Of a DNA stretch of 48,659 bases, positions 1 through 48,659 are shown piece by piece (positions within the stretch are counted from its first letter, which is position 1; each line of letters opens with the position of its first letter). The translations under genes and the position numbers were made by a program. The notes under the pieces were generated by a model. The model was not told the origin of the DNA. It searched no databases and saw nothing but the letters and a program-made list of their open reading frames with translations. This DNA comes from a virus, in IMG/VR virus record IMGVR_UViG_3300009507_000028, positions 1 to 48,659 of that record; one strand, given 5' to 3'.

Positions 1-957
1 AACTCAGACGGTAAGAAAATACGTTTTCTTAACTCAGGATTTGGTACAGGGTTTGAATATGACAGATCTACTGGAAATGTTGATATTCCAGGCGGTGATG
101 TATTAGCTGAAAGATTTATTGATACTGACGACCAAACATATATGATCCATCCAGGTGGTTCTGGTTCTAAAATTAAATCTATAGAAATAACCGAAACTGC
201 CACTGTAGGTAATATAACTCTTACTGGAAATCAGCTTACATCAAATACTGGCATAGTTAGTTTAGCTACAAATAAAATCGCAAATTTAGGTACTCCTACA
301 GATGCAAATGATGCCGCAAACAAATCGTATGTTGATAGCGTTGTCCAAGGTGTTGTTGTAAGGCCTTCGGTTCTTGCCGCAACTGTTGCTGATTTAGGTG
401 GAACTTATAACAGTAACGATGAAACAATTACTTTAACAGCTAATACAACTCTTGATATTGATGGTGTTACTGATTGGGTACTTGGCGAAACATTACTTGT
501 TAAAGATCAAACTAACGCTTTACAAAATGGTGCATATGAAGTAACAACCGTTGGTGACGTAAGTACTGATTGGGTATTCACAAGAACTGTTTATTCAAAT
601 GACTCTGCAGAAATACCAGGAAGTTTCCACTTTGTAACCGACGGCGATACATATCGTAATACAGGTTGGGTGGCAACAGTTACAGATGCTGAGTCTTTTG
701 TAATTGGAGTTGGTGACATTGTTTGGACTCAGTTCTCAGGATCTGGTACATTTACAGCTGGTGTTGGTTTAACATTAACTGGAACTGAATTTTCAATAAC
801 TAATCCACAAATTACTATTGCTGGTGAAAGTGGAGCAAACCAAGATATATCATTAGGTGGAACTTTAGAGTTTGAAGGTACAGATGGAGTAAATACGACT
901 ATCTCTGCAGGTAAAGTTTCCATCGCTGTTGATGAGATTGATGGTGGTACGTTTTAA
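1..957 (+). CDS. Tail fibre-like protein, 3' end (5' truncated by window edge)
   Basis: The reading frame is open from base 1 to the TAA at 955-957, so this is the C-terminal part (318 residues) of a larger gene; the ATG at 142 is internal. Just before that ATG the frame reads RFIDTDDQTYMIHPGG, the same repeat type that recurs in the giant fibre at 3451-13041. It continues with a fibre-type segment (NKIANLGTPTDANDAANKSYVD) and a VKDQTNALQNGAYEV segment common in phage tail fibres. The C-terminal part is rich in Thr, Gly and beta-strand-like alternation (LTLTGTEFSITNPQITI). It is probably a receptor-binding or baseplate-attached fibre. The family assignment rests on repeat style; the attachment N-terminus is outside the window. 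Confidence 0.75.
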   Translation, partial: NSDGKKIRFLNSGFGTGFEYDRSTGNVDIPGGDVLAERFIDTDDQTYMIHPGGSGSKIKSIEITETATVGNITLTGNQLTSNTGIVSLATNKIANLGTPTDANDAANKSYVDSVVQGVVVRPSVLAATVADLGGTYNSNDETITLTANTTLDIDGVTDWVLGETLLVKDQTNALQNGAYEVTTVGDVSTDWVFTRTVYSNDSAEIPGSFHFVTDGDTYRNTGWVATVTDAESFVIGVGDIVWTQFSGSGTFTAGVGLTLTGTEFSITNPQITIAGESGANQDISLGGTLEFEGTDGVNTTISAGKVSIAVDEIDGGTF

Positions 958-1014
958 CAAACCATAGAGTATTATTATTAAGGTATATACCTATTATAAC
1001 AAAGGGACATAGAT

Positions 1015-3414
1015 ATGTCAACAATTAAATTACGCCGTAGTTCGGTTGCTGGCCGAATTCCGACCACCGCTCAGTTAGAGCTCGGTGAAATTGCTATCAA
1101 CACTGCTGATGGTAAATTATATTTTAAGAAATACGACGCTGTTGCTAATACGGAATCAATCATTGACGTATCTGCAGATTTAGATGCAGCAGCAATCCTT
1201 TCACTTTTAACTGGAGTTGACGGCGCAGGTTCAAACCTTGATGCCGACCTCTTAGATGGACAGGAAGGATCATATTACTTAGATTGGTCAAACTTTACCA
1301 ACACAGCTACAGGAGTAGTTGCGAATACGTATGGTTCTTCAACAGAAATTCCAGTTCTTACAATTGATGCCGATGGGAGAATCACGACAGCTAATACAAC
1401 TGCGGTTGCTGGTGTTGATGATTTTACATATGATGCGGCAAATAACCAATTGGCCCTTACGACTGGTGACGGTACAGTATATAATTTATTCTTAAATGAA
1501 TTTAAAGATTTAGTTGTTGAAGATCTTACTGCCAATTCAATTAACATTAATACACTTGGCTTTGACGCATTAGACGTCGCCGGTGATATTAGCGCAAATA
1601 ATGGATTTTTCGCAGGAGACATTACAGTCGATGGTGTAGTTAAATCTGATTTAACAGTTACTCTTACTGGCGATGTTACAGGTACAACAACTTCAAACAC
1701 AGGAACGATTTCTGTTGCAACTGACATTGCGGCATCAGGTGTTACTGCAAATACATATGGTTCTGCAACAGCCATTCCAGTTGTCACAGTTGCGGCAGAT
1801 GGTCGTATCACAAACGCAACAACAACTCCAGTTGCTGGCGTTGATAGTTTTACTTATGCTGCAGCTAATAACACAATTACATTAGAAACTGGAGACGGTT
1901 CAGTATTCCATATTTCTACTGAAACAGAAGTCACTCTTACAGGTGATGTTACAGGAACGGCAACTGCAACCAACGGCAATATTTCAATAGCTTCAGACAT
2001 AGCCAACTCAGGGGTCGTTGCAGGCTCGTATGGATCATCTTCACAAATACCAGTTGTTACTGTTGGCCTTGATGGGCGCATCACCTCTATGTCTAATACG
2101 GCCGTTGCGGGTGTTGATGATGTATCTTGGGTATCCGCAAACAGCACTTTAGTTATTGAAACTGGTGACGGATCAACATACTTTACGACTATTGATACAT
2201 TTGACGAAATCACGGTAACTGGAAATGTTGTAGTTTCAGGTACAGTTGATGGCAGAGATGTTTCGGTGGATGGTGCAAAACTTGATGGCGTTGAAAGCGG
2301 TGCTACCGCAGATCAAACCGCAGCGGAAATTCTTGCTGCATTGATAACTGTTGATGGTGATGGATCAGGCCTTGACGCAGATACAGTAGATGGATATTCT
2401 GCAGCTGAAATTTTAGACGCAGCGGCCAATAATGCGCAATCATTAGTTGGTGCCGGCGATGTTACTATCACGGCAAACAATGGCCTAATTGGTGTTGCAT
2501 CGTTTAATGTCAATACAGCAAACACTGAAAACTTTTCAATATCACACGCTGATACGTCAAGTGTTTCTGATGTTGATAATTCAGCAGGTAATGTATTACA
2601 AGATATAAGTTTTGATACTTATGGGCACGTACAGACAGTTTCATCAGTAGATCTTGATGGTCGTTATTATACTGAAACTGAATTAAATAACGGTCAACTT
2701 GATAGCAGATATTATACTGAAACTGAATTAAACAACGGCCAACTTGATAGCAGATATTATACTGAAACAGAAACAGACGGATTTTTAGTACTTAAAGCTG
2801 ATAAGACTATTGCGATTACCGCTGGAACAGCATTAACTGGCGGCGGGACGCTCGGCGCAAATATAACTATTAATCATGGAGATACTTCATCACAGGCAAA
2901 CCTCGCGTTTGCAAATACAAGTTTAAATCCTGAATTTATTGATGCAATAAATTTTGATGACCACGGCCATGTCTTATCAGTTGTAAAAGGTATTAGGCAA
3001 TATTTAGATACTGCAACTGCAGACGCAAGATACGTTAATGTAACAGGCGACACAATGTCTGGAGCGTTGACAGTTAACGCAAATATCAATCAAACGAACT
3101 CTACACATTTTGATGCATCTTTTACAACTACTTCTACCGCTCAGACAACAGTATATTCATTTCCATACGAATCTTACGGTGGAGCAGAAATTACAATTAC
3201 TGCAACAAGCGGAAGTAATCGACACTTGACAAAACTTTTAGTTACGCACGATGGTTCTACTGCAATCGCAACAGAATACGGTGTTGTTTATACAAATGCA
3301 GAATTAGCAACATATGATGTATTGATTGATGTTGGTGTACTACTTATTCAAGCAACACCTGCTTCTGCAAGTTCTACAAAATTCCAATCCTTTGGGCAGC
3401 TCGCCAAAGTATAA
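1015..3414 (+). CDS. Tail fibre / virion adhesion protein, 799 aa
   Basis: The N-terminus (IKLRRSSVAGRIPT, then LELGEIAINTADGKLYFKK) is the short LRRG/GELAINT module found at the start of many T4-like fibre and Mtd-like proteins, probably a virion-attachment domain. Residues about 95-400 hold three related units with the pattern ANTYGSxxxIPVxTVxxDGRIT, then AVAGVDDF and LETGDGS. Residues about 540-590 hold three copies of RYYTETELNNGQLDS. The C-terminal 120 residues look like a compact beta domain (SFPYESYGGAEITITATS) that could be the tip. Start ATG is preceded by AAAGGG. The gene lies between two other fibre genes and is probably co-expressed late. No enzymatic motif is visible. Confidence 0.75.
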   Translation: MSTIKLRRSSVAGRIPTTAQLELGEIAINTADGKLYFKKYDAVANTESIIDVSADLDAAAILSLLTGVDGAGSNLDADLLDGQEGSYYLDWSNFTNTATGVVANTYGSSTEIPVLTIDADGRITTANTTAVAGVDDFTYDAANNQLALTTGDGTVYNLFLNEFKDLVVEDLTANSININTLGFDALDVAGDISANNGFFAGDITVDGVVKSDLTVTLTGDVTGTTTSNTGTISVATDIAASGVTANTYGSATAIPVVTVAADGRITNATTTPVAGVDSFTYAAANNTITLETGDGSVFHISTETEVTLTGDVTGTATATNGNISIASDIANSGVVAGSYGSSSQIPVVTVGLDGRITSMSNTAVAGVDDVSWVSANSTLVIETGDGSTYFTTIDTFDEITVTGNVVVSGTVDGRDVSVDGAKLDGVESGATADQTAAEILAALITVDGDGSGLDADTVDGYSAAEILDAAANNAQSLVGAGDVTITANNGLIGVASFNVNTANTENFSISHADTSSVSDVDNSAGNVLQDISFDTYGHVQTVSSVDLDGRYYTETELNNGQLDSRYYTETELNNGQLDSRYYTETETDGFLVLKADKTIAITAGTALTGGGTLGANITINHGDTSSQANLAFANTSLNPEFIDAINFDDHGHVLSVVKGIRQYLDTATADARYVNVTGDTMSGALTVNANINQTNSTHFDASFTTTSTAQTTVYSFPYESYGGAEITITATSGSNRHLTKLLVTHDGSTAIATEYGVVYTNAELATYDVLIDVGVLLIQATPASASSTKFQSFGQLAKV
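1305..2210 (+). repeat. Three diverged about 60-90-residue coding repeats
   Basis: Units starting near 1310, 1738 and 2010 each encode ANTYGS-like, IPVxTV, DGRIT, AVAGVD and ETGDGS motifs. The last two also share the preceding LTGDVTGT segment. They build a repeated beta domain in the fibre shaft. Confidence 0.75.
2650..2775 (+). repeat. Short tandem coding repeat in the 799-aa fibre
   Basis: Two full units and one partial unit of about 45 bases, each encoding RYYTETELNNGQLDS, with only a few silent changes between them. Probably a recent tandem duplication inside the shaft. Confidence 0.85.
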
Positions 3415-3417
3415 ATA
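3410..3417 (+). promoter_or_regulatory. T4-type late promoter box before giant fibre
   Basis: TATAAATA overlapping the stop of the 799-residue fibre gene, 34 bases before the GTG of the giant fibre. Confidence 0.75.
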
Positions 3418-3450
3418 ATAGAAAATAAGCCAATTTGGGGAGAGTGAACC

Positions 3451-6400
3451 GTGGCGAACGATAAAAAGTTTATAGTCAAGAATGGTCTCTTGACACAAGA
3501 AAATGTTGTTATTGGATCTACTACCGATACCGGAGAAAAACTTCAGGTAACAGGTACTACGAAAGCCACCGGGCAAGTTGAAATTACCCAAGGTACTGCA
3601 GCTTCCACTTTAACTGTAAAAAATACCAATAATACTCTTTACGATCAATTCATAGAATTTGAAGGCAGAAACTCATCCCTTGTCGTACGTGACAGCGGAG
3701 ACGGTGATTACGGACTTTATAATACAAGCGGCGCATCTGAAATTGTATTTAATAATATTAATGCGCGTGGATTAGAATTCCTTGCTGGCAACAATATAAA
3801 ATTTGCACTTACGTCAACAACCGCAGATTTTAAAATTGCGCCAACAGTTAACGGCAGTACTATATGGTATGCGGCAAACGATGGCGCAGGATCAGGACTT
3901 GACGCAGACCTTTTAGATGGAGTTGAAGGCGCAAGTTTTGTAAGATCCGACGAAGATGATACAATGTCAGGCAGTTATGTTATTACTGGTAACTTGACAG
4001 TTCAAGGCACAACAACCACAGTCAATTCTGAAACTGTTTTAATTGCTGATAACCTTCTCACTCTCAACAGCAATTTCACATCAGGTACACCAACGGAAAA
4101 TGCTGGTTGGGAAGTTCTTCGCGGTGATTTAAATCCATCATCTTTGCAATGGGATGAAACAAACGATTGGTTTAAACTAATTTCAGCAGGTACAGACTTA
4201 GGTCGTATTATTACAACTGCAGATGAAGGTCCAGGTAACGGTTTTGATGCTGACACGGTTGACGGTTTAGAGGCTGCGCAATTCTTACGAGCAGATGCAG
4301 ACGATACTGCAACCGGTAATATTACAATTGAACAAGTTCTTACAATTGGTAACAACTCAGGTCCTGCCCGAATTAACTTTGACGGCAATGGAACAAACCG
4401 ATCCATTTACAGCACAGCTGGAAATATTGGGTTTACAAATAATTCCTTATCTTGGTCAGCATATTCTGACACAAACGATGACTGGATTGTAACCGCAAAT
4501 ACAGTTGCACAATCATTCGTCGATGCAAATGATGCATCGTATTATTTAATTCCAGCTGGCGACTCTGTTTTACACGACGTTGGTATTGACCAGAAAATAT
4601 TCCACAACGGCGACGCTGATACGTTTATGAACTTTGGAACAAATACCATAAGTTTTGACACTGGCGGTGCTACTAGGTTTTCAATTTCAAACGCTGATGT
4701 AGAATCTACACTTCCAGTTTATGCGCCAATTTATTATGACAGAGATGCAATTACATATTATATGCATCCTGGTGATGACTCTGTTTTGCACTCAATCGGT
4801 TTAGACGATTGGATTTTTCATAATGGAGACACAACTGCAAGATTTGGTTTTCCAAACAATGGTGAATTTCATGTAGATATAGCAGGAGTAAATAGACTTA
4901 GCATTGATAACAATTCTGCAGACTTTAGTGTAGATGTATATGCTCCAAAATTTATCGACTCAAATAACAATACTTATTTCTTAGATCCTGGCGCAACATC
5001 AGGACCGTCTCTTGTCGTAAGTCAACAAATTCAAGGTGATGATGGCACGGCTAGTATCCCGGGATATGGTTTTGAAGCAGGCACAAGTACTGGTATGTAC
5101 AGATCTGGAGCTGATGTTCTTGCATTTACTCAAGGCGGGGTAAATCGTTTCTTCGTTGGTTTTTCTAGCGGCGCAGCTAACTATTCGTTGGTTGATATGA
5201 GAGCTCCTAGATTTGTAGACTCTGATAATACAGCTTATTATGCGGATCCTGCATCTGACTCTCAAATGAATACTATTGACATCGATGATTACGTTCGCCA
5301 TCGTGGTGATATTACAACTTATATTGGTTTCCCAACCAACGGACAAATATCAACGTTTACTAATGGCGCTGAAAGAATGCGCACAACCGATGCTCTTACG
5401 TATTTTGACCAAAATGTAAGTATTGGCACAACAAGTAATTCCTATACATTAGACGTATATCATGCTACTCTTGATACGATTGCACGCTTTAAGAGTGGTG
5501 ATAACAGAGCGTCTATTGCAGTGTCGGATGATGATACAACCGCATATGTTTTAGCAGAAGCTTCACTTGCTCATTTTGGTATGACATCGTTTATTGATGA
5601 ATCTAATTTGGTTATCAACGCAACTGGTAATGTTGGGATTGGTACTGTCACCCCAACCGAAGCAAATCTTAATCTTAGTACAAGATCGGCCGCAACAAAC
5701 AATCCGTTTGCTGCAGCTAATAAACTGCTATCGTTGCAAGATAACGATACTGAAAAATCATATTGGGCTTTGGATAATTCAAGTAATGTTTGGATTATTG
5801 GAAACGGCGAATACTTATTCTCGACCACAGGCGCAAGCATCGGTGTTACGATAGATGCAACCAACGGCGAACTTGTTATTGGCGACCAAAACGGTACTTA
5901 TGCTACAATGGATGGCGCTTACGAAGGAGTTTCAATTTCTGCTACTCCTTCTCCGTCTGCAAATAAACTTCATGTAAATGGCTCAGTTCAATTAAATTCA
6001 CAGACCGACGTATTTGCAATTAGCGCAGCTGACGGCGGTAATGCTAATATTAACGCAGCCACATTCTTAGGTGTTAATGAATTAGGATTTTCTGCCGGTG
6101 GTGGCTTCTTTATGGACAACACTACTACAATAAAAACTCGTGGGAATAAAAATATACAAACCACAGGCGATATGTATGCAGGCCGTTTTTATGATGATGA
6201 TAATAACACTTACTATGGCGACTTTGCATCTACATCTCAAATGGCGCAAATTGATATTGATACATATATTCGTCATCGCGGAGACACAAATACATATTTT
6301 GGATTTGCTGCTAATGATACATTCAGAGTATGGACTGGCGGTACACAAAGACTAAACATTGATAATAATTCTGCTGATTTTGCTGTTAACGTATATGCTC

Positions 6401-9400
6401 CAATATATTTTGACTCTAATAACAATACTTATTATGGCGATTTTGGTAATACTGATGTTTCAATCAAAATGGCAGGAGAAATACTTGGCGGAGACGGCGC
6501 ACTTGCTACTCCAACATATGCGTTTAATAGTCAAGCAAATAGCGGCATGTACAAGTATGCTGCAAACGTATTAGGTTTTTCTGCAAACGGTAACGATGAG
6601 TTTAGAGTATACAGTAGCTATTCATTATCTCCAGGTTCTTCAAGAGCACCAATTTTTTATGATAGTAATAACACAGCATATTATACTAATCCTGCTAGCA
6701 CCTCTTACTTGTATAATGCATATATTAAAGGCAATCATGATGACACCAGATTACAGCTTTGGTATCCAAGCGGCACAGCTGCAAACGAAGCGTTCTTAAC
6801 TTTATGGGCATCAGAGCCAGGACTCACTTATCATGGTGCAGGTATAGGTGCAAACATTGACTTTAATGGCCAGTATTATGGGCGTGAAACCGCAGGTCAA
6901 CCGTATGGTGTTTACTTAAGCTTTAGGCCAGATACCGGTCAGGCATCTATTCAAACTACAGTAGGCACGCCTGAAACTGCCGGCGCAGCGCAGATAAAAC
7001 ATTTTTATGTTAACCCAGATGGTAACGTATTTGCAAGAACATCATCCCGCGCTCCAATCTTTTATGACTCGAACAACACTGCGTTTTATACAGACCAAGC
7101 AAGTACTTCACTTCATAACGTTCAAAGAGTTCAGCAACTTCAAGTCGACAGTGCAACATATACAATTGATGGTGTAACTGGCAATTATGGTTCTATTAAA
7201 GTTTCAGGTGATACAGGTAGTTATGCAGGATACGCAATTAACGATGATTGGGTATTCATGGCAACCGGTAGCGCTAGTGCTGGTATCTTTAATGATACTC
7301 GTAACGAATGGGTTTTGCAGGCAACTGATAATAGCTGGACAAGATTGTACGCAAACGGCGTTCATCAAATTGGCGCTGAAAACGGTTATGGTTATGCTCC
7401 AACTCAAATGCGAGCTCCAATCTTTTATGACTCGAACAACACTTCATTCTTTGCCAACTTTGCGGCGGGAAACACTAGTACCGCGATTAGTATTAATGGT
7501 CAAATAAGCAGAACAGGTTTTGCATCTGGAGATGTTACAACTAACAAATATCTTATAGCTGAAGATCGTAACCATTGGGTTTGGACTCCTACAAATAATT
7601 GGGGTATTTTCTGGGCTACAACAACATCGTCACTCGCTCATTTTGGATCTGCTAATCCAAACGAACTTACATTCGTAGGTAATGGCGATATTAAAGCATC
7701 TATTGATTTGGATAACGGTAACTTCTACGCCAAAGGCGAAGGTACATTCTCAAATATCAGAATTAGTGGCGGTAACGAAGATCTTCCACTTCTCAAATCA
7801 TATGGCTCAGGTCTTGCTGATACAGTTCTATTCGATGGAACAATGTATTGGGAAAAGCGAGTTATTCAAGCTATGCAAGGTTCTGAAGACAGTGCAACAA
7901 CTTCTACAGCTGACTTCGTTAAATCAGGCACAGCTCCAGTTGCATCAAGCTATATAATCAGAACAAGCGGCTATCGTACATTTTCATCTGACTATATTGA
8001 GGTTGAGCCAGGTGAAGAACTTTATGGCGAAATTGCTGCAAGATACGTATCAGGTAGTGGATCTACTTTATATTACGGTATTGAGCGTTTTGATAAAGAT
8101 AAAAACCCAATTGCAGCTAACAGTGGTACAACATATTTCGTTGCAAGTAATGTTAACGTTAGTTCAACAAGTTGGACAACATATTCAGGTCATACAACAA
8201 TTCCAACAAGTCACACAGCTTACAGCGGCTCTGATGGATCAGGTGTTAAATACGTTCGTATTCGCCTATTAATGAACTATCAAACAACCGGTGCTCTTCG
8301 TGAATTTGGTCCTCCAATTCTAAAAAGAACACAGGTTCATAGTAGACTTCGTAGCTCAAATATTTATGCTCCGATTATGTATGATAGTGATGATAACAAT
8401 TACTATGTAGATCCAGCATCTACATCTAAGTTAAATACAGTTGATGCAAGCAACTTCCGTGACCGTGATAATACTGCATACTTTATGAATCCTGCTTCAG
8501 GCGGTAAAGTAGCAGGTTCTTGGGATTGGACCAATGGTTCAATTGAAAATCTAAACAACCTTTCATTCAACGATCCAGGACCTCAAGAAGGTGTACGTTG
8601 GAAAAGCGGTAATGAATGGAAGATTTACGAATCACCAAACGATCTAACTACAAATTCAGGTGGTAACTTGCAGTTTACGTCTGGTACCGGCGCTGGCACA
8701 ATGCGTATGCGCGTTGAAACTGACGGAGACGTACACGCTGGAAACAGAATGTTTGCCACAGCATTTATTGACTCAAACAACACTGGCTTTTCTGCAAATC
8801 CTGCAAGTACTTCTGTATTCAGTAAACTTCACATCGGTTCAACATCAAACTTAGGCGATGGCACTGATCCAGATATTTCAACTAGTATAATTCAAGCTAC
8901 ATCTAAAATTGTAACACCAAGAGTTGTATTCTTAAACGATGGCACTGGTGATGACAATTATATTCAGCACAGTGATACTAACAGCGCACACACTGTAGCA
9001 GGACAGCAAATGGGCGCATGGTTTGAATTTATTGGTGATAAGATTGCATCTACCGCCACTAACTCAGCCGGTATTGTTGCTTCTGGCCTTAAATCAAGAT
9101 ACGGATCATTTCAAAACCGGCTTGATGCTGCAATCATGTACGATTACAATAGCACAAGTTATTATGTAGACCCTGCGATAACCTCACGTCTTAATACACT
9201 GCGTACCAACAGATTATATCCTTCTTACGATAATAATTCTAGTGTTTACTTTGATTATCCATCTTCATATGGCACCTACGGTTCTGTTGCAGTGTTTGGT
9301 TCTGGTAAAGGCGGGTATGAAGGATATTCTATTGACAATCGCTATGTCTTTATGTCGTCTAGCATTTCAAACATGGGCCTCTATAACGATTACGATAATG

Positions 9401-12400
9401 AATGGATGTTATATGGTACAAGAAACGCGGGTGTTGACTTATATTATAACGGGTCGGTTCAGCTTGAAACTGAAAACGGATACGGATACGCAAGAAATCA
9501 AATGCGCTCTCCAATCTTTTATGACTCAAACAGTACTTCTTACTATGGCAACTTTGCAAGTACATCTAGATTTAATATTGTTAACCTCAACACGTTACAA
9601 TTTAATGGTTTAACATTCACAAACCCAGAAGTTGGTATTTGGTATGAATACGCGTCAAGCTATGGTAGTAGCTATAATCAACTCTATACTCGCTTAGGGC
9701 GTCAGCAAAATTCTGATAGAACTACAATCATTGAATATTATTTCACTCAAAACTGGAATGGTTTTGGGCAAGTTGGTGGTAAAATTTATGTTAGACGAGG
9801 TTCTGGATCTAACAAAATGGGTATCACCCACGTTCCTAATGAAGTTAATATGTATCATACTACAGCCGGAAGTAATTTAGCAAATGCTCCTGAAGTATAT
9901 GTTGATAATTCTAATTACGTTTGGATTGGTATGCCATCCGGCGCAGATGCTGATGCAAAAATATATTTTAGATATGTACAAAAGGCTGGTTTTGAAGAAG
10001 GATTTTATTTCGGTAACCATTATCAAAATTCTGCAATTACACAAGCGGGCGGCGCCACCTTAGCACACGCAGGACCAATTGGCCCAGGCATTCACTGGAA
10101 TGTGGGTGTTAATAATGCGTCAGCTGATTTTGCAGGTGGGCCATATAGTTATGGAGGGTTTGGTTATCTTCACGCAAATGGAGTTTATGTTAGTGGAAAA
10201 GTGCAAGCTCAAAACAATACTTCAAGATACTTAGAGTTAACTGGTAACTCTCATTTAACTAGTCTTGATCTGTTTGGCAATCTCCGCATAGACAACGGCA
10301 ATGAAATACAACTTGACACATCAAGTGGTAATACTCGTGGATACATTGAGGCAACTGAAACCAACGATGCGCATTTAATTATTGCTACATCAGGCGGCGA
10401 AGACATTTCGTTTAGAGATGGTGGAATAGGTGGTCAATGGAATATGATCATTCGCGGAGATGGTGACGTTCTTACAAACAGAAACCATTATGCTCAGGCA
10501 TTTTATGATCGTAACGACTCGGCTCGCTACGTAAATCCAGCTGGTACTTCTGAAATGGGTACTATACGAGCTGATCGTTTTGATATGCGTGATATGGGCG
10601 ATTTTATTACTTTTTATGGTGATGATAATACAAACCATTCTATATCATCTCGTAATAATGCCGGCGACGCATCTGACGATATTCGTATTAACACATACGG
10701 AAGCTTGTGGATTAACTTAGATTCAAACAACAATAATACTTCAGGCGCTGATTTTAGAATTGGCCGTCATGGTGGCGCAACTGGTTCCATTGCTCAAACC
10801 GGTTTATTTGATGTTTACGGCGACTCGTTGTATGCTTACAGTGCTTATAGTTTCCGTTCACCAATCTTCTATGACTCCAACGACACAACTTATTATACAA
10901 ATCCGGCTAGCACATCAGTAATGAACACGCTTGATGTTCGTAGCGAAGTGTATAACGATGGTTGGTTCCGTAACGATACAGGTGGCCGCGGTCTTTACAG
11001 CACAGCACACGCAATGCATTGGTATGCAACCGATGATAACTATTGGGATCTTTCTCATAACGACGATAGCGCAGCAATTGGTATTCGATTAAGAGGTACT
11101 TATGACGGTACAATTCGCGGTTATCTTTATGCCGAGTCTGATAACGATTTTGGTCTATTAAATAACAGTGGTTCATGGAGACTTCGGGTTGTTGCCGGTG
11201 ATTGGATTGACGCTGCTGGGGGAAGTGTTCGTGCTAAAATATTCTACGATCGTGATAACACTGGTTATTATTTTGATGGTGCTTCAACTTCACGCTCGAA
11301 CTACCACAGAATTAACAACCTATATGACTCACAAGAACGTAGATACACCGCCCCTAATGGTGGTACATATACTACAACAACGAGCTCTGTAACTGGCGCA
11401 ATTCGTATTAGAATGCCAACCAATCGGTTTAAATCTAATACAATGTTGAAGTTCAAAGTTTCTGTTTATGAATACTCAACAGGTAGAACTCACGAATTTT
11501 TGATCTCTGGCTACAATAACAACAACGCTAGCCAAACATGGTACAACGAAGCTGCAACTCAGTTAACGGACGACAACCGTGGCGCATATACAATTCGTTG
11601 GGGTGGTAACGGAACTGATAACATTGTTTGGATTGGTGAAACCAACAGTACTTGGTCTTATCCGCAGGTTCACGTTCAGTGGGTTGACGTTGGTTATTCT
11701 GGTTACTCGACAAACTGGGGTCAAGATTGGATTGTTGATTTTGTAACATCGTTTGACACAGTAACAAGAACAAGAACCGCATCTTTAGTTTATACTTTAA
11801 ATAACAAAGATAACTGGTCATACGATCTTCGTGGTACATTGTTTTATGATAACAATAACACTGGTTATTATTGTGATCCTGCTTCAACGTCAAACTTTAA
11901 CTCGGTATTAATAAATCGCCTTCGCCTTGATGATGGTGGTGTTAATGGGCATCTTTATACTGGGGATACGTATTTAGATATTGCATACGGCGCATCTGGC
12001 GGTGGAGGTATTCGTTTATATGATAACCAAGATGTACTTCAAGGTTACTGGTACGGTAACGGTGCCGGTGAGCATGGCTTCTTAGATAATGATGGAAGCT
12101 GGGCAGTTCGAGTTCGAACCGGAACCAACTCTATGCTGTTCTATACTGACGGCAATCAAGAATTTGAAATTCACACGACGTATACATATTCGCCCGGCTC
12201 GTCGAGAGCACCTATTTTCTATGATAGTAATGACACAACCAAATATACTGATCCTGCTGGCACCTCACAGATGTATAGGATTAGCCAATTAGATCGTTTA
12301 ACATTTGTTTCTGGTCCATACATTGATGACGGCGGCGAGGATAATAGGCTAAACTTTTATACTACTGATACCGACAACGGGCAGTTTTATTTTACTGAAG

Positions 12401-13041
12401 CAAACGGTCAAGGTGGTAGAATTAGAGCTGACGATGATGGTTCTATTTTTGCGTTGTATCATGACAATGGCGAAGCAATTCTTCTTGCTGACCAAGACTA
12501 TATTACATATATTTACTACAATGGTACATGGGAAGGCCGTACAAGATCTGGTTATTTTGAAGCTCGTGGTTCATTCCGTGCTCCATTATTCTATGACCAG
12601 AACAACACATTCTACTACACTAACCCCGCATCAACCTCGCGCATGAATGGTATCAACGCCTACGGCGAAATTCGCTCAGATGAAAACATTGTTGCTTACT
12701 ACGATTATTCTGATATTCGTTGGAAGGAAAATGTTAAAATTATTGATAATGCCGTAGATAAAGTTAAGCAACTTGATGGTATTACATATAACTATATTGA
12801 CCGCGAAGGCGAATACACTGGTGTAATTGCGCAGCAAGTTGAAAAGGTTCTTCCTGGAGTCGTATATGACACCGAAGATATGAAAACTGGCAAAGAACGT
12901 AAAGGTGTTCGTTACGGTAATATGGTTGGCTTATTGATTGAAGCTACAAAAGAACAACAAAAAACTATAGAAAATCAGCAAGAAGAGATTGACAAATTAA
13001 AAGAATTGGTATATAGTCTAATGGACAAGTTAGATAAATAA
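3451..13041 (+). CDS. Giant tail fibre with repeats and C-terminal peptidase S74 chaperone domain, 3196 aa
   Basis: GTG start with GGGGAGAG upstream and a TATAAATA late box at 3410-3417. After an N-terminal region (LDADLLDGVEG, TVQGTTTTVNSETV) the protein has about 19 copies of a degenerate repeat (RAPIFYDSNNTAYYTNPASTS-like, 50-200 residues apart), which probably form a long trimeric beta shaft. Residues about 3084-3196 are a peptidase S74 intramolecular chaperone: SDIRWKENV gives the Ser3087-Lys3092 dyad with the five-residue spacing known for this family, followed by GVIAQQVEKVLP and a C-terminal coiled coil. In this family the chaperone trimerises the fibre and then cuts itself off before the serine, which would leave a mature chain of about 3086 residues. 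It is the likely main receptor-binding fibre, and very long for a myophage. Confidence 0.9.
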   Translation: MANDKKFIVKNGLLTQENVVIGSTTDTGEKLQVTGTTKATGQVEITQGTAASTLTVKNTNNTLYDQFIEFEGRNSSLVVRDSGDGDYGLYNTSGASEIVFNNINARGLEFLAGNNIKFALTSTTADFKIAPTVNGSTIWYAANDGAGSGLDADLLDGVEGASFVRSDEDDTMSGSYVITGNLTVQGTTTTVNSETVLIADNLLTLNSNFTSGTPTENAGWEVLRGDLNPSSLQWDETNDWFKLISAGTDLGRIITTADEGPGNGFDADTVDGLEAAQFLRADADDTATGNITIEQVLTIGNNSGPARINFDGNGTNRSIYSTAGNIGFTNNSLSWSAYSDTNDDWIVTANTVAQSFVDANDASYYLIPAGDSVLHDVGIDQKIFHNGDADTFMNFGTNTISFDTGGATRFSISNADVESTLPVYAPIYYDRDAITYYMHPGDDSVLHSIGLDDWIFHNGDTTARFGFPNNGEFHVDIAGVNRLSIDNNSADFSVDVYAPKFIDSNNNTYFLDPGATSGPSLVVSQQIQGDDGTASIPGYGFEAGTSTGMYRSGADVLAFTQGGVNRFFVGFSSGAANYSLVDMRAPRFVDSDNTAYYADPASDSQMNTIDIDDYVRHRGDITTYIGFPTNGQISTFTNGAERMRTTDALTYFDQNVSIGTTSNSYTLDVYHATLDTIARFKSGDNRASIAVSDDDTTAYVLAEASLAHFGMTSFIDESNLVINATGNVGIGTVTPTEANLNLSTRSAATNNPFAAANKLLSLQDNDTEKSYWALDNSSNVWIIGNGEYLFSTTGASIGVTIDATNGELVIGDQNGTYATMDGAYEGVSISATPSPSANKLHVNGSVQLNSQTDVFAISAADGGNANINAATFLGVNELGFSAGGGFFMDNTTTIKTRGNKNIQTTGDMYAGRFYDDDNNTYYGDFASTSQMAQIDIDTYIRHRGDTNTYFGFAANDTFRVWTGGTQRLNIDNNSADFAVNVYAPIYFDSNNNTYYGDFGNTDVSIKMAGEILGGDGALATPTYAFNSQANSGMYKYAANVLGFSANGNDEFRVYSSYSLSPGSSRAPIFYDSNNTAYYTNPASTSYLYNAYIKGNHDDTRLQLWYPSGTAANEAFLTLWASEPGLTYHGAGIGANIDFNGQYYGRETAGQPYGVYLSFRPDTGQASIQTTVGTPETAGAAQIKHFYVNPDGNVFARTSSRAPIFYDSNNTAFYTDQASTSLHNVQRVQQLQVDSATYTIDGVTGNYGSIKVSGDTGSYAGYAINDDWVFMATGSASAGIFNDTRNEWVLQATDNSWTRLYANGVHQIGAENGYGYAPTQMRAPIFYDSNNTSFFANFAAGNTSTAISINGQISRTGFASGDVTTNKYLIAEDRNHWVWTPTNNWGIFWATTTSSLAHFGSANPNELTFVGNGDIKASIDLDNGNFYAKGEGTFSNIRISGGNEDLPLLKSYGSGLADTVLFDGTMYWEKRVIQAMQGSEDSATTSTADFVKSGTAPVASSYIIRTSGYRTFSSDYIEVEPGEELYGEIAARYVSGSGSTLYYGIERFDKDKNPIAANSGTTYFVASNVNVSSTSWTTYSGHTTIPTSHTAYSGSDGSGVKYVRIRLLMNYQTTGALREFGPPILKRTQVHSRLRSSNIYAPIMYDSDDNNYYVDPASTSKLNTVDASNFRDRDNTAYFMNPASGGKVAGSWDWTNGSIENLNNLSFNDPGPQEGVRWKSGNEWKIYESPNDLTTNSGGNLQFTSGTGAGTMRMRVETDGDVHAGNRMFATAFIDSNNTGFSANPASTSVFSKLHIGSTSNLGDGTDPDISTSIIQATSKIVTPRVVFLNDGTGDDNYIQHSDTNSAHTVAGQQMGAWFEFIGDKIASTATNSAGIVASGLKSRYGSFQNRLDAAIMYDYNSTSYYVDPAITSRLNTLRTNRLYPSYDNNSSVYFDYPSSYGTYGSVAVFGSGKGGYEGYSIDNRYVFMSSSISNMGLYNDYDNEWMLYGTRNAGVDLYYNGSVQLETENGYGYARNQMRSPIFYDSNSTSYYGNFASTSRFNIVNLNTLQFNGLTFTNPEVGIWYEYASSYGSSYNQLYTRLGRQQNSDRTTIIEYYFTQNWNGFGQVGGKIYVRRGSGSNKMGITHVPNEVNMYHTTAGSNLANAPEVYVDNSNYVWIGMPSGADADAKIYFRYVQKAGFEEGFYFGNHYQNSAITQAGGATLAHAGPIGPGIHWNVGVNNASADFAGGPYSYGGFGYLHANGVYVSGKVQAQNNTSRYLELTGNSHLTSLDLFGNLRIDNGNEIQLDTSSGNTRGYIEATETNDAHLIIATSGGEDISFRDGGIGGQWNMIIRGDGDVLTNRNHYAQAFYDRNDSARYVNPAGTSEMGTIRADRFDMRDMGDFITFYGDDNTNHSISSRNNAGDASDDIRINTYGSLWINLDSNNNNTSGADFRIGRHGGATGSIAQTGLFDVYGDSLYAYSAYSFRSPIFYDSNDTTYYTNPASTSVMNTLDVRSEVYNDGWFRNDTGGRGLYSTAHAMHWYATDDNYWDLSHNDDSAAIGIRLRGTYDGTIRGYLYAESDNDFGLLNNSGSWRLRVVAGDWIDAAGGSVRAKIFYDRDNTGYYFDGASTSRSNYHRINNLYDSQERRYTAPNGGTYTTTTSSVTGAIRIRMPTNRFKSNTMLKFKVSVYEYSTGRTHEFLISGYNNNNASQTWYNEAATQLTDDNRGAYTIRWGGNGTDNIVWIGETNSTWSYPQVHVQWVDVGYSGYSTNWGQDWIVDFVTSFDTVTRTRTASLVYTLNNKDNWSYDLRGTLFYDNNNTGYYCDPASTSNFNSVLINRLRLDDGGVNGHLYTGDTYLDIAYGASGGGGIRLYDNQDVLQGYWYGNGAGEHGFLDNDGSWAVRVRTGTNSMLFYTDGNQEFEIHTTYTYSPGSSRAPIFYDSNDTTKYTDPAGTSQMYRISQLDRLTFVSGPYIDDGGEDNRLNFYTTDTDNGQFYFTEANGQGGRIRADDDGSIFALYHDNGEAILLADQDYITYIYYNGTWEGRTRSGYFEARGSFRAPLFYDQNNTFYYTNPASTSRMNGINAYGEIRSDENIVAYYDYSDIRWKENVKIIDNAVDKVKQLDGITYNYIDREGEYTGVIAQQVEKVLPGVVYDTEDMKTGKERKGVRYGNMVGLLIEATKEQQKTIENQQEEIDKLKELVYSLMDKLDK

Positions 13042-13070
13042 ACTTATAATTAACAACGGAGAAAATAAAA

Positions 13071-13451
13071 ATGGCTTTTACATACGAATGGTCGGTGACC
13101 AACCTGAAGGTTAAGGATCAAGTTAACTCAGAAGGTGCTACACTTCAAAACGCAGTTGTCCAAACTCATTGGCAAGTAACTGGAACTGATGAAAATGGTA
13201 ATTCCGCTCAGTTTTCAGGCGCAACACCATTTACCGCAGAAAACGTACCAGCTGGTACATTTACAGCATTTGCAGATTTAACAGAAGCAAATGTTTTAGC
13301 TTGGATCCAAAATGTGGTAAATAGCGACGCAGGATATAAAGCGCATATTGACGAACGAATTCAATTTGAAATTGATAAAGATCTTGTAACTGAGATTGAA
13401 GAAGATTCGCTTCCGTGGGCTGCTGGTGGCGACGCCGAAGCTCCAGAATAA
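13071..13451 (+). CDS. Conserved small phage protein, probable virion-associated (paralogue 1)
   Basis: 126 residues, soluble, acidic C-terminus. It opens with TYEWSVTNLKVKDQVNSEG and contains VQTHWQVTGTDENG and ADLTEANVLAWIQNVV. The following gene has the same order of motifs (TYTWKI-like start, SVDWKKTGT, DFVSLTDITEDHLIGWVQ), so the two are paralogues. I associate this fold with small proteins encoded beside tail fibres in marine T4-like phages, which suggests a fibre accessory or attachment role, but no function is established. Good ribosome site (GGAG) upstream; GATAAATA at 13033-13040 is one mismatch from the late box. Confidence 0.65.
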   Translation: MAFTYEWSVTNLKVKDQVNSEGATLQNAVVQTHWQVTGTDENGNSAQFSGATPFTAENVPAGTFTAFADLTEANVLAWIQNVVNSDAGYKAHIDERIQFEIDKDLVTEIEEDSLPWAAGGDAEAPE

Positions 13452-13468
13452 GAAGAGGTACTTAATCC

Positions 13469-13801
13469 ATGGAATATACTTGGAAAATAATAAAGTATAG
13501 GACTAGGGACGAGGTAAATGCTGACGGCATTACTCTTTCAGATTCTGTGGTGTCAGTAGATTGGAAAAAAACCGGTACTGCGCTTAACGGGGTATCTTCA
13601 CGTTATATAGGAACAACCGACATATCGGCTGCTAGCACCGCAGTGGCCGATTTTGTTTCTTTAACAGATATTACTGAAGATCATTTAATTGGATGGGTTC
13701 AAGAATCTTTATCAGCTGAAGATGAACGTGTCATAAATGAAACTATAGCTAAAAAAATTGCAAAGAAGAACGACGTAAAACGCGCCGCGAATTTTAGCTA
13801 A
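13469..13801 (+). CDS. Conserved small phage protein, paralogue 2 of the preceding gene
   Basis: 110 residues. It shares with the preceding protein the pattern of an aromatic start (EYTWKIIKY), a D/NEVN(A/S)(D/E)G segment, a VSVDWKKTGT strand and a LTDITEDHLIGWVQESL helix. The C-terminus differs and is basic (AKKIAKKNDVKRAANFS), whereas paralogue 1 ends acidic. Only 17 bases separate the two genes and AAGAGG lies before the ATG. A tandem duplication followed by divergence is the simplest explanation. The opposite charge of the tails hints at different partners, or pairing with each other; that is inference. Function unknown. Confidence 0.6.
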   Translation: MEYTWKIIKYRTRDEVNADGITLSDSVVSVDWKKTGTALNGVSSRYIGTTDISAASTAVADFVSLTDITEDHLIGWVQESLSAEDERVINETIAKKIAKKNDVKRAANFS

Positions 13802-13831
13802 GTAAATTAAAATTTATATTATGGAGGTACT

Positions 13832-14872
13832 ATGCACGAACTGCATACAGGTGGCCTAGTTAAATATGCATTACGCAGAGGTGGATCTATTCACCCGGTC
13901 ATCGTCCCAGAGTCAGTTTTAGGTAACCAAACCGGGACGATGAATCCATCTATCTTTGTTCATAAAGATAAAATTCTTATGAACTTACGACATATCAATT
14001 ATATTTTATATCATAGCGAAGGTAAAAAGTTTCCTCACACGTGGGGTCCTTTGGTATACGTACATCCACAAAACGATGTGTCATTAACTACATATAATGT
14101 TATGTGTGAATTTGATTTAAATTTGAATTTAGTGGCCGCCGGCAGAGTTAATACTTCTGATTTTGATACTAAACCAACATGGAACTTTATCGGTTTAGAG
14201 GATGCTCGTTTATTTAGTTGGGATGACAAGCTTTATCTTTGCGGGGTACGTAGAGATTGTTACGATTCTAACGGCAAAGGCCGGATGGAAATGGCTGAAA
14301 TAGAATTTCATAATAATGAATGGAAAGAAGTATCTCGTAATCCAATTCCAGCACCAGGAGACGATAGTAGCTATTGTGAAAAGAATTGGATGCCAATTAA
14401 CGATATGCCTTATCATTTTGTTAAATGGTCAAATCCAACTCAGGTAGTGCATTACGATATTGAGAAAAAAGTTACTACTGATGTGACTCTCAAAACAATG
14501 GAAGAAAGATTTCCATTACAAAAAGATCTTCGCGGTGGATCTCAAGTTATTCGTATAAATGAAAACCGCCAAATGTGTTTAGTTCATGAGACAAATCTAT
14601 TAAAAGATCCATTTAATAGAAAAGACGGAAATTATGCGCATCGGGTTATTATATATGATAATGATTGGAACATAACTAATGTTTCACCCGAGTTTCATTT
14701 CCTAGGTACTTATTATGATCACGTAAAAGGTCAAGATTACAATATTGAATTTTGTACTGGCGTTGCGCTTGTGGGAGAAGATTTATTAATATCTTTTGGT
14801 TTATCAGATAACGTATCTTATATACTGAAAATTCCAACAAGTGTGTTTTTTGATTTTGTATCTAGAGGATGA
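13832..14872 (+). CDS. GH130-like five-bladed beta-propeller protein (glycoside phosphorylase/hydrolase-like)
   Basis: 346 residues. Repeated beta-blade signatures include MNPSIFVHKDKILMNLRH (about 38-54), GLEDARLFSWDDKLYLCG (121-138), EKNWMPIND (183-191), DLRGGSQVIRI (about 232) and EFCTGVALVGEDLLISFG near the end. The GLEDARLF and EKNWMP motifs are typical of the GH130/GH43-type propellers that act on mannosides or related glycosides, with acidic residues in the central pocket. It could degrade or rearrange a host surface glycan or a phage-made sugar. It heads a three-gene sugar cassette, separated by three bases from the next gene, and has a strong GGAGG site. Family-level assignment is moderate; substrate is unknown. 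Confidence 0.6.
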   Translation: MHELHTGGLVKYALRRGGSIHPVIVPESVLGNQTGTMNPSIFVHKDKILMNLRHINYILYHSEGKKFPHTWGPLVYVHPQNDVSLTTYNVMCEFDLNLNLVAAGRVNTSDFDTKPTWNFIGLEDARLFSWDDKLYLCGVRRDCYDSNGKGRMEMAEIEFHNNEWKEVSRNPIPAPGDDSSYCEKNWMPINDMPYHFVKWSNPTQVVHYDIEKKVTTDVTLKTMEERFPLQKDLRGGSQVIRINENRQMCLVHETNLLKDPFNRKDGNYAHRVIIYDNDWNITNVSPEFHFLGTYYDHVKGQDYNIEFCTGVALVGEDLLISFGLSDNVSYILKIPTSVFFDFVSRG

Positions 14873-14875
14873 TAA

Positions 14876-16114
14876 ATGAGTAATATTCAACAACTCTTAA
14901 ATGACTTTGTTATGGATTATGAAAATCCATTTAAAATGTATGAACTTGCAAAAGAATACGATAAACTTGGCCAAGACGCAGCTGCGTTTACTTATTATTT
15001 AAGAGCTGCTGAGTTTTGTGATGGTAAAACGTATGATGAAAAACTACTTCAATATAGATCCTTGATTTTAGGAGCAAAATGTTTTGCGGATCAAAAAAAT
15101 AGAGAAGTAACAGTTTACAGTTTATTAAAAATGGCAATCACGGTTCTACCAAACAGACCTGAAGCTTATTATTTTATGTGTAATTATTGTGAGGAAAACG
15201 GTGAATGGCGCGAATCTTTAGTTTATTCATCAATCGGATTATTATTTGTTAATACTGAGTTAAGTATAGGTGATAACGATATTGATTATCCAGGTAAGCA
15301 AGGATTGTTATATCATAACGCATCGGGGTCCTGGAAAGATAATGGTACCGACGAGTCTAAACGTTTATTGTTTAATGTAGCTTATGATAAAAATATTGAC
15401 CAAGAATGGAAAGATAAATCAATTGGGTGGTTAAATAATATAGGATATCCAAGTTATATTCCATACGAAGGGGAAGCTGAAAAATACAAGTTTCCATTCC
15501 CAGGTATTGAAAAGGTTGAAAAGAATTATGCAAGGCATTATCAAGATATGTTTGTGTTATCTGCATTGGACGGAAAAGAAAATGGCATTTGGGTAGAAAT
15601 TGGATCTGGGTTACCATATAAAGCAAATAATACCGCATTACTTGAAGACACGTTTAATTGGAAAGGATTGTCTATTGACAATTCAGAAAGAGCATGTTAT
15701 AATTATTCCAAAGAAAGAACAAGTACTGTAGTCATGGCAGATGGTAAAGATATTCATTATCCTTCAATGTTCAAGCAAAGCTGTCTAACTGATTGGATTG
15801 ACTTTTTAAGAATTAACGCAGAACAAGTATCACTTGACGTATTAAAGAAAATACCTTTCGGCCAATACGAATATGGTGTAATTCAATTTCAGCATAATGC
15901 ATGTTGGTGGGGTCCTGAGTTTAGAGAAGAATCAAGAGCATATCTTAAAGGTATAGGATACGTATTAGCTGTAAACGATGTGTCTATGGATCCTCTTTCA
16001 AATTATGAAGATTGGTGGCTACACCCGCAAGTGGCACAACAAAAGCCAAATATGATTGTGAACGGCCACACTGATAAGAAAAACTTTATATATGATTATG
16101 TAATGAAGGAGTAA
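14876..16114 (+). CDS. TPR-containing FkbM-like SAM-dependent methyltransferase
   Basis: 412 residues. The N-terminal about 125 residues are helical and TPR-like (YELAKEYDKLGQDAAAFTYYLRAAEF; then RPEAYYFMCNYCEENGEWRESLVYS). The C-terminal half carries a class I methyltransferase core: WVEIGSG at about 239-245 (SAM-binding motif I), NNTALLEDTFNWKGLSIDN, VVMADGKDI and DFLRINAEQVSLDVL, in the order seen in FkbM-type enzymes. TPR-plus-transferase fusions are common in glycan and surface-polymer modification. It is sandwiched between a GH130-like protein and a nucleotidyltransferase-cupin fusion with gaps of only three bases, so a common sugar pathway is likely. The methyl acceptor cannot be predicted. 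Confidence 0.6.
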   Translation: MSNIQQLLNDFVMDYENPFKMYELAKEYDKLGQDAAAFTYYLRAAEFCDGKTYDEKLLQYRSLILGAKCFADQKNREVTVYSLLKMAITVLPNRPEAYYFMCNYCEENGEWRESLVYSSIGLLFVNTELSIGDNDIDYPGKQGLLYHNASGSWKDNGTDESKRLLFNVAYDKNIDQEWKDKSIGWLNNIGYPSYIPYEGEAEKYKFPFPGIEKVEKNYARHYQDMFVLSALDGKENGIWVEIGSGLPYKANNTALLEDTFNWKGLSIDNSERACYNYSKERTSTVVMADGKDIHYPSMFKQSCLTDWIDFLRINAEQVSLDVLKKIPFGQYEYGVIQFQHNACWWGPEFREESRAYLKGIGYVLAVNDVSMDPLSNYEDWWLHPQVAQQKPNMIVNGHTDKKNFIYDYVMKE

Positions 16115-16117
16115 GCT

Positions 16118-16891
16118 ATGAGAATTGTTGTTGTTACTGGAGGATTTGATCCGGTTCACTCAGGCCATATTGAATATTTTAAAGCTGCAGCTAAGTTAGG
16201 AGATAGTCTTTTAGTTGGCGTTAACAGCGATGAATGGTTATCACGTAAAAAAGGTAGACCGTTTATGCCTATAGAAGAACGCACTGCCATCTTAGACGCC
16301 TTAGCAGTTGTTGACAGCGTGTTTGAATTTGATGATGGGGATGATACTGCAGTTGGAGCTATAAGACAAATACGAGAAGAATTTCCTGATGCTGAAATTA
16401 TATTTGCAAACGGCGGTGATCGTAAAAAAGGTACAACCCCTGAAGTTGAATACGCAAAAGAATTAATTGAAGAAGGCAAAATCATTTTTGCGTTTGGCGT
16501 TGGTGGAAACGATAAAAAGAATAGCTCATCTTGGCTACTTGAAAATTGGGACAAACCTGAAGTCCAAAGACTGTGGGGTAAATATAGAAATCTTGATAAT
16601 AACGGACATTGGAAAGTTAAAGAACTATCTATTGATGTTAAAAAATCACTATCAGACCAAAAACATTTTGTTCGCTCAGAGCACTGGCATATTGTTGATG
16701 GCAAACTTGAAATGAACCTTGAGTTTCCAAATGGATATAAAACATCTAAGGTTTACTCAACAGGTGATAGTATTGACATTCCACCTCAAACTTGGCACAG
16801 GGCAACAAACGTTGGTAAACGCCCAGTAAAGGTAATTGAAGTATGGATGGGTGACGTTTTATCAGAGGATGACATAGAAAGGCGAGATTAA
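16118..16891 (+). CDS. HldE-C/TagD-like nucleotidyltransferase fused to mannose-6-phosphate-isomerase-type cupin
   Basis: 257 residues. Residues 1-140 are a cytidylyltransferase-like domain: GGFDPVHSGH holds the HxGH motif (His14, His17), followed by LLVGVNSDEWL, KGRPFMPIEERTAILDAL and GGNDKKNSSS, which matches the phosphate-binding signature. It most resembles the ADP/CMP-sugar synthesising RfaE/HldE C-domain. Residues about 165-257 are a cupin of the type II mannose-6-phosphate isomerase kind (RSEHWHIVDG, IDIPPQTWHRATN, IEVWMGDVLSEDDIER). The fusion would couple activation of a sugar phosphate to sugar handling. It completes the sugar cassette. Both domain calls are clear; the substrate is not. 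Confidence 0.75.
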   Translation: MRIVVVTGGFDPVHSGHIEYFKAAAKLGDSLLVGVNSDEWLSRKKGRPFMPIEERTAILDALAVVDSVFEFDDGDDTAVGAIRQIREEFPDAEIIFANGGDRKKGTTPEVEYAKELIEEGKIIFAFGVGGNDKKNSSSWLLENWDKPEVQRLWGKYRNLDNNGHWKVKELSIDVKKSLSDQKHFVRSEHWHIVDGKLEMNLEFPNGYKTSKVYSTGDSIDIPPQTWHRATNVGKRPVKVIEVWMGDVLSEDDIERRD

Positions 16892-16913
16892 ATTTTGCCC
16901 TACCTCTACATAT

Positions 16914-16921
16914 TATAAATA
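16914..16921 (+). promoter_or_regulatory. T4-type late promoter box before gp13
   Basis: TATAAATA in the gap after the cupin-fusion gene, 34 bases before the gp13 ATG. Confidence 0.8.
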
Positions 16922-16954
16922 GACTATAAAGCAAAAGTATCTTAGAGGTTTACT

Positions 16955-17698
16955 ATGGCTCAGCCTACAAGCAAAGAAGAATTTAAAGATTACGTCCTTA
17001 GAAAATTAGGCGCACCGGTTATTGAAATAAACGTATCCGAAGAGCAAATAGACGACCGTGTAGATGAAGCTGTTTCCTTTTGGAGAGATTATCATTATAA
17101 CGGAAGTCAACTTGTTTATTTAAAACACGCTATTACGCAGGATGATATTGATAACGGTTACATTACGCTTCCCACACGACTTTTAGGTATATCAAAAGTA
17201 TTTGATTTACAGACTTCTATCAGCGCAGGTGTTGGAATGTTCAATGTTCAATACCAATATACTTTAAACAACATAAGAGATATTACTGGATATAATATTC
17301 AAAACTATTATATGACTATGTCTTATATTGAATTCTTACAAGAAATGCTTGTAGGAAAACCTTTAATAAGATTTAACAAACATGTGAATAAGCTATACGT
17401 TGATGTTGACCAAAAGATTTGGACTGTCGGCGATTTTATTATTATTGAAGCTTATGATATCATTGACCCAGGTGAATATGCTGAAGTTTGGCAAGATCGG
17501 TGGTTGCAAAATTATACTGCAGCATTAGTAAAAGAAAATTGGGGTGCAAACCTTACAAAATTTGTCGGTATGCAATTAGTCGGTGGTGTAACTTTTAACG
17601 GCGAACAGATTTTACAAGAAGCAAGAGAAGAACGTCAGCGAATGGAAGAAGAAGCTGTTAACTCGCTTCAACCACTCACATATAATTTTATTGGATAA
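16955..17698 (+). CDS. 13: Neck protein gp13 (head completion)
   Basis: 247 residues, somewhat shorter than T4 gp13. The N-terminal SKEEFKDYVLRKLGAPVIEINVSEEQIDDRVDEAV followed by YITLPTRLLGISKVF is characteristic of the family. In T4, gp13 and gp14 form the head-neck ring that seals the filled head and joins it to the tail. TATAAATA at 16914-16921 lies 34 bases upstream and starts the late virion operon 13-14-15. Three bases separate its stop from gp14. Confidence 0.92.
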   Translation: MAQPTSKEEFKDYVLRKLGAPVIEINVSEEQIDDRVDEAVSFWRDYHYNGSQLVYLKHAITQDDIDNGYITLPTRLLGISKVFDLQTSISAGVGMFNVQYQYTLNNIRDITGYNIQNYYMTMSYIEFLQEMLVGKPLIRFNKHVNKLYVDVDQKIWTVGDFIIIEAYDIIDPGEYAEVWQDRWLQNYTAALVKENWGANLTKFVGMQLVGGVTFNGEQILQEAREERQRMEEEAVNSLQPLTYNFIG

Positions 17699-17701
17699 GT
17701 C

Positions 17702-18409
17702 ATGGCTACGAATCCCTATTTCCGAAACTACGGTAACTTTAACGAACAAAACTTAATAGACGATTTAGTCATTGAGTCAATTAAAATGTATGGTGTTGAC
17801 ATTGCATACATACCAAGAAACTTTGACTCTATTGACAATATCTTAAATGAAGATGATACCTCAACCTTCGGTGGTGATTTAACAACACAAGGTGGTAACA
17901 ACTATAGCATTGTTTACGATATGGAAATGTATGTTAAGAGTGTTGATGGTTTTGAAGGAGAAGGGGATTTCTTAAGTAGATTTGGTTTACAAATACGAGA
18001 TCAAGTAACGTTTAGCGTTGCATATAGAACTTTTGAACGTTTTGCTACTCGCTTAGATCCTGACCAAACAAGACCAAATGAAGGTGATGTAATTTACTTT
18101 CCACTTAATGATAAAATGTTTAAAGTTATGTTTGTTGAACATGAGTCAGTATTCTATCAACACGGAGCGTTACAAGTATATGATTTGCGCTGCGAATTGT
18201 TTGAATATTCTGGCGAACGTTTCCAAACAGGTCGTTACGAAATTGACCACCACTTTGATGATGTTGATATTACACAGGCAACTACTTTAACTCAATTGGC
18301 AAATACAGACCCAGTTGCAAAAAACGTTTACTTTGAAGCTGAAGCTGATAGTGTTCTTGACTTCTCAGAAATAGATCCATTCAGTGAAAACATTAGTATA
18401 CCGGATTAA
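17702..18409 (+). CDS. 14: Neck protein gp14
   Basis: 235 residues, close to T4 gp14. It begins ATNPYFRNYGNFNEQNLIDDLVIESIKMYGVDIAYIPR, the recognisable family start, and contains FNLND-type beta segments (VIYFPLNDKMFKVMFVEHE). It partners gp13 in the neck and acts as a docking site for the tail terminus. Gene order 13-14-15 with gaps of three and five bases supports the call. The Asp/Glu-rich C-terminus is ordinary for the group. Confidence 0.92.
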   Translation: MATNPYFRNYGNFNEQNLIDDLVIESIKMYGVDIAYIPRNFDSIDNILNEDDTSTFGGDLTTQGGNNYSIVYDMEMYVKSVDGFEGEGDFLSRFGLQIRDQVTFSVAYRTFERFATRLDPDQTRPNEGDVIYFPLNDKMFKVMFVEHESVFYQHGALQVYDLRCELFEYSGERFQTGRYEIDHHFDDVDITQATTLTQLANTDPVAKNVYFEAEADSVLDFSEIDPFSENISIPD

Positions 18410-18414
18410 TATAA

Positions 18415-19314
18415 ATGGCAATAGCAAACTACTTTTACAATCAAACAACAAGAAAATATGTTGCCATCTTTGGTACACTATTTAATCAGTTGTCTATTCA
18501 GCGCGTGAATGCGCAAGGAACAACTTTTCAAACTGCAATTGTTCCATTATCATATGCTCCTTTTCAAAAAATACTTGCAAGAGTTGAGCAAGATGCAAAT
18601 CTTAATCGCCAGTCGGCTATTACATTACCGCGGATGTCTTTTGAAATTACATCTATGCAATATGACGGCGAACGTAGGATTTCAGTAAGACACAAGATAC
18701 CAAAAACATTAAGAGAAAGTGACTCCTCTTTAAATTACGTTTATGCAGGAGCTCCATATAACTTAGAATTTTCATTGTATATCATGGCAAAATATCAAGA
18801 AGATGCAACTAAAATAGTTGAACAAATTATACCATTCTTTCAACCTGACTTTACAGTAAGTGCAAAACTAATTGAAAATCTTCCACCTTTAGACGTACCT
18901 ATTATTTTAAACAGTGTAGTGAACGAAGAATTATATGAAGGCGATTTTACTGAAAGACGAACAGTAATGTACACTCTTAACTTTACGTTAAAAGGAATGT
19001 TTTACGGACCAGAACGGACCAAAAAAGTTATTAAGTTTATTGATACTCAATATGCAACAGATACGGCAGATGATTCTCCTTTTGAAGAAAGTACTGAAAC
19101 GTTTGTTGTTGACCTTGCAAATAGCGCAGTAGGTTGGGCAGACGTTGATGTAACTGATAACTGGGCTGCAAACACTGTATTCCAAGGTAGTGGCTTATAT
19201 GGGAATAGCGCTCCAGTCGAACTTGACATCTTCATATCTAATACGGATCTTGATAGTGGCAACACCAGCATTGATTTGGAATCAGGTGGCATTGCAATTG
19301 ATGACTTAGATTAA
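18415..19314 (+). CDS. 15: Tail completion / sheath stabiliser protein gp15
   Basis: 299 residues. The N-terminus (ANYFYNQTTRKYVAIFGTLFNQLSIQR) and the core (PRMSFEITSMQYDGERR) are typical of gp15, which forms the hexameric terminator ring on the tail tube and sheath and contacts the neck. The last about 80 residues are an acidic, low-complexity extension (DTADDSPFEESTE; NTDLDSGNTSIDLESGG). In T4 gp16 follows directly; here three inserted genes or fragments intervene. Confidence 0.9.
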   Translation: MAIANYFYNQTTRKYVAIFGTLFNQLSIQRVNAQGTTFQTAIVPLSYAPFQKILARVEQDANLNRQSAITLPRMSFEITSMQYDGERRISVRHKIPKTLRESDSSLNYVYAGAPYNLEFSLYIMAKYQEDATKIVEQIIPFFQPDFTVSAKLIENLPPLDVPIILNSVVNEELYEGDFTERRTVMYTLNFTLKGMFYGPERTKKVIKFIDTQYATDTADDSPFEESTETFVVDLANSAVGWADVDVTDNWAANTVFQGSGLYGNSAPVELDIFISNTDLDSGNTSIDLESGGIAIDDLD

Positions 19315-19341
19315 TCAATACAGATAATAGGAAAAACTCAA

Positions 19342-22300
19342 ATGGCACAAACATTACGATTTAGAAGAGGCACAACCGCAGAGCTTTCATCTGAAGCCGG
19401 TATTGAAGGAGAAATTTTCATTGATACCACAAAGAAGACTGTGGTTGCGATGGACGGAGTAAATAATGGTGGATATCCGTTAGCAAGATTTGATGATATC
19501 CCAACAAACATAAGTTCATTTACAAACGATGCTGGATTTATCACCGCGGTTGGAACTTTTTCTGGTAATTATAATGATTTGACTAACTTGCCTTCTTTGT
19601 TCGATGGCGATTATAACTCTTTGTCAAATATTCCTGCACCAACTCCTGGACCACAAGGTACTGATGGAGTTCAAGGTACAACAGGTGAAACTATTCAAGG
19701 TCCGCAAGGAACTAATGGTTTACAAGGTACATTCGGCACACAAGGTGTTCAAGGATTTGGTGGTGCCAATGGCGGTATTGGACCAACAGGTCTTCAAGGT
19801 TTAACTGGAGCTACAGGAGCAACTGGAGCGCAAGGTACATCAGGGTCTACAGGTTCAACCGGTATTCAAGGTTTAACTGGAGCTACAGGTATTCAAGGTT
19901 TAACAGGATCTGGCGTTCAAGGTTTAACTGGAGATACAGGTGTTCAAGGTATTACAGGGTCTACAGGTATTCAAGGACCTTCTGATGGCGCTGACGGCGC
20001 AGTTGGTGCGCAAGGTATTCAAGGTACAACTGGGACAGCAGGGCCCGCCGGTATTCAAGGACCTTCTGATGGCGCTGATGGTGTACAAGGTACTACGGGG
20101 TCGGCTGGTCCAACCGGATTGCAAGGTGTAACTGGTGTTCAAGGCTTAACAGGAACTGGCGTTCAAGGTACTACGGGGTCTGCTGGTCCAACCGGATTGC
20201 AAGGTGCAACTGGCCTTCAAGGAACCGAGGGTGAAACTTCTGTTAGTGAAAGCGATAACCTTAATTGGACTGGCGATCATCAATGGACTGCAGGAAACGG
20301 TAATTGGATTAAAGTTGATAGCTCAAACGCATATATGACGTTTGATGATAATGCTTATTTACAATTTGGTGCAAATACTGGAGCTGTTGACGCAAAAATG
20401 TTTACAACAGGTAGCGGATTTGGTATATTAACTCAAAAAGGTAATTTCAATTTAAATAACTCTGGCAGCGGTTCAGACGCAGGCGATGTTATTATAAGAG
20501 CTCGCAATTCTGGCGACTCTGCTATGGTTGAATACGTCAAAGCAGATCATGCACTTGGCGGCGTAGATTTACATCATGACGGTGTACTTAAACTAAGAAC
20601 CACATCCACTGGGATTGATGTTAATACAAATAAAATATATAATTTAACAGATCCTGCCGCAGCACAAGACGCAGCTACAAAAGCATATGTTGATGCAGAA
20701 ATTGCAGGTCTTTCTGATAGCGCGCCAGCAACATTGGATACTCTAAATGAATTGGCTGCAGCATTAGGAGACGATGCAAACTTTGCAACAACTGTGACAG
20801 AAAGCATTGCAACTAAACTTCCACTTGCTGGCGGAACAATGTCAGGAGATATTGACGGCGCAGGAAACAAAGGACTTTTTGCTAACGTATATTCAGCACT
20901 CGGCGATTTGCCAAGTGCATCTACATATCATGGTATGTTTGCCCATGTTCACGGAACAGGTAAAGGCTATTTTGCACATAGCGGTAGCTGGGTTGAATTG
21001 GCCAATGCGGCAACTACATTAGCAGGTTATGGAATTACTGATGGATTAGCAGCAGGCGGGGCCTTAACTGGCAGTAGTTTGGCATTCCCAGATGGCGCCA
21101 CCATTACAGAATTTAGTACTGACAATACACTCGGAGGCAATAGTAATGCAGCAGTTCCAACTGAGGCGGCAGTAAAAGGATATGTAGATACTAATGCCAT
21201 GCCTGTATCTGGCGGAACCTTTACAGCCGAAATTACTGTTGACGGCGATGTTACTGTAAATGGTAATCTAGATGTAGCGGGTGGTGCAAGTGATGGTGGT
21301 AAGATTACTCTCAACTACGGTCAGACAGGTACGCCTTCTTCTTCAAGTACCAACTGGTCTTACTTAGAAGTAGAACGTGGTACTTTGCCGAACGTAAGTA
21401 TTCGTTGGCATGAAGGGTTTGATCGTTGGGAATTCACTAACAATGGTAGTACTTTTACAGAACTTGGCGCCCAAACAATACCAACATTAGATGCTGTAAT
21501 GGGAGTGGGTGATGAGACGAACAACCCTCTAACACTCTACAGAAATACTGATGGTAATATCAACGAAGGTACTCTGAAGTTTGAAACTAGGGATACTACG
21601 CCAACTCTTGGTCAGGCAATAGGTGACATCCAATGGTATGGCGATACTGATACAGATCCAATCACCAGTACTCTTGGTGAGATGGCCAGAATCAGCGCAA
21701 ACAAACATTCGAATAATTACACTGGTGGTGTAGACGTTGGGCAAATTGTATTTGGTGTAACAAATAACACGACACTGACACCCGCCTTGAAAATAGGTGA
21801 CACACCAGCTGGTGGAAATCCTACTTCAACAACATGGGCAACTCACTTCCAAAACTTACCTGTGTGGATGGAAAACTCACTTAGAGTTTATGAAACAGTC
21901 GTTGATACAAATGATATTACTTCTGATGCGAATATCTCAGGGTTAAAATTAACCGCAATAGATGGTGTGGGTAATTATAAAGACCGTGTTAACTTATCTC
22001 ATCAAAATAATATTCTTAGATTACGAGTTACTGATCGTGTTAATGATGACGAATATACAGAACTGATTGCAAGACCATCTGCTACAGCGATGCTTTCGGT
22101 TAACTATAAAGCGTCAGGTGGTTCTACGTCTTCGTATGATGTCTGGACTGATTATGACGCCATACAAAAAGTAAGAACTGAACTAACAGACGAAAACACC
22201 CTACACAAATTTGGTAGTTATGCAAATACTGAATACATAACTACAAGTACTGACTTCGGTGGTTTTAATGGTGGATCTTCTGGTAATGCTGATCTTGTGC

Positions 22301-23217
22301 CAAGTAACGGCCAGAATGGTTCTCTCGCTTTCTTTAATTGGACAGATGCCTTAAATGGTACTGCAGGGGCAAACAGATATATCCCTGCAGGTCACGCTGA
22401 AGAAGTTGTACATGGGATGGGTATCCTTCGTGACGGTGGACAACACCCTTCAGGTGCACCAAGATGGGATCCATTTGGCGGCCCAGATTTTAGGGTAAGT
22501 GTAGATAATTCGGGCGGTAGTGCAACAGGTCTTGGTGGACTTGTTTATATGTTTGGTGGTACATCAATTTCAAGTACTGATACTCCTGTCACAACAATTA
22601 TTACAAACCAAAACTATAACGCAACTGATGCTACGATCATTTCGCAGACGAGTTATAGAACAGGTCAAAACACAACTACTTTCGATCATGAAGAATATGC
22701 AAGAGTAACTGTAACGGCAGTAGATGTGACCAGTGGAACAGAGGACGCAAAGATAGTTCATGCCGTACAAAAGGCAGGAACTCTTACTGATACGCTTACC
22801 GTCGATCCAGATGGTGTTACTCTTACTGATCTTACTGTAAGTGGAAAAGCATCATTCAATGGGATAACAACTGAAAAAACAAATGCACTAACTGGTGCAA
22901 CTGGTGTTGTTACACACAACTTAAATGATGGTGCGGTATTCGATCATACAAGTTTGGCTGCAGACTTTACTGCAAACTTCACAAATGTTCCAACTACGAA
23001 CAGTAGAACTATCGGTGTTGCATTGATTCTAAGTCAAGGTGGTACTGCATACATGCCTACTGCAGTTCAGATTGATGGTGTTGCACAGACTATTCTGTGG
23101 CAAGGTGGATCTGCACCGTCTGGTACTGCAAGTGGTACTGATATTGTAAGCTTTACTTTGATTAGATCTACTGCAGGTGCTTGGAAAGTTATTGGTTCTG
23201 CAACGAGTTATTCATAA
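19342..23217 (+). CDS. Collagen-like tail fibre protein, 1291 aa
   Basis: N-terminal module [29 protein letters not shown] resembles the attachment start of the 1015-3414 fibre. Residues about 103-296 are a collagen-like G-x-y stretch ([30 protein letters not shown]), expected to form a trimeric rod. This is followed by beta-rich segments ([31 protein letters not shown]) and a C-terminal domain ([34 protein letters not shown]). It probably forms a thin fibre ending in a receptor-binding tip. Its stop overlaps the next gene's ATG by one base (TAATG), indicating translational coupling. It sits between gp15 and gp16, a place where T4 has no fibre gene. Confidence 0.8.
19648..20232 (+). repeat. 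Collagen-like coding repeat tract
   Basis: Encodes about 195 residues of G-x-y triplets in the 1291-residue fibre. At the DNA level it contains near-identical longer units, e.g. about 29 bases shared by 19966-19994 and 20050-20078, and about 42 bases shared by 20086-20127 and 20164-20205. Such units can expand or contract by recombination and would change fibre length. Confidence 0.85.
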
Positions 23218-24578
23218 TGCCTAGAATATCAAGTTTAACAGGACAACAATTATCAGGTATTGGTCTTAGAAGAGGCCTATATGATGCAGTAAGTCTTAGT
23301 TTACAAATCCCAAATAGATTTTTAGACCGCAACGACACTGTCGCATCTAGCGACTATTTTGGATATGCAGCTGACATAAGCGGTAACTATGCAATCATAG
23401 GATGTCGAGGAAGTTATGGTAATTTTTGTGTTATATGGGATATAGTAAACGGCACAGAAGAACATTATTTAACTAATCCTTCTACCATACCAGCCGCCCC
23501 TTCTGGCGCCACGGCGGATGATAACTTTGGAAGTGCGGTATCAATCCACGGAGCCTACGCAGCAGTGGGCGCTGCATATGAAGATCCAGCAAGTGGTACT
23601 GATTATGATACTGGAGCCGTATATCTTTACAGTGTAGCTTCAGGAAATGTTGTAAGAACTTTTACAAACCCAAACGCAGTGGGTACAGGTATAGGTGACA
23701 GGTTCGGGACTAGTGTATGCTTGTATGAAAATCCTTCTAACAGTACTCTGTACTTAGCAGTCGGCGCAATAGAAAAAGATGCCACTAACCATTATTTTAA
23801 TTCAGGTGTTGTATATGTTTTTAATGCATCAACTGGTTCTTTACTTCATACCATCTACAATCCAAACTCATATGGTACCTCCCAAAGCGATTATTTTGGG
23901 TTTGGAGGACAGCCAAGTATTGATATGTGCGGAGACTATATGATAGCTGGTGCGAGATGGGAAGATAAGGATAATTCTGGAACAGAGGTCTCGTTCGCGG
24001 GCGCCGCATACATATTTAGTTTAAGTACAGGAAATCTAGTATACAGTCTAACAAATACTGATTCTTTGGATAGTGGTGCGGGCGATCAGCTTGGTACGTC
24101 CGTTGCCATAAATGAAGATTATGCTGCGGTGGGCTCGCCAGGCGAAGAGGATGGCGGGTCCTATTCCGGAAAGGTGACTATTTATAGACTAAGCGATGGC
24201 GCAAAAATAAATACTATTTTTAATCCCGACGCTTATGGTACACCCGCCGGTGATTATTTTGGCCATTCTTGTTCTTTATCAGGAAGATATTTAGTTGTTG
24301 GAGCATATCGAGAAGAAAGCGTACAGGCATATCCTGGAGATGGGCATGTATACGTTTTTGATGTAGAAACTGGAGATCAATTAGTTTTCAGCGGTGATTC
24401 AGCAACATCATCAGTCAATAACCCTAACCCCGGCGGGGCGGACTACTTCGGACAATGGGTTGCTATAGACGGTCGTAATATTATTGTAGGCGCAGAACGC
24501 TATGATGGTCAAAATACTGAAGGTACTAATATATTTCAAGCTGGCGCCGCCTATGTATTTAAACTAGTTAGGAGATAG
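23217..24578 (+). CDS. Integrin-like FG-GAP beta-propeller protein
   Basis: The ATG at 23217 overlaps the preceding stop by one base; a longer frame from TTG at 23181 has no support. The 453-residue product has about seven repeats of the pattern (D)YFGxxxxxxGxYxxVGA followed by GAVYLYxxxTGN (e.g. DNFGSAVSIHGAYAAVGA; DRFGTSVCL; DYFGHSCSLSGRYLVVGA; DYFGQWVAIDGRNIIVGAERYD). This is the FG-GAP repeat that builds a seven-bladed propeller, as in alpha integrins and bacterial adhesins. The start RISSLTGQQLSGIGLRRG has no signal peptide, so it is probably a virion part. A role as fibre tip or glycan adhesin working with the collagen-like fibre is inferred from coupling and order. Confidence 0.72.
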   Translation: MPRISSLTGQQLSGIGLRRGLYDAVSLSLQIPNRFLDRNDTVASSDYFGYAADISGNYAIIGCRGSYGNFCVIWDIVNGTEEHYLTNPSTIPAAPSGATADDNFGSAVSIHGAYAAVGAAYEDPASGTDYDTGAVYLYSVASGNVVRTFTNPNAVGTGIGDRFGTSVCLYENPSNSTLYLAVGAIEKDATNHYFNSGVVYVFNASTGSLLHTIYNPNSYGTSQSDYFGFGGQPSIDMCGDYMIAGARWEDKDNSGTEVSFAGAAYIFSLSTGNLVYSLTNTDSLDSGAGDQLGTSVAINEDYAAVGSPGEEDGGSYSGKVTIYRLSDGAKINTIFNPDAYGTPAGDYFGHSCSLSGRYLVVGAYREESVQAYPGDGHVYVFDVETGDQLVFSGDSATSSVNNPNPGGADYFGQWVAIDGRNIIVGAERYDGQNTEGTNIFQAGAAYVFKLVRR

Positions 24579-24579
24579 T

Positions 24580-24712
24580 ATGTTTACCCATGTAGATCAT
24601 GGTATTGAGTTGCCGAAAATAACAAGGAAAACGACAGAGAAGGGACGGAAGATCTTTCCCTTCAACAAATGTAGACTTGTCGTCTTCAAATGGTAACGTA
24701 TCGACAAACTAA
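24580..24712 (+). pseudogene. Truncated N-terminal fragment of MGME1-like exonuclease
   Basis: A 38-codon frame (ATG 24580, TAA 24694-24696) begins MFTHVDHGIELPKITRKTT, matching the first residues of the intact exonuclease at 39576-40247 (MFNHVEHGVVLPKLTRETT) and continuing into GRKIF against GRKYF. Beyond that the match leaves the frame: in the +1 frame the next codons read FPSTNVDLSSSNGN and stop at 24712, which loosely resembles YPSITTVLGVLNKEG. This suggests loss of a few codons plus a frameshift and then truncation. All catalytic motifs are absent, so no nuclease activity is expected. At the DNA level the two copies have diverged clearly, so it is not a fresh duplication. Confidence 0.7.
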
Positions 24713-24739
24713 TATATATAATATAAAGTAGGATGAAAC

Positions 24740-25186
24740 ATGAGTGATGAACACATTTCTAAAGCGTTAGGTTTAACACCGCTTTCAGAATTAAACGATG
24801 AAATGAAAAGCGTACAAGAAGTGCAATCAACGGAAGTGCAAAACATAGAAAAGTTTGAAGTATTACCTACTGAAGGTAGTGACGAAAACCTTAACGATAT
24901 GGAACTTGCACGTCAAAATGTTAAAAACATTATTGAACTCGGAGATGACGCAGTTAAAGAAATGGTTGAAATAGCTAAGCAATCAGAGTCTCCTCGGGCC
25001 TTTGAAGTTGTGTCGACTTTAATGAAAACATTACTTGACGCAAACAAAGATTATGTTGATATTTCTACCAAAAAGAAATTTGCACAGGATGATAAACCTG
25101 AAAAGGAAACAAATGTCACGAATAATAACTTGATAGTCTCAACTGCAGATTTACTTAAAATGATTAAAGGTGATGATAATGTTTGA
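24740..25186 (+). CDS. 16: Terminase small subunit gp16
   Basis: 148 residues, near the T4 size. The central part (MELARQNVKNIIELGDDAVKEMVEIAKQSESPRAFEVVSTLMKTLLDANKDYVDI) has the helical pattern of T4-like gp16, which forms an oligomeric ring that recognises or stimulates packaging of concatemeric DNA. It ends NNNLIVSTADLLKMIKG, as is usual in marine relatives. It overlaps gp17 by eight bases when gp17 starts at 25179. Confidence 0.88.
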   Translation: MSDEHISKALGLTPLSELNDEMKSVQEVQSTEVQNIEKFEVLPTEGSDENLNDMELARQNVKNIIELGDDAVKEMVEIAKQSESPRAFEVVSTLMKTLLDANKDYVDISTKKKFAQDDKPEKETNVTNNNLIVSTADLLKMIKGDDNV

Positions 25187-26777
25187 GATGATGAAAGGTT
25201 ATCTCGGCAATAATAATCTCAAAAGAGTTGGCGAGCAATTTGAATGGACTCCTGACATGTTAAAGGAGTATATGAAATGCGCTGAAGATCCGATATATTT
25301 TGCTAAAGAATATATTAAAATTGTGCATGTTGACCGTGGCCTAGTTCCTTTTCAAATGTATCCTTATCAAGAAAACATCACAAAAAAGATTACAGAAAAT
25401 AGACGAGTGGCAGTATTAACTGCGCGCCAGTCTGGTAAAACAACTACTGCAATGGCAATCATTTTACATTATGTATTGTTTAATGAATTTAAAACTGTAG
25501 CCATCTTGGCAAATAAAGGAGATGCTGCAAGAGAAGTTATGGCTCGTGTTAAGTTAGCATTTGAGGCTTTACCTAAATGGTTGCAGCAAGGAGTTGAAGA
25601 ATGGAACAAAGGAAATATTGCACTTGAAAACGGTTGTCAGGTTTTGGCTGGAACGACATCGTCATCAGCAATTCGTGGTAAGTCAGTTAATTTTCTATAT
25701 CTCGATGAGGTTGCATTCATTGAAGGATACGACGATTTTTTCGCATCTGTTTATCCTACTATCTCGTCTGGCGAGTCAACAAAACTTTTAATGACTTCAA
25801 CTCCTAATGGTCTAAACCATTTTTGGAAAACTTGCAAAGGCGCAAGAGAAAAAACTAATGGTTATGAATACGAAGAAGTTATGTGGCAAGATGTTCCAGG
25901 GCGAGACGAAAAATGGAAAGAAGAAACACTCGCTGCATTAGATTACGATGAACAGAAATTTAGACAAGAATATTGTTGCGAGTTTTTAGGATCCTCAGGA
26001 ACGTTGATTGATGGATCCAAACTAAAACAATTAGCATATGATAGACCTATACACGAACAAGAAAACACATTTCAATATTTTAAACCTGAAAAAGACCACA
26101 GTTATGTTATGACTTGTGATGTATCTCGAGGAAAAGGTTTAGACTATTCAACTTTTAATATTATAGATATTAGCAAAATGCCGTATCAACAAGTATGCAC
26201 ATTTCGTGACAATTATATTAGCCCAATTGATTTCGCTTCATTTATATATAGAATAGGTAATCTATATAATGAAGCTGCTGTTCTTATAGAAATTAATGAT
26301 ATAGGCGAACAAGTTTCAGATGTTTTATTAATGGATTATGGATACGAAAATTTACTTTATTCCGAAAGCGCAGGCGCGAAAGGCAAACGAATTTCGTCTG
26401 GATTTGGAGGAAGAAAACTTGATAATGGAATACGAACTACCAAGACTGTAAAAGCTCAAGGTTGTTCTATGTTGAAAATGCTCATTGAGCAAGATCAACT
26501 TATACTAAGAGATTATAATACTTTGCAGGAATTATCACGTTTTTCCAAAAAGGGTCCATCTTATGAAGCTGAGCCCGGAGCACATGATGATTTAGTAATG
26601 AATTTGGTTTTATTTGCTTGGTTATCTGACCAAGATTATTTTAAAGAATTAACTGATATTAATACTCTTCAAGCACTGCGCGAAAAGACTGATGCGCAAA
26701 TTGATGAAGAATTACTCCCCTTCGGATTTATAGATGACGGTGGGGAATTGTGGGAAGACGAAAACATCAGGTTCTAA
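25179..26777 (+). CDS. 17: Terminase large subunit gp17 (packaging ATPase and nuclease)
   Basis: I place the start at ATG 25179 because AAAGG lies eight bases upstream; GTG 25170 and ATG 25173 are in frame but poorly spaced. The 532-residue protein has the Walker A motif ARQSGKTT (82-89), Walker B FLYLDEVAF (172-180, Asp176-Glu177) and motif III TSTPNG (206-211). The RNase H-like nuclease domain shows DVSRGKGLDYSTF (Asp314), IEIND (Glu371) and the late HDDLVMNL acid pair. It powers DNA translocation into the prohead and makes headful cuts. It overlaps gp16 by eight bases. Confidence 0.96.
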   Translation: MFEMMKGYLGNNNLKRVGEQFEWTPDMLKEYMKCAEDPIYFAKEYIKIVHVDRGLVPFQMYPYQENITKKITENRRVAVLTARQSGKTTTAMAIILHYVLFNEFKTVAILANKGDAAREVMARVKLAFEALPKWLQQGVEEWNKGNIALENGCQVLAGTTSSSAIRGKSVNFLYLDEVAFIEGYDDFFASVYPTISSGESTKLLMTSTPNGLNHFWKTCKGAREKTNGYEYEEVMWQDVPGRDEKWKEETLAALDYDEQKFRQEYCCEFLGSSGTLIDGSKLKQLAYDRPIHEQENTFQYFKPEKDHSYVMTCDVSRGKGLDYSTFNIIDISKMPYQQVCTFRDNYISPIDFASFIYRIGNLYNEAAVLIEINDIGEQVSDVLLMDYGYENLLYSESAGAKGKRISSGFGGRKLDNGIRTTKTVKAQGCSMLKMLIEQDQLILRDYNTLQELSRFSKKGPSYEAEPGAHDDLVMNLVLFAWLSDQDYFKELTDINTLQALREKTDAQIDEELLPFGFIDDGGELWEDENIRF

Positions 26778-26803
26778 ACTATATTTCTGTAAATCAAATA
26801 ATT

Positions 26804-26811
26804 TATAAATA
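26804..26811 (+). promoter_or_regulatory. T4-type late promoter box before gp18
   Basis: TATAAATA in the 83-base gap between gp17 and gp18, 50 bases before the gp18 ATG. Confidence 0.8.
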
Positions 26812-26860
26812 GAAACAGTGATATGAACTAAACGCGTTTAAATACATAAAGGAGAAAAAT

Positions 26861-28735
26861 ATGGCTTTTTCTGTAAGTCCTTCCGTCATTGTTCGTGAAG
26901 TGGATGCATCACAAGCCGTGCCAGCCGTTGCGACATCGCCAGCTGCCATTGTTGGTGTATTTCAATGGGGACCAGTTGACGAACCTATTCTAGTTTCATC
27001 TGAAGATGAGCTAGTGGATCGTTTTGGCAAGCCTTCAGCGGATACATACGAAACATTTTTTACTGCGGCAGATTATCTTGCATATGCAAATGCATTGTGG
27101 GTAGTTCGCGCAGACAATAATTCAAACACAGCTATTGCAGCAAGTGGCGCCTTTTCGGCAAAGCACCCTGGTGCTTTAGGAGATAACATTGACGTACATT
27201 GGGTTACCTCAACAGGATATGAAAATGCAGTAATTGCAGTAGGTGATATCCCAGCGAATAAAATTTCCAATGCTGCAGTTCCACAAACAATTCCATTTAA
27301 TTCCGCTGCTGTAACTTTTGAAGTTGCTCCTGCAGACAGGATTACTGCAATTGGCGCAGGAGATGTACTTGTAATAGGTAACGATAGCTCAGGCTATGTA
27401 AATGTTACAGTTGCAACTATTGTAGAAACAGAACTTAACGATGGCGCAGTGCCAACACCGAATGTAACAGGATACGAATACGCAATTACATTTGTAGGCA
27501 AATACACACTCGCCGAAGAAGATCTTACCATTCTTACGATTACAAAAAAGTGGGGGCAAAACAATTTCTTTGCTTCTGCACCAAGTGCTGGAAGTATTCA
27601 CATTGCAGTTGTTGACCGCGGCGGAAATATTTCAGGAACAGCAGGACAAGTACTTGAACTGTTTGAAGATGTTTCAACCACAGCAGGCGCACAGCTTCAG
27701 GACGGTTCGCAAAACTATTGGGTAGACGTTATTACCAATCAATCAAGCTGGGTTAAAGTTGCTAATTCGGCAGTTGTAGGAACAGCAAATACTGCTGTAA
27801 CCTCATACGAAGTAATGGCAAACGGTAGTGATGCTCAAACTGAAAGCAATGCAACTTTGGCCGCAATTGGTAAAGGTTGGGATTTATTTAAGAGTGGAAA
27901 CGAAATTGATATTTCATTCTGCTTACAAGGTAAAGGCGATGATAGCGCAAACCGTGCAAACTATATTATTTCTAATATCGTTGATAGTAGAAAAGATTGT
28001 GTTGCATTTGTTTCCCCATCAGCATCAGATGTTGTTAGCGAAGTTAAATCAAATACACAACTTAAAAACGTAATTGCATATCGTAATGCGCTTCAGAATT
28101 CATCTTATTGGTTCATGGATAGCGGTTATAAATATCGTTACGACAAATACAACGATACTTATCGTTACACACCTTTGAATGGCGATATGGCAGGTTTGGC
28201 AGCAAGAGTTGAACCGTGGGAATCTCCAGCAGGTTATAGAAAAGGTGTTATTAAAAACGTAGTAAAACTAGCGTTTAACCCAAACAAATCGCAAAGAGAT
28301 CAACTGTATACTTCAGACATTAACCCAGTTATGGCTCAAGTAGGTCAAGGTATCGTATTATTTGGAGATAAAACTGGTTACGGATTGCCAAGCGCGTTTG
28401 ATCGTCTTAATGTTCGTAGGTTGTTTATTGCTATTGAGAAATCAATTGCAACAGCGGCTACATCGTTCTTGTTTGAACTAAACGACGAATTTACTCAAAC
28501 ACAGTTTAAGAACATTGTTGATCCGTTCCTACGTGATATTCAAGGAAGACGTGGCATTACTGATTTCCGAGTCGTATCTGACTCAACCGTGAATACTCCT
28601 GAAATCATAGACCAAAACAAGTTCCGTGCTAACATTTTTGTTAAACCAGCCCGTTCAATTAACGTTATAGAACTTACGTTCGTAGCAACAAGAACTGGAA
28701 TTGAGTTTGATGAAATCGTTGGTCAGATCGTCTAA
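26861..28735 (+). CDS. 18: Tail sheath protein gp18
   Basis: 624 residues, close to T4 gp18. It starts SPSVIVREVDASQAVPAVATSPAAIVGVFQWGPVDEP, the standard sheath start, and ends with the conserved C-terminal domain (DPFLRDIQGRRGITDF; IFVKPARSINVIELTFVATRTG). It forms the contractile tube around gp19. A perfect TATAAATA late box at 26804-26811 and AAAGGAG precede it. Confidence 0.96.
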   Translation: MAFSVSPSVIVREVDASQAVPAVATSPAAIVGVFQWGPVDEPILVSSEDELVDRFGKPSADTYETFFTAADYLAYANALWVVRADNNSNTAIAASGAFSAKHPGALGDNIDVHWVTSTGYENAVIAVGDIPANKISNAAVPQTIPFNSAAVTFEVAPADRITAIGAGDVLVIGNDSSGYVNVTVATIVETELNDGAVPTPNVTGYEYAITFVGKYTLAEEDLTILTITKKWGQNNFFASAPSAGSIHIAVVDRGGNISGTAGQVLELFEDVSTTAGAQLQDGSQNYWVDVITNQSSWVKVANSAVVGTANTAVTSYEVMANGSDAQTESNATLAAIGKGWDLFKSGNEIDISFCLQGKGDDSANRANYIISNIVDSRKDCVAFVSPSASDVVSEVKSNTQLKNVIAYRNALQNSSYWFMDSGYKYRYDKYNDTYRYTPLNGDMAGLAARVEPWESPAGYRKGVIKNVVKLAFNPNKSQRDQLYTSDINPVMAQVGQGIVLFGDKTGYGLPSAFDRLNVRRLFIAIEKSIATAATSFLFELNDEFTQTQFKNIVDPFLRDIQGRRGITDFRVVSDSTVNTPEIIDQNKFRANIFVKPARSINVIELTFVATRTGIEFDEIVGQIV

Positions 28736-28765
28736 TAAATAGATTTAATTAAAGGAGAATAGAAA

Positions 28766-29299
28766 ATGGCATTTAACATCAACCAGTTCAAATCAGAACT
28801 CGTCGGTGGCGGTGCACGTCCTACGCTATTCCAAGTTCAAATCACTAACCCGATTGACACAGGCGCAGATTTTAAAGTACCATTTATGGTTCGTTCTGCA
28901 GGCATTCCTGAGTCAATCGTTGGTCAATATGTTGTACCTTACTTCGGTCGTGAAGTAAAGTATGCAGGTGATAGAACGTTTGCGGACTGGGCGGTCACAG
29001 TTATCAACGATGAAGACTTTGCAATTCGCAACGCGATGGAAGCATGGTCAAACTTCATTAATTCCCACGACTCCAATTCAAGAGGATTACCGCAGCAGTA
29101 TAAGTCTACTGCATCGGTTACTCAATATAGTAAAGATGGATCACCACTTCGTACATATATTTTCGAAGGATTGTTTCCAACTACTATTGATGGTATTGCC
29201 TTGGATTGGTCTCAGCAGGATACAATTGAAGAATTCGGCGTCACATTCCAATATGATTTATGGAGAGTTGAAGGAATTACCGGCGTACCGACAACCTAA
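28766..29299 (+). CDS. 19: Tail tube protein gp19
   Basis: 177 residues. The start FNINQFKSELVGGGARPTLFQVQITNP and the segments VPYFGREVKYAGDR and SVTQYSKDGSPLRTYIFEGLFPTTI are strongly conserved in T4-like tube proteins. It forms stacked hexamers that guide DNA ejection. Strong AAAGGAG site; AATAAATA at 28734-28741 is a one-mismatch late box overlapping the gp18 stop. Confidence 0.96.
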   Translation: MAFNINQFKSELVGGGARPTLFQVQITNPIDTGADFKVPFMVRSAGIPESIVGQYVVPYFGREVKYAGDRTFADWAVTVINDEDFAIRNAMEAWSNFINSHDSNSRGLPQQYKSTASVTQYSKDGSPLRTYIFEGLFPTTIDGIALDWSQQDTIEEFGVTFQYDLWRVEGITGVPTT

Positions 29300-29323
29300 T
29301 TTTTATTATGAGGATATGAAGTT

Positions 29324-30847
29324 TTGAAGATATTCGGTTACGAAATCAAAAGAGAAGAGGAAGAGACTCCAGTAGTCTCTTTCGCTGAACCGTCTAATGA
29401 AGACGGCGCAATTACTGTGGGAAACGCCGTTGGCGGGTTTTACGGCACGCTCCTCGATATGGAAGGCACAGCAAAGACTGAGTCTGAATTAGTTACAAAA
29501 TACCGTGGCATGGCACTGCAGCCTGAAATTGTTTCAGCTGTAGACGAAGTCATTAACGAAGCAATTTCTATAGGAACGGATGATAAAGTTGTAGAGCTTG
29601 TGCTCGATGACACTGATCTTCCTGACAAAGTCAAAAAGAAATTAAGTGAAGAATTTGATAATGTTTTATCATTATTAGATTTTTCAAATGCAGCATACGA
29701 TATTTTTCAAAAGTTTTACGTTGATGGCAGACTTAATTATCATGTCATTATTGATAAAGAAAACTTAAAAGATGGTATAAGGGAACTGCGATATGTAGAT
29801 CCTCGCAAGTTAAAACTTATACGTGAAGTTGATAAAAGGCAAAAAGATCCACATTCTGGTATTCCAGTTAAAACACTAAAAAGCGAATATTATATGTATT
29901 CCGAAAACGGTTTTACTGGTGATAATGCTGGTGGTAATGCAAGTACTGGTACTCAAGGATATAGAATTTCTAAAGACTCTGTTGCCCGTGTTACTTCAGG
30001 ATTAATGAACGAGAATAATTCTTTAGTTCTTTCATACCTACATCCGGCAATTAAGCCTTTAAATCAATTAAGAATGCTTGAAGATGCAACAGTCATTTAC
30101 ACTCTTACACGAGCTCCTGAAAGACGAATTTTTTATATTGACGTTGGGAACCTTCCTAAATCGAAAGCTGAGCAATATATACGAGACATGATGGTTCGCC
30201 ATAAAAACAAACTGCAATATAACTCAGCAACTGGTGATATTACTGATAGCCGTAAAATGATGACTATGACTGAAGACTTTTGGTTTCCACGCCGAGGTGG
30301 TGAAAGATCTACTGAAGTTGATACATTAGTTGGCGGTTCTTCACAAGCGCTATCGTCTGATGAAAATATGCAATACTTTCAGCGTAAATTGTTTAAAGCG
30401 TTAAAGGTTCCACTAACAAGGCTTGAGCCTGAAACAATGGCAACCTTCGGCCGTACATCTGAAATCACTCGTGACGAACTGAAGTTTAGCAAATTTATTC
30501 GTCGTGTAAGATCTAGGTTTTCTTCAATCTTTACAACAATTTTAGAAAAGCAAGTTATCCTTAAAGGTATCATGACCCCTGAGGAATATAAAGAAATTAA
30601 AAATAGTATTCGTTATGACTTTATGCAAGATAATTATTTTAACGAATTAAAAGAAGCAGAAATACTCCGCGAAAGAATGGCGACATTACGTGATGTTGAA
30701 GATCATGTTGGAGTATACTATTCAAGAGAATGGGTTATTCGTAACATCCTACAGTTAAGTGAAGACGACTCTGAGGAAATGAAAACGCAAATGGAAGCTG
30801 AAAAAGAAGAATTTGGCGATCCGAATGACCAAGAACAGCAGAATTAA
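29324..30847 (+). CDS. 20: Portal vertex protein gp20
   Basis: 507 residues, near T4 gp20. TTG start with GAGGA nine bases upstream; no in-frame ATG is available nearby. Conserved portal segments include LQPEIVSAVDEVINEAI, RELRYVDPRKLKLIREV, TLTRAPERRIFYIDVGNLPKSKAEQY and DYFPRR-like WFPRRGGERSTEVDTL, plus the acidic C-terminus. It forms the dodecameric portal through which gp17 packs DNA and on which the prohead starts to assemble. Confidence 0.95.
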   Translation: MKIFGYEIKREEEETPVVSFAEPSNEDGAITVGNAVGGFYGTLLDMEGTAKTESELVTKYRGMALQPEIVSAVDEVINEAISIGTDDKVVELVLDDTDLPDKVKKKLSEEFDNVLSLLDFSNAAYDIFQKFYVDGRLNYHVIIDKENLKDGIRELRYVDPRKLKLIREVDKRQKDPHSGIPVKTLKSEYYMYSENGFTGDNAGGNASTGTQGYRISKDSVARVTSGLMNENNSLVLSYLHPAIKPLNQLRMLEDATVIYTLTRAPERRIFYIDVGNLPKSKAEQYIRDMMVRHKNKLQYNSATGDITDSRKMMTMTEDFWFPRRGGERSTEVDTLVGGSSQALSSDENMQYFQRKLFKALKVPLTRLEPETMATFGRTSEITRDELKFSKFIRRVRSRFSSIFTTILEKQVILKGIMTPEEYKEIKNSIRYDFMQDNYFNELKEAEILRERMATLRDVEDHVGVYYSREWVIRNILQLSEDDSEEMKTQMEAEKEEFGDPNDQEQQN

Positions 30848-30885
30848 ATAAATAAACAAAATGAGATTAAACCAGGAGATCTACA

Positions 30886-31779
30886 ATGAAGTCCTTTAAA
30901 AATTATATGGCTGAAGTAGCAGAACCAAAATCCTCAGAGGAAAAGAAGTTCAAGGATATGCATCAGCCTGAGGTTAAACCTCACCCAGTTGCAGAACCAA
31001 CTCAGCATAAAGCTGAAAAGCCAAAGGCAAAACGCAAAGCTGACCAAGAAGGTGATGCTAATTACGATAAAGCATATACTACAGAAGACGCAGAGCAAAT
31101 TGATGAGATCTCAAAAGGTTTAGCAGGTCGCTATATTAAAAAGGCGCAAATAGATACAGCCCATGCTGGTGATCAAATTGCTACAGGAAGTATGGGCCAA
31201 ATGGGTGCATCTCCTGATGTTAAAAAAGGTTATGAAAAGCAACGCCGAAAAGGTATTGCTAAACTCGTTCGCCGTCGTGTAGGAACAAGAGATGCCGTTT
31301 CTAAACTAACAGGAACAGCAAGAGTTCCGGCAAGAGAGGAAGTTAGCGAGGTTACTCAATCTGCCATAAAAAAGCCTACGAACATTACAGGACCAGACGG
31401 TAAAGTTCGTACTGTGATGAAAAAAACAAAAGATATAGCTACTGATGATCACGGTCAAGAAAAGATCCGTGAAAACAAAAAAGCTGATTTAATGAAAAAA
31501 TTAGCAAAGGCAGCAGCTACAACGGAAAAAGGTAAAAAAGCAGTAACATTGAAAAAAGCTCCTTGGGAGAAAAAAGAAGATCTTGATGAAGCTGTAAAAG
31601 TAGGCAATATGAAATTAAAAGATGGATCTTCAATGAAAGTTACGAAAGAAGATGCAAAGCTTTTAAACCAGATGTTTAAAGGGTTGAACAATCAAAACCG
31701 CAAGCAAATGGAAAAAGTTATGATGATGGACAAAAGCGGATTCAACGAAATTGTTGGATTTGCAAGGGAAGCCATGTAA
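30886..31779 (+). CDS. Probable prohead core / head protein (gp67-68 position)
   Basis: 297 residues, highly charged (many Lys, Glu, Ala) and low in hydrophobics, as expected of a scaffold or core protein. It lies where T4 has genes 67 and 68, between portal and protease. The segment EQIDEISKGLAGRYIKKAQ is a motif I associate with head proteins of marine T4-like phages, and the C-terminus (DAKLLNQMFKGLNNQNRKQMEKVM) is a compact helical domain. No sequence identity to T4 gp67 is obvious. Its stop overlaps the next ATG by one base. Confidence 0.6.
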   Translation: MKSFKNYMAEVAEPKSSEEKKFKDMHQPEVKPHPVAEPTQHKAEKPKAKRKADQEGDANYDKAYTTEDAEQIDEISKGLAGRYIKKAQIDTAHAGDQIATGSMGQMGASPDVKKGYEKQRRKGIAKLVRRRVGTRDAVSKLTGTARVPAREEVSEVTQSAIKKPTNITGPDGKVRTVMKKTKDIATDDHGQEKIRENKKADLMKKLAKAAATTEKGKKAVTLKKAPWEKKEDLDEAVKVGNMKLKDGSSMKVTKEDAKLLNQMFKGLNNQNRKQMEKVMMMDKSGFNEIVGFAREAM

Positions 31780-32024
31780 TGGCTTTTGTGGCGGTCCTAG
31801 GCTCAAATAGTATTTGGGAGTACGATAATGCTGCCACGGCCGCGGGCTCCGACACATATAATGATGCTAACGGGACCGTCACAGCAGGTGTTCGTGCTTA
31901 TACTCCACCAGGAGGAAATGTACAATATACATACATAAGGTGTAGGAAAGCAGGCGAAACAATTATACGAGGCGAATTGAATAAAAACTTTTATGACAAC
32001 AGAAATGCTAATGGTATACCTTAG
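31779..32024 (+). CDS. Small protein of unknown function in the head operon
   Basis: 81 residues, translationally coupled (TAATG) to the preceding core-like gene. It reads VLGSNSIWEYDNAATAAG, then TYIRCRKAGETIIRGELNKNFYDN, suggesting a small all-beta fold without membrane segment or zinc site. The position between portal and protease suggests a minor head or core component, but I do not recognise the family with certainty. Confidence 0.5.
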   Translation: MAFVAVLGSNSIWEYDNAATAAGSDTYNDANGTVTAGVRAYTPPGGNVQYTYIRCRKAGETIIRGELNKNFYDNRNANGIP

Positions 32025-32032
32025 TATAAAGT

Positions 32033-32040
32033 TATAAATA
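32033..32040 (+). promoter_or_regulatory. T4-type late promoter box before gp21
   Basis: TATAAATA 26 bases before the gp21 ATG. Confidence 0.78.
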
Positions 32041-32065
32041 AACAGAGTTCAAAAGGAATAATAAA

Positions 32066-32764
32066 ATGAAACTGATTACCGAAGTAGTAGAAGAGGTTAG
32101 TTTAACCACAGAGCTTGATGAAGCAACGGGTAAAAAATCCCACTTCATTGAAGGTATTTTTATGCAAGGCGACCTTAAAAATCGCAATGGTAGAATTTAT
32201 CCGTCTGCAGTTCTTGAAAAAGAAATGGTCCGGTATCAGAAAGATTTTATTGATACGAAACGTGCTCTAGGCGAATTAGGACATCCTGAAGGACCTACAA
32301 TTAATGGAGATAGAGTATCACACCTTATCACCGAAATGAAAAGAGACGGTTCAAACTTCATTGGTAAAGCTAAAATTCTTGGCACGCCAATGGGTGAGAT
32401 TGTTAAAACATTTATGGACGAAGGCGTACTTTTCGGAGTTTCAACGCGTGGCCTTGGTTCTGTCAAAGCAACTAAAGAAGGCATTATGGAAGTACAAAAC
32501 GATTTCCATTTGTCGACTGTTGATATTGTAACAGATCCGTCTGGTCCTAATTGTTTTGTAAACGGCGTGATGGAAAACGTCGAATACTATTACGATATTG
32601 CTTCTAATTCTTGGCTGCCAGCACAAGCTCAGGCCGAAGTTGCAGAAGTAGTTGAAGAAATCCAAAAAGAAGTAAAGGTAGCTTATAAACGGACTGTTCG
32701 TCAAATTGATGAAAATTTGGCAGGTAGAATGTTTGAAAAGTTCCTAACATCGCTGAGAAAATAA
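32066..32764 (+). CDS. 21: Prohead protease gp21
   Basis: 232 residues. It carries the gp21-type serine protease layout: GELGHPEGP (His73), FGVSTRGLG (Ser126) and TVDIVTDPSGPNCFV (Asp153/157). In T4 it sits in the core, is activated after assembly and cleaves scaffold, core and capsid proteins after (L/I)-x-E. A TATAAATA box at 32033-32040 and AAGGAAT precede it. Confidence 0.94.
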   Translation: MKLITEVVEEVSLTTELDEATGKKSHFIEGIFMQGDLKNRNGRIYPSAVLEKEMVRYQKDFIDTKRALGELGHPEGPTINGDRVSHLITEMKRDGSNFIGKAKILGTPMGEIVKTFMDEGVLFGVSTRGLGSVKATKEGIMEVQNDFHLSTVDIVTDPSGPNCFVNGVMENVEYYYDIASNSWLPAQAQAEVAEVVEEIQKEVKVAYKRTVRQIDENLAGRMFEKFLTSLRK

Positions 32765-32770
32765 AATTAA

Positions 32771-32778
32771 TATAAATA
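32771..32778 (+). promoter_or_regulatory. T4-type late promoter box before gp22
   Basis: TATAAATA 44 bases before the gp22 ATG. Confidence 0.78.
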
Positions 32779-32821
32779 TGATTACCAAGAAGAACGAATC
32801 CATAATAGAGGAGTAGTACAT

Positions 32822-33802
32822 ATGTCAGAACATGACCTAGACGAAAAGTTCACGGTTGACGACGGTGGTTCGACTGTTCCTGCATCTTCAGTAGAAGATC
32901 CAGCAGCACCAGCCGGCGGAGCAGCCAAAAAGAAAAAAGCAGATGTTAAGAAATCAGTTGATCCAAAAGCTGATAAACTTGACGCTAAAACACCAGGAAT
33001 GAACGAAGAAGAAGCATCCGATACTGATGCTGTTGAAATCGTTGAAGAAGAAGTAATTTCTATCGACGAATCAATTGCAAAAATGTTTGAAGGAATGGAC
33101 CTTTCTGAGGAATTCACAAATAAAGTTACTCTAGTTTTTGAAGCAGCTGTTAATGAATCGGCAACGAAAAAAGCTGAAGCAATGACAGAAGAATATGCAG
33201 CTAAAGTTGACGCAGAAATGCAAGAATCAGTCGACTCAACTGTAAACACAATTATTGAGAATCTTGATTCATATCTCGACTACGTCGTAGAAGAGTGGAT
33301 GAAAGAAAACGAACTTGCCATCGAATCCGGTATCAAGGTTGATATGGCAGAATCGTTAATGGACGGCCTTAAGGTTCTTTTCACTGAGCACAACATTGCA
33401 GTAGACGACGAAGTCGTTGATGTGGTTGCGGGACTTGAAGAGAAAGTTGGAGAACTGACTGACGATGCAAATAAACGTATTGATGAAAATCTTGCGCTTG
33501 CAAAAGAAATCGCGGCTCTGAAGGCTGACAAAGTTTTTAACGAAATGACTGAAGGACTTACGCTAACACAAGCTGAGCGTCTGAAAGTACTTTCTGAAAA
33601 GCTTGACTTCGAAAACGTTGATGAGTATACAGATAATCTAAATACTCTTAAAGAATCATTCTTTGCAGAATCCAAACCGGTGGTTGCAGAGGAAGCTCAA
33701 GACGACGAGGAAGAAATCTTGACTGAGGAAACAGTTGTTGCTAAACCAGCTTCTGAAGATCCGTCAATCAATGCTCTTCTCGCAGCTTTTGCGAAGAAAT
33801 AA
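32822..33802 (+). CDS. 22: Prohead scaffold protein gp22
   Basis: 326 residues, strongly acidic, with long helical and probably coiled-coil stretches (EEKVGELTDDANKRIDENLALAKEIAAL). It has repeated L/I-x-E sequences suitable for gp21 cleavage. It lies exactly between gp21 and gp23. It builds the inner scaffold around which gp23 assembles and is then degraded. TATAAATA at 32771-32778 precedes it. Confidence 0.9.
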   Translation: MSEHDLDEKFTVDDGGSTVPASSVEDPAAPAGGAAKKKKADVKKSVDPKADKLDAKTPGMNEEEASDTDAVEIVEEEVISIDESIAKMFEGMDLSEEFTNKVTLVFEAAVNESATKKAEAMTEEYAAKVDAEMQESVDSTVNTIIENLDSYLDYVVEEWMKENELAIESGIKVDMAESLMDGLKVLFTEHNIAVDDEVVDVVAGLEEKVGELTDDANKRIDENLALAKEIAALKADKVFNEMTEGLTLTQAERLKVLSEKLDFENVDEYTDNLNTLKESFFAESKPVVAEEAQDDEEEILTEETVVAKPASEDPSINALLAAFAKK

Positions 33803-33819
33803 TTTGAAAACCTTAACTT

Positions 33820-33827
33820 TATAAATA
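33820..33827 (+). promoter_or_regulatory. T4-type late promoter box before gp23
   Basis: TATAAATA 41 bases before the capsid ATG, the gene expected to be most strongly expressed. Confidence 0.82.
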
Positions 33828-33867
33828 ATCCTAGACGAACAAACAATAAACAAGGAGATAGAAAGAT

Positions 33868-35175
33868 ATGACTCAGTCAAACTATCAAGCGCTTGTAGAA
33901 AAGTGGGGCCCAGTTCTGGAGCACGACTCTTTTGCAAACATTAAAGATCAGCACCGTAAATCGGTCACTGCAACTGTTCTAGAGAATACTCAAAAAGCTC
34001 TAGTATCTGAAGGTGATCTGAGTGCAAACATGACTTCGCTTTTGTCTGAAGCAACTCATGTAAACGACGCAGGCACAGGTGGCTTCGGCGCAGATTCAAC
34101 TGCTACTGGACCAACTGCAGGTTACGACCCAATCCTAATTTCATTGGTACGTCGTGCAATGCCAAACTTGATCGCATATGACATCGCTGGTGTTCAGCCG
34201 ATGACAGGCCCAACAGGTTTGATCTTCGCAATGCGTACAACACATACTACGCAAGCTGCGGCTAACGAAGTAGTTTATAACGAAGCTGATACAGACTTCT
34301 CAGGTACAGGTACTCATGCACAAGCATTGGGTTCAGCTAACTCAACAGTTACTACAACTGGTACAGGTATGGCTACTGCAGATGCTGAATCAGATGCTAA
34401 CTTCAACGAAATGGCATTCTCAATTGAGAAGGTTTCCGTAACAGCGAAATCACGCCAGTTGAAAGCGGAATACACAGCTGAGCTTGCTCAGGATCTTAAA
34501 GCCGTACACGGTTTGGATGCTGAAACAGAATTGGCTAACATTCTGCAATCAGAAATCTTGGTTGAAATTAACCGTGAATTGGTTCGTACCATTTACACAA
34601 ACGCGGTACTCGGCGCAGCCGGTACAGCAACTCCAGGCACTTTTGATCTGGACGTTGACGCAAATGGTCGTTGGTCAGTTGAAAAATTCAAAGGCCTGAT
34701 GTTCCAAATCGAACAAGAAGCAAACGCAATCGCAAAAGGTACACGTCGTGGTAAAGGTAACATGGTTATCTGTTCTTCCGATGTTGCATCCGCATTGCAA
34801 ATGGCAGGTGTTCTTGATTATACTCCAGCATTGAACAGCAATGCACTTGACGTTGACGACACAGGCAACACATTCGCCGGTGTTCTTAACGGTCGTTACA
34901 GAGTATACATCGACCCATATGCCGGAGCTAACTACATGGTTGTAGGCTATAAAGGTTCTTCATCTTTCGATGCTGGTATCTTCTATTGCCCATACGTACC
35001 ATTGCAGATGGTTCGCGCAGTTGGTGAAAACAGCTTCCAGCCAAAAATCGGATTTAAGACTCGCTACGGCATGGTCTCTAACCCGTTCTCAGCTGGCGCT
35101 TCACAAGGCAACGGCGCATTGACTGTAGACTCAAACGTTTACTACCGTCGTGTGACTGTATCCAACTTGTTCTAA
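33868..35175 (+). CDS. 23: Major capsid protein gp23
   Basis: 435 residues. The start QSNYQALVEKWGPVLEHDSF and the core (AYDIAGVQPMTGPTGLIFAMR; RRGKGNMVICSSDVASALQ; VDPYAG-like YIDPYAGANYMVVGYKGSS) are the classic T4-like capsid markers. LLSE at 58-61 followed by ATHVNDAG fits the gp21 site, so maturation should remove the first 61 residues. TATAAATA lies at 33820-33827 with an AAGGAG site. Codon choice is rich in C-ending codons, typical of a very highly expressed gene. A strong terminator follows. Confidence 0.97.
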   Translation: MTQSNYQALVEKWGPVLEHDSFANIKDQHRKSVTATVLENTQKALVSEGDLSANMTSLLSEATHVNDAGTGGFGADSTATGPTAGYDPILISLVRRAMPNLIAYDIAGVQPMTGPTGLIFAMRTTHTTQAAANEVVYNEADTDFSGTGTHAQALGSANSTVTTTGTGMATADAESDANFNEMAFSIEKVSVTAKSRQLKAEYTAELAQDLKAVHGLDAETELANILQSEILVEINRELVRTIYTNAVLGAAGTATPGTFDLDVDANGRWSVEKFKGLMFQIEQEANAIAKGTRRGKGNMVICSSDVASALQMAGVLDYTPALNSNALDVDDTGNTFAGVLNGRYRVYIDPYAGANYMVVGYKGSSSFDAGIFYCPYVPLQMVRAVGENSFQPKIGFKTRYGMVSNPFSAGASQGNGALTVDSNVYYRRVTVSNLF

Positions 35176-35211
35176 TAACAAGAAGTAAGGTTAACTTACC
35201 ACAAACTAATT

Positions 35212-35237
35212 GGGGAGCTGAAAAGCTCCCCTTTTTT
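35212..35237 (+). terminator. Rho-independent terminator after gp23
   Basis: An eight-base-pair stem GGGGAGCT / AGCTCCCC closes a GAAA tetraloop and is followed by six T residues at 35232-35237. It lies 36 bases after the capsid stop and ends the late operon before the convergent minus-strand genes. On the minus strand the stem is not followed by a T run, so it is mainly a plus-strand terminator. Confidence 0.92.
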
Positions 35238-35255
35238 ATATCTTTTCAACAGAAT

Positions 35256-35600
35256 TTACATTCCTAGAGCATCCATATACATTTCAGTGATTGCGTTTTC
35301 ATTATCAATATCATCACGGTTACGTTTACGAATTGAGACAATTTTACGCATTACCTTTGGTTCATATCCACTGCCTTTTGCTTCGGCATAAACTTCCTTG
35401 ATAGAGTCCATGATATCTCTCTTTTCTTGTTCCAAACGCTCAATCCGCTCAATGAATGCGCGCAGTTCATCTGCTGTTACTGTTGCTGTATCTTGTGCCA
35501 TTAAATAATCTCCTGCTGTTGTAAATTTCAAATCACCCATATTATTACGATTAACAGCATCATAATCAGGGTAGCCTTTTTCAAAGACTGGGCTTTCCAT
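35256..35600 (-). CDS. GapR-like (DUF2312) DNA-binding protein
   Basis: 114 residues. Residues about 42-114 match the GapR/DUF2312 core: ADELRAFIERIERLEQEKR, IKEVYAEAKGSGYEPKVMRKI and a terminal MYMDALGM. GapR is an alphaproteobacterial nucleoid-associated protein that clamps overtwisted AT-rich DNA ahead of polymerases and stimulates gyrase and topo IV. The phage copy has a 40-residue N-terminal extension (MESPVFEKGYPDYDAVNRNN) without clear similarity. It could aid phage replication or transcription or act on the host nucleoid. The ATG overlaps the upstream stop by one base. Last gene of the operon started at 37910-37938. Confidence 0.88.
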   Translation of the reverse strand: MESPVFEKGYPDYDAVNRNNMGDLKFTTAGDYLMAQDTATVTADELRAFIERIERLEQEKRDIMDSIKEVYAEAKGSGYEPKVMRKIVSIRKRNRDDIDNENAITEMYMDALGM

Positions 35601-36022
35601 TAAAGTTTTCCTTCTTCACGCATTTGTTTACGAATTTTAGTTGCTGATATATCATGGATATCTTTACCAAGATCGTGTTCTGTAAAGGTATAACCTACGC
35701 CACGGCCATAACTAATATCTACAATGTTAGGTACTTCCAAAATCATATATTCATATCCATTGTGATATCCGTGTTCAGCTAAACCATTTTCGATATTCTC
35801 AACAACTTGGATCATACCAAACGGATTATCATCTTGAGCTGCAGTACGCCCCGCGCCTGCATCTCCTTCAAAATTAAATACGTCACGTATCATAATAACG
35901 ACTTGACCTGTTTCCGCAAGAGCACGTTTAAACAGTTCAGTGTGACCGTCATGCCAAGGTTGCCATCGGCCTAACATTTGTGTAGTTGGTTTTTTATAGT
36001 CAAATTGCGGTTTATCATACAT
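35600..36022 (-). CDS. Cytidylyltransferase-like nucleotidyltransferase
   Basis: 140 residues. GRWQPWHDGH gives the HxGH motif (His24, His27) and ISATKIR (125-131) the second nucleotide-binding signature. The family joins a nucleotide to a phosphorylated small molecule; the sequence looks nearer to the NMN/pantetheine-phosphate adenylyltransferase type than to the sugar type at 16118. It overlaps the P-loop kinase gene by eight bases and is coupled to the GapR-like gene, so kinase and transferase may act in succession. Substrate unknown. Confidence 0.75.
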   Translation of the reverse strand: MYDKPQFDYKKPTTQMLGRWQPWHDGHTELFKRALAETGQVVIMIRDVFNFEGDAGAGRTAAQDDNPFGMIQVVENIENGLAEHGYHNGYEYMILEVPNIVDISYGRGVGYTFTEHDLGKDIHDISATKIRKQMREEGKL

Positions 36023-36443
36023 TTCCGTGTAACCTTACGTGCCGTTCTACAGCATCAGCTAGAGTTTCATCAGTGTTATCAAACCATTTAGTCACATGAT
36101 AATCTACTTGAGTTGGTTTTTGAAACATCTTGTTTGTATCTCCAAATCGCCCTTCTTTAATAGTATCCATCCATACTGTATAGTCAGCATCAAAGATTTC
36201 ACGAGTTTCTTCAAGTGGACAGACAAAATCGCAAATAACAGTTCGTTTCATTTCTTTTTCGTAATCGGCAATTCCTTTCATACGATAAGCTTGACGTAAA
36301 CGCGCTGCTTCGCTGAATTCCCAATCGTTTGCCATTTCACGGATTTTATCGGCATTAAACCAAGCGCAATTCAAACGCTTTTGTAGTCTTTCTGCTAGCC
36401 AAGTTTTACCTGACCCAGGCAACCCAAAGATCAATATTTTCAT
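36015..36443 (-). CDS. P-loop kinase, adenylylsulfate-kinase-like
   Basis: 142 residues. GLPGSGKT (7-14) is a Walker A motif; NADKIREMANDWEFSEAARLRQAYRMK and ICDFVCP follow the layout of APS kinase (CysC)-like small-molecule kinases. DYTVWMDTI with FGDTNKMFQKP resembles the lid/substrate part of this phage family. It overlaps the next gene by eight bases and the preceding by four (ATGA). In marine T4-like phages such a kinase often accompanies the HxGH transferase. The true substrate could be a sulfate nucleotide, NMN-type metabolite or other alcohol. Confidence 0.65.
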   Translation of the reverse strand: MKILIFGLPGSGKTWLAERLQKRLNCAWFNADKIREMANDWEFSEAARLRQAYRMKGIADYEKEMKRTVICDFVCPLEETREIFDADYTVWMDTIKEGRFGDTNKMFQKPTQVDYHVTKWFDNTDETLADAVERHVRLHGNV

Positions 36444-36805
36444 TCATTGTCTCCTTCTGACATATCGATGTTAGATATAGTAATAAGCAGCGCAGTAAAT
36501 ACAATAATTGAATAAAATGACATAAATCCAACCATAAAGAAATAGCCTGCTTTATAAAGATACGCAAGTGTAATTAAAGCTGAGCCTTGTACCAAAAGCT
36601 TTTCTCTCCATGTTGACTCTTCGTCAAACGCTAACTCAATGGTCCAATTAGGACTCAACATTAACGTTGAAATCTTTCCAAACTGATACATATTATAAAA
36701 AATTAATACAGCTCCTGGAATTAAAAAGTATTCGTTACCGTGCGTATAAAAATATCCAGCGCCACCTATGATGTGAGTTAATATAATTCCATAAAGATAA
36801 AGCAT
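36440..36805 (-). CDS. Predicted multi-pass membrane protein
   Basis: 121 residues with three or four hydrophobic segments: LYLYGIILTHIIGGAGYFY, YFLIPGAVLIFYNMYQF, LLVQGSALITLAYLY and FFMVGFMSFYSIIVFTALLI. A charged loop (AFDEESTWREK) divides them and the tail is acidic. No enzymatic motif is visible. It starts directly after the stop of the 41-residue membrane protein and overlaps the kinase gene by four bases. It probably acts in the host inner membrane; function unknown. Confidence 0.6.
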   Translation of the reverse strand: MLYLYGIILTHIIGGAGYFYTHGNEYFLIPGAVLIFYNMYQFGKISTLMLSPNWTIELAFDEESTWREKLLVQGSALITLAYLYKAGYFFMVGFMSFYSIIVFTALLITISNIDMSEGDNE

Positions 36806-36931
36806 TTAATATATACCACCTGGGATAAAGTTCATATCAAGCCAAATTGCTACTAGACCTAGAAATAGCCCATAAAGGACTATTTCAGCAGGTTTTAGAT
36901 TTTTCATATGGTTATGAAATTTACGAAGCAT
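36806..36931 (-). CDS. Small single-pass membrane protein, 41 aa
   Basis: From ATG 36931, with GGAG seven bases upstream, the product is MLRKFHNHMKNLKPAEIVL followed by the hydrophobic stretch YGLFLGLVAIWL and the tail DMNFIPGGIY. An internal ATG at 36907 would give 33 residues. It overlaps the 3' end of the DUF932 gene and abuts the next membrane-protein gene, so the whole space is coding. The basic N-terminus predicts the N-in orientation. It may pair with the following membrane protein. Function unknown. Confidence 0.6.
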   Translation of the reverse strand: MLRKFHNHMKNLKPAEIVLYGLFLGLVAIWLDMNFIPGGIY

Positions 36932-37877
36932 TAGCCATCTCCAATGCAAGATCTAACGCATCAACTTTGCGCTTTGCGTTTGTTCCGAACCAAGCAGATG
37001 CCATACGTGTATCTGCAGAACGACCTAGTTCATGGTCAGCCATATAGGTAACTGCATTATACGCGTTCCACCAAGTGCCAGGACGGAAGTTATCTCCTGG
37101 TTGGTTTTCAACAACTTCAACAGCACGTTCAGCTGTTCGCGACAAATCACGGTCTTCGCGAGTCGACTCTCCAAAGATCTTTGCCATAAACCGGTTAAGT
37201 ACTTCTTTGTCATAGTTTTTAGAACCAAGAAACTCGGCGGCTTCTTTAAACTTTTCAACTTTGTTGTGAGATAAACCAAGAATTTCTTTAACACTTTCAG
37301 GATCAAACACTGAACGGTGATTTACACGCACAGATGGTTGGTTCTTTTCGTTAAGAGCTACAGCCAATGTGTTATTGCATACAACACGTTCCATTACGAA
37401 CTTGATGTCAATGCTTTTTCCGTAAACATGTGGATTAGAAAACAAAAGGTAGCCTTTAACGGCATCACCACCGAAAAGCTCAAAGCCATCACGGACATCG
37501 GCAAGAGCCCAAACCAAACGGCCATCTTTCAACGAACCGGCTGTATCCATAGCCATATCACCGTTTGAAACAAAGTCGTTAAAAAACTCAAATGCTTCAG
37601 AGTTTTGTACTGGGTTCCAACCAGTTCCAACTTGTGTAAGGATTTTTCCATCTGATGAACGGACCAACGCTTGTTGACCAGTTTCTTTTTGCTCACCGTT
37701 ATAATTGATGAATGTGTTGACTTTTTCAACTGACCAGTCAAGGCCTGCTGCTTCCATCATTTGCTGCGGCGACATATCATCGCCAACAGGAACACCTAAA
37801 CCATGCCAAGGTAGACCTTGACTTTCACGGTACGCCATTTGAGCTTGACCGTTAATCATTTCTAATTCATGTGCCAT
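36921..37877 (-). CDS. DUF932 (TIGR03299-type) phage/plasmid protein
   Basis: 318 residues. The start AHELEMINGQAQMAYRESQGLPWHGLGVPVG and the following PQQMMEAAGLDWSVEK and RVNHRSVFDPESVKEILG identify the DUF932/LGT family common in phages and plasmids. The biochemical role is not established. It is first in an operon driven by the sigma70-type promoter at 37910-37938, with AAGGAAA before the ATG, so it is expected early and strongly expressed. Confidence 0.85.
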   Translation of the reverse strand: MAHELEMINGQAQMAYRESQGLPWHGLGVPVGDDMSPQQMMEAAGLDWSVEKVNTFINYNGEQKETGQQALVRSSDGKILTQVGTGWNPVQNSEAFEFFNDFVSNGDMAMDTAGSLKDGRLVWALADVRDGFELFGGDAVKGYLLFSNPHVYGKSIDIKFVMERVVCNNTLAVALNEKNQPSVRVNHRSVFDPESVKEILGLSHNKVEKFKEAAEFLGSKNYDKEVLNRFMAKIFGESTREDRDLSRTAERAVEVVENQPGDNFRPGTWWNAYNAVTYMADHELGRSADTRMASAWFGTNAKRKVDALDLALEMANAS

Positions 37878-37909
37878 AGTATATTTTCCTTTTCATTTTG
37901 TATATAACT

Positions 37910-37938
37910 AGTATATACTGATTCCATTATAATGTCAA
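37910..37938 (-). promoter_or_regulatory. Early sigma70-type promoter for the DUF932 operon
   Basis: On the minus strand TTGACA (37933-37938), a 17-base spacer and TATACT (37910-37915). It lies about 33 bases before the DUF932 ATG. It belongs to a set of seven near-identical promoters in this region. Confidence 0.85.
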
Positions 37939-37945
37939 CTGTTAA

Positions 37946-38239
37946 TTAAGCTAATTCATAACCAAGGTAAGACTTAACAAACTCGTTATCACAGTCTTTA
38001 GCAAAAGCCAAAACCAATGCCTCACGAGGTGATGTATCCATAAATTGAACATGGTTTGCAAGCGTTTCGGAATCTGATTGACGGAACAAGCTGATAGCTT
38101 TGTGAAAATCGTCAGCATCTTCGTTATACATATCAGAAAGATCGCCACTATCTTTAGCGTACTCACGATACACGGCAACCAATTTAGCTACGTTTGTAAG
38201 AGGTGTTTCCGTCCAAAATTTTTGAGCTTGAGTTGTCAT
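37946..38239 (-). CDS. Hypothetical protein, 97 aa
   Basis: I start at ATG 38239 because AAGGA lies eight bases upstream; a longer frame from 38257 lacks a site. The product is helical and acidic (AKLVAVYREYAKDSGDLSDMYNEDADDFHKAISLF). Not recognised. It is a single-gene unit under its own consensus promoter at 38271-38299, which suggests an early, abundant small protein that might act on the host. Confidence 0.6.
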   Translation of the reverse strand: MTTQAQKFWTETPLTNVAKLVAVYREYAKDSGDLSDMYNEDADDFHKAISLFRQSDSETLANHVQFMDTSPREALVLAFAKDCDNEFVKSYLGYELA

Positions 38240-38270
38240 TGTCTGATTCCTTTTCATTTGTTATATTAAT

Positions 38271-38299
38271 AATATAACTGATTCTATATAGAATGTCAA
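38271..38299 (-). promoter_or_regulatory. Early sigma70-type promoter for the 97-aa gene
   Basis: TTGACA (38294-38299), 17-base spacer, TATATT (38271-38276) on the minus strand, about 32 bases before the start codon. Confidence 0.87.
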
Positions 38300-38327
38300 C
38301 AATAAAATGAAAACAAATTAAATTATT

Positions 38328-38660
38328 TTAGTGGATTGTTTCGTTATGCATTGGTAAAGCGTCAATCATATCATGAGTGTATTGAGTGAATCCAGATTTA
38401 ATCAGATCCACTACATCAACATATTGACCGTCAGAATGTATTTCTGCAACTTTGCATAAAGGATAATCCTCAATTAAAAAGGCTTGCATATATTTAAATG
38501 CTTCTCTTTTTGTATCAAAAGAATATGCCCTGCTGATACCGAACATATCATTTTTTGAAAATATTCTCATGATACTCAGTATACCATTTCCGCCAGGAAC
38601 GGGCATACGATGAGTACCAAGGAATACTCCCATTTCTTCGTCAATGATTACATATCTCAA
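38328..38660 (-). CDS. Hypothetical protein, 110 aa
   Basis: The chosen start is TTG at 38660, overlapping the upstream TGA as TTGA and preceded by AAGGAT; an alternative TTG at 38690 would overlap the previous gene by 34 bases. The protein reads RYVIIDEEMGVFLGTHR, then SFDTKREAFKYMQAFLIEDYPL and ends ALPMHNETIH. It has an alpha/beta look without recognised motif. Last gene of the operon from 39551-39579. Confidence 0.5.
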   Translation of the reverse strand: MRYVIIDEEMGVFLGTHRMPVPGGNGILSIMRIFSKNDMFGISRAYSFDTKREAFKYMQAFLIEDYPLCKVAEIHSDGQYVDVVDLIKSGFTQYTHDMIDALPMHNETIH

Positions 38661-39226
38661 GCTGGATATCCTTGAAAACCTTGCCACCAATAAGGAGCTT
38701 CACGGCCTTTATTCCATACGGCAAAGTCTTTAGTCATATGATAGTATTTACGATATGCCGCAACTGGATCGCCTGCAACTTTACACAATGGAAAGTTATT
38801 CATTGCTTGAGGAAATTCTGTCAAACCTACATCTGGTATATTTTCGGGTGGCTGAGCAAGTACTTCAGTCAACTTATTTGCAGTCATATGAAGCTTTTTG
38901 TATCTTACTAGAAACTCATCTACAAGCCCGAGAAAGTGCTCATAATGCCATAGATAATTGGCCTTTGATTTCATAGACCAAATTGTGCATGGATGATGGT
39001 GGTGAACTGCTTTATATAAGGTATTTTCTAGGTTACTGTTAGGATGAACATAGTACTTGACCATAACCTTACCTGACTTTGAAGGACGTTTTTCCATGTA
39101 ACCGTCAAGCATACGATGAGCCGTGGACAGCATTTGTCCAGACTCAATAATCATCTTACTGCAGTGTTTGTCGCAGACCATCTGAGCCGCTTCTCGCGGC
39201 TCTTCAGATAACACAAATATATTCAT
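38657..39226 (-). CDS. Conserved phage protein of unknown function, 189 aa
   Basis: Starts NIFVLSEEPREAAQMVCDKHCSKMIIESGQMLSTAHRM, a pattern (N-I-F-x-L, C-D-K-H, K-M, E-x-x-Q-M-L) widespread in T4-like and other tailed phages. It contains VHHHHPCTIWSMKSKANYLW and ends with APYWWQGFQGYPA. The conserved Cys and His residues could bind a metal, but the role is not known to me. It overlaps the neighbouring gene starts by four bases on both sides. Confidence 0.7.
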   Translation of the reverse strand: MNIFVLSEEPREAAQMVCDKHCSKMIIESGQMLSTAHRMLDGYMEKRPSKSGKVMVKYYVHPNSNLENTLYKAVHHHHPCTIWSMKSKANYLWHYEHFLGLVDEFLVRYKKLHMTANKLTEVLAQPPENIPDVGLTEFPQAMNNFPLCKVAGDPVAAYRKYYHMTKDFAVWNKGREAPYWWQGFQGYPA

Positions 39227-39525
39227 ATAGCAAATCCTTTGTTTTGCAAGATACGAAGCGGAGCACCGTCAATACCTTCGTCTTTACGAGCTTCAACATA
39301 TTCTTCAACTGTGAAGTTATTAATAAGGAACTTTTTGAAAGCACCCATTTTAACAGGTCCACCGCTATACTTAAAGCGAGCGATAAACAATTCTTTTGGC
39401 ATACCTACGCGCGAAGGATGACAGTTAGGAGCAACTTGATCCCATGTTGGCTGACCTTCGTAAGTACCTGTGTACTCAAGATATCCGCCGTGGTAGGTAA
39501 ACTTTTTTCTATCAAACTTAGTCAT
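39223..39525 (-). CDS. Hypothetical protein, 100 aa
   Basis: First gene of a three-gene operon, with AAGGAGA before the ATG. It reads KFTYHGGYLEYTGTYEGQPTWDQVAPNC, then MPKELFIARFKYSGGPVKMGAFKKFLINNFTVEEYVEARK. Not recognised; the mixed alpha/beta composition suggests a small soluble domain. Its stop overlaps the following start as ATGA. Confidence 0.55.
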   Translation of the reverse strand: MTKFDRKKFTYHGGYLEYTGTYEGQPTWDQVAPNCHPSRVGMPKELFIARFKYSGGPVKMGAFKKFLINNFTVEEYVEARKDEGIDGAPLRILQNKGFAI

Positions 39526-39550
39526 AGTGATTCTCCTTATTTATAGAATC

Positions 39551-39579
39551 AATATAATCTATTTCATAATGAATGTCAA
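39551..39579 (-). promoter_or_regulatory. Early sigma70-type promoter for the 39525-38328 operon
   Basis: TTGACA (39574-39579), 17-base spacer, TATATT (39551-39556) on the minus strand. The -35 box overlaps the last codons of the exonuclease gene. Confidence 0.87.
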
Positions 39580-40247
39580 TGGTGTTCTTTCATTTCTTTG
39601 TACTTTTTTCGTACTGCAATGAAATGCTCTAAATAATCATAAGTGTTGACTTTAAAGATTTGTGGTTCTGAACCGTCTACAGTTATCAAGATTACACCTT
39701 GCTTAATCGGTATGGACGTTCGTTCATAAAATGCTGCTGCGTAAAAAGATGCCTGAATAAAATAATTGGTAATCCATTCTTCTTTTTTTGGTTTCCTTGA
39801 TGTTTTAAAATCAACAATAGAAAGCTGACCGTCAAACTCAGCAATACAGTCAACCTGTCCTGCGCATTTTAGTCTATCAGAATATAAGAACTCTTCCTGA
39901 AACCAAACATTATTTAATCGTTGGTCAAGTATAGATTTCAAATCATTAAAGGACTGGAGATTTGAAGGCATTGCACCTTTATTCCAATCCTCTTTATTGT
40001 CTAAATAATCTTCTGCAAGTTTGTGGACCGCAGTACCACGAGTTGCAGCTTGTTGTGATATTCTGTTGGCTTCTGCTTCGCCGACTCTTTGTCGCCATGC
40101 AAGAATGCCTTCTTTATTCAATACACCGAGAACCGTTGTGATTGACGGATATGCATTACCTTCCGGTGTAAAGTATTTTCTACCACTTTTAGTGGTTTCG
40201 CGTGTTAATTTGGGAAGCACCACGCCGTGCTCAACATGATTAAACAT
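39576..40247 (-). CDS. PD-(D/E)XK exonuclease, MGME1/Cas4-like
   Basis: 223 residues. After the N-terminal SGRKYFTPEGNAYPSITTVL come RGTAVHKLAEDYL (His75), CAGQVDCIAEF (Asp133), IVDFKTSRKPK (Asp146, Lys148) and IQASFYAAAF (Gln165), the standard order of RecB-type single-strand exonucleases such as mitochondrial MGME1. It probably trims DNA ends in recombination-dependent replication. It closes the FmdB-like/PhoH/PAAR gene run. A truncated relative lies at 24580-24712. Confidence 0.88.
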   Translation of the reverse strand: MFNHVEHGVVLPKLTRETTKSGRKYFTPEGNAYPSITTVLGVLNKEGILAWRQRVGEAEANRISQQAATRGTAVHKLAEDYLDNKEDWNKGAMPSNLQSFNDLKSILDQRLNNVWFQEEFLYSDRLKCAGQVDCIAEFDGQLSIVDFKTSRKPKKEEWITNYFIQASFYAAAFYERTSIPIKQGVILITVDGSEPQIFKVNTYDYLEHFIAVRKKYKEMKEHH

Positions 40248-40255
40248 AATATAAA

Positions 40256-40603
40256 TTAGCCGCCTATAATTACTTTAGACGCTCCTGATGTTATTTTTGC
40301 GCCGCACAGATAGGTATCACCTTTCCGCCCAGCTTTCTTTCCTTCAATTTTTACTTTAGTTGAACCTGAGTTAAAAATCGGAGTATGAGTAGAACAGGTG
40401 CCGCCTATTGGATGAGCAGTAACTTTGTTGTTTCCGCGGACAACACCTGTTCCCATTGCAAAAACTTTTTCGCTGCACTCGTTGGTTGAAGTGACAATAG
40501 GATCTACGTCACAGAATGAACTATCATCTGTATCTGCGTCTCCTGTTGCAGGATGTACTGTATCCACAGTATCTACTGAATCTCCGCGTGCAGCTTCTGG
40601 CAT
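40256..40603 (-). CDS. PAAR-domain tail spike tip protein
   Basis: 115 residues. Starts PEAARGDSVDTVDTVHPA and continues with FAMGTGVVRGNNKVTAHPIGGTCSTHTPIFNSGS and GKKAGRKGDTYLCGAKITSGAS, the glycine-rich beta turns and Cys/His positions of PAAR proteins. T4 gp5.4 is the counterpart that caps the gp5 spike and sharpens the membrane-piercing tip around a metal ion. It is a virion part encoded among replication genes, one base after phoH. Start preceded by GAGG nine bases away. Confidence 0.82.
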   Translation of the reverse strand: MPEAARGDSVDTVDTVHPATGDADTDDSSFCDVDPIVTSTNECSEKVFAMGTGVVRGNNKVTAHPIGGTCSTHTPIFNSGSTKVKIEGKKAGRKGDTYLCGAKITSGASKVIIGG

Positions 40604-40604
40604 T

Positions 40605-41354
40605 TTATGCAGCCTCTAAAAGTTTTTCTTTTGCGATTATATATTCTTTAACTAATCCTGACCGAACAATATCTTCCACTCCAAATCTTACTACGTCAAA
40701 AGATGGAATGGCGCTTAAAACTTTTATAAAGTCATGTAAGCCTGTAATATCTGCTCTGTTTCGAGATTGCTGAAGATCGTCTTGCTTTGTATCACCACAG
40801 AAAATAATCTTTGATGATTCGCCGACTCGAGTAATAATGCTATCAAGTTCGTGGTAAGTCATTGACTGGCATTCATCTACGATAATGATTGCGTTGTCAA
40901 ACGTGAGTCCTCTTACAAATGATGATGTTTTGAACTCTATCATACCTTTTGTTTTTAAAATTTGATAAGCATCCTTTCTTCCAAATAGATCGTTTGTGAT
41001 ATCAGTGTACGGTGCTTCGAACACTGCCTCTTTCTGTGCCTGAGAACCTGGCATAAAACCTTGCTCTCTTGTCTGAACTGCAGATCTAATTATGACGACC
41101 TTTTCATATTCTCCTTTCTGTAGTACATCATTGAGTGCCAAATATGTAGCACACATTGTTTTTCCTGTACCTGCCGTTCCGATGGCTGCTAGATTAAATC
41201 CTTGTTGATAAGAGTCAAATAAATCAGATTGAGATGGTGTTAATGGTTTTATTTGTCGCATTGAAAACTTAGTGTTTAAAACACGCATCATATGTTCCTG
41301 ATCTCTTTCTGCTCTTCTTTTTTCTTTCCGGGATAGTCTGCGCTGTTTAGCCAT
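40605..41354 (-). CDS. phoH: PhoH-like ATPase
   Basis: 249 residues. GTAGTGKT (59-66) is Walker A and AIIIVDECQS (Asp160-Glu161) Walker B; RGLTFDNAIIIVDE and FCGDTKQDD are typical PhoH signatures. The basic N-terminus (AKQRRLSRKEKRRAERDQ) may bind nucleic acid. PhoH is frequent in marine phages; a role in RNA handling or phosphate stress has been proposed but is not settled. Strong AGGAGG site upstream of the ATG. Confidence 0.92.
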   Translation of the reverse strand: MAKQRRLSRKEKRRAERDQEHMMRVLNTKFSMRQIKPLTPSQSDLFDSYQQGFNLAAIGTAGTGKTMCATYLALNDVLQKGEYEKVVIIRSAVQTREQGFMPGSQAQKEAVFEAPYTDITNDLFGRKDAYQILKTKGMIEFKTSSFVRGLTFDNAIIIVDECQSMTYHELDSIITRVGESSKIIFCGDTKQDDLQQSRNRADITGLHDFIKVLSAIPSFDVVRFGVEDIVRSGLVKEYIIAKEKLLEAA

Positions 41355-41373
41355 GAAACCTCCTAGTGGTTTA

Positions 41374-41634
41374 TTACCACGTGTTTATTTTATTTTGAGC
41401 TCCACCTTTTTTAATTGAACTTGGATGGTGCTTTTTTACGTTGCTTAAAACATCACGAAACCCAGCGTCAGGCTTTTTAAGACCAAGACGTACTGAGTCA
41501 CCAATAGCTGGTGGCCTTCCAATTCTTTGAGTTATATTAGGGTTTTCTTTGAGGTAGAGATCTCGCTCTGAGATCTTCATAATTTTATCAAATACAGTAC
41601 CAGTGTTTGTATCTTCAAACGTATAGGTTGGCAT
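41374..41634 (-). CDS. FmdB-like small conserved phage protein
   Basis: The ATG at 41634 is chosen over the adjacent TTG at 41637, with GAGGAG upstream. The 86-residue product begins PTYTFEDTNTGTVFDKIMKISERDLYLKENPNITQ, the start of FmdB/zinc-ribbon-like phage proteins, but the usual CxxC pairs are absent, so metal binding is not expected. The C-terminus is basic (NVKKHHPSSIKKGG). First gene before phoH, PAAR and exonuclease. Confidence 0.7.
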   Translation of the reverse strand: MPTYTFEDTNTGTVFDKIMKISERDLYLKENPNITQRIGRPPAIGDSVRLGLKKPDAGFRDVLSNVKKHHPSSIKKGGAQNKINTW

Positions 41635-41689
41635 CAAGTCTCCTCTTTTTCAAATAATTCATAGTGTACCAATTTACCAATTGTAAAAC

Positions 41690-41697
41690 TATTTATA
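41690..41697 (-). promoter_or_regulatory. T4-type late promoter box on the minus strand
   Basis: A perfect TATAAATA on the minus strand, 55 bases before the FmdB-like start. It could drive FmdB-like, phoH, PAAR and exonuclease late in infection, which would fit the virion role of PAAR. No consensus early promoter was seen in this gap; TTTACA with an 18-base spacer to TATGAA is only a weak alternative. Confidence 0.6.
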
Positions 41698-41708
41698 ATG
41701 CAAAACAG

Positions 41709-42320
41709 TCATCCGGCGATTAATTCATAAATTTCTTTCCAATTATTTACACGAGTGGTTAAAGAATTAATATCAGAATTTTCATTATGATGGTGATTAA
41801 TTAGGATTGCTTCCAAACCAAGTTCAGTGCCAAGGTCTGCATTTTTGGGTTTGTCTTCAACCCAATAACAACCAGTTCCAGCGTATGGTGCAAGAGCATC
41901 ATCTTTGTCAGCACCAGTGTCAAGATAAGTAAAGTTTTCAAATACACTAGGACCAAACATTTCAATCAAGTTTTTAGTCCGAAGATGTTGAGAATAATAG
42001 CAAGTACTCAGTGAACTGATTACTCGGAAAACATATCCGTGTTCCTCGTGGAGTTTCCGGACATACTTAATTGCGTCACGCAAAGGTGGAAGTTTACGGA
42101 TCCAAGCAGACTCGTTAAACATACGAACAATCCGTTCTTTATCTTCAACTCGTAAGCCATAGCGAAGAGTCATATCATATTGATCTTCCATGCCTTCTTG
42201 GATTTGATAATCATGGCGTTCCATCCAACCTGTGAATGCGTATTCCCAATCAAGGAGTACTCCGTCAACGTCAACTAGGATGACTTTATCGGCAATGGTT
42301 TCATTAGAACGGTTATACAT
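41709..42320 (-). CDS. HAD-family 5'(3')-deoxyribonucleotidase-like phosphatase
   Basis: 203 residues. VILVDVDGVLLDW carries the HAD nucleophile and acid/base (Asp17, Asp19); VISSLS is motif II-like and CYWVEDKPKNADLG with ILINHHHNE supplies motifs III/IV. The insert (DYQIQEGMEDQYDMTLRYGL) resembles 5'(3')-nucleotidases. It may recycle nucleotides during phage DNA synthesis. It starts one base after the SH3-like gene ends. Specificity unproven. Confidence 0.72.
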   Translation of the reverse strand: MYNRSNETIADKVILVDVDGVLLDWEYAFTGWMERHDYQIQEGMEDQYDMTLRYGLRVEDKERIVRMFNESAWIRKLPPLRDAIKYVRKLHEEHGYVFRVISSLSTCYYSQHLRTKNLIEMFGPSVFENFTYLDTGADKDDALAPYAGTGCYWVEDKPKNADLGTELGLEAILINHHHNENSDINSLTTRVNNWKEIYELIAG

Positions 42321-42321
42321 A

Positions 42322-42594
42322 TTAGGCTACTTTCTTTAATAGTGATGGTGTAACTTTCCAAGTTACGGTAGGAGTTTTAACGACGATAGTCTTCTGATTG
42401 ATTTTTGAAATCAGACCTTCAATACGACCACGGCGATTTGCGTCAAACCAAACTTTATCTCCGACGTTAAATGCGTTTCCGATTTCACGTTGCATTTGAC
42501 GTTGACGATTTTTGACTTCCGTGATAATTGCGTCAAGTGTATCCTTGTCAGCGTTACGGATTGTTTTCAGTGTTGTTTGGTTTAACTTTTTCAT
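42322..42594 (-). CDS. Small protein with SH3/KOW-like beta segment
   Basis: ATG at 42594 is preferred over 42600 because AAGGA then sits eight bases upstream, giving 90 residues. The N-terminal half is helical and basic (KNRQRQMQREIGNAF), the C-terminal half beta-rich: VGDKVWFDANRRGRIEGLISKINQKTIVVKT. This is the layout of KOW/SH3-like folds seen in phage proteins, possibly binding nucleic acid or ribosomes. Function unknown. Confidence 0.62.
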   Translation of the reverse strand: MKKLNQTTLKTIRNADKDTLDAIITEVKNRQRQMQREIGNAFNVGDKVWFDANRRGRIEGLISKINQKTIVVKTPTVTWKVTPSLLKKVA

Positions 42595-42621
42595 TTTCAT
42601 TTTCCTTGTTTTGATATATAC

Positions 42622-42650
42622 AATCTATCTGATTCGCGAGCAAATGTCAA
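42622..42650 (-). promoter_or_regulatory. Early sigma70-type promoter for the SH3-like/HAD operon
   Basis: TTGACA (42645-42650), 17-base spacer, TAGATT (42622-42627) on the minus strand, about 28 bases before the start codon. Confidence 0.78.
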
Positions 42651-42656
42651 TAGTTA

Positions 42657-43049
42657 TTATGCAATTACCTCATTTAAATTCATTTCAACTTCTTCCATTA
42701 ACCAAGTGCCGCTTGGACCGTTAGTTGGAGCGAAAAACCATGCATCGCCGTCAAAGAGGTAAAGATAATCAGCGCAGGCAAACTCACGACCTTCAGCTAA
42801 GTAATCTTCAACAGAATTATATGTAACAGGGGATTGATTTGTATGGACCGACTCATCTAAAGATGTTTGTAGGTCTTCTTTTAAACCTGAGATATATCCA
42901 GCATTAGCAACAGCTTTTGCTTTCTCAGGTGTGTTATAGGCTTCAAAAAGAAGACGGCCGTTATAAGCAAGATATCCGTCATAGTGACAATATGTTGCAG
43001 TAACTGTGCCGTCTTCGTTGTAGTTTGCGATCATTGATGAAGTACCCAT
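42657..43049 (-). CDS. Conserved phage protein (MGTxSxI...CHYDGY family)
   Basis: 130 residues. The start GTSSMIANYNEDGTVTATYCHYDGYLAYNG is a widespread pattern in phages and mobile elements (G-T-x-S then Y-C-H-x-D-G-Y). The C-terminus reads DYLYLFDGDAWFFAPTNGPSGTW. It is a single-gene unit with its own consensus promoter at 43084-43112. Function unknown to me. Confidence 0.68.
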   Translation of the reverse strand: MGTSSMIANYNEDGTVTATYCHYDGYLAYNGRLLFEAYNTPEKAKAVANAGYISGLKEDLQTSLDESVHTNQSPVTYNSVEDYLAEGREFACADYLYLFDGDAWFFAPTNGPSGTWLMEEVEMNLNEVIA

Positions 43050-43083
43050 AAGATTGATTCCTTTTGTTTTACCTTATAGAATC

Positions 43084-43112
43084 AATATAACCTATTTGTA
43101 CTCAAATGTCAA
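43084..43112 (-). promoter_or_regulatory. Early sigma70-type promoter for the 43049 gene
   Basis: TTGACA (43107-43112), 17-base spacer, TATATT (43084-43089) on the minus strand, 35 bases before the start codon. Confidence 0.87.
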
Positions 43113-43131
43113 TAGTTAATATGAAAAAGAA

Positions 43132-43305
43132 TTATCTTTTTTGCTCTTCAGTATCAAGATGGGAATTTCTTTCTTGCCGTTTTAGTTTCTTTTTATCACG
43201 CCGGTTTTTCATACGCTTTTCCTTACTGCGTACGCTCCGTTCTTCGTTGTGACCCCATTCGTCGTGTTCCCAATCTTCACGGAACTCTTTAAAACTTTTA
43301 GCCAT
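43132..43305 (-). CDS. Small highly charged protein, 57 aa
   Basis: From ATG 43305, with AGGAAAG upstream, to TAA 43132-43134. The product starts AKSFKEFREDWEHDEWG and then becomes strongly basic (KRMKNRRDKKKLKRQERN). It starts ten bases after the stop of the DUF6433 gene and fills the space to the next promoter. The basic helix suggests nucleic acid binding or ribosome association. Not recognised. Confidence 0.6.
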   Translation of the reverse strand: MAKSFKEFREDWEHDEWGHNEERSVRSKEKRMKNRRDKKKLKRQERNSHLDTEEQKR

Positions 43306-43314
43306 TGGTCTTTC

Positions 43315-43755
43315 CTATGATACTTTCTCTTTAATTTCTATTAAGTCAGGAAACGCTGTCATGACTGTCTTTAAAGACAATCCTTTTGGTGATTTTCTAG
43401 TAATCATTTTACACAACATTTCAGCGTCATCATTATCAACATCTTCTAATAAACTAATGAATAAACTTTCACGCTTAATTTGGTTTAAATTATCATAACC
43501 TCCGCCTTTGATAAAAATCTTAAGGCGACGAGCTTCGTGATATAACAAACTTTTAGCTTCATCCTCATATTCATTCTTTTTCCAAGGCGGAGCTGTATCG
43601 GGAATTAAAAACTCGACAGTTTCATCATACCAAAGTTTAAGAATGGTTTTTAGTGGCTGACTTTCGTTTTCTTGAAGCCATGCCACTTTATCCTTCTTAA
43701 CTGGTATTTCTATTGCTTTATTTATGATTTCTGAAATTGATCTTCTAACTGCCAT
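43315..43755 (-). CDS. DUF6433 protein next to RNase H
   Basis: 146 residues. It follows the DUF6433 pattern of marine T4-like phages: SISEIINKAIEIPVKKDKVAWLQENESQPLK, then PPWKKNEYED, LKIFIKGGG, QIKRESLFISLLEDV and a late FPDLIEI. It starts directly after the RNase H stop, as in many relatives, so a role in replication is suspected, but none is demonstrated. Confidence 0.78.
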   Translation of the reverse strand: MAVRRSISEIINKAIEIPVKKDKVAWLQENESQPLKTILKLWYDETVEFLIPDTAPPWKKNEYEDEAKSLLYHEARRLKIFIKGGGYDNLNQIKRESLFISLLEDVDNDDAEMLCKMITRKSPKGLSLKTVMTAFPDLIEIKEKVS

Positions 43756-44616
43756 TTAAAAATCCTGTATATCTGAAATTAGGTTTTTGAGTTTTCGGTT
43801 AACAAAGAAGTTAAACAGTTGAGACCGTCCAACATCTTTGTCTATGTTATACTCTTCAAGAATTGCCGTTTGATAATTTGTAGGAATCTGAGACAAGTCA
43901 ATCATTGTCTTGTTGCGATGATAACGGCGTAATGTTTCTTCATCCATTCCATCTGTGCCAGCGCGGAATTGCTCTATGCGCTTTTTAGTCATTGGCTTTT
44001 GACGTTGACCAACTGCCAAGCAATTGTCTGGTGAAAGAATATTCGGAACACCATCACCAGTGTCGCCTTTTAAGACATGCTCAATTAAATATTGCTCAGG
44101 ATTATCATTGCGGATCCAACGTTTACGAACTGGGTCAAACTGATCTACATTAGCGTAAGTATGTAACTGTATGTAGTCCTTGTCTCCAGATAGAACAAGA
44201 AATTGTTCAGCTCCGCCATTTAGGACGGTGCCATTCTCGTGGATGATGGTACCAATGATATCATCAGCTTCAAGATGATCCATATGAATAACTTTGTAAG
44301 GAAAGAACTCCTTTAGCTCATCGCGGATAGTATTCATAATACCAAACAAATGAGTCCAATCGAGTTCAGACTCATCACGAGACTTTTTACGATTAGCTTT
44401 GTAATATGGATATAGTTCACGGCGCCATGTATTTTTGCCATCAGCGCATATTACGATTTCTCCGTAATCTTCGGTGAACTTTTTACGATTAGCTCGTATT
44501 GAATTTAGGAACATATGACGAATAAGATTTTCGTCAATGTCCACGTTGTGGTGGTTACCAATGCTTGCGAATAGCGAAGCAAGAATAACTTGATTGTAGT
44601 CAACTAGTATAGCCAT
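43756..44616 (-). CDS. rnh: RNase H (T4 Rnh-type 5'-3' exonuclease/flap nuclease)
   Basis: 286 residues, near the T4 enzyme. Metal-binding acids appear in order: ILVDYNQV (Asp6), ICADGKNTWRRELYPYYKANR (Asp59), HLEADDIIGTI (Glu116, Asp118, Asp119), LSGDKDYIQL (Asp145, Asp147) and KGDTGDGVPN (Asp185, Asp188). It removes RNA primers from lagging-strand fragments. First gene of the operon from 44654-44682; ribosome site is weak. Confidence 0.94.
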   Translation of the reverse strand: MAILVDYNQVILASLFASIGNHHNVDIDENLIRHMFLNSIRANRKKFTEDYGEIVICADGKNTWRRELYPYYKANRKKSRDESELDWTHLFGIMNTIRDELKEFFPYKVIHMDHLEADDIIGTIIHENGTVLNGGAEQFLVLSGDKDYIQLHTYANVDQFDPVRKRWIRNDNPEQYLIEHVLKGDTGDGVPNILSPDNCLAVGQRQKPMTKKRIEQFRAGTDGMDEETLRRYHRNKTMIDLSQIPTNYQTAILEEYNIDKDVGRSQLFNFFVNRKLKNLISDIQDF

Positions 44617-44653
44617 TTTGTTTTCTCTGTTTCAATTTTATTTAATAATTACT

Positions 44654-44682
44654 ATACTAATCTAAATCTTCTTCAATGTCAA
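44654..44682 (-). promoter_or_regulatory. Early sigma70-type promoter for the RNase H operon
   Basis: TTGACA (44677-44682), 17-base spacer, TAGTAT (44654-44659) on the minus strand. The -35 box lies inside the end of the upstream gene. Confidence 0.75.
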
Positions 44683-45019
44683 CCATTTTTTTAGCTTCTG
44701 CCTCAAAATTTTCTATTTCTTCAATATCAACAAATTCTGAAGCAAACTCTTGCAATGGATGATGAACACCATGAGCCTGTAAATGTAAGGACCTAATTGC
44801 TTCAAGTACTAACACCATAGATGGAAAATGCGTTTTGATTTCTTTATCAAAATCGCATCCCATACGTGACATTTCGCCAAGAAGATTTCTCCATAAGTAT
44901 TCAGAAGCTTCTTCGGCTATTTCTTCTTTGTAATCAATAAGAACTTGCTGTAGTTCTTCACGTGTCTTTGCTGACGCGTTAACTTTGTCCTTTACAGGAA
45001 ATTCTATGACATTAGACAT
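44657..45019 (-). CDS. Conserved phage protein of unknown function, 120 aa
   Basis: Starts SNVIEFPVKDKVNASAKTREELQQVLIDYKEEIAEEASEY, then a helical core (EAIRSLHLQAHGVHHPLQEFA) and an acidic tail (KKMVDIEEDLD). The ATG overlaps the glycosyltransferase stop by one base (TAATG), so it is coupled to it. Such VIEF-start proteins occur in T4-like marine phages, but no function is known to me. Confidence 0.6.
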   Translation of the reverse strand: MSNVIEFPVKDKVNASAKTREELQQVLIDYKEEIAEEASEYLWRNLLGEMSRMGCDFDKEIKTHFPSMVLVLEAIRSLHLQAHGVHHPLQEFASEFVDIEEIENFEAEAKKMVDIEEDLD

Positions 45020-45984
45020 TATCCGTTTCCAGCGCTATTTAAATCTTGCAATAATCTGTTCCAACTATTTGTAAAACTATTTATACTGTTCCGTGCTAAA
45101 TTGAAGCGATCTGATGTTGTAAACTTTGGAATGAAGTTTGGATCAGATTTTTGAATATCCAATACTTGCTTTACAACTGAAAATGCACGATTAGCATGTA
45201 CGTTAGGATCCTCATGCCAATCATATGTAATTGTTGCGTTGGCTGCGGTTTCAGATAGTCCACCGTAATTTGGATGAATACAAAGTACGCCACTTTTAAT
45301 TGCTTCAATCAACGCGATACAAGATGTTTCTTTCCAAATATTTGGATATAAGAATATGTGAGCTTTATCCAACGCGGCTAATACTCTTTCATTAGGAACT
45401 GAGCCATGATATGTCATATTAGGATGAGCATGGATTTTCGTAAACAAATCAACGTAAGGATCGTCTCTTTCAACCCAGCCATAAATTGCAAAAGAAGAAT
45501 AAACATCAAGATGAATATTTTTATAATCTTTAGACAACGCATCTACGATTGGATACAAAAGTTCAAGACCGCGATGTGGAGTAGTGTGATAAATCAAACG
45601 GATTTCATTTGCATCTTTATCGAGATTTGGGTTATAAGGTTTTTCAACCGCGTTAGGAATTACTGAACACATTGAGTACGGAATGTTATAGTATGCAATA
45701 TACATATCTCGTTGCCATGCTGTTACAAAAACAAAATGGTCAAAGTTTTCCCAACCTCCGTTTTGGAGAACTTTATTTTCAGGATCTTCAGCTAAGTCAT
45801 GGCAATACATAATGTTTTTTACATCAGTGTACATTTCACGTGGACGAGAAAAATGAATAGCAAAATTTTGCAATACATCGTTTGATACATTATCAATAAC
45901 GCGCTTACGCATCATTTCAGTTCCGCCTATTGAATTTTTAGACTGCTCTGTTTCAATAACGTTACCTTTGTAAATACAGCTCAT
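45019..45984 (-). CDS. Glycosyltransferase, GT4/GT-B type
   Basis: 321 residues. The N-terminal part keeps SIGGTEMM and IMYCHDLAEDP; the C-terminal Rossmann half shows VIPNAVEKPYNP, YHTTPHRGLELL, HGSVPNERVLAALDKAHIFLYPNIWKETSCIALIEAIKSG, the typical nucleotide-sugar pocket of GT4 enzymes (acidic E near the end of the run). Possible targets are hydroxylated or modified phage DNA bases, or a surface glycan. It overlaps the preceding gene by four bases (ATGA). It may use sugars from the 13832-16891 cassette, although it lies in the early strand. Confidence 0.78.
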   Translation of the reverse strand: MSCIYKGNVIETEQSKNSIGGTEMMRKRVIDNVSNDVLQNFAIHFSRPREMYTDVKNIMYCHDLAEDPENKVLQNGGWENFDHFVFVTAWQRDMYIAYYNIPYSMCSVIPNAVEKPYNPNLDKDANEIRLIYHTTPHRGLELLYPIVDALSKDYKNIHLDVYSSFAIYGWVERDDPYVDLFTKIHAHPNMTYHGSVPNERVLAALDKAHIFLYPNIWKETSCIALIEAIKSGVLCIHPNYGGLSETAANATITYDWHEDPNVHANRAFSVVKQVLDIQKSDPNFIPKFTTSDRFNLARNSINSFTNSWNRLLQDLNSAGNG

Positions 45985-46238
45985 AAATTAAACTCCGTGC
46001 TAAAATCTTTAATTGTATCCCAACGGAATGAACGCCAGCCTTTAGCTTCAACATCCCACACTGCGAGAACATCAGGATTTGGTTTCTTTTTTTGGATTAA
46101 TTCTTCAACATCAACTTGTTCTGGTAACATTGATTCTTGAAGTGTGCAATGCATGATGCGTTCATCACCATTCTTTTTTGTAAAAACAACTTTACATATG
46201 CCTTGATGCAGGCTATCTTTCATTTCACTATTTGTCAT
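45981..46238 (-). CDS. DUF2693 / SH3-fold small phage protein
   Basis: 85 residues. VVFTKKNGDERIMHCTLQESMLP, then DVLAVWDVEAKGWRSFRWDTIKDF, is the DUF2693 pattern common in phages (strand-rich, ending W-R-S-F-R-x-D-T-I). It is probably a small nucleic-acid or protein-binding beta barrel. Its ribosome site is weak (GTGAG). Overlaps the glycosyltransferase start by four bases. Confidence 0.75.
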   Translation of the reverse strand: MTNSEMKDSLHQGICKVVFTKKNGDERIMHCTLQESMLPEQVDVEELIQKKKPNPDVLAVWDVEAKGWRSFRWDTIKDFSTEFNL

Positions 46239-46260
46239 AATTTATCTCACTTTATATATG

Positions 46261-46500
46261 TTATTTAAATACTAACTTCACTGCTTCGTAATCTCTTAAT
46301 ATTTCAAAAACGGCTGTAGCTAAATCAATATTAGGATCTTTTCTTATCTTTGATATAATCCTATCTATAAAGAATAACTCTTTTCCATTGTCAGCCATAA
46401 TTTCAAGACCTTGGAAAAATGTTTCAATATCATACGGATTTTCATTAAACACACTCTTTAAAAAATGTTGAGTCTCCGGTTTCTTTTTTGATTTGTCCAC
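46261..46500 (-). CDS. Hypothetical protein, 79 aa
   Basis: GTG start at 46500 with AAGGAAGG five bases upstream, which supports it despite a 56-base overlap with the end of the upstream kinase gene. The product is helical (NPYDIETFFQGLEIMADNGKELFFIDRI) and ends AVFEILRDYEAVKLVFK with a hydrophobic C-terminus. A sliding-clamp or polymerase-binding adaptor would fit such a tail, but there is no direct evidence. Confidence 0.55.
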   Translation of the reverse strand: MDKSKKKPETQHFLKSVFNENPYDIETFFQGLEIMADNGKELFFIDRIISKIRKDPNIDLATAVFEILRDYEAVKLVFK

Positions 46501-47116
46501 GATTGCCTTCCTTTTGGTATATCGCCTCTAATACATTATGAAGGTCTTCAAGATTTCCATTGTTATGGATTCTGTAAGTGTCAACTTCAAACTTATGAGG
46601 CAATACATATTTTTTATTGATTGCGGTCTGTTTTTCGTTAGTGAACTCTTGAATAACGTTACCATCAAAATAACGCCTAGAGTCCGTAGAATAATCGCAG
46701 CCTTCACGTGTAAGCTGCACTAATACGAAATTATTGGATCCAACTCTATTTATAACAGGAATAAGTTCATCAACGAATCCGCCATCAGAAATTGCATAAT
46801 TTCGTTTTAGATCAATTTCGTTAGCAACTTGCAGACCAAAATAATCTAGGCCGCGTTTAGGTTTAATTACTTTTTCTGAAACATAAATCATTGCCTCACG
46901 ACAAGACATATGACCAAGATCCATATGAGGAACTTCTTTTACAGAACGATCATCATAACGTTCCATGAACCACTCATATTTAACTCCAAAGTATTTTGCA
47001 GTTTCTTTATACAGTTGGTATTTAAAAGAAAGGTGTTTCCAACCTTTTTGTTTTTTGAAATAATCAGCAGCTGCGTCTTTTCCTGAAAGAGGAGGACCAT
47101 TAAATAAAATGATCAT
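46445..47116 (-). CDS. P-loop nucleoside-monophosphate-kinase-like protein
   Basis: Start ATG 47116 overlaps the previous stop (ATGA) and has GGAGG ten bases upstream; the longer frame to 47170 is unlikely. The 223-residue product begins IILFNGPPLSGKDAAADYF, with Walker A GPPLSGKD (7-14), then SFKYQLYKETAKYF, CREAMIYVSEKVIKP and a LID-like segment (REGCDYSTDSRRYF). This resembles T4 gp1-type dNMP kinases, which prepare dNDPs for DNA synthesis. Substrate uncertain. Confidence 0.7.
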   Translation of the reverse strand: MIILFNGPPLSGKDAAADYFKKQKGWKHLSFKYQLYKETAKYFGVKYEWFMERYDDRSVKEVPHMDLGHMSCREAMIYVSEKVIKPKRGLDYFGLQVANEIDLKRNYAISDGGFVDELIPVINRVGSNNFVLVQLTREGCDYSTDSRRYFDGNVIQEFTNEKQTAINKKYVLPHKFEVDTYRIHNNGNLEDLHNVLEAIYQKEGNRGQIKKETGDSTFFKECV

Positions 47117-47343
47117 GCAAATTGGTCCTCCACAATATTTAAGATTTCTTCGGAAAAGGCGTTTTTCCATTCTTGAGGAGTCATGCCTGACAAAATAAAT
47201 TCGCGATCTTCAATTGACAAATAAGGAAGCAAGTCATCCATACTTCCGTACCCAGCTTCGTATTGAGCAAAGTCTTTAGGATCCATAGGGATATCCTTTG
47301 TGCGGACAATTCCTGAAAAGGCACTTGTTTTTTTGATAATCAT
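47113..47343 (-). CDS. Hypothetical protein, 76 aa
   Basis: The ATG at 47343 is chosen because GGAG sits seven bases upstream; ATG 47355 lies too close to it. The product reads IIKKTSAFSGIVRTKDIPMDPKDFAQYEAGYGSMDDLLPYLSIEDREFILSGMTPQEWKNAF and is acidic. First gene of the operon from 47372-47400, coupled to the kinase by ATGA. The segment D-R-E-F-I-L-S-G-x-T-P-x-E-W is one I associate with small conserved phage proteins. Function unknown. Confidence 0.6.
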   Translation of the reverse strand: MIIKKTSAFSGIVRTKDIPMDPKDFAQYEAGYGSMDDLLPYLSIEDREFILSGMTPQEWKNAFSEEILNIVEDQFA

Positions 47344-47371
47344 GACATTCTCCATTAACTGATTCTAGATT

Positions 47372-47400
47372 AATATAATCTATTCTAATATAAATGTCAA
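47372..47400 (-). promoter_or_regulatory. Early sigma70-type promoter for the 47343-46261 operon
   Basis: TTGACA (47395-47400), 17-base spacer, TATATT (47372-47377) on the minus strand, 28 bases before the start codon. Confidence 0.87.
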
Positions 47401-47831
47401 CCATTACTATCATCCATGAGCCATTTTAATCCCTTAACGTGGCTTCTATGGATTTTAGCTTGGCATATGCCGTTATAATATGAGTCGTCCAATAACGCGT
47501 GACGAGTAATCTGTTCATAAAGTTCAAGATAGCCCATTTCACCTTTCTTATCACAAAGGTGTATTATTTCTCGGTAAAAGTTATCTGGGCCTTTTTCTTC
47601 AACCACAAGTTTGACTTCTTCAGAAGAACCATAATATTTTTGCCAATCTGACTCAACAACTTTTGTGCGGCGTCGAGTTTTACCTTTTAAAGGTTTAAGT
47701 CTTCTTTTTGATTTGAAAAGCTTTTTACCGATATATTTTTTATCGTTAGAATTATCTGTGATTATATACACAAACCCAATATATTCACCAATGTCTTCAC
47801 TTGTGAATTCTTTTCCATTATAATGCCACAT
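47397..47831 (-). CDS. GIY-YIG-like putative endonuclease
   Basis: 144 residues. YIGFVYIITDNSNDKKYIGKKLF holds the GIY/YIG pair in variant form (G-F-V-Y with K-Y-I-G), followed by SDWQKYYGSSEEVK and CDKKGEMGYLELYEQITRHALL with the glutamate expected for metal binding. The basic segment KRRLKPLKGKTRRRTK probably contacts DNA. Such stand-alone genes in T4-like phages include homing endonucleases and Seg-like enzymes. A TATAAATA box at 47854-47861 precedes it. Confidence 0.75.
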   Translation of the reverse strand: MWHYNGKEFTSEDIGEYIGFVYIITDNSNDKKYIGKKLFKSKRRLKPLKGKTRRRTKVVESDWQKYYGSSEEVKLVVEEKGPDNFYREIIHLCDKKGEMGYLELYEQITRHALLDDSYYNGICQAKIHRSHVKGLKWLMDDSNG

Positions 47832-47853
47832 AATAACCCCATAGTAATAGGAT

Positions 47854-47861
47854 TATTTATA
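47854..47861 (-). promoter_or_regulatory. T4-type late promoter box before the GIY-YIG gene
   Basis: A perfect TATAAATA on the minus strand, 23 bases before the endonuclease ATG, which fits late transcription of a stand-alone endonuclease. Confidence 0.5.
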
Positions 47862-47864
47862 CCA

Positions 47865-48020
47865 TCATTTGGCGATCTTGGTTTTGATATTACCACACAT
47901 TTTACATTGCATAGTATATTTACGTGATAGCTTTTTACTCGGAAGTTTAACGATGTCAGTTTGAATGATATGCCACCGATGAACGTGACCGTAAACAAGA
48001 AGCTGAATAATATTCCACAT
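47865..48020 (-). CDS. Small CxxC protein, 51 aa
   Basis: ATG 48020 overlaps the upstream stop by one base and has GGAG six bases upstream; stop TGA 47865-47867. The product begins WNIIQLLVYGHVHRWHIIQTD and ends MQCKMCGNIKTKIAK, with a single CxxC and several His residues. It may bind zinc. One of three neighbouring tiny Cys proteins. Function unknown. Confidence 0.6.
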   Translation of the reverse strand: MWNIIQLLVYGHVHRWHIIQTDIVKLPSKKLSRKYTMQCKMCGNIKTKIAK

Positions 48021-48367
48021 TAGGATCTCCGCATTTGCGCTGCATCAACCATTGCCTTTTTATTGTCCTTACGAACTGGCATAAGGTTGGATTTATGAGT
48101 GGTTACAATACCCGCAATTTCATTGCCAGTGTATTTCATTTGCTCTTTCATAGAGCCATTACCAGCAACACGATCTGATGTTACTCGAGGTCCTGTATTA
48201 TAATTGGGTAGCTCATAACGGTAATCTTGTTTCTTACCAGTATACCCTACGCGTGCTAGAAACGCCTCGTGTTCAGCCTCCGCAGCTTGTAACCGTTTGC
48301 TTTTATTTTTAATTTTACGTTTTTTAGTATTAAGGGAACTCATCCCTCGCACAAGATGCATAGTCAT
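48020..48367 (-). CDS. Hypothetical basic protein, 115 aa
   Basis: ATG 48367 overlaps the previous stop (ATGA) and follows AGGAAA, so the longer frame to 48400 is rejected. The N-terminus is highly basic (NTKKRKIKNKSKRLQAAEAEHEAFLARVGY), the rest polar (YELPNYNTGPRVTSDRVAGNG). It may bind nucleic acid. A similar R-x-T-S-D-R segment occurs in other phage hypotheticals, but I do not recognise a function. Confidence 0.55.
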   Translation of the reverse strand: MTMHLVRGMSSLNTKKRKIKNKSKRLQAAEAEHEAFLARVGYTGKKQDYRYELPNYNTGPRVTSDRVAGNGSMKEQMKYTGNEIAGIVTTHKSNLMPVRKDNKKAMVDAAQMRRS

Positions 48368-48483
48368 TTTTCTGTTTCCTGATCTATCCTGCCCCCACAA
48401 AAGGGACAGGTAAGTGTTTTGTGTTCACCTTCAGCCAGCCTGATCTTTTGGATAACACTGACCTGTTCTTTGTAACTAAACAT
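48364..48483 (-). CDS. Small zinc-ribbon-like protein, 39 aa
   Basis: ATG 48483 with AGGAT eight bases upstream. The product is FSYKEQVSVIQKIRLAEGEHKTLTCPFCGGRIDQETEK after Met, i.e. a short helix plus CPFCGG. A single CxxC cannot form a complete zinc site alone, so it may dimerise or complete a site with a neighbour. It overlaps both flanking genes by a few bases, supporting that it is translated. Confidence 0.5.
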   Translation of the reverse strand: MFSYKEQVSVIQKIRLAEGEHKTLTCPFCGGRIDQETEK

Positions 48484-48634
48484 TGTGCTTGATCCTGAAG
48501 ATCTCTCCACAGTCTTCACAGTGATGTTCAAAAAGAAACACGCCACCACCCACTGGTTTCTCGTATACAGTGTAAACCGCCCGAATGGTTGTGTCGCCTT
48601 TCATTACCATTCGGCAGCATGTTTCGCATGCCAT
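48476..48634 (-). CDS. Small two-CxxC zinc-binding protein (may extend beyond the window)
   Basis: From ATG 48634, which overlaps a TAA of a possible upstream gene (TAATG), to TAG 48476-48478: 52 residues beginning MACETCCRMVMKGDTT and ending EHHCEDCGEIFRIKHNV. Two CxxC pairs (CETC, CEDC) plus His residues make a treble-clef-like zinc site likely. The frame is also open upstream to the window edge, so the start could lie outside. It overlaps the next start by eight bases. Confidence 0.55.
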   Translation of the reverse strand: MACETCCRMVMKGDTTIRAVYTVYEKPVGGGVFLFEHHCEDCGEIFRIKHNV

Positions 48635-48659
48635 TAGTCCGTCTGCCTCATAATAATCC

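Follow-up and report, generated by a model that had tools for sequence, protein, structure and literature searches.

The L-shaped tail fibre protein pb1 of phage T5, of 1396 aa, ends in a self-cutting chaperone; the available portion of its description reports that the Thr1263-Ser1264 bond is cut with Lys1269 as the partner, and describes no repeat of the type considered below (PMC4690869). The long tail fibre protein gp37 of the T4-like Salmonella phage S16 (PDB 6f45) also carries an autocleaved C-terminal chaperone (PMC7917993, PMC6851490). In the accessible text, its last 113 residues are cut off before SDRRIKK, by which the docking site of gp38 is exposed (PMC7917993), and a structure of the fibre tip is presented (PMC6851490). 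Cleavage of MYRF takes place at the P586-S587 bond and is abolished by S587A or K592A (PMC8326128, in the part accessible). T4 gp34 is listed with 1289 aa in the excerpt available. As far as the accessible parts go, variable fibre genes of marine phages (PMC3909814) and the exchange of fibre modules, with separate chaperones, between distant phages (PMC10579305) are also on record.

In this study, we analysed a tail fibre of 3196 aa encoded in a linear IMG/VR virus record of 48,659 bases, hereafter the window. Its C-terminal Ser3087 and Lys3092 are spaced like Ser1264 and Lys1269 of T5 pb1. The initial annotation had predicted a shaft far longer than the T4 long tail fibre subunits, and the chain is about 2.5 times the length of T4 gp34. 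Exceptional length as such was rejected, as S74 proteins of 3161 aa and 4971 aa occur in the Synechococcus phages DSL-LC03 and S-CREM2, respectively. The DSL-LC03 protein (WJZ47903.1; S74 at 27 bits against a cut-off of 22) possesses the same repeat near its C-terminus, but in only five copies, and a DUF7936-like gene is located directly downstream of its gene, as in the window; it differs in the context of the catalytic dyad (S-S-I-E-F-K), and the last 396 fibre residues are only 26% identical. The S-CREM2 protein, gp85 (long tail fiber protein), is likewise S74-ended and from a marine T4-like phage (Kyanoviridae), but no repeat copy above 10 bits was found in its last 4565 residues (L107). 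Since long S74 fibres and fibre-module exchange have been described before, the fibre is placed within a known kind: it is an unusually large and repeat-rich example of the S74 fibre type, with visible exchange of inserts. The features discussed below are as follows (window positions, strand, fibre residues where applicable).

3451..13041 (+): gene of the tail fibre (3196 aa, starting with GTG)
3451..4506 (+): residues 1-352, N-terminal part free of repeats, which may anchor the fibre in the virion
4507..12654 (+): residues 353-3068, region in which inserts separate 20 copies of APIFYDSNNTxYYxxPASTS, a motif of ~27 residues (iterated HMM)
4456..4935 (+): residues ~336-495, for which the close relative L011 carries another sequence (protein and DNA alignment)
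7165..7386 (+): residues 1239-1312, type A insert (profile 6.9e-33; pairs with insert 1919-2017)
9250..9480 (+): residues 1934-2010, type A insert (profile 1.4e-33)
9583..10491 (+): residues 2045-2347, insert for which L011 and L013 mostly carry other sequence (flanking 50-residue blocks 72-96% identical)
10936..11226 (+): residues 2496-2592, type B insert (pairs with 2821-2917, 1.9e-8)
11311..11826 (+): residues 2621-2792, globular insert modelled as a beta-sandwich (model m712318fba925)
11911..12201 (+): residues 2821-2917, type B insert (pairs with 2496-2592)
12709..13038 (+): residues 3087-3196 (110 aa), intramolecular chaperone of the S74 type with a predicted helix at its C-terminus (Pfam and PDB profile matches)
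12709..12711 (+): Ser3087, predicted nucleophile (sequence and 13-row alignment)
12724..12726 (+): Lys3092, predicted general base (sequence and 13-row alignment)
13071..13451 (+): DUF7936 copy 1, 126 aa, directly downstream of the fibre (Pfam PF25590, 3.4e-15)
13469..13801 (+): DUF7936 copy 2, 110 aa (Pfam PF25590, 4.3e-11)

The fibre gene and its phage context

The frame proposed by the initial annotation, a tail fibre closed by an S74 domain, is present and uninterrupted by stop codons, with the domain at its C-terminus. A Shine-Dalgarno-like GGGGAGAG stretch is located upstream and ends 6 bases before the GTG. The repeat-free residues 1-352 contain two G-x-D-A-D-x-x-D-G motifs, which are common in fibres, and their best local matches are structural proteins of Vibrio, Synechococcus and Cellulophaga phages; this part is the putative virion-anchoring end.

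Homologues of the T4-type neck, sheath stabiliser, terminase, sheath, tube, portal, prohead protease, scaffold and major head proteins (gp13-gp23 types) are encoded downstream of the fibre, so that the window, judged by its gene content, is a fragment of a T4-like phage. For the major capsid protein, identity is 68% to Sinorhizobium phage phiN3, 64% to the Methylophilales phages Melnitz and 63% to Pelagibacter phage HTVC008M. No isolate matched positions 10000-22000 at the DNA level. The gene at 16118-16891 fuses a cytidylyltransferase-like domain (HldE type) to a mannose-6-phosphate isomerase cupin domain, and is perhaps involved in surface sugar chemistry. A collagen-repeat fibre of 1291 aa with an Mtd-type N-terminus (19342-23217) is followed by an FG-GAP repeat protein (23181-24578), and the pair is inserted between the genes of the gp15-type sheath stabiliser and the terminase small subunit.

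The fibre is probably the long tail fibre, of the host-recognition type, of a T4-like phage, modular in build and processed by its S74 domain. Most PHROG hits of its C-terminus carry the names tail fibre or long tail fibre distal subunit; baseplate wedge proteins are also among them, with families of up to 2607 positions. Instead of the long tail fibre, it could be another S74-ended virion protein, such as a baseplate wedge-type protein, a whisker or an accessory spike. This fits a related 221-kb sequence with three S74 genes, whose frames measure 3120, 1585 and 313 aa, and the further fibre-like genes of the window at 1015-3414 and 19342-23217. However, the prevailing PHROG names, the repeat-and-insert build common to the DSL-LC03 protein and an insert common to Vibrio phage fibres make this assignment unlikely. 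A weak gp9/10 N-terminal match in the 221-kb relative was below the cut-off. In each of three other contigs (L112, L124 and L125), three successive fibre-like genes with the FYDSNNT repeat are found, with DUF7936 after the last.

Repeats, inserts and their exchange between relatives

An HMM seeded with 12 repeat copies was iterated on the fibre chain itself, and copies were counted above 25 bits. The 20 copies score 27-51 bits, against a maximum of 6.1 bits in the controls (200 shuffled chains and the reversed chain). The repeats of the initial annotation are thus real, with the count of about 19 corrected to 20; their spread over nearly the whole chain holds for residues 353-3068 and fails for residues 1-352, where no copy occurs. 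The proposed pattern is recognisable, though FYDSNNTxYY, the form of most copies, has one residue more than claimed. Start-to-start spacings are 70, 72, 87, 325, 73, 83, 135, 121, 318, 27, 102, 125, 126, 330, 120, 125, 200, 125 and 124, with eight of the 19 within 120-135 and five within 70-87. No tandem repeat was found in the fibre gene at the DNA level, and the copies are therefore old, diverged protein repeats. The string YDSNNT appears in no paper of the literature searched.

Relatives were collected by a scan with the last 213 fibre residues (18 loci) and a scan with gp13 (80 loci, including the already counted L009). Full-length S74 frames were found in L011 (3118 codons, 21 repeats), L012 (3197, 20), and L017 and L024 (3120, 20 each), where codons are counted from stop to stop and include a few before the start, and repeats by the HMM trained on the window chain. 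Such full-length orthologues on other contigs, together with the lack of a DNA tandem array, rule out that the gene is an assembly artefact. A fifth orthologue, from an uncultured T4-like phage (L025/L026; 3063 aa), is related along most of the chain and has 18 copies by the same HMM, but differs at its end: in L025 (4091-13282) and L026, the S74 domain is swapped for an unrelated C-terminus matching phrog_6427, whose function is not assigned, and the L025 C-terminus has no Pfam match. Close relatives have nearly identical repeat spacings, and distant relatives share them in part. The repeats are better conserved than the remaining chain against three of six relatives only: the difference was reached by none of 500 shifted masks for L017, 19 of 500 for L025 and 29 of 500 for L022. 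No clear excess was seen for L011 (81 of 500) or L012 (262 of 500), nor were the repeats more conserved than the remainder for L021 (227 of 500).

Comparison with the close relatives reveals where the chain has been exchanged. Per block of 50 residues, the fibre is mostly 72-100% identical to L011, with drops to 22-50% in blocks 351-500 and to 8-29% in blocks 2051-2300; at the DNA level, these replacements are bounded at about residues 336-495 and 2031-2310. A comparable drop (30-48%) is present in L013 at residues 2101-2300, and no such gap in the L012 alignment. For the replaced insert (query 2042-2347), the phage collection yielded nothing at E 1e-5. Three of the four L011 seams lie near a repeat and one, at about residue 2301-2310, lies off it. 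On a rough estimate, such a distance from a repeat applies to about a third of the chain; the proximity is therefore not significant and does not establish the repeats as the sole recombination seams.

By BLAST, 139 inserts of 40 residues or more, taken from 11 fibres, fell into one large set with 78 members, 13 small ones and 12 singletons; the large set results from single linkage and does not represent one domain. Eight pairs of homologous inserts were detected within the chain. A stricter type A profile is strong in the window chain only at residues 1239-1312 and 1934-2010, and in part at 2995-3034. Stretches homologous to insert 2621-2792 were found in nine Vibrio phage records, lying mid-chain and not at the tip in the three that were examined. 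Residues 1063-2041 as a query matched 43 phage records (33 Bacillus, eight Synechococcus and two Vibrio), and the stretch around 1662-1768 is related to Bacillus phages, with Bacillus accounting for 19 of the 20 matches listed, which match there. The initial annotation proposed a modular rod, of which the modular chain is retained on the evidence of a few recurring insert types and whole-insert replacement between conserved flanks. Sequence comparison thus supports a modular fibre composed of conserved repeats and exchangeable inserts of a few shared types.

One of the inserts was examined by structure modelling. The model of residues 2593-2945 (m712318fba925, 34-row alignment) has a mean pLDDT of 65.6; its 172-residue insert is beta-rich and confident in most places (69-92 per 10-residue block at model residues 51-190, chain residues 2643-2782), and the adjoining repeats are at low confidence (28-66 per block). 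Foldseek gave no match in the PDB at E 0.001 or better for the insert. VIA-align, which re-ranks only Foldseek's own hits, placed T4 gp9 first (Z 7.8, 106 residues, 3.1 A), followed by a variant baseplate chain of Klebsiella phage KP1 and tailspike-like domains; with every row under Z 8, these similarities may reflect just a common arrangement. Galectins reached only Z 3.7-4.9, among many unrelated beta-sandwiches, and a viral structure library returned fibre and tail proteins (best E 1.6e-12). The initial suggestion that inserts may bind glycans found no support here; the similarity to gp9 and tailspike domains is weak.

The same model could be taken to indicate a chain of independent globular adhesin domains, with the repeats as linkers and no intertwined shaft. 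Three-chain fibre folds are often modelled poorly as monomers, so that a confident insert next to low-confidence repeats is a weak point in favour of linkers. Several inserts comprise just 45-100 residues, and S74-type chaperones of solved structure, in the source text available, serve trimeric beta-structured proteins. We therefore consider such a chain quite unlikely.

The S74 end and the DUF7936 genes

Pfam Peptidase_S74 (PF13884) matches residues 3087-3138 (E 6.2e-14, 52.5 bits against a cut-off of 22), at the extreme C-terminus of the chain. The dyad which the initial annotation called intact was recovered inside this match as the string S-D-I-R-W-K with S-x4-K spacing. Every one of the 13 aligned rows has the Ser, Asp and Lys of S-D-x-x-x-K. 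Of the 28 frames with repeats in L009-L098, where several loci are overlapping cuts of the same contigs, 25 carry an S-x4-K motif close to their end; the exceptions are two L025 frames and one L026 frame. Among PDB sequences, the C-terminal profile matches the S16 gp37 tip construct 6f45 (1.3e-14) and MYRF 7dc3 (2e-8). A cut is expected between Tyr3086 and Ser3087, since equivalent bonds are cut in T5 pb1, MYRF and S16 gp37. A domain that folds the fibre and remains attached uncut is very improbable: mutations near the reaction centre of MYRF can block or misplace the cut (PMC8326128, in its accessible part), but all 13 aligned relatives keep the dyad, and the T5 and S16 relatives are described as cut (PMC4690869, PMC7917993, likewise in part). 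The AF2 monomer of residues 2918-3196 is poor (mean pLDDT 46), with a 41-residue C-terminal helix (model residues 238-278) at low confidence.

The proteins encoded directly downstream of the fibre belong to DUF7936 and are not gp38 by Pfam, in which the locus differs from the S16 fibre and its gp38 docking site. In viral sequences, DUF7936 follows 41 of 49 S74 frames with the repeat and 13 of 89 without it; in genome contigs, it follows none of 95 without and neither of the two with the repeat. These counts cover frames with at least 700 bases downstream, keep duplicates and treat five named phage regions as viral. The eight viral repeat frames without DUF7936 lie on five contigs (L112, L120, L124, L125 and L159), each carrying another S74 frame followed by DUF7936. 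In the reverse search, 80 DUF7936 loci were fetched and 67 were informative, ten being dropped for short upstream DNA and three for lack of an upstream frame of at least 150 aa. An S74 frame is located directly upstream in 35 of the 67, each with at least one repeat copy, and not in the other 32, among which L317 has its S74 fibre one gene further upstream. After removal of identical last-80-residue ends, the ratio is 28 to 21. The upstream gene in most of the 32 is, as we take it from inspection by eye, 2OG-Fe(II) oxygenase-like. The same S74-DUF7936 pair is present in the isolate Roseobacter phage CRP-5 (Zobellviridae). DUF7936 as a dedicated S74 partner is weakened by the 32 loci; the link is real in several lineages and not exclusive. 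DUF7936 is named in no paper of the literature searched.

Proposed assembly of the fibre and its implications

From T5, S16 and MYRF we infer how the fibre may be trimerised and cleaved, and how long its shaft may be. Three chains would associate via their C-terminal helices, and the S74 domain would seed an intertwined beta shaft. Lys3092 would then activate Ser3087, the chain would be cut before Ser3087, and departure of the chaperone would expose the mature tip. The repeats might form joints or short shaft turns of the rod and the inserts knobs or shaft segments, so that recombination swapping inserts, and sometimes the chaperone too, could tune recognition while the rod is kept intact. The poor C-terminal monomer model, the low pLDDT of the repeats, the off-repeat L011 seam, the baseplate wedge hits and the missing or unclear excess of repeat conservation against L021, L011 and L012 count against the long-fibre account. 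A bolder extension, tentative and rather unlikely, is that the rod was built by recombination, with conserved FYDSNNT joints allowing exchange of non-homologous recognition cassettes and even of the chaperone, and that DUF7936 docks at the tip vacated by S74 as gp38 does in S16. If true, DUF7936 would be a so far overlooked adhesin of the tip, or a partner in fibre assembly, that unrelated marine phages employ.

The known picture of S74 processing is unchanged by this fibre. Most host-recognition fibres from uncultured T4-like phages of marine origin lack annotation, and the FYDSNNT repeat can serve to find fibres of the present kind. The fibre offers a readable case of block-wise exchange inside a single chain of over 3000 residues, and DUF7936, a linked family of no assigned function, gains a testable role.

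Follow-up and report, generated by a model that had tools for sequence, protein, structure and literature searches.

In T4-type phages, the gp37 tips and the gp38 adhesins are shuffled in a modular manner (Tetart 1998 and Trojet 2011, as summarised in PMC3797505). In marine phages, host recognition genes form hypervariable islands (PMC3909814, PMC7029224), and the island genes given in Table 1 of PMC3909814 include terminase subunits and gp38 adhesins. The window analysed here, the whole 48,659-nucleotide stretch of the IMG/VR record IMGVR_UViG_3300009507_000028, is from a T4-like phage whose nearest cultured terminase is found in Sinorhizobium phages, at 59%; DNA like positions 17000-32000 had no match in cultured phages. 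A short exonuclease-like stretch lies in its gap between gp15 and gp16, and comparison of this region with about 300 fetched loci makes it highly probable that the stretch belongs to a scar of two gene scraps, left by a recombination that imported a distal fibre part, an FG-GAP adhesin and the edge of an exonuclease gene. The case belongs to the known shuffling of fibre modules and is sharply resolved, and the change of locus is its less usual feature.

Results

The left landmark of the gap is the gp15-like gene (18415..19314, plus strand; the name was given by the earlier note), which was placed by gene order and homology, and homology to the relatives that were compared at the gp16 locus runs from 17000 to 19045. 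The structural region further upstream contains one ORF of 3196 aa (3451-13041). The fibre gene behind gp15 is a chimera, as judged from the identities along its product. Its proximal part (19342..21255, plus strand; aa 1 to about 638) matches Pfam Mtd_N and Collagen, and, counted per 40 aa up to aa 640, showed an identity of 0.80-1.00 to L003, a gp16-locus relative, versus 0.17-0.45 to L163, a phage with fibre and adhesin genes before its exonuclease. The change of parent in the protein falls between aa 640 and 680. In blastn, the alignments of L001-L005 to the window fibre end at 21254-21255. This holds for the relatives with 97-99% identity in gp16 as a group (L001-L008, and L017, which is partial): in those that extend far enough, homology to the window stops at 21254-21255, and it resumes at 24694, or at 24683 in L008. 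In between, they have another fibre tip, together with an 82-aa gene.

The distal fibre part (21251..23217, plus strand) is L163-like from 21251-21255 and was probably imported. At this left joint, L003 aligns up to 21255 and L163 from 21251, with TTACT as the overlap, and since the identity of L163 in this part is no higher than about 73%, the exact base of the joint is uncertain. The identity to L163 is 88% in DNA at 22842-23263 and extends into the start of the following adhesin gene. For the parts at about 21450-22220 and 22490-22840, none of the fetched loci gave a match in DNA, and the donor cassette is therefore itself a mosaic. The adhesin gene (23217..24578, plus strand), also probably imported, matches Pfam FG-GAP_2 (E 1.7e-43) and starts, like its counterpart in L163, with an ATG that shares bases with the stop of the fibre gene (TAATG). 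Its best full-length relatives, at 38%, are in L227/L228 and lie at the exonuclease locus; they were obtained with other queries, and exact peptide patterns of this adhesin returned no relative among viral contigs. The suggestion of the earlier note that two adhesion genes had been brought into the gap is thus kept for the FG-GAP adhesin and the distal half of the fibre, but not for the proximal fibre, which is native.

Directly behind the FG-GAP adhesin, a 38-codon ORF (24580..24696, plus strand) encodes MFTHVDHGIELPKITRKTTEKGRKIFPFNKCRLVVFKW. Its ATG comes one base after the adhesin stop and is preceded, at a distance of 5 nt, by AGGAG. An exonuclease-like N-terminus had been recognised in this ORF from the letters of the DNA, by its likeness to the intact exonuclease gene of the same window (39576..40247, minus strand). 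The latter encodes an MGME1-like PD-(D/E)XK nuclease (phrog_298, E 2e-75; PDDEXK_1, E 2e-9), which also matched human MGME1 in the PDB with an E of 7e-8. The likeness was confirmed: residues 1-26 of the ORF match the window's own exonuclease at 18/26 positions with a BLOSUM score of 101, far above chance, as 5000 shuffles gave a mean of 23 and a maximum of 52, and a search of the whole record returned the same place (E 4.6e-7). The similarity goes beyond residue 10, since residues 11-38 alone scored 61 as compared with a shuffled maximum of 44. Residues 25-38, on the other hand, scored 14, which is below the shuffled mean of 18.1, and the proposal that the exonuclease match continues in the +1 frame after about codon 25 has to be given up. 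A frame-shifted exonuclease after codon 24 was rejected, as the other frame reads RSFPSTNVDLSSSNGNVSTN followed by a stop, the C-terminus of a glycine-rich adhesin.

Exonuclease genes of other IMG/VR phages, those of L163 and L167 among them, were retrieved by a degenerate pattern for HVDHGIELPKI. L173 was obtained with the L163 exonuclease as the query, and L226, which comes from the record of L173, through the fibre search described below. Positions 24580-24651 (plus strand), the first 24 codons of a putatively foreign gene of the phrog_298 family, are identical in DNA to L226/L173 at 69/72 positions, to L163 at 68/72 and to L167 at 66/72, versus 46/72 to the window's own exonuclease. The DNA had been called well diverged, and this holds only for the comparison with the own gene. 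The alignment to L226 starts 18 bases before the ATG and is continuous over 24562-24651, so the leader of the donor-type exonuclease (24562..24579, plus strand) is also present; leader and codons together are 91% identical to L226 and 89% to L163. Because the similarity starts there, VRR and the stop, with which the FG-GAP adhesin ends, are read from leader DNA. The homology ends sharply at 24651, after codon 24, in the comparison with L163/L167.

These identities indicate that the exonuclease scrap is recent and foreign rather than old, because it is far closer to L226/L173, L163 and L167 than to the own gene. An old duplicate of the window's own exonuclease that has since decayed, the other origin offered by the earlier note, could account for the 18/26 shared residues, but it would leave the far closer foreign genes and the match of the leader to foreign phages without an explanation. 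In addition, the own exonuclease is 100% identical in L081-L084, and these relatives do not have the scrap. We regard such a duplication as extremely improbable. In L081-L084 as in the window, the intact exonuclease is preceded by a PAAR gene and by no fibre. Across L081-L167 and L171-L217, the site upstream of the exonuclease start was seen to hold variable cargo, namely PAAR, fibre with adhesin, or other genes.

The 24 codons share 92-96% DNA identity with intact members of phrog_298, and in this respect the scrap is homologous to the family. The catalytic PD-(D/E)XK region is absent from it, as this region lies at exonuclease residues 126-176 and the scrap stops at residue 24. By its sequence, the scrap is an exonuclease fragment and not a working member of the phrog_298 PD-(D/E)XK family.

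The remaining 14 codons were traced later, through adhesin C-termini. Short-word blastn with 24641-24700 had found only L008 (and L170, on the same contig) beyond words of chance length. In L221-L223 and L226, the adhesin that follows the fibre terminates in RSFPSTNVDLSSSNGNVSTN or nearly so. Positions 24647-24714 match the L221 adhesin end at 62/68 nt, with one mismatch in the first 47 (24647-24693), and 0/2000 shuffles reached this score. Positions 24652..24693 (plus strand; frame RSFPSTNVDLSSSNG) are thus assigned, by the L221 match, to the 3' end of a glycine-rich adhesin gene. Since the exonuclease similarity ends at 24651 and that of the adhesin starts at 24647, the 5-bp overlap GGAAG (24647..24651, plus strand) is the presumed right joint. 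The joint between exonuclease and adhesin, GGACGGAAGATCTTTCC, is present in one record only. The L221 adhesin occupies a gp38-like position and matches Pfam Gly_rich_2 and phrog_4474, which is of unknown function; it has no PDB relative. Every intact adhesin of the L221 type that was found with a known neighbour lies at the exonuclease locus, and a pattern scan found no copy of the adhesin end next to gp16.

The 38-codon ORF thus runs across both scraps and appears to be accidental. A working small gene under selection, the product of which could for example bind or titrate the partners of the exonuclease, would profit from the AGGAG five bases before the ATG and from the start one base after the adhesin stop, by which translational coupling is possible. 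Against it, the 14 final codons come from an adhesin gene in a wrong reading frame, the catalytic region (the PDDEXK match at exonuclease residues 126-176) is missing, and the promoter of the donor gene was left behind, so that we consider a selected peptide very unlikely. No scrap of the exonuclease N-terminus comparable to 24580-24651 was found at any other of about 300 fetched loci. In agreement with this, relatives that carry the short frame as a family of its own, which would have spoken against a scar, were not seen among these loci; the frame is not conserved in relatives, the ORF had no PHROG match, and the 38-aa peptide had no credible match in cultured phages (best E 4, unrelated). 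The donor-type promoter is not in the window's copy, and a promoter scan of the scar gave weak matches only. The simplest reading is that the ORF would be a by-product with a good ribosome-binding site, about one third of which is out-of-frame adhesin DNA, and nothing positive points to a function of the scar itself.

In donor-type phages, sigma-70-like promoter matches were seen between the adhesin and the exonuclease, at L226:3727-3755 (11/12) and L221:6266-6293 (12/12). They read TTGACA-17-TATAGT in L226 and TTGACA-16-TATAAT in L221, both with TG before the second hexamer, and are consensus matches only.

On the right side, the native leader of gp16 (24694..24739, plus strand) is common to L001-L008 and L017, and is followed by the gp16 small terminase gene (24740..25186, plus strand; 97-99% to L001-L008; Pfam DNA_Packaging, phrog_445). 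The first 19 bases of this leader read NVSTN and a stop in the adhesin frame, and NVSAN and a stop or similar in the relatives, and the gp16 leader may itself be an older adhesin end. An 82-aa gene (phrog_6228, of unknown function) stands before gp16 in L001-L007 and L017 and is absent from the window. In L008, the end of the phrog_6228 gene is altered and runs into an adhesin scrap, and behind this gene the adhesin end is joined to gp16 without an exonuclease scrap. L008, which is a separate record, has the window's join between adhesin end and gp16 exactly over 24683-24740. The joint of adhesin and gp16 is not unique to the window, because L008 carries it, and it does not decide the order of events. 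None of the gp16 relatives had an exonuclease scrap upstream of gp16. A full exonuclease gene in the gp15-gp16 gap, which had been proposed as a check, was present in none of the relatives examined, and the donor exonuclease stands at another locus. The gap of other relatives seems by eye to hold unrelated cargo. Methyltransferase-like translated stretches such as GDIVVDIGACIGMMSAGALDRGASKVYMIEGN were seen, also by eye, about 350 bases before gp16 in L039/L042 and about 650 bases before it in L036/L037/L044.

A chimeric region in a metagenome could also be produced by a misassembly that joined two phages, and the whole arrangement is indeed known from a single record, with collagen repeats in its fibre genes. 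However, the longest exact word common to the two parents is 6 bases near the right joint and 8 near the left, and an assembly error is improbable because such words are too short for the usual assembly k-mers. The exact join of adhesin end and gp16 in L008 also speaks against it. We give this explanation little chance.

The source of the cassette was approached through the C-terminal domain of the fibre. A search with this domain returned 60 loci, of which the 11 closest were 83-94% identical, although several of these are near-identical to one another and represent fewer than 11 independent cases. The exonuclease follows the fibre domain at 10 of the 11, the eleventh (L218) ends inside an adhesin of the L163 type, and none of them is at gp16. 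The gene order is fibre, adhesin, exonuclease in L163 and L167, and the fibre C-terminal domain is followed by the exonuclease in L219-L228. In record G002, which has the closest exonuclease, gp15 and gp16 abut with no fibre between them. By these gene orders and identities, the donor type was identified as phages that have an adhesin gene between the fibre and the exonuclease genes (L163, L167, L219-L226). The exact donor, with this FG-GAP adhesin beside an L226-like exonuclease, was not found among the fetched loci.

Discussion

The pieces of the mosaic, the types of their sources and the approximate positions of their joints are shown by the sequence comparisons. The scar of an imported segment, which the earlier note had preferred, is strongly supported by them, with the donor type and both edges placed; one correction concerns the fibre, of which only the distal half was brought in. 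In the donor lineage, the fibre and adhesin genes would have stood directly upstream of the exonuclease gene. A recombination would have carried the distal half of the fibre and the FG-GAP adhesin into the gp15-gp16 gap, together with 90 bases from the start of the exonuclease unit (the 18 nt leader and 24 codons). The left joint would lie within the fibre gene, at about 21251-21255, and would have given the recipient a chimeric fibre with a new tip. At the right joint, the 5-bp GGAAG would link exonuclease codon 24 to the final codons of a glycine-rich adhesin gene, and behind these the native gp16 leader begins at about 24694. Joining by short homology is the probable route.

Two orders of events can be considered within this explanation. 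In the first, an earlier glycine-rich adhesin would have stood before gp16, and the FG-GAP cassette, including its exonuclease edge, would have taken its place. In the second, an unequal exchange at the exonuclease locus of the donor would have joined the exonuclease start to the adhesin end, with a further, intact exonuclease remaining downstream, and a single transfer would then have brought the finished arrangement to the gp16 gap. The single transfer is favoured by the fact that the L226-like exonuclease and the L221-like adhesin are both at the exonuclease locus, and that this adhesin type was found only there. However, the L008 adhesin end at gp16 without the scrap agrees no less well with an adhesin that resided there earlier, and the intermediate was seen at none of about 300 loci. 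We put the single transfer at somewhat below an even chance. Whichever the order, the imported cassette may have persisted through selection for new receptor binding, and the fibre tip and the adhesin would be the part selected.

This locus shows, near the level of single bases, how a phage can gain a new fibre tip and a new adhesin that stood at another place in the genome of a second phage, with no long homology at the right edge. Donor and direction can be read from such scraps. A search for truncated neighbour genes at the edges of cassettes could therefore be used to count how often, and by which route, receptor-binding modules are exchanged in wild phages. As a tentative and rather doubtful extension, the fibre-adhesin cassettes of these marine T4-like phages may move regularly between two docking sites, the stretch before the exonuclease and the gp15-gp16 gap, with scraps of gene ends recording the order of exchange.

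As in the T4-type swaps summarised in PMC3797505, the distal fibre and the adhesin behind it were apparently exchanged while the proximal fibre was kept, and the product is chimeric; a sharp change of parent in the fibre and an adhesin directly behind it were both found here. Judged by that summary, the T4-type swaps concern the distal fibre locus, where corresponding loci recombine through conserved motifs, whereas the cassette here would come from another genome location and have dragged along the start of a neighbour that is not a fibre gene. The donor site precedes the exonuclease gene, whose counterpart in the window is encoded on the opposite strand, the recipient site is the gp15-gp16 gap, and the right overlap is 5 bp. 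The locus also resembles the metaviromic islands and host recognition clusters, which are hypervariable and contain fibre and adhesin genes (PMC3909814, PMC7029224), but those works described the variability by read recruitment or genome comparison, while the present analysis places the joints of a single event almost to the base and names a donor locus. Finally, foreign DNA joined within and beside genes is reminiscent of the mosaic joints made by relaxed or short-homology recombination in PMC3945230. That work concerns temperate phages and Rad52-like recombinases, whereas the overlap at the right joint here is just 5 bases.
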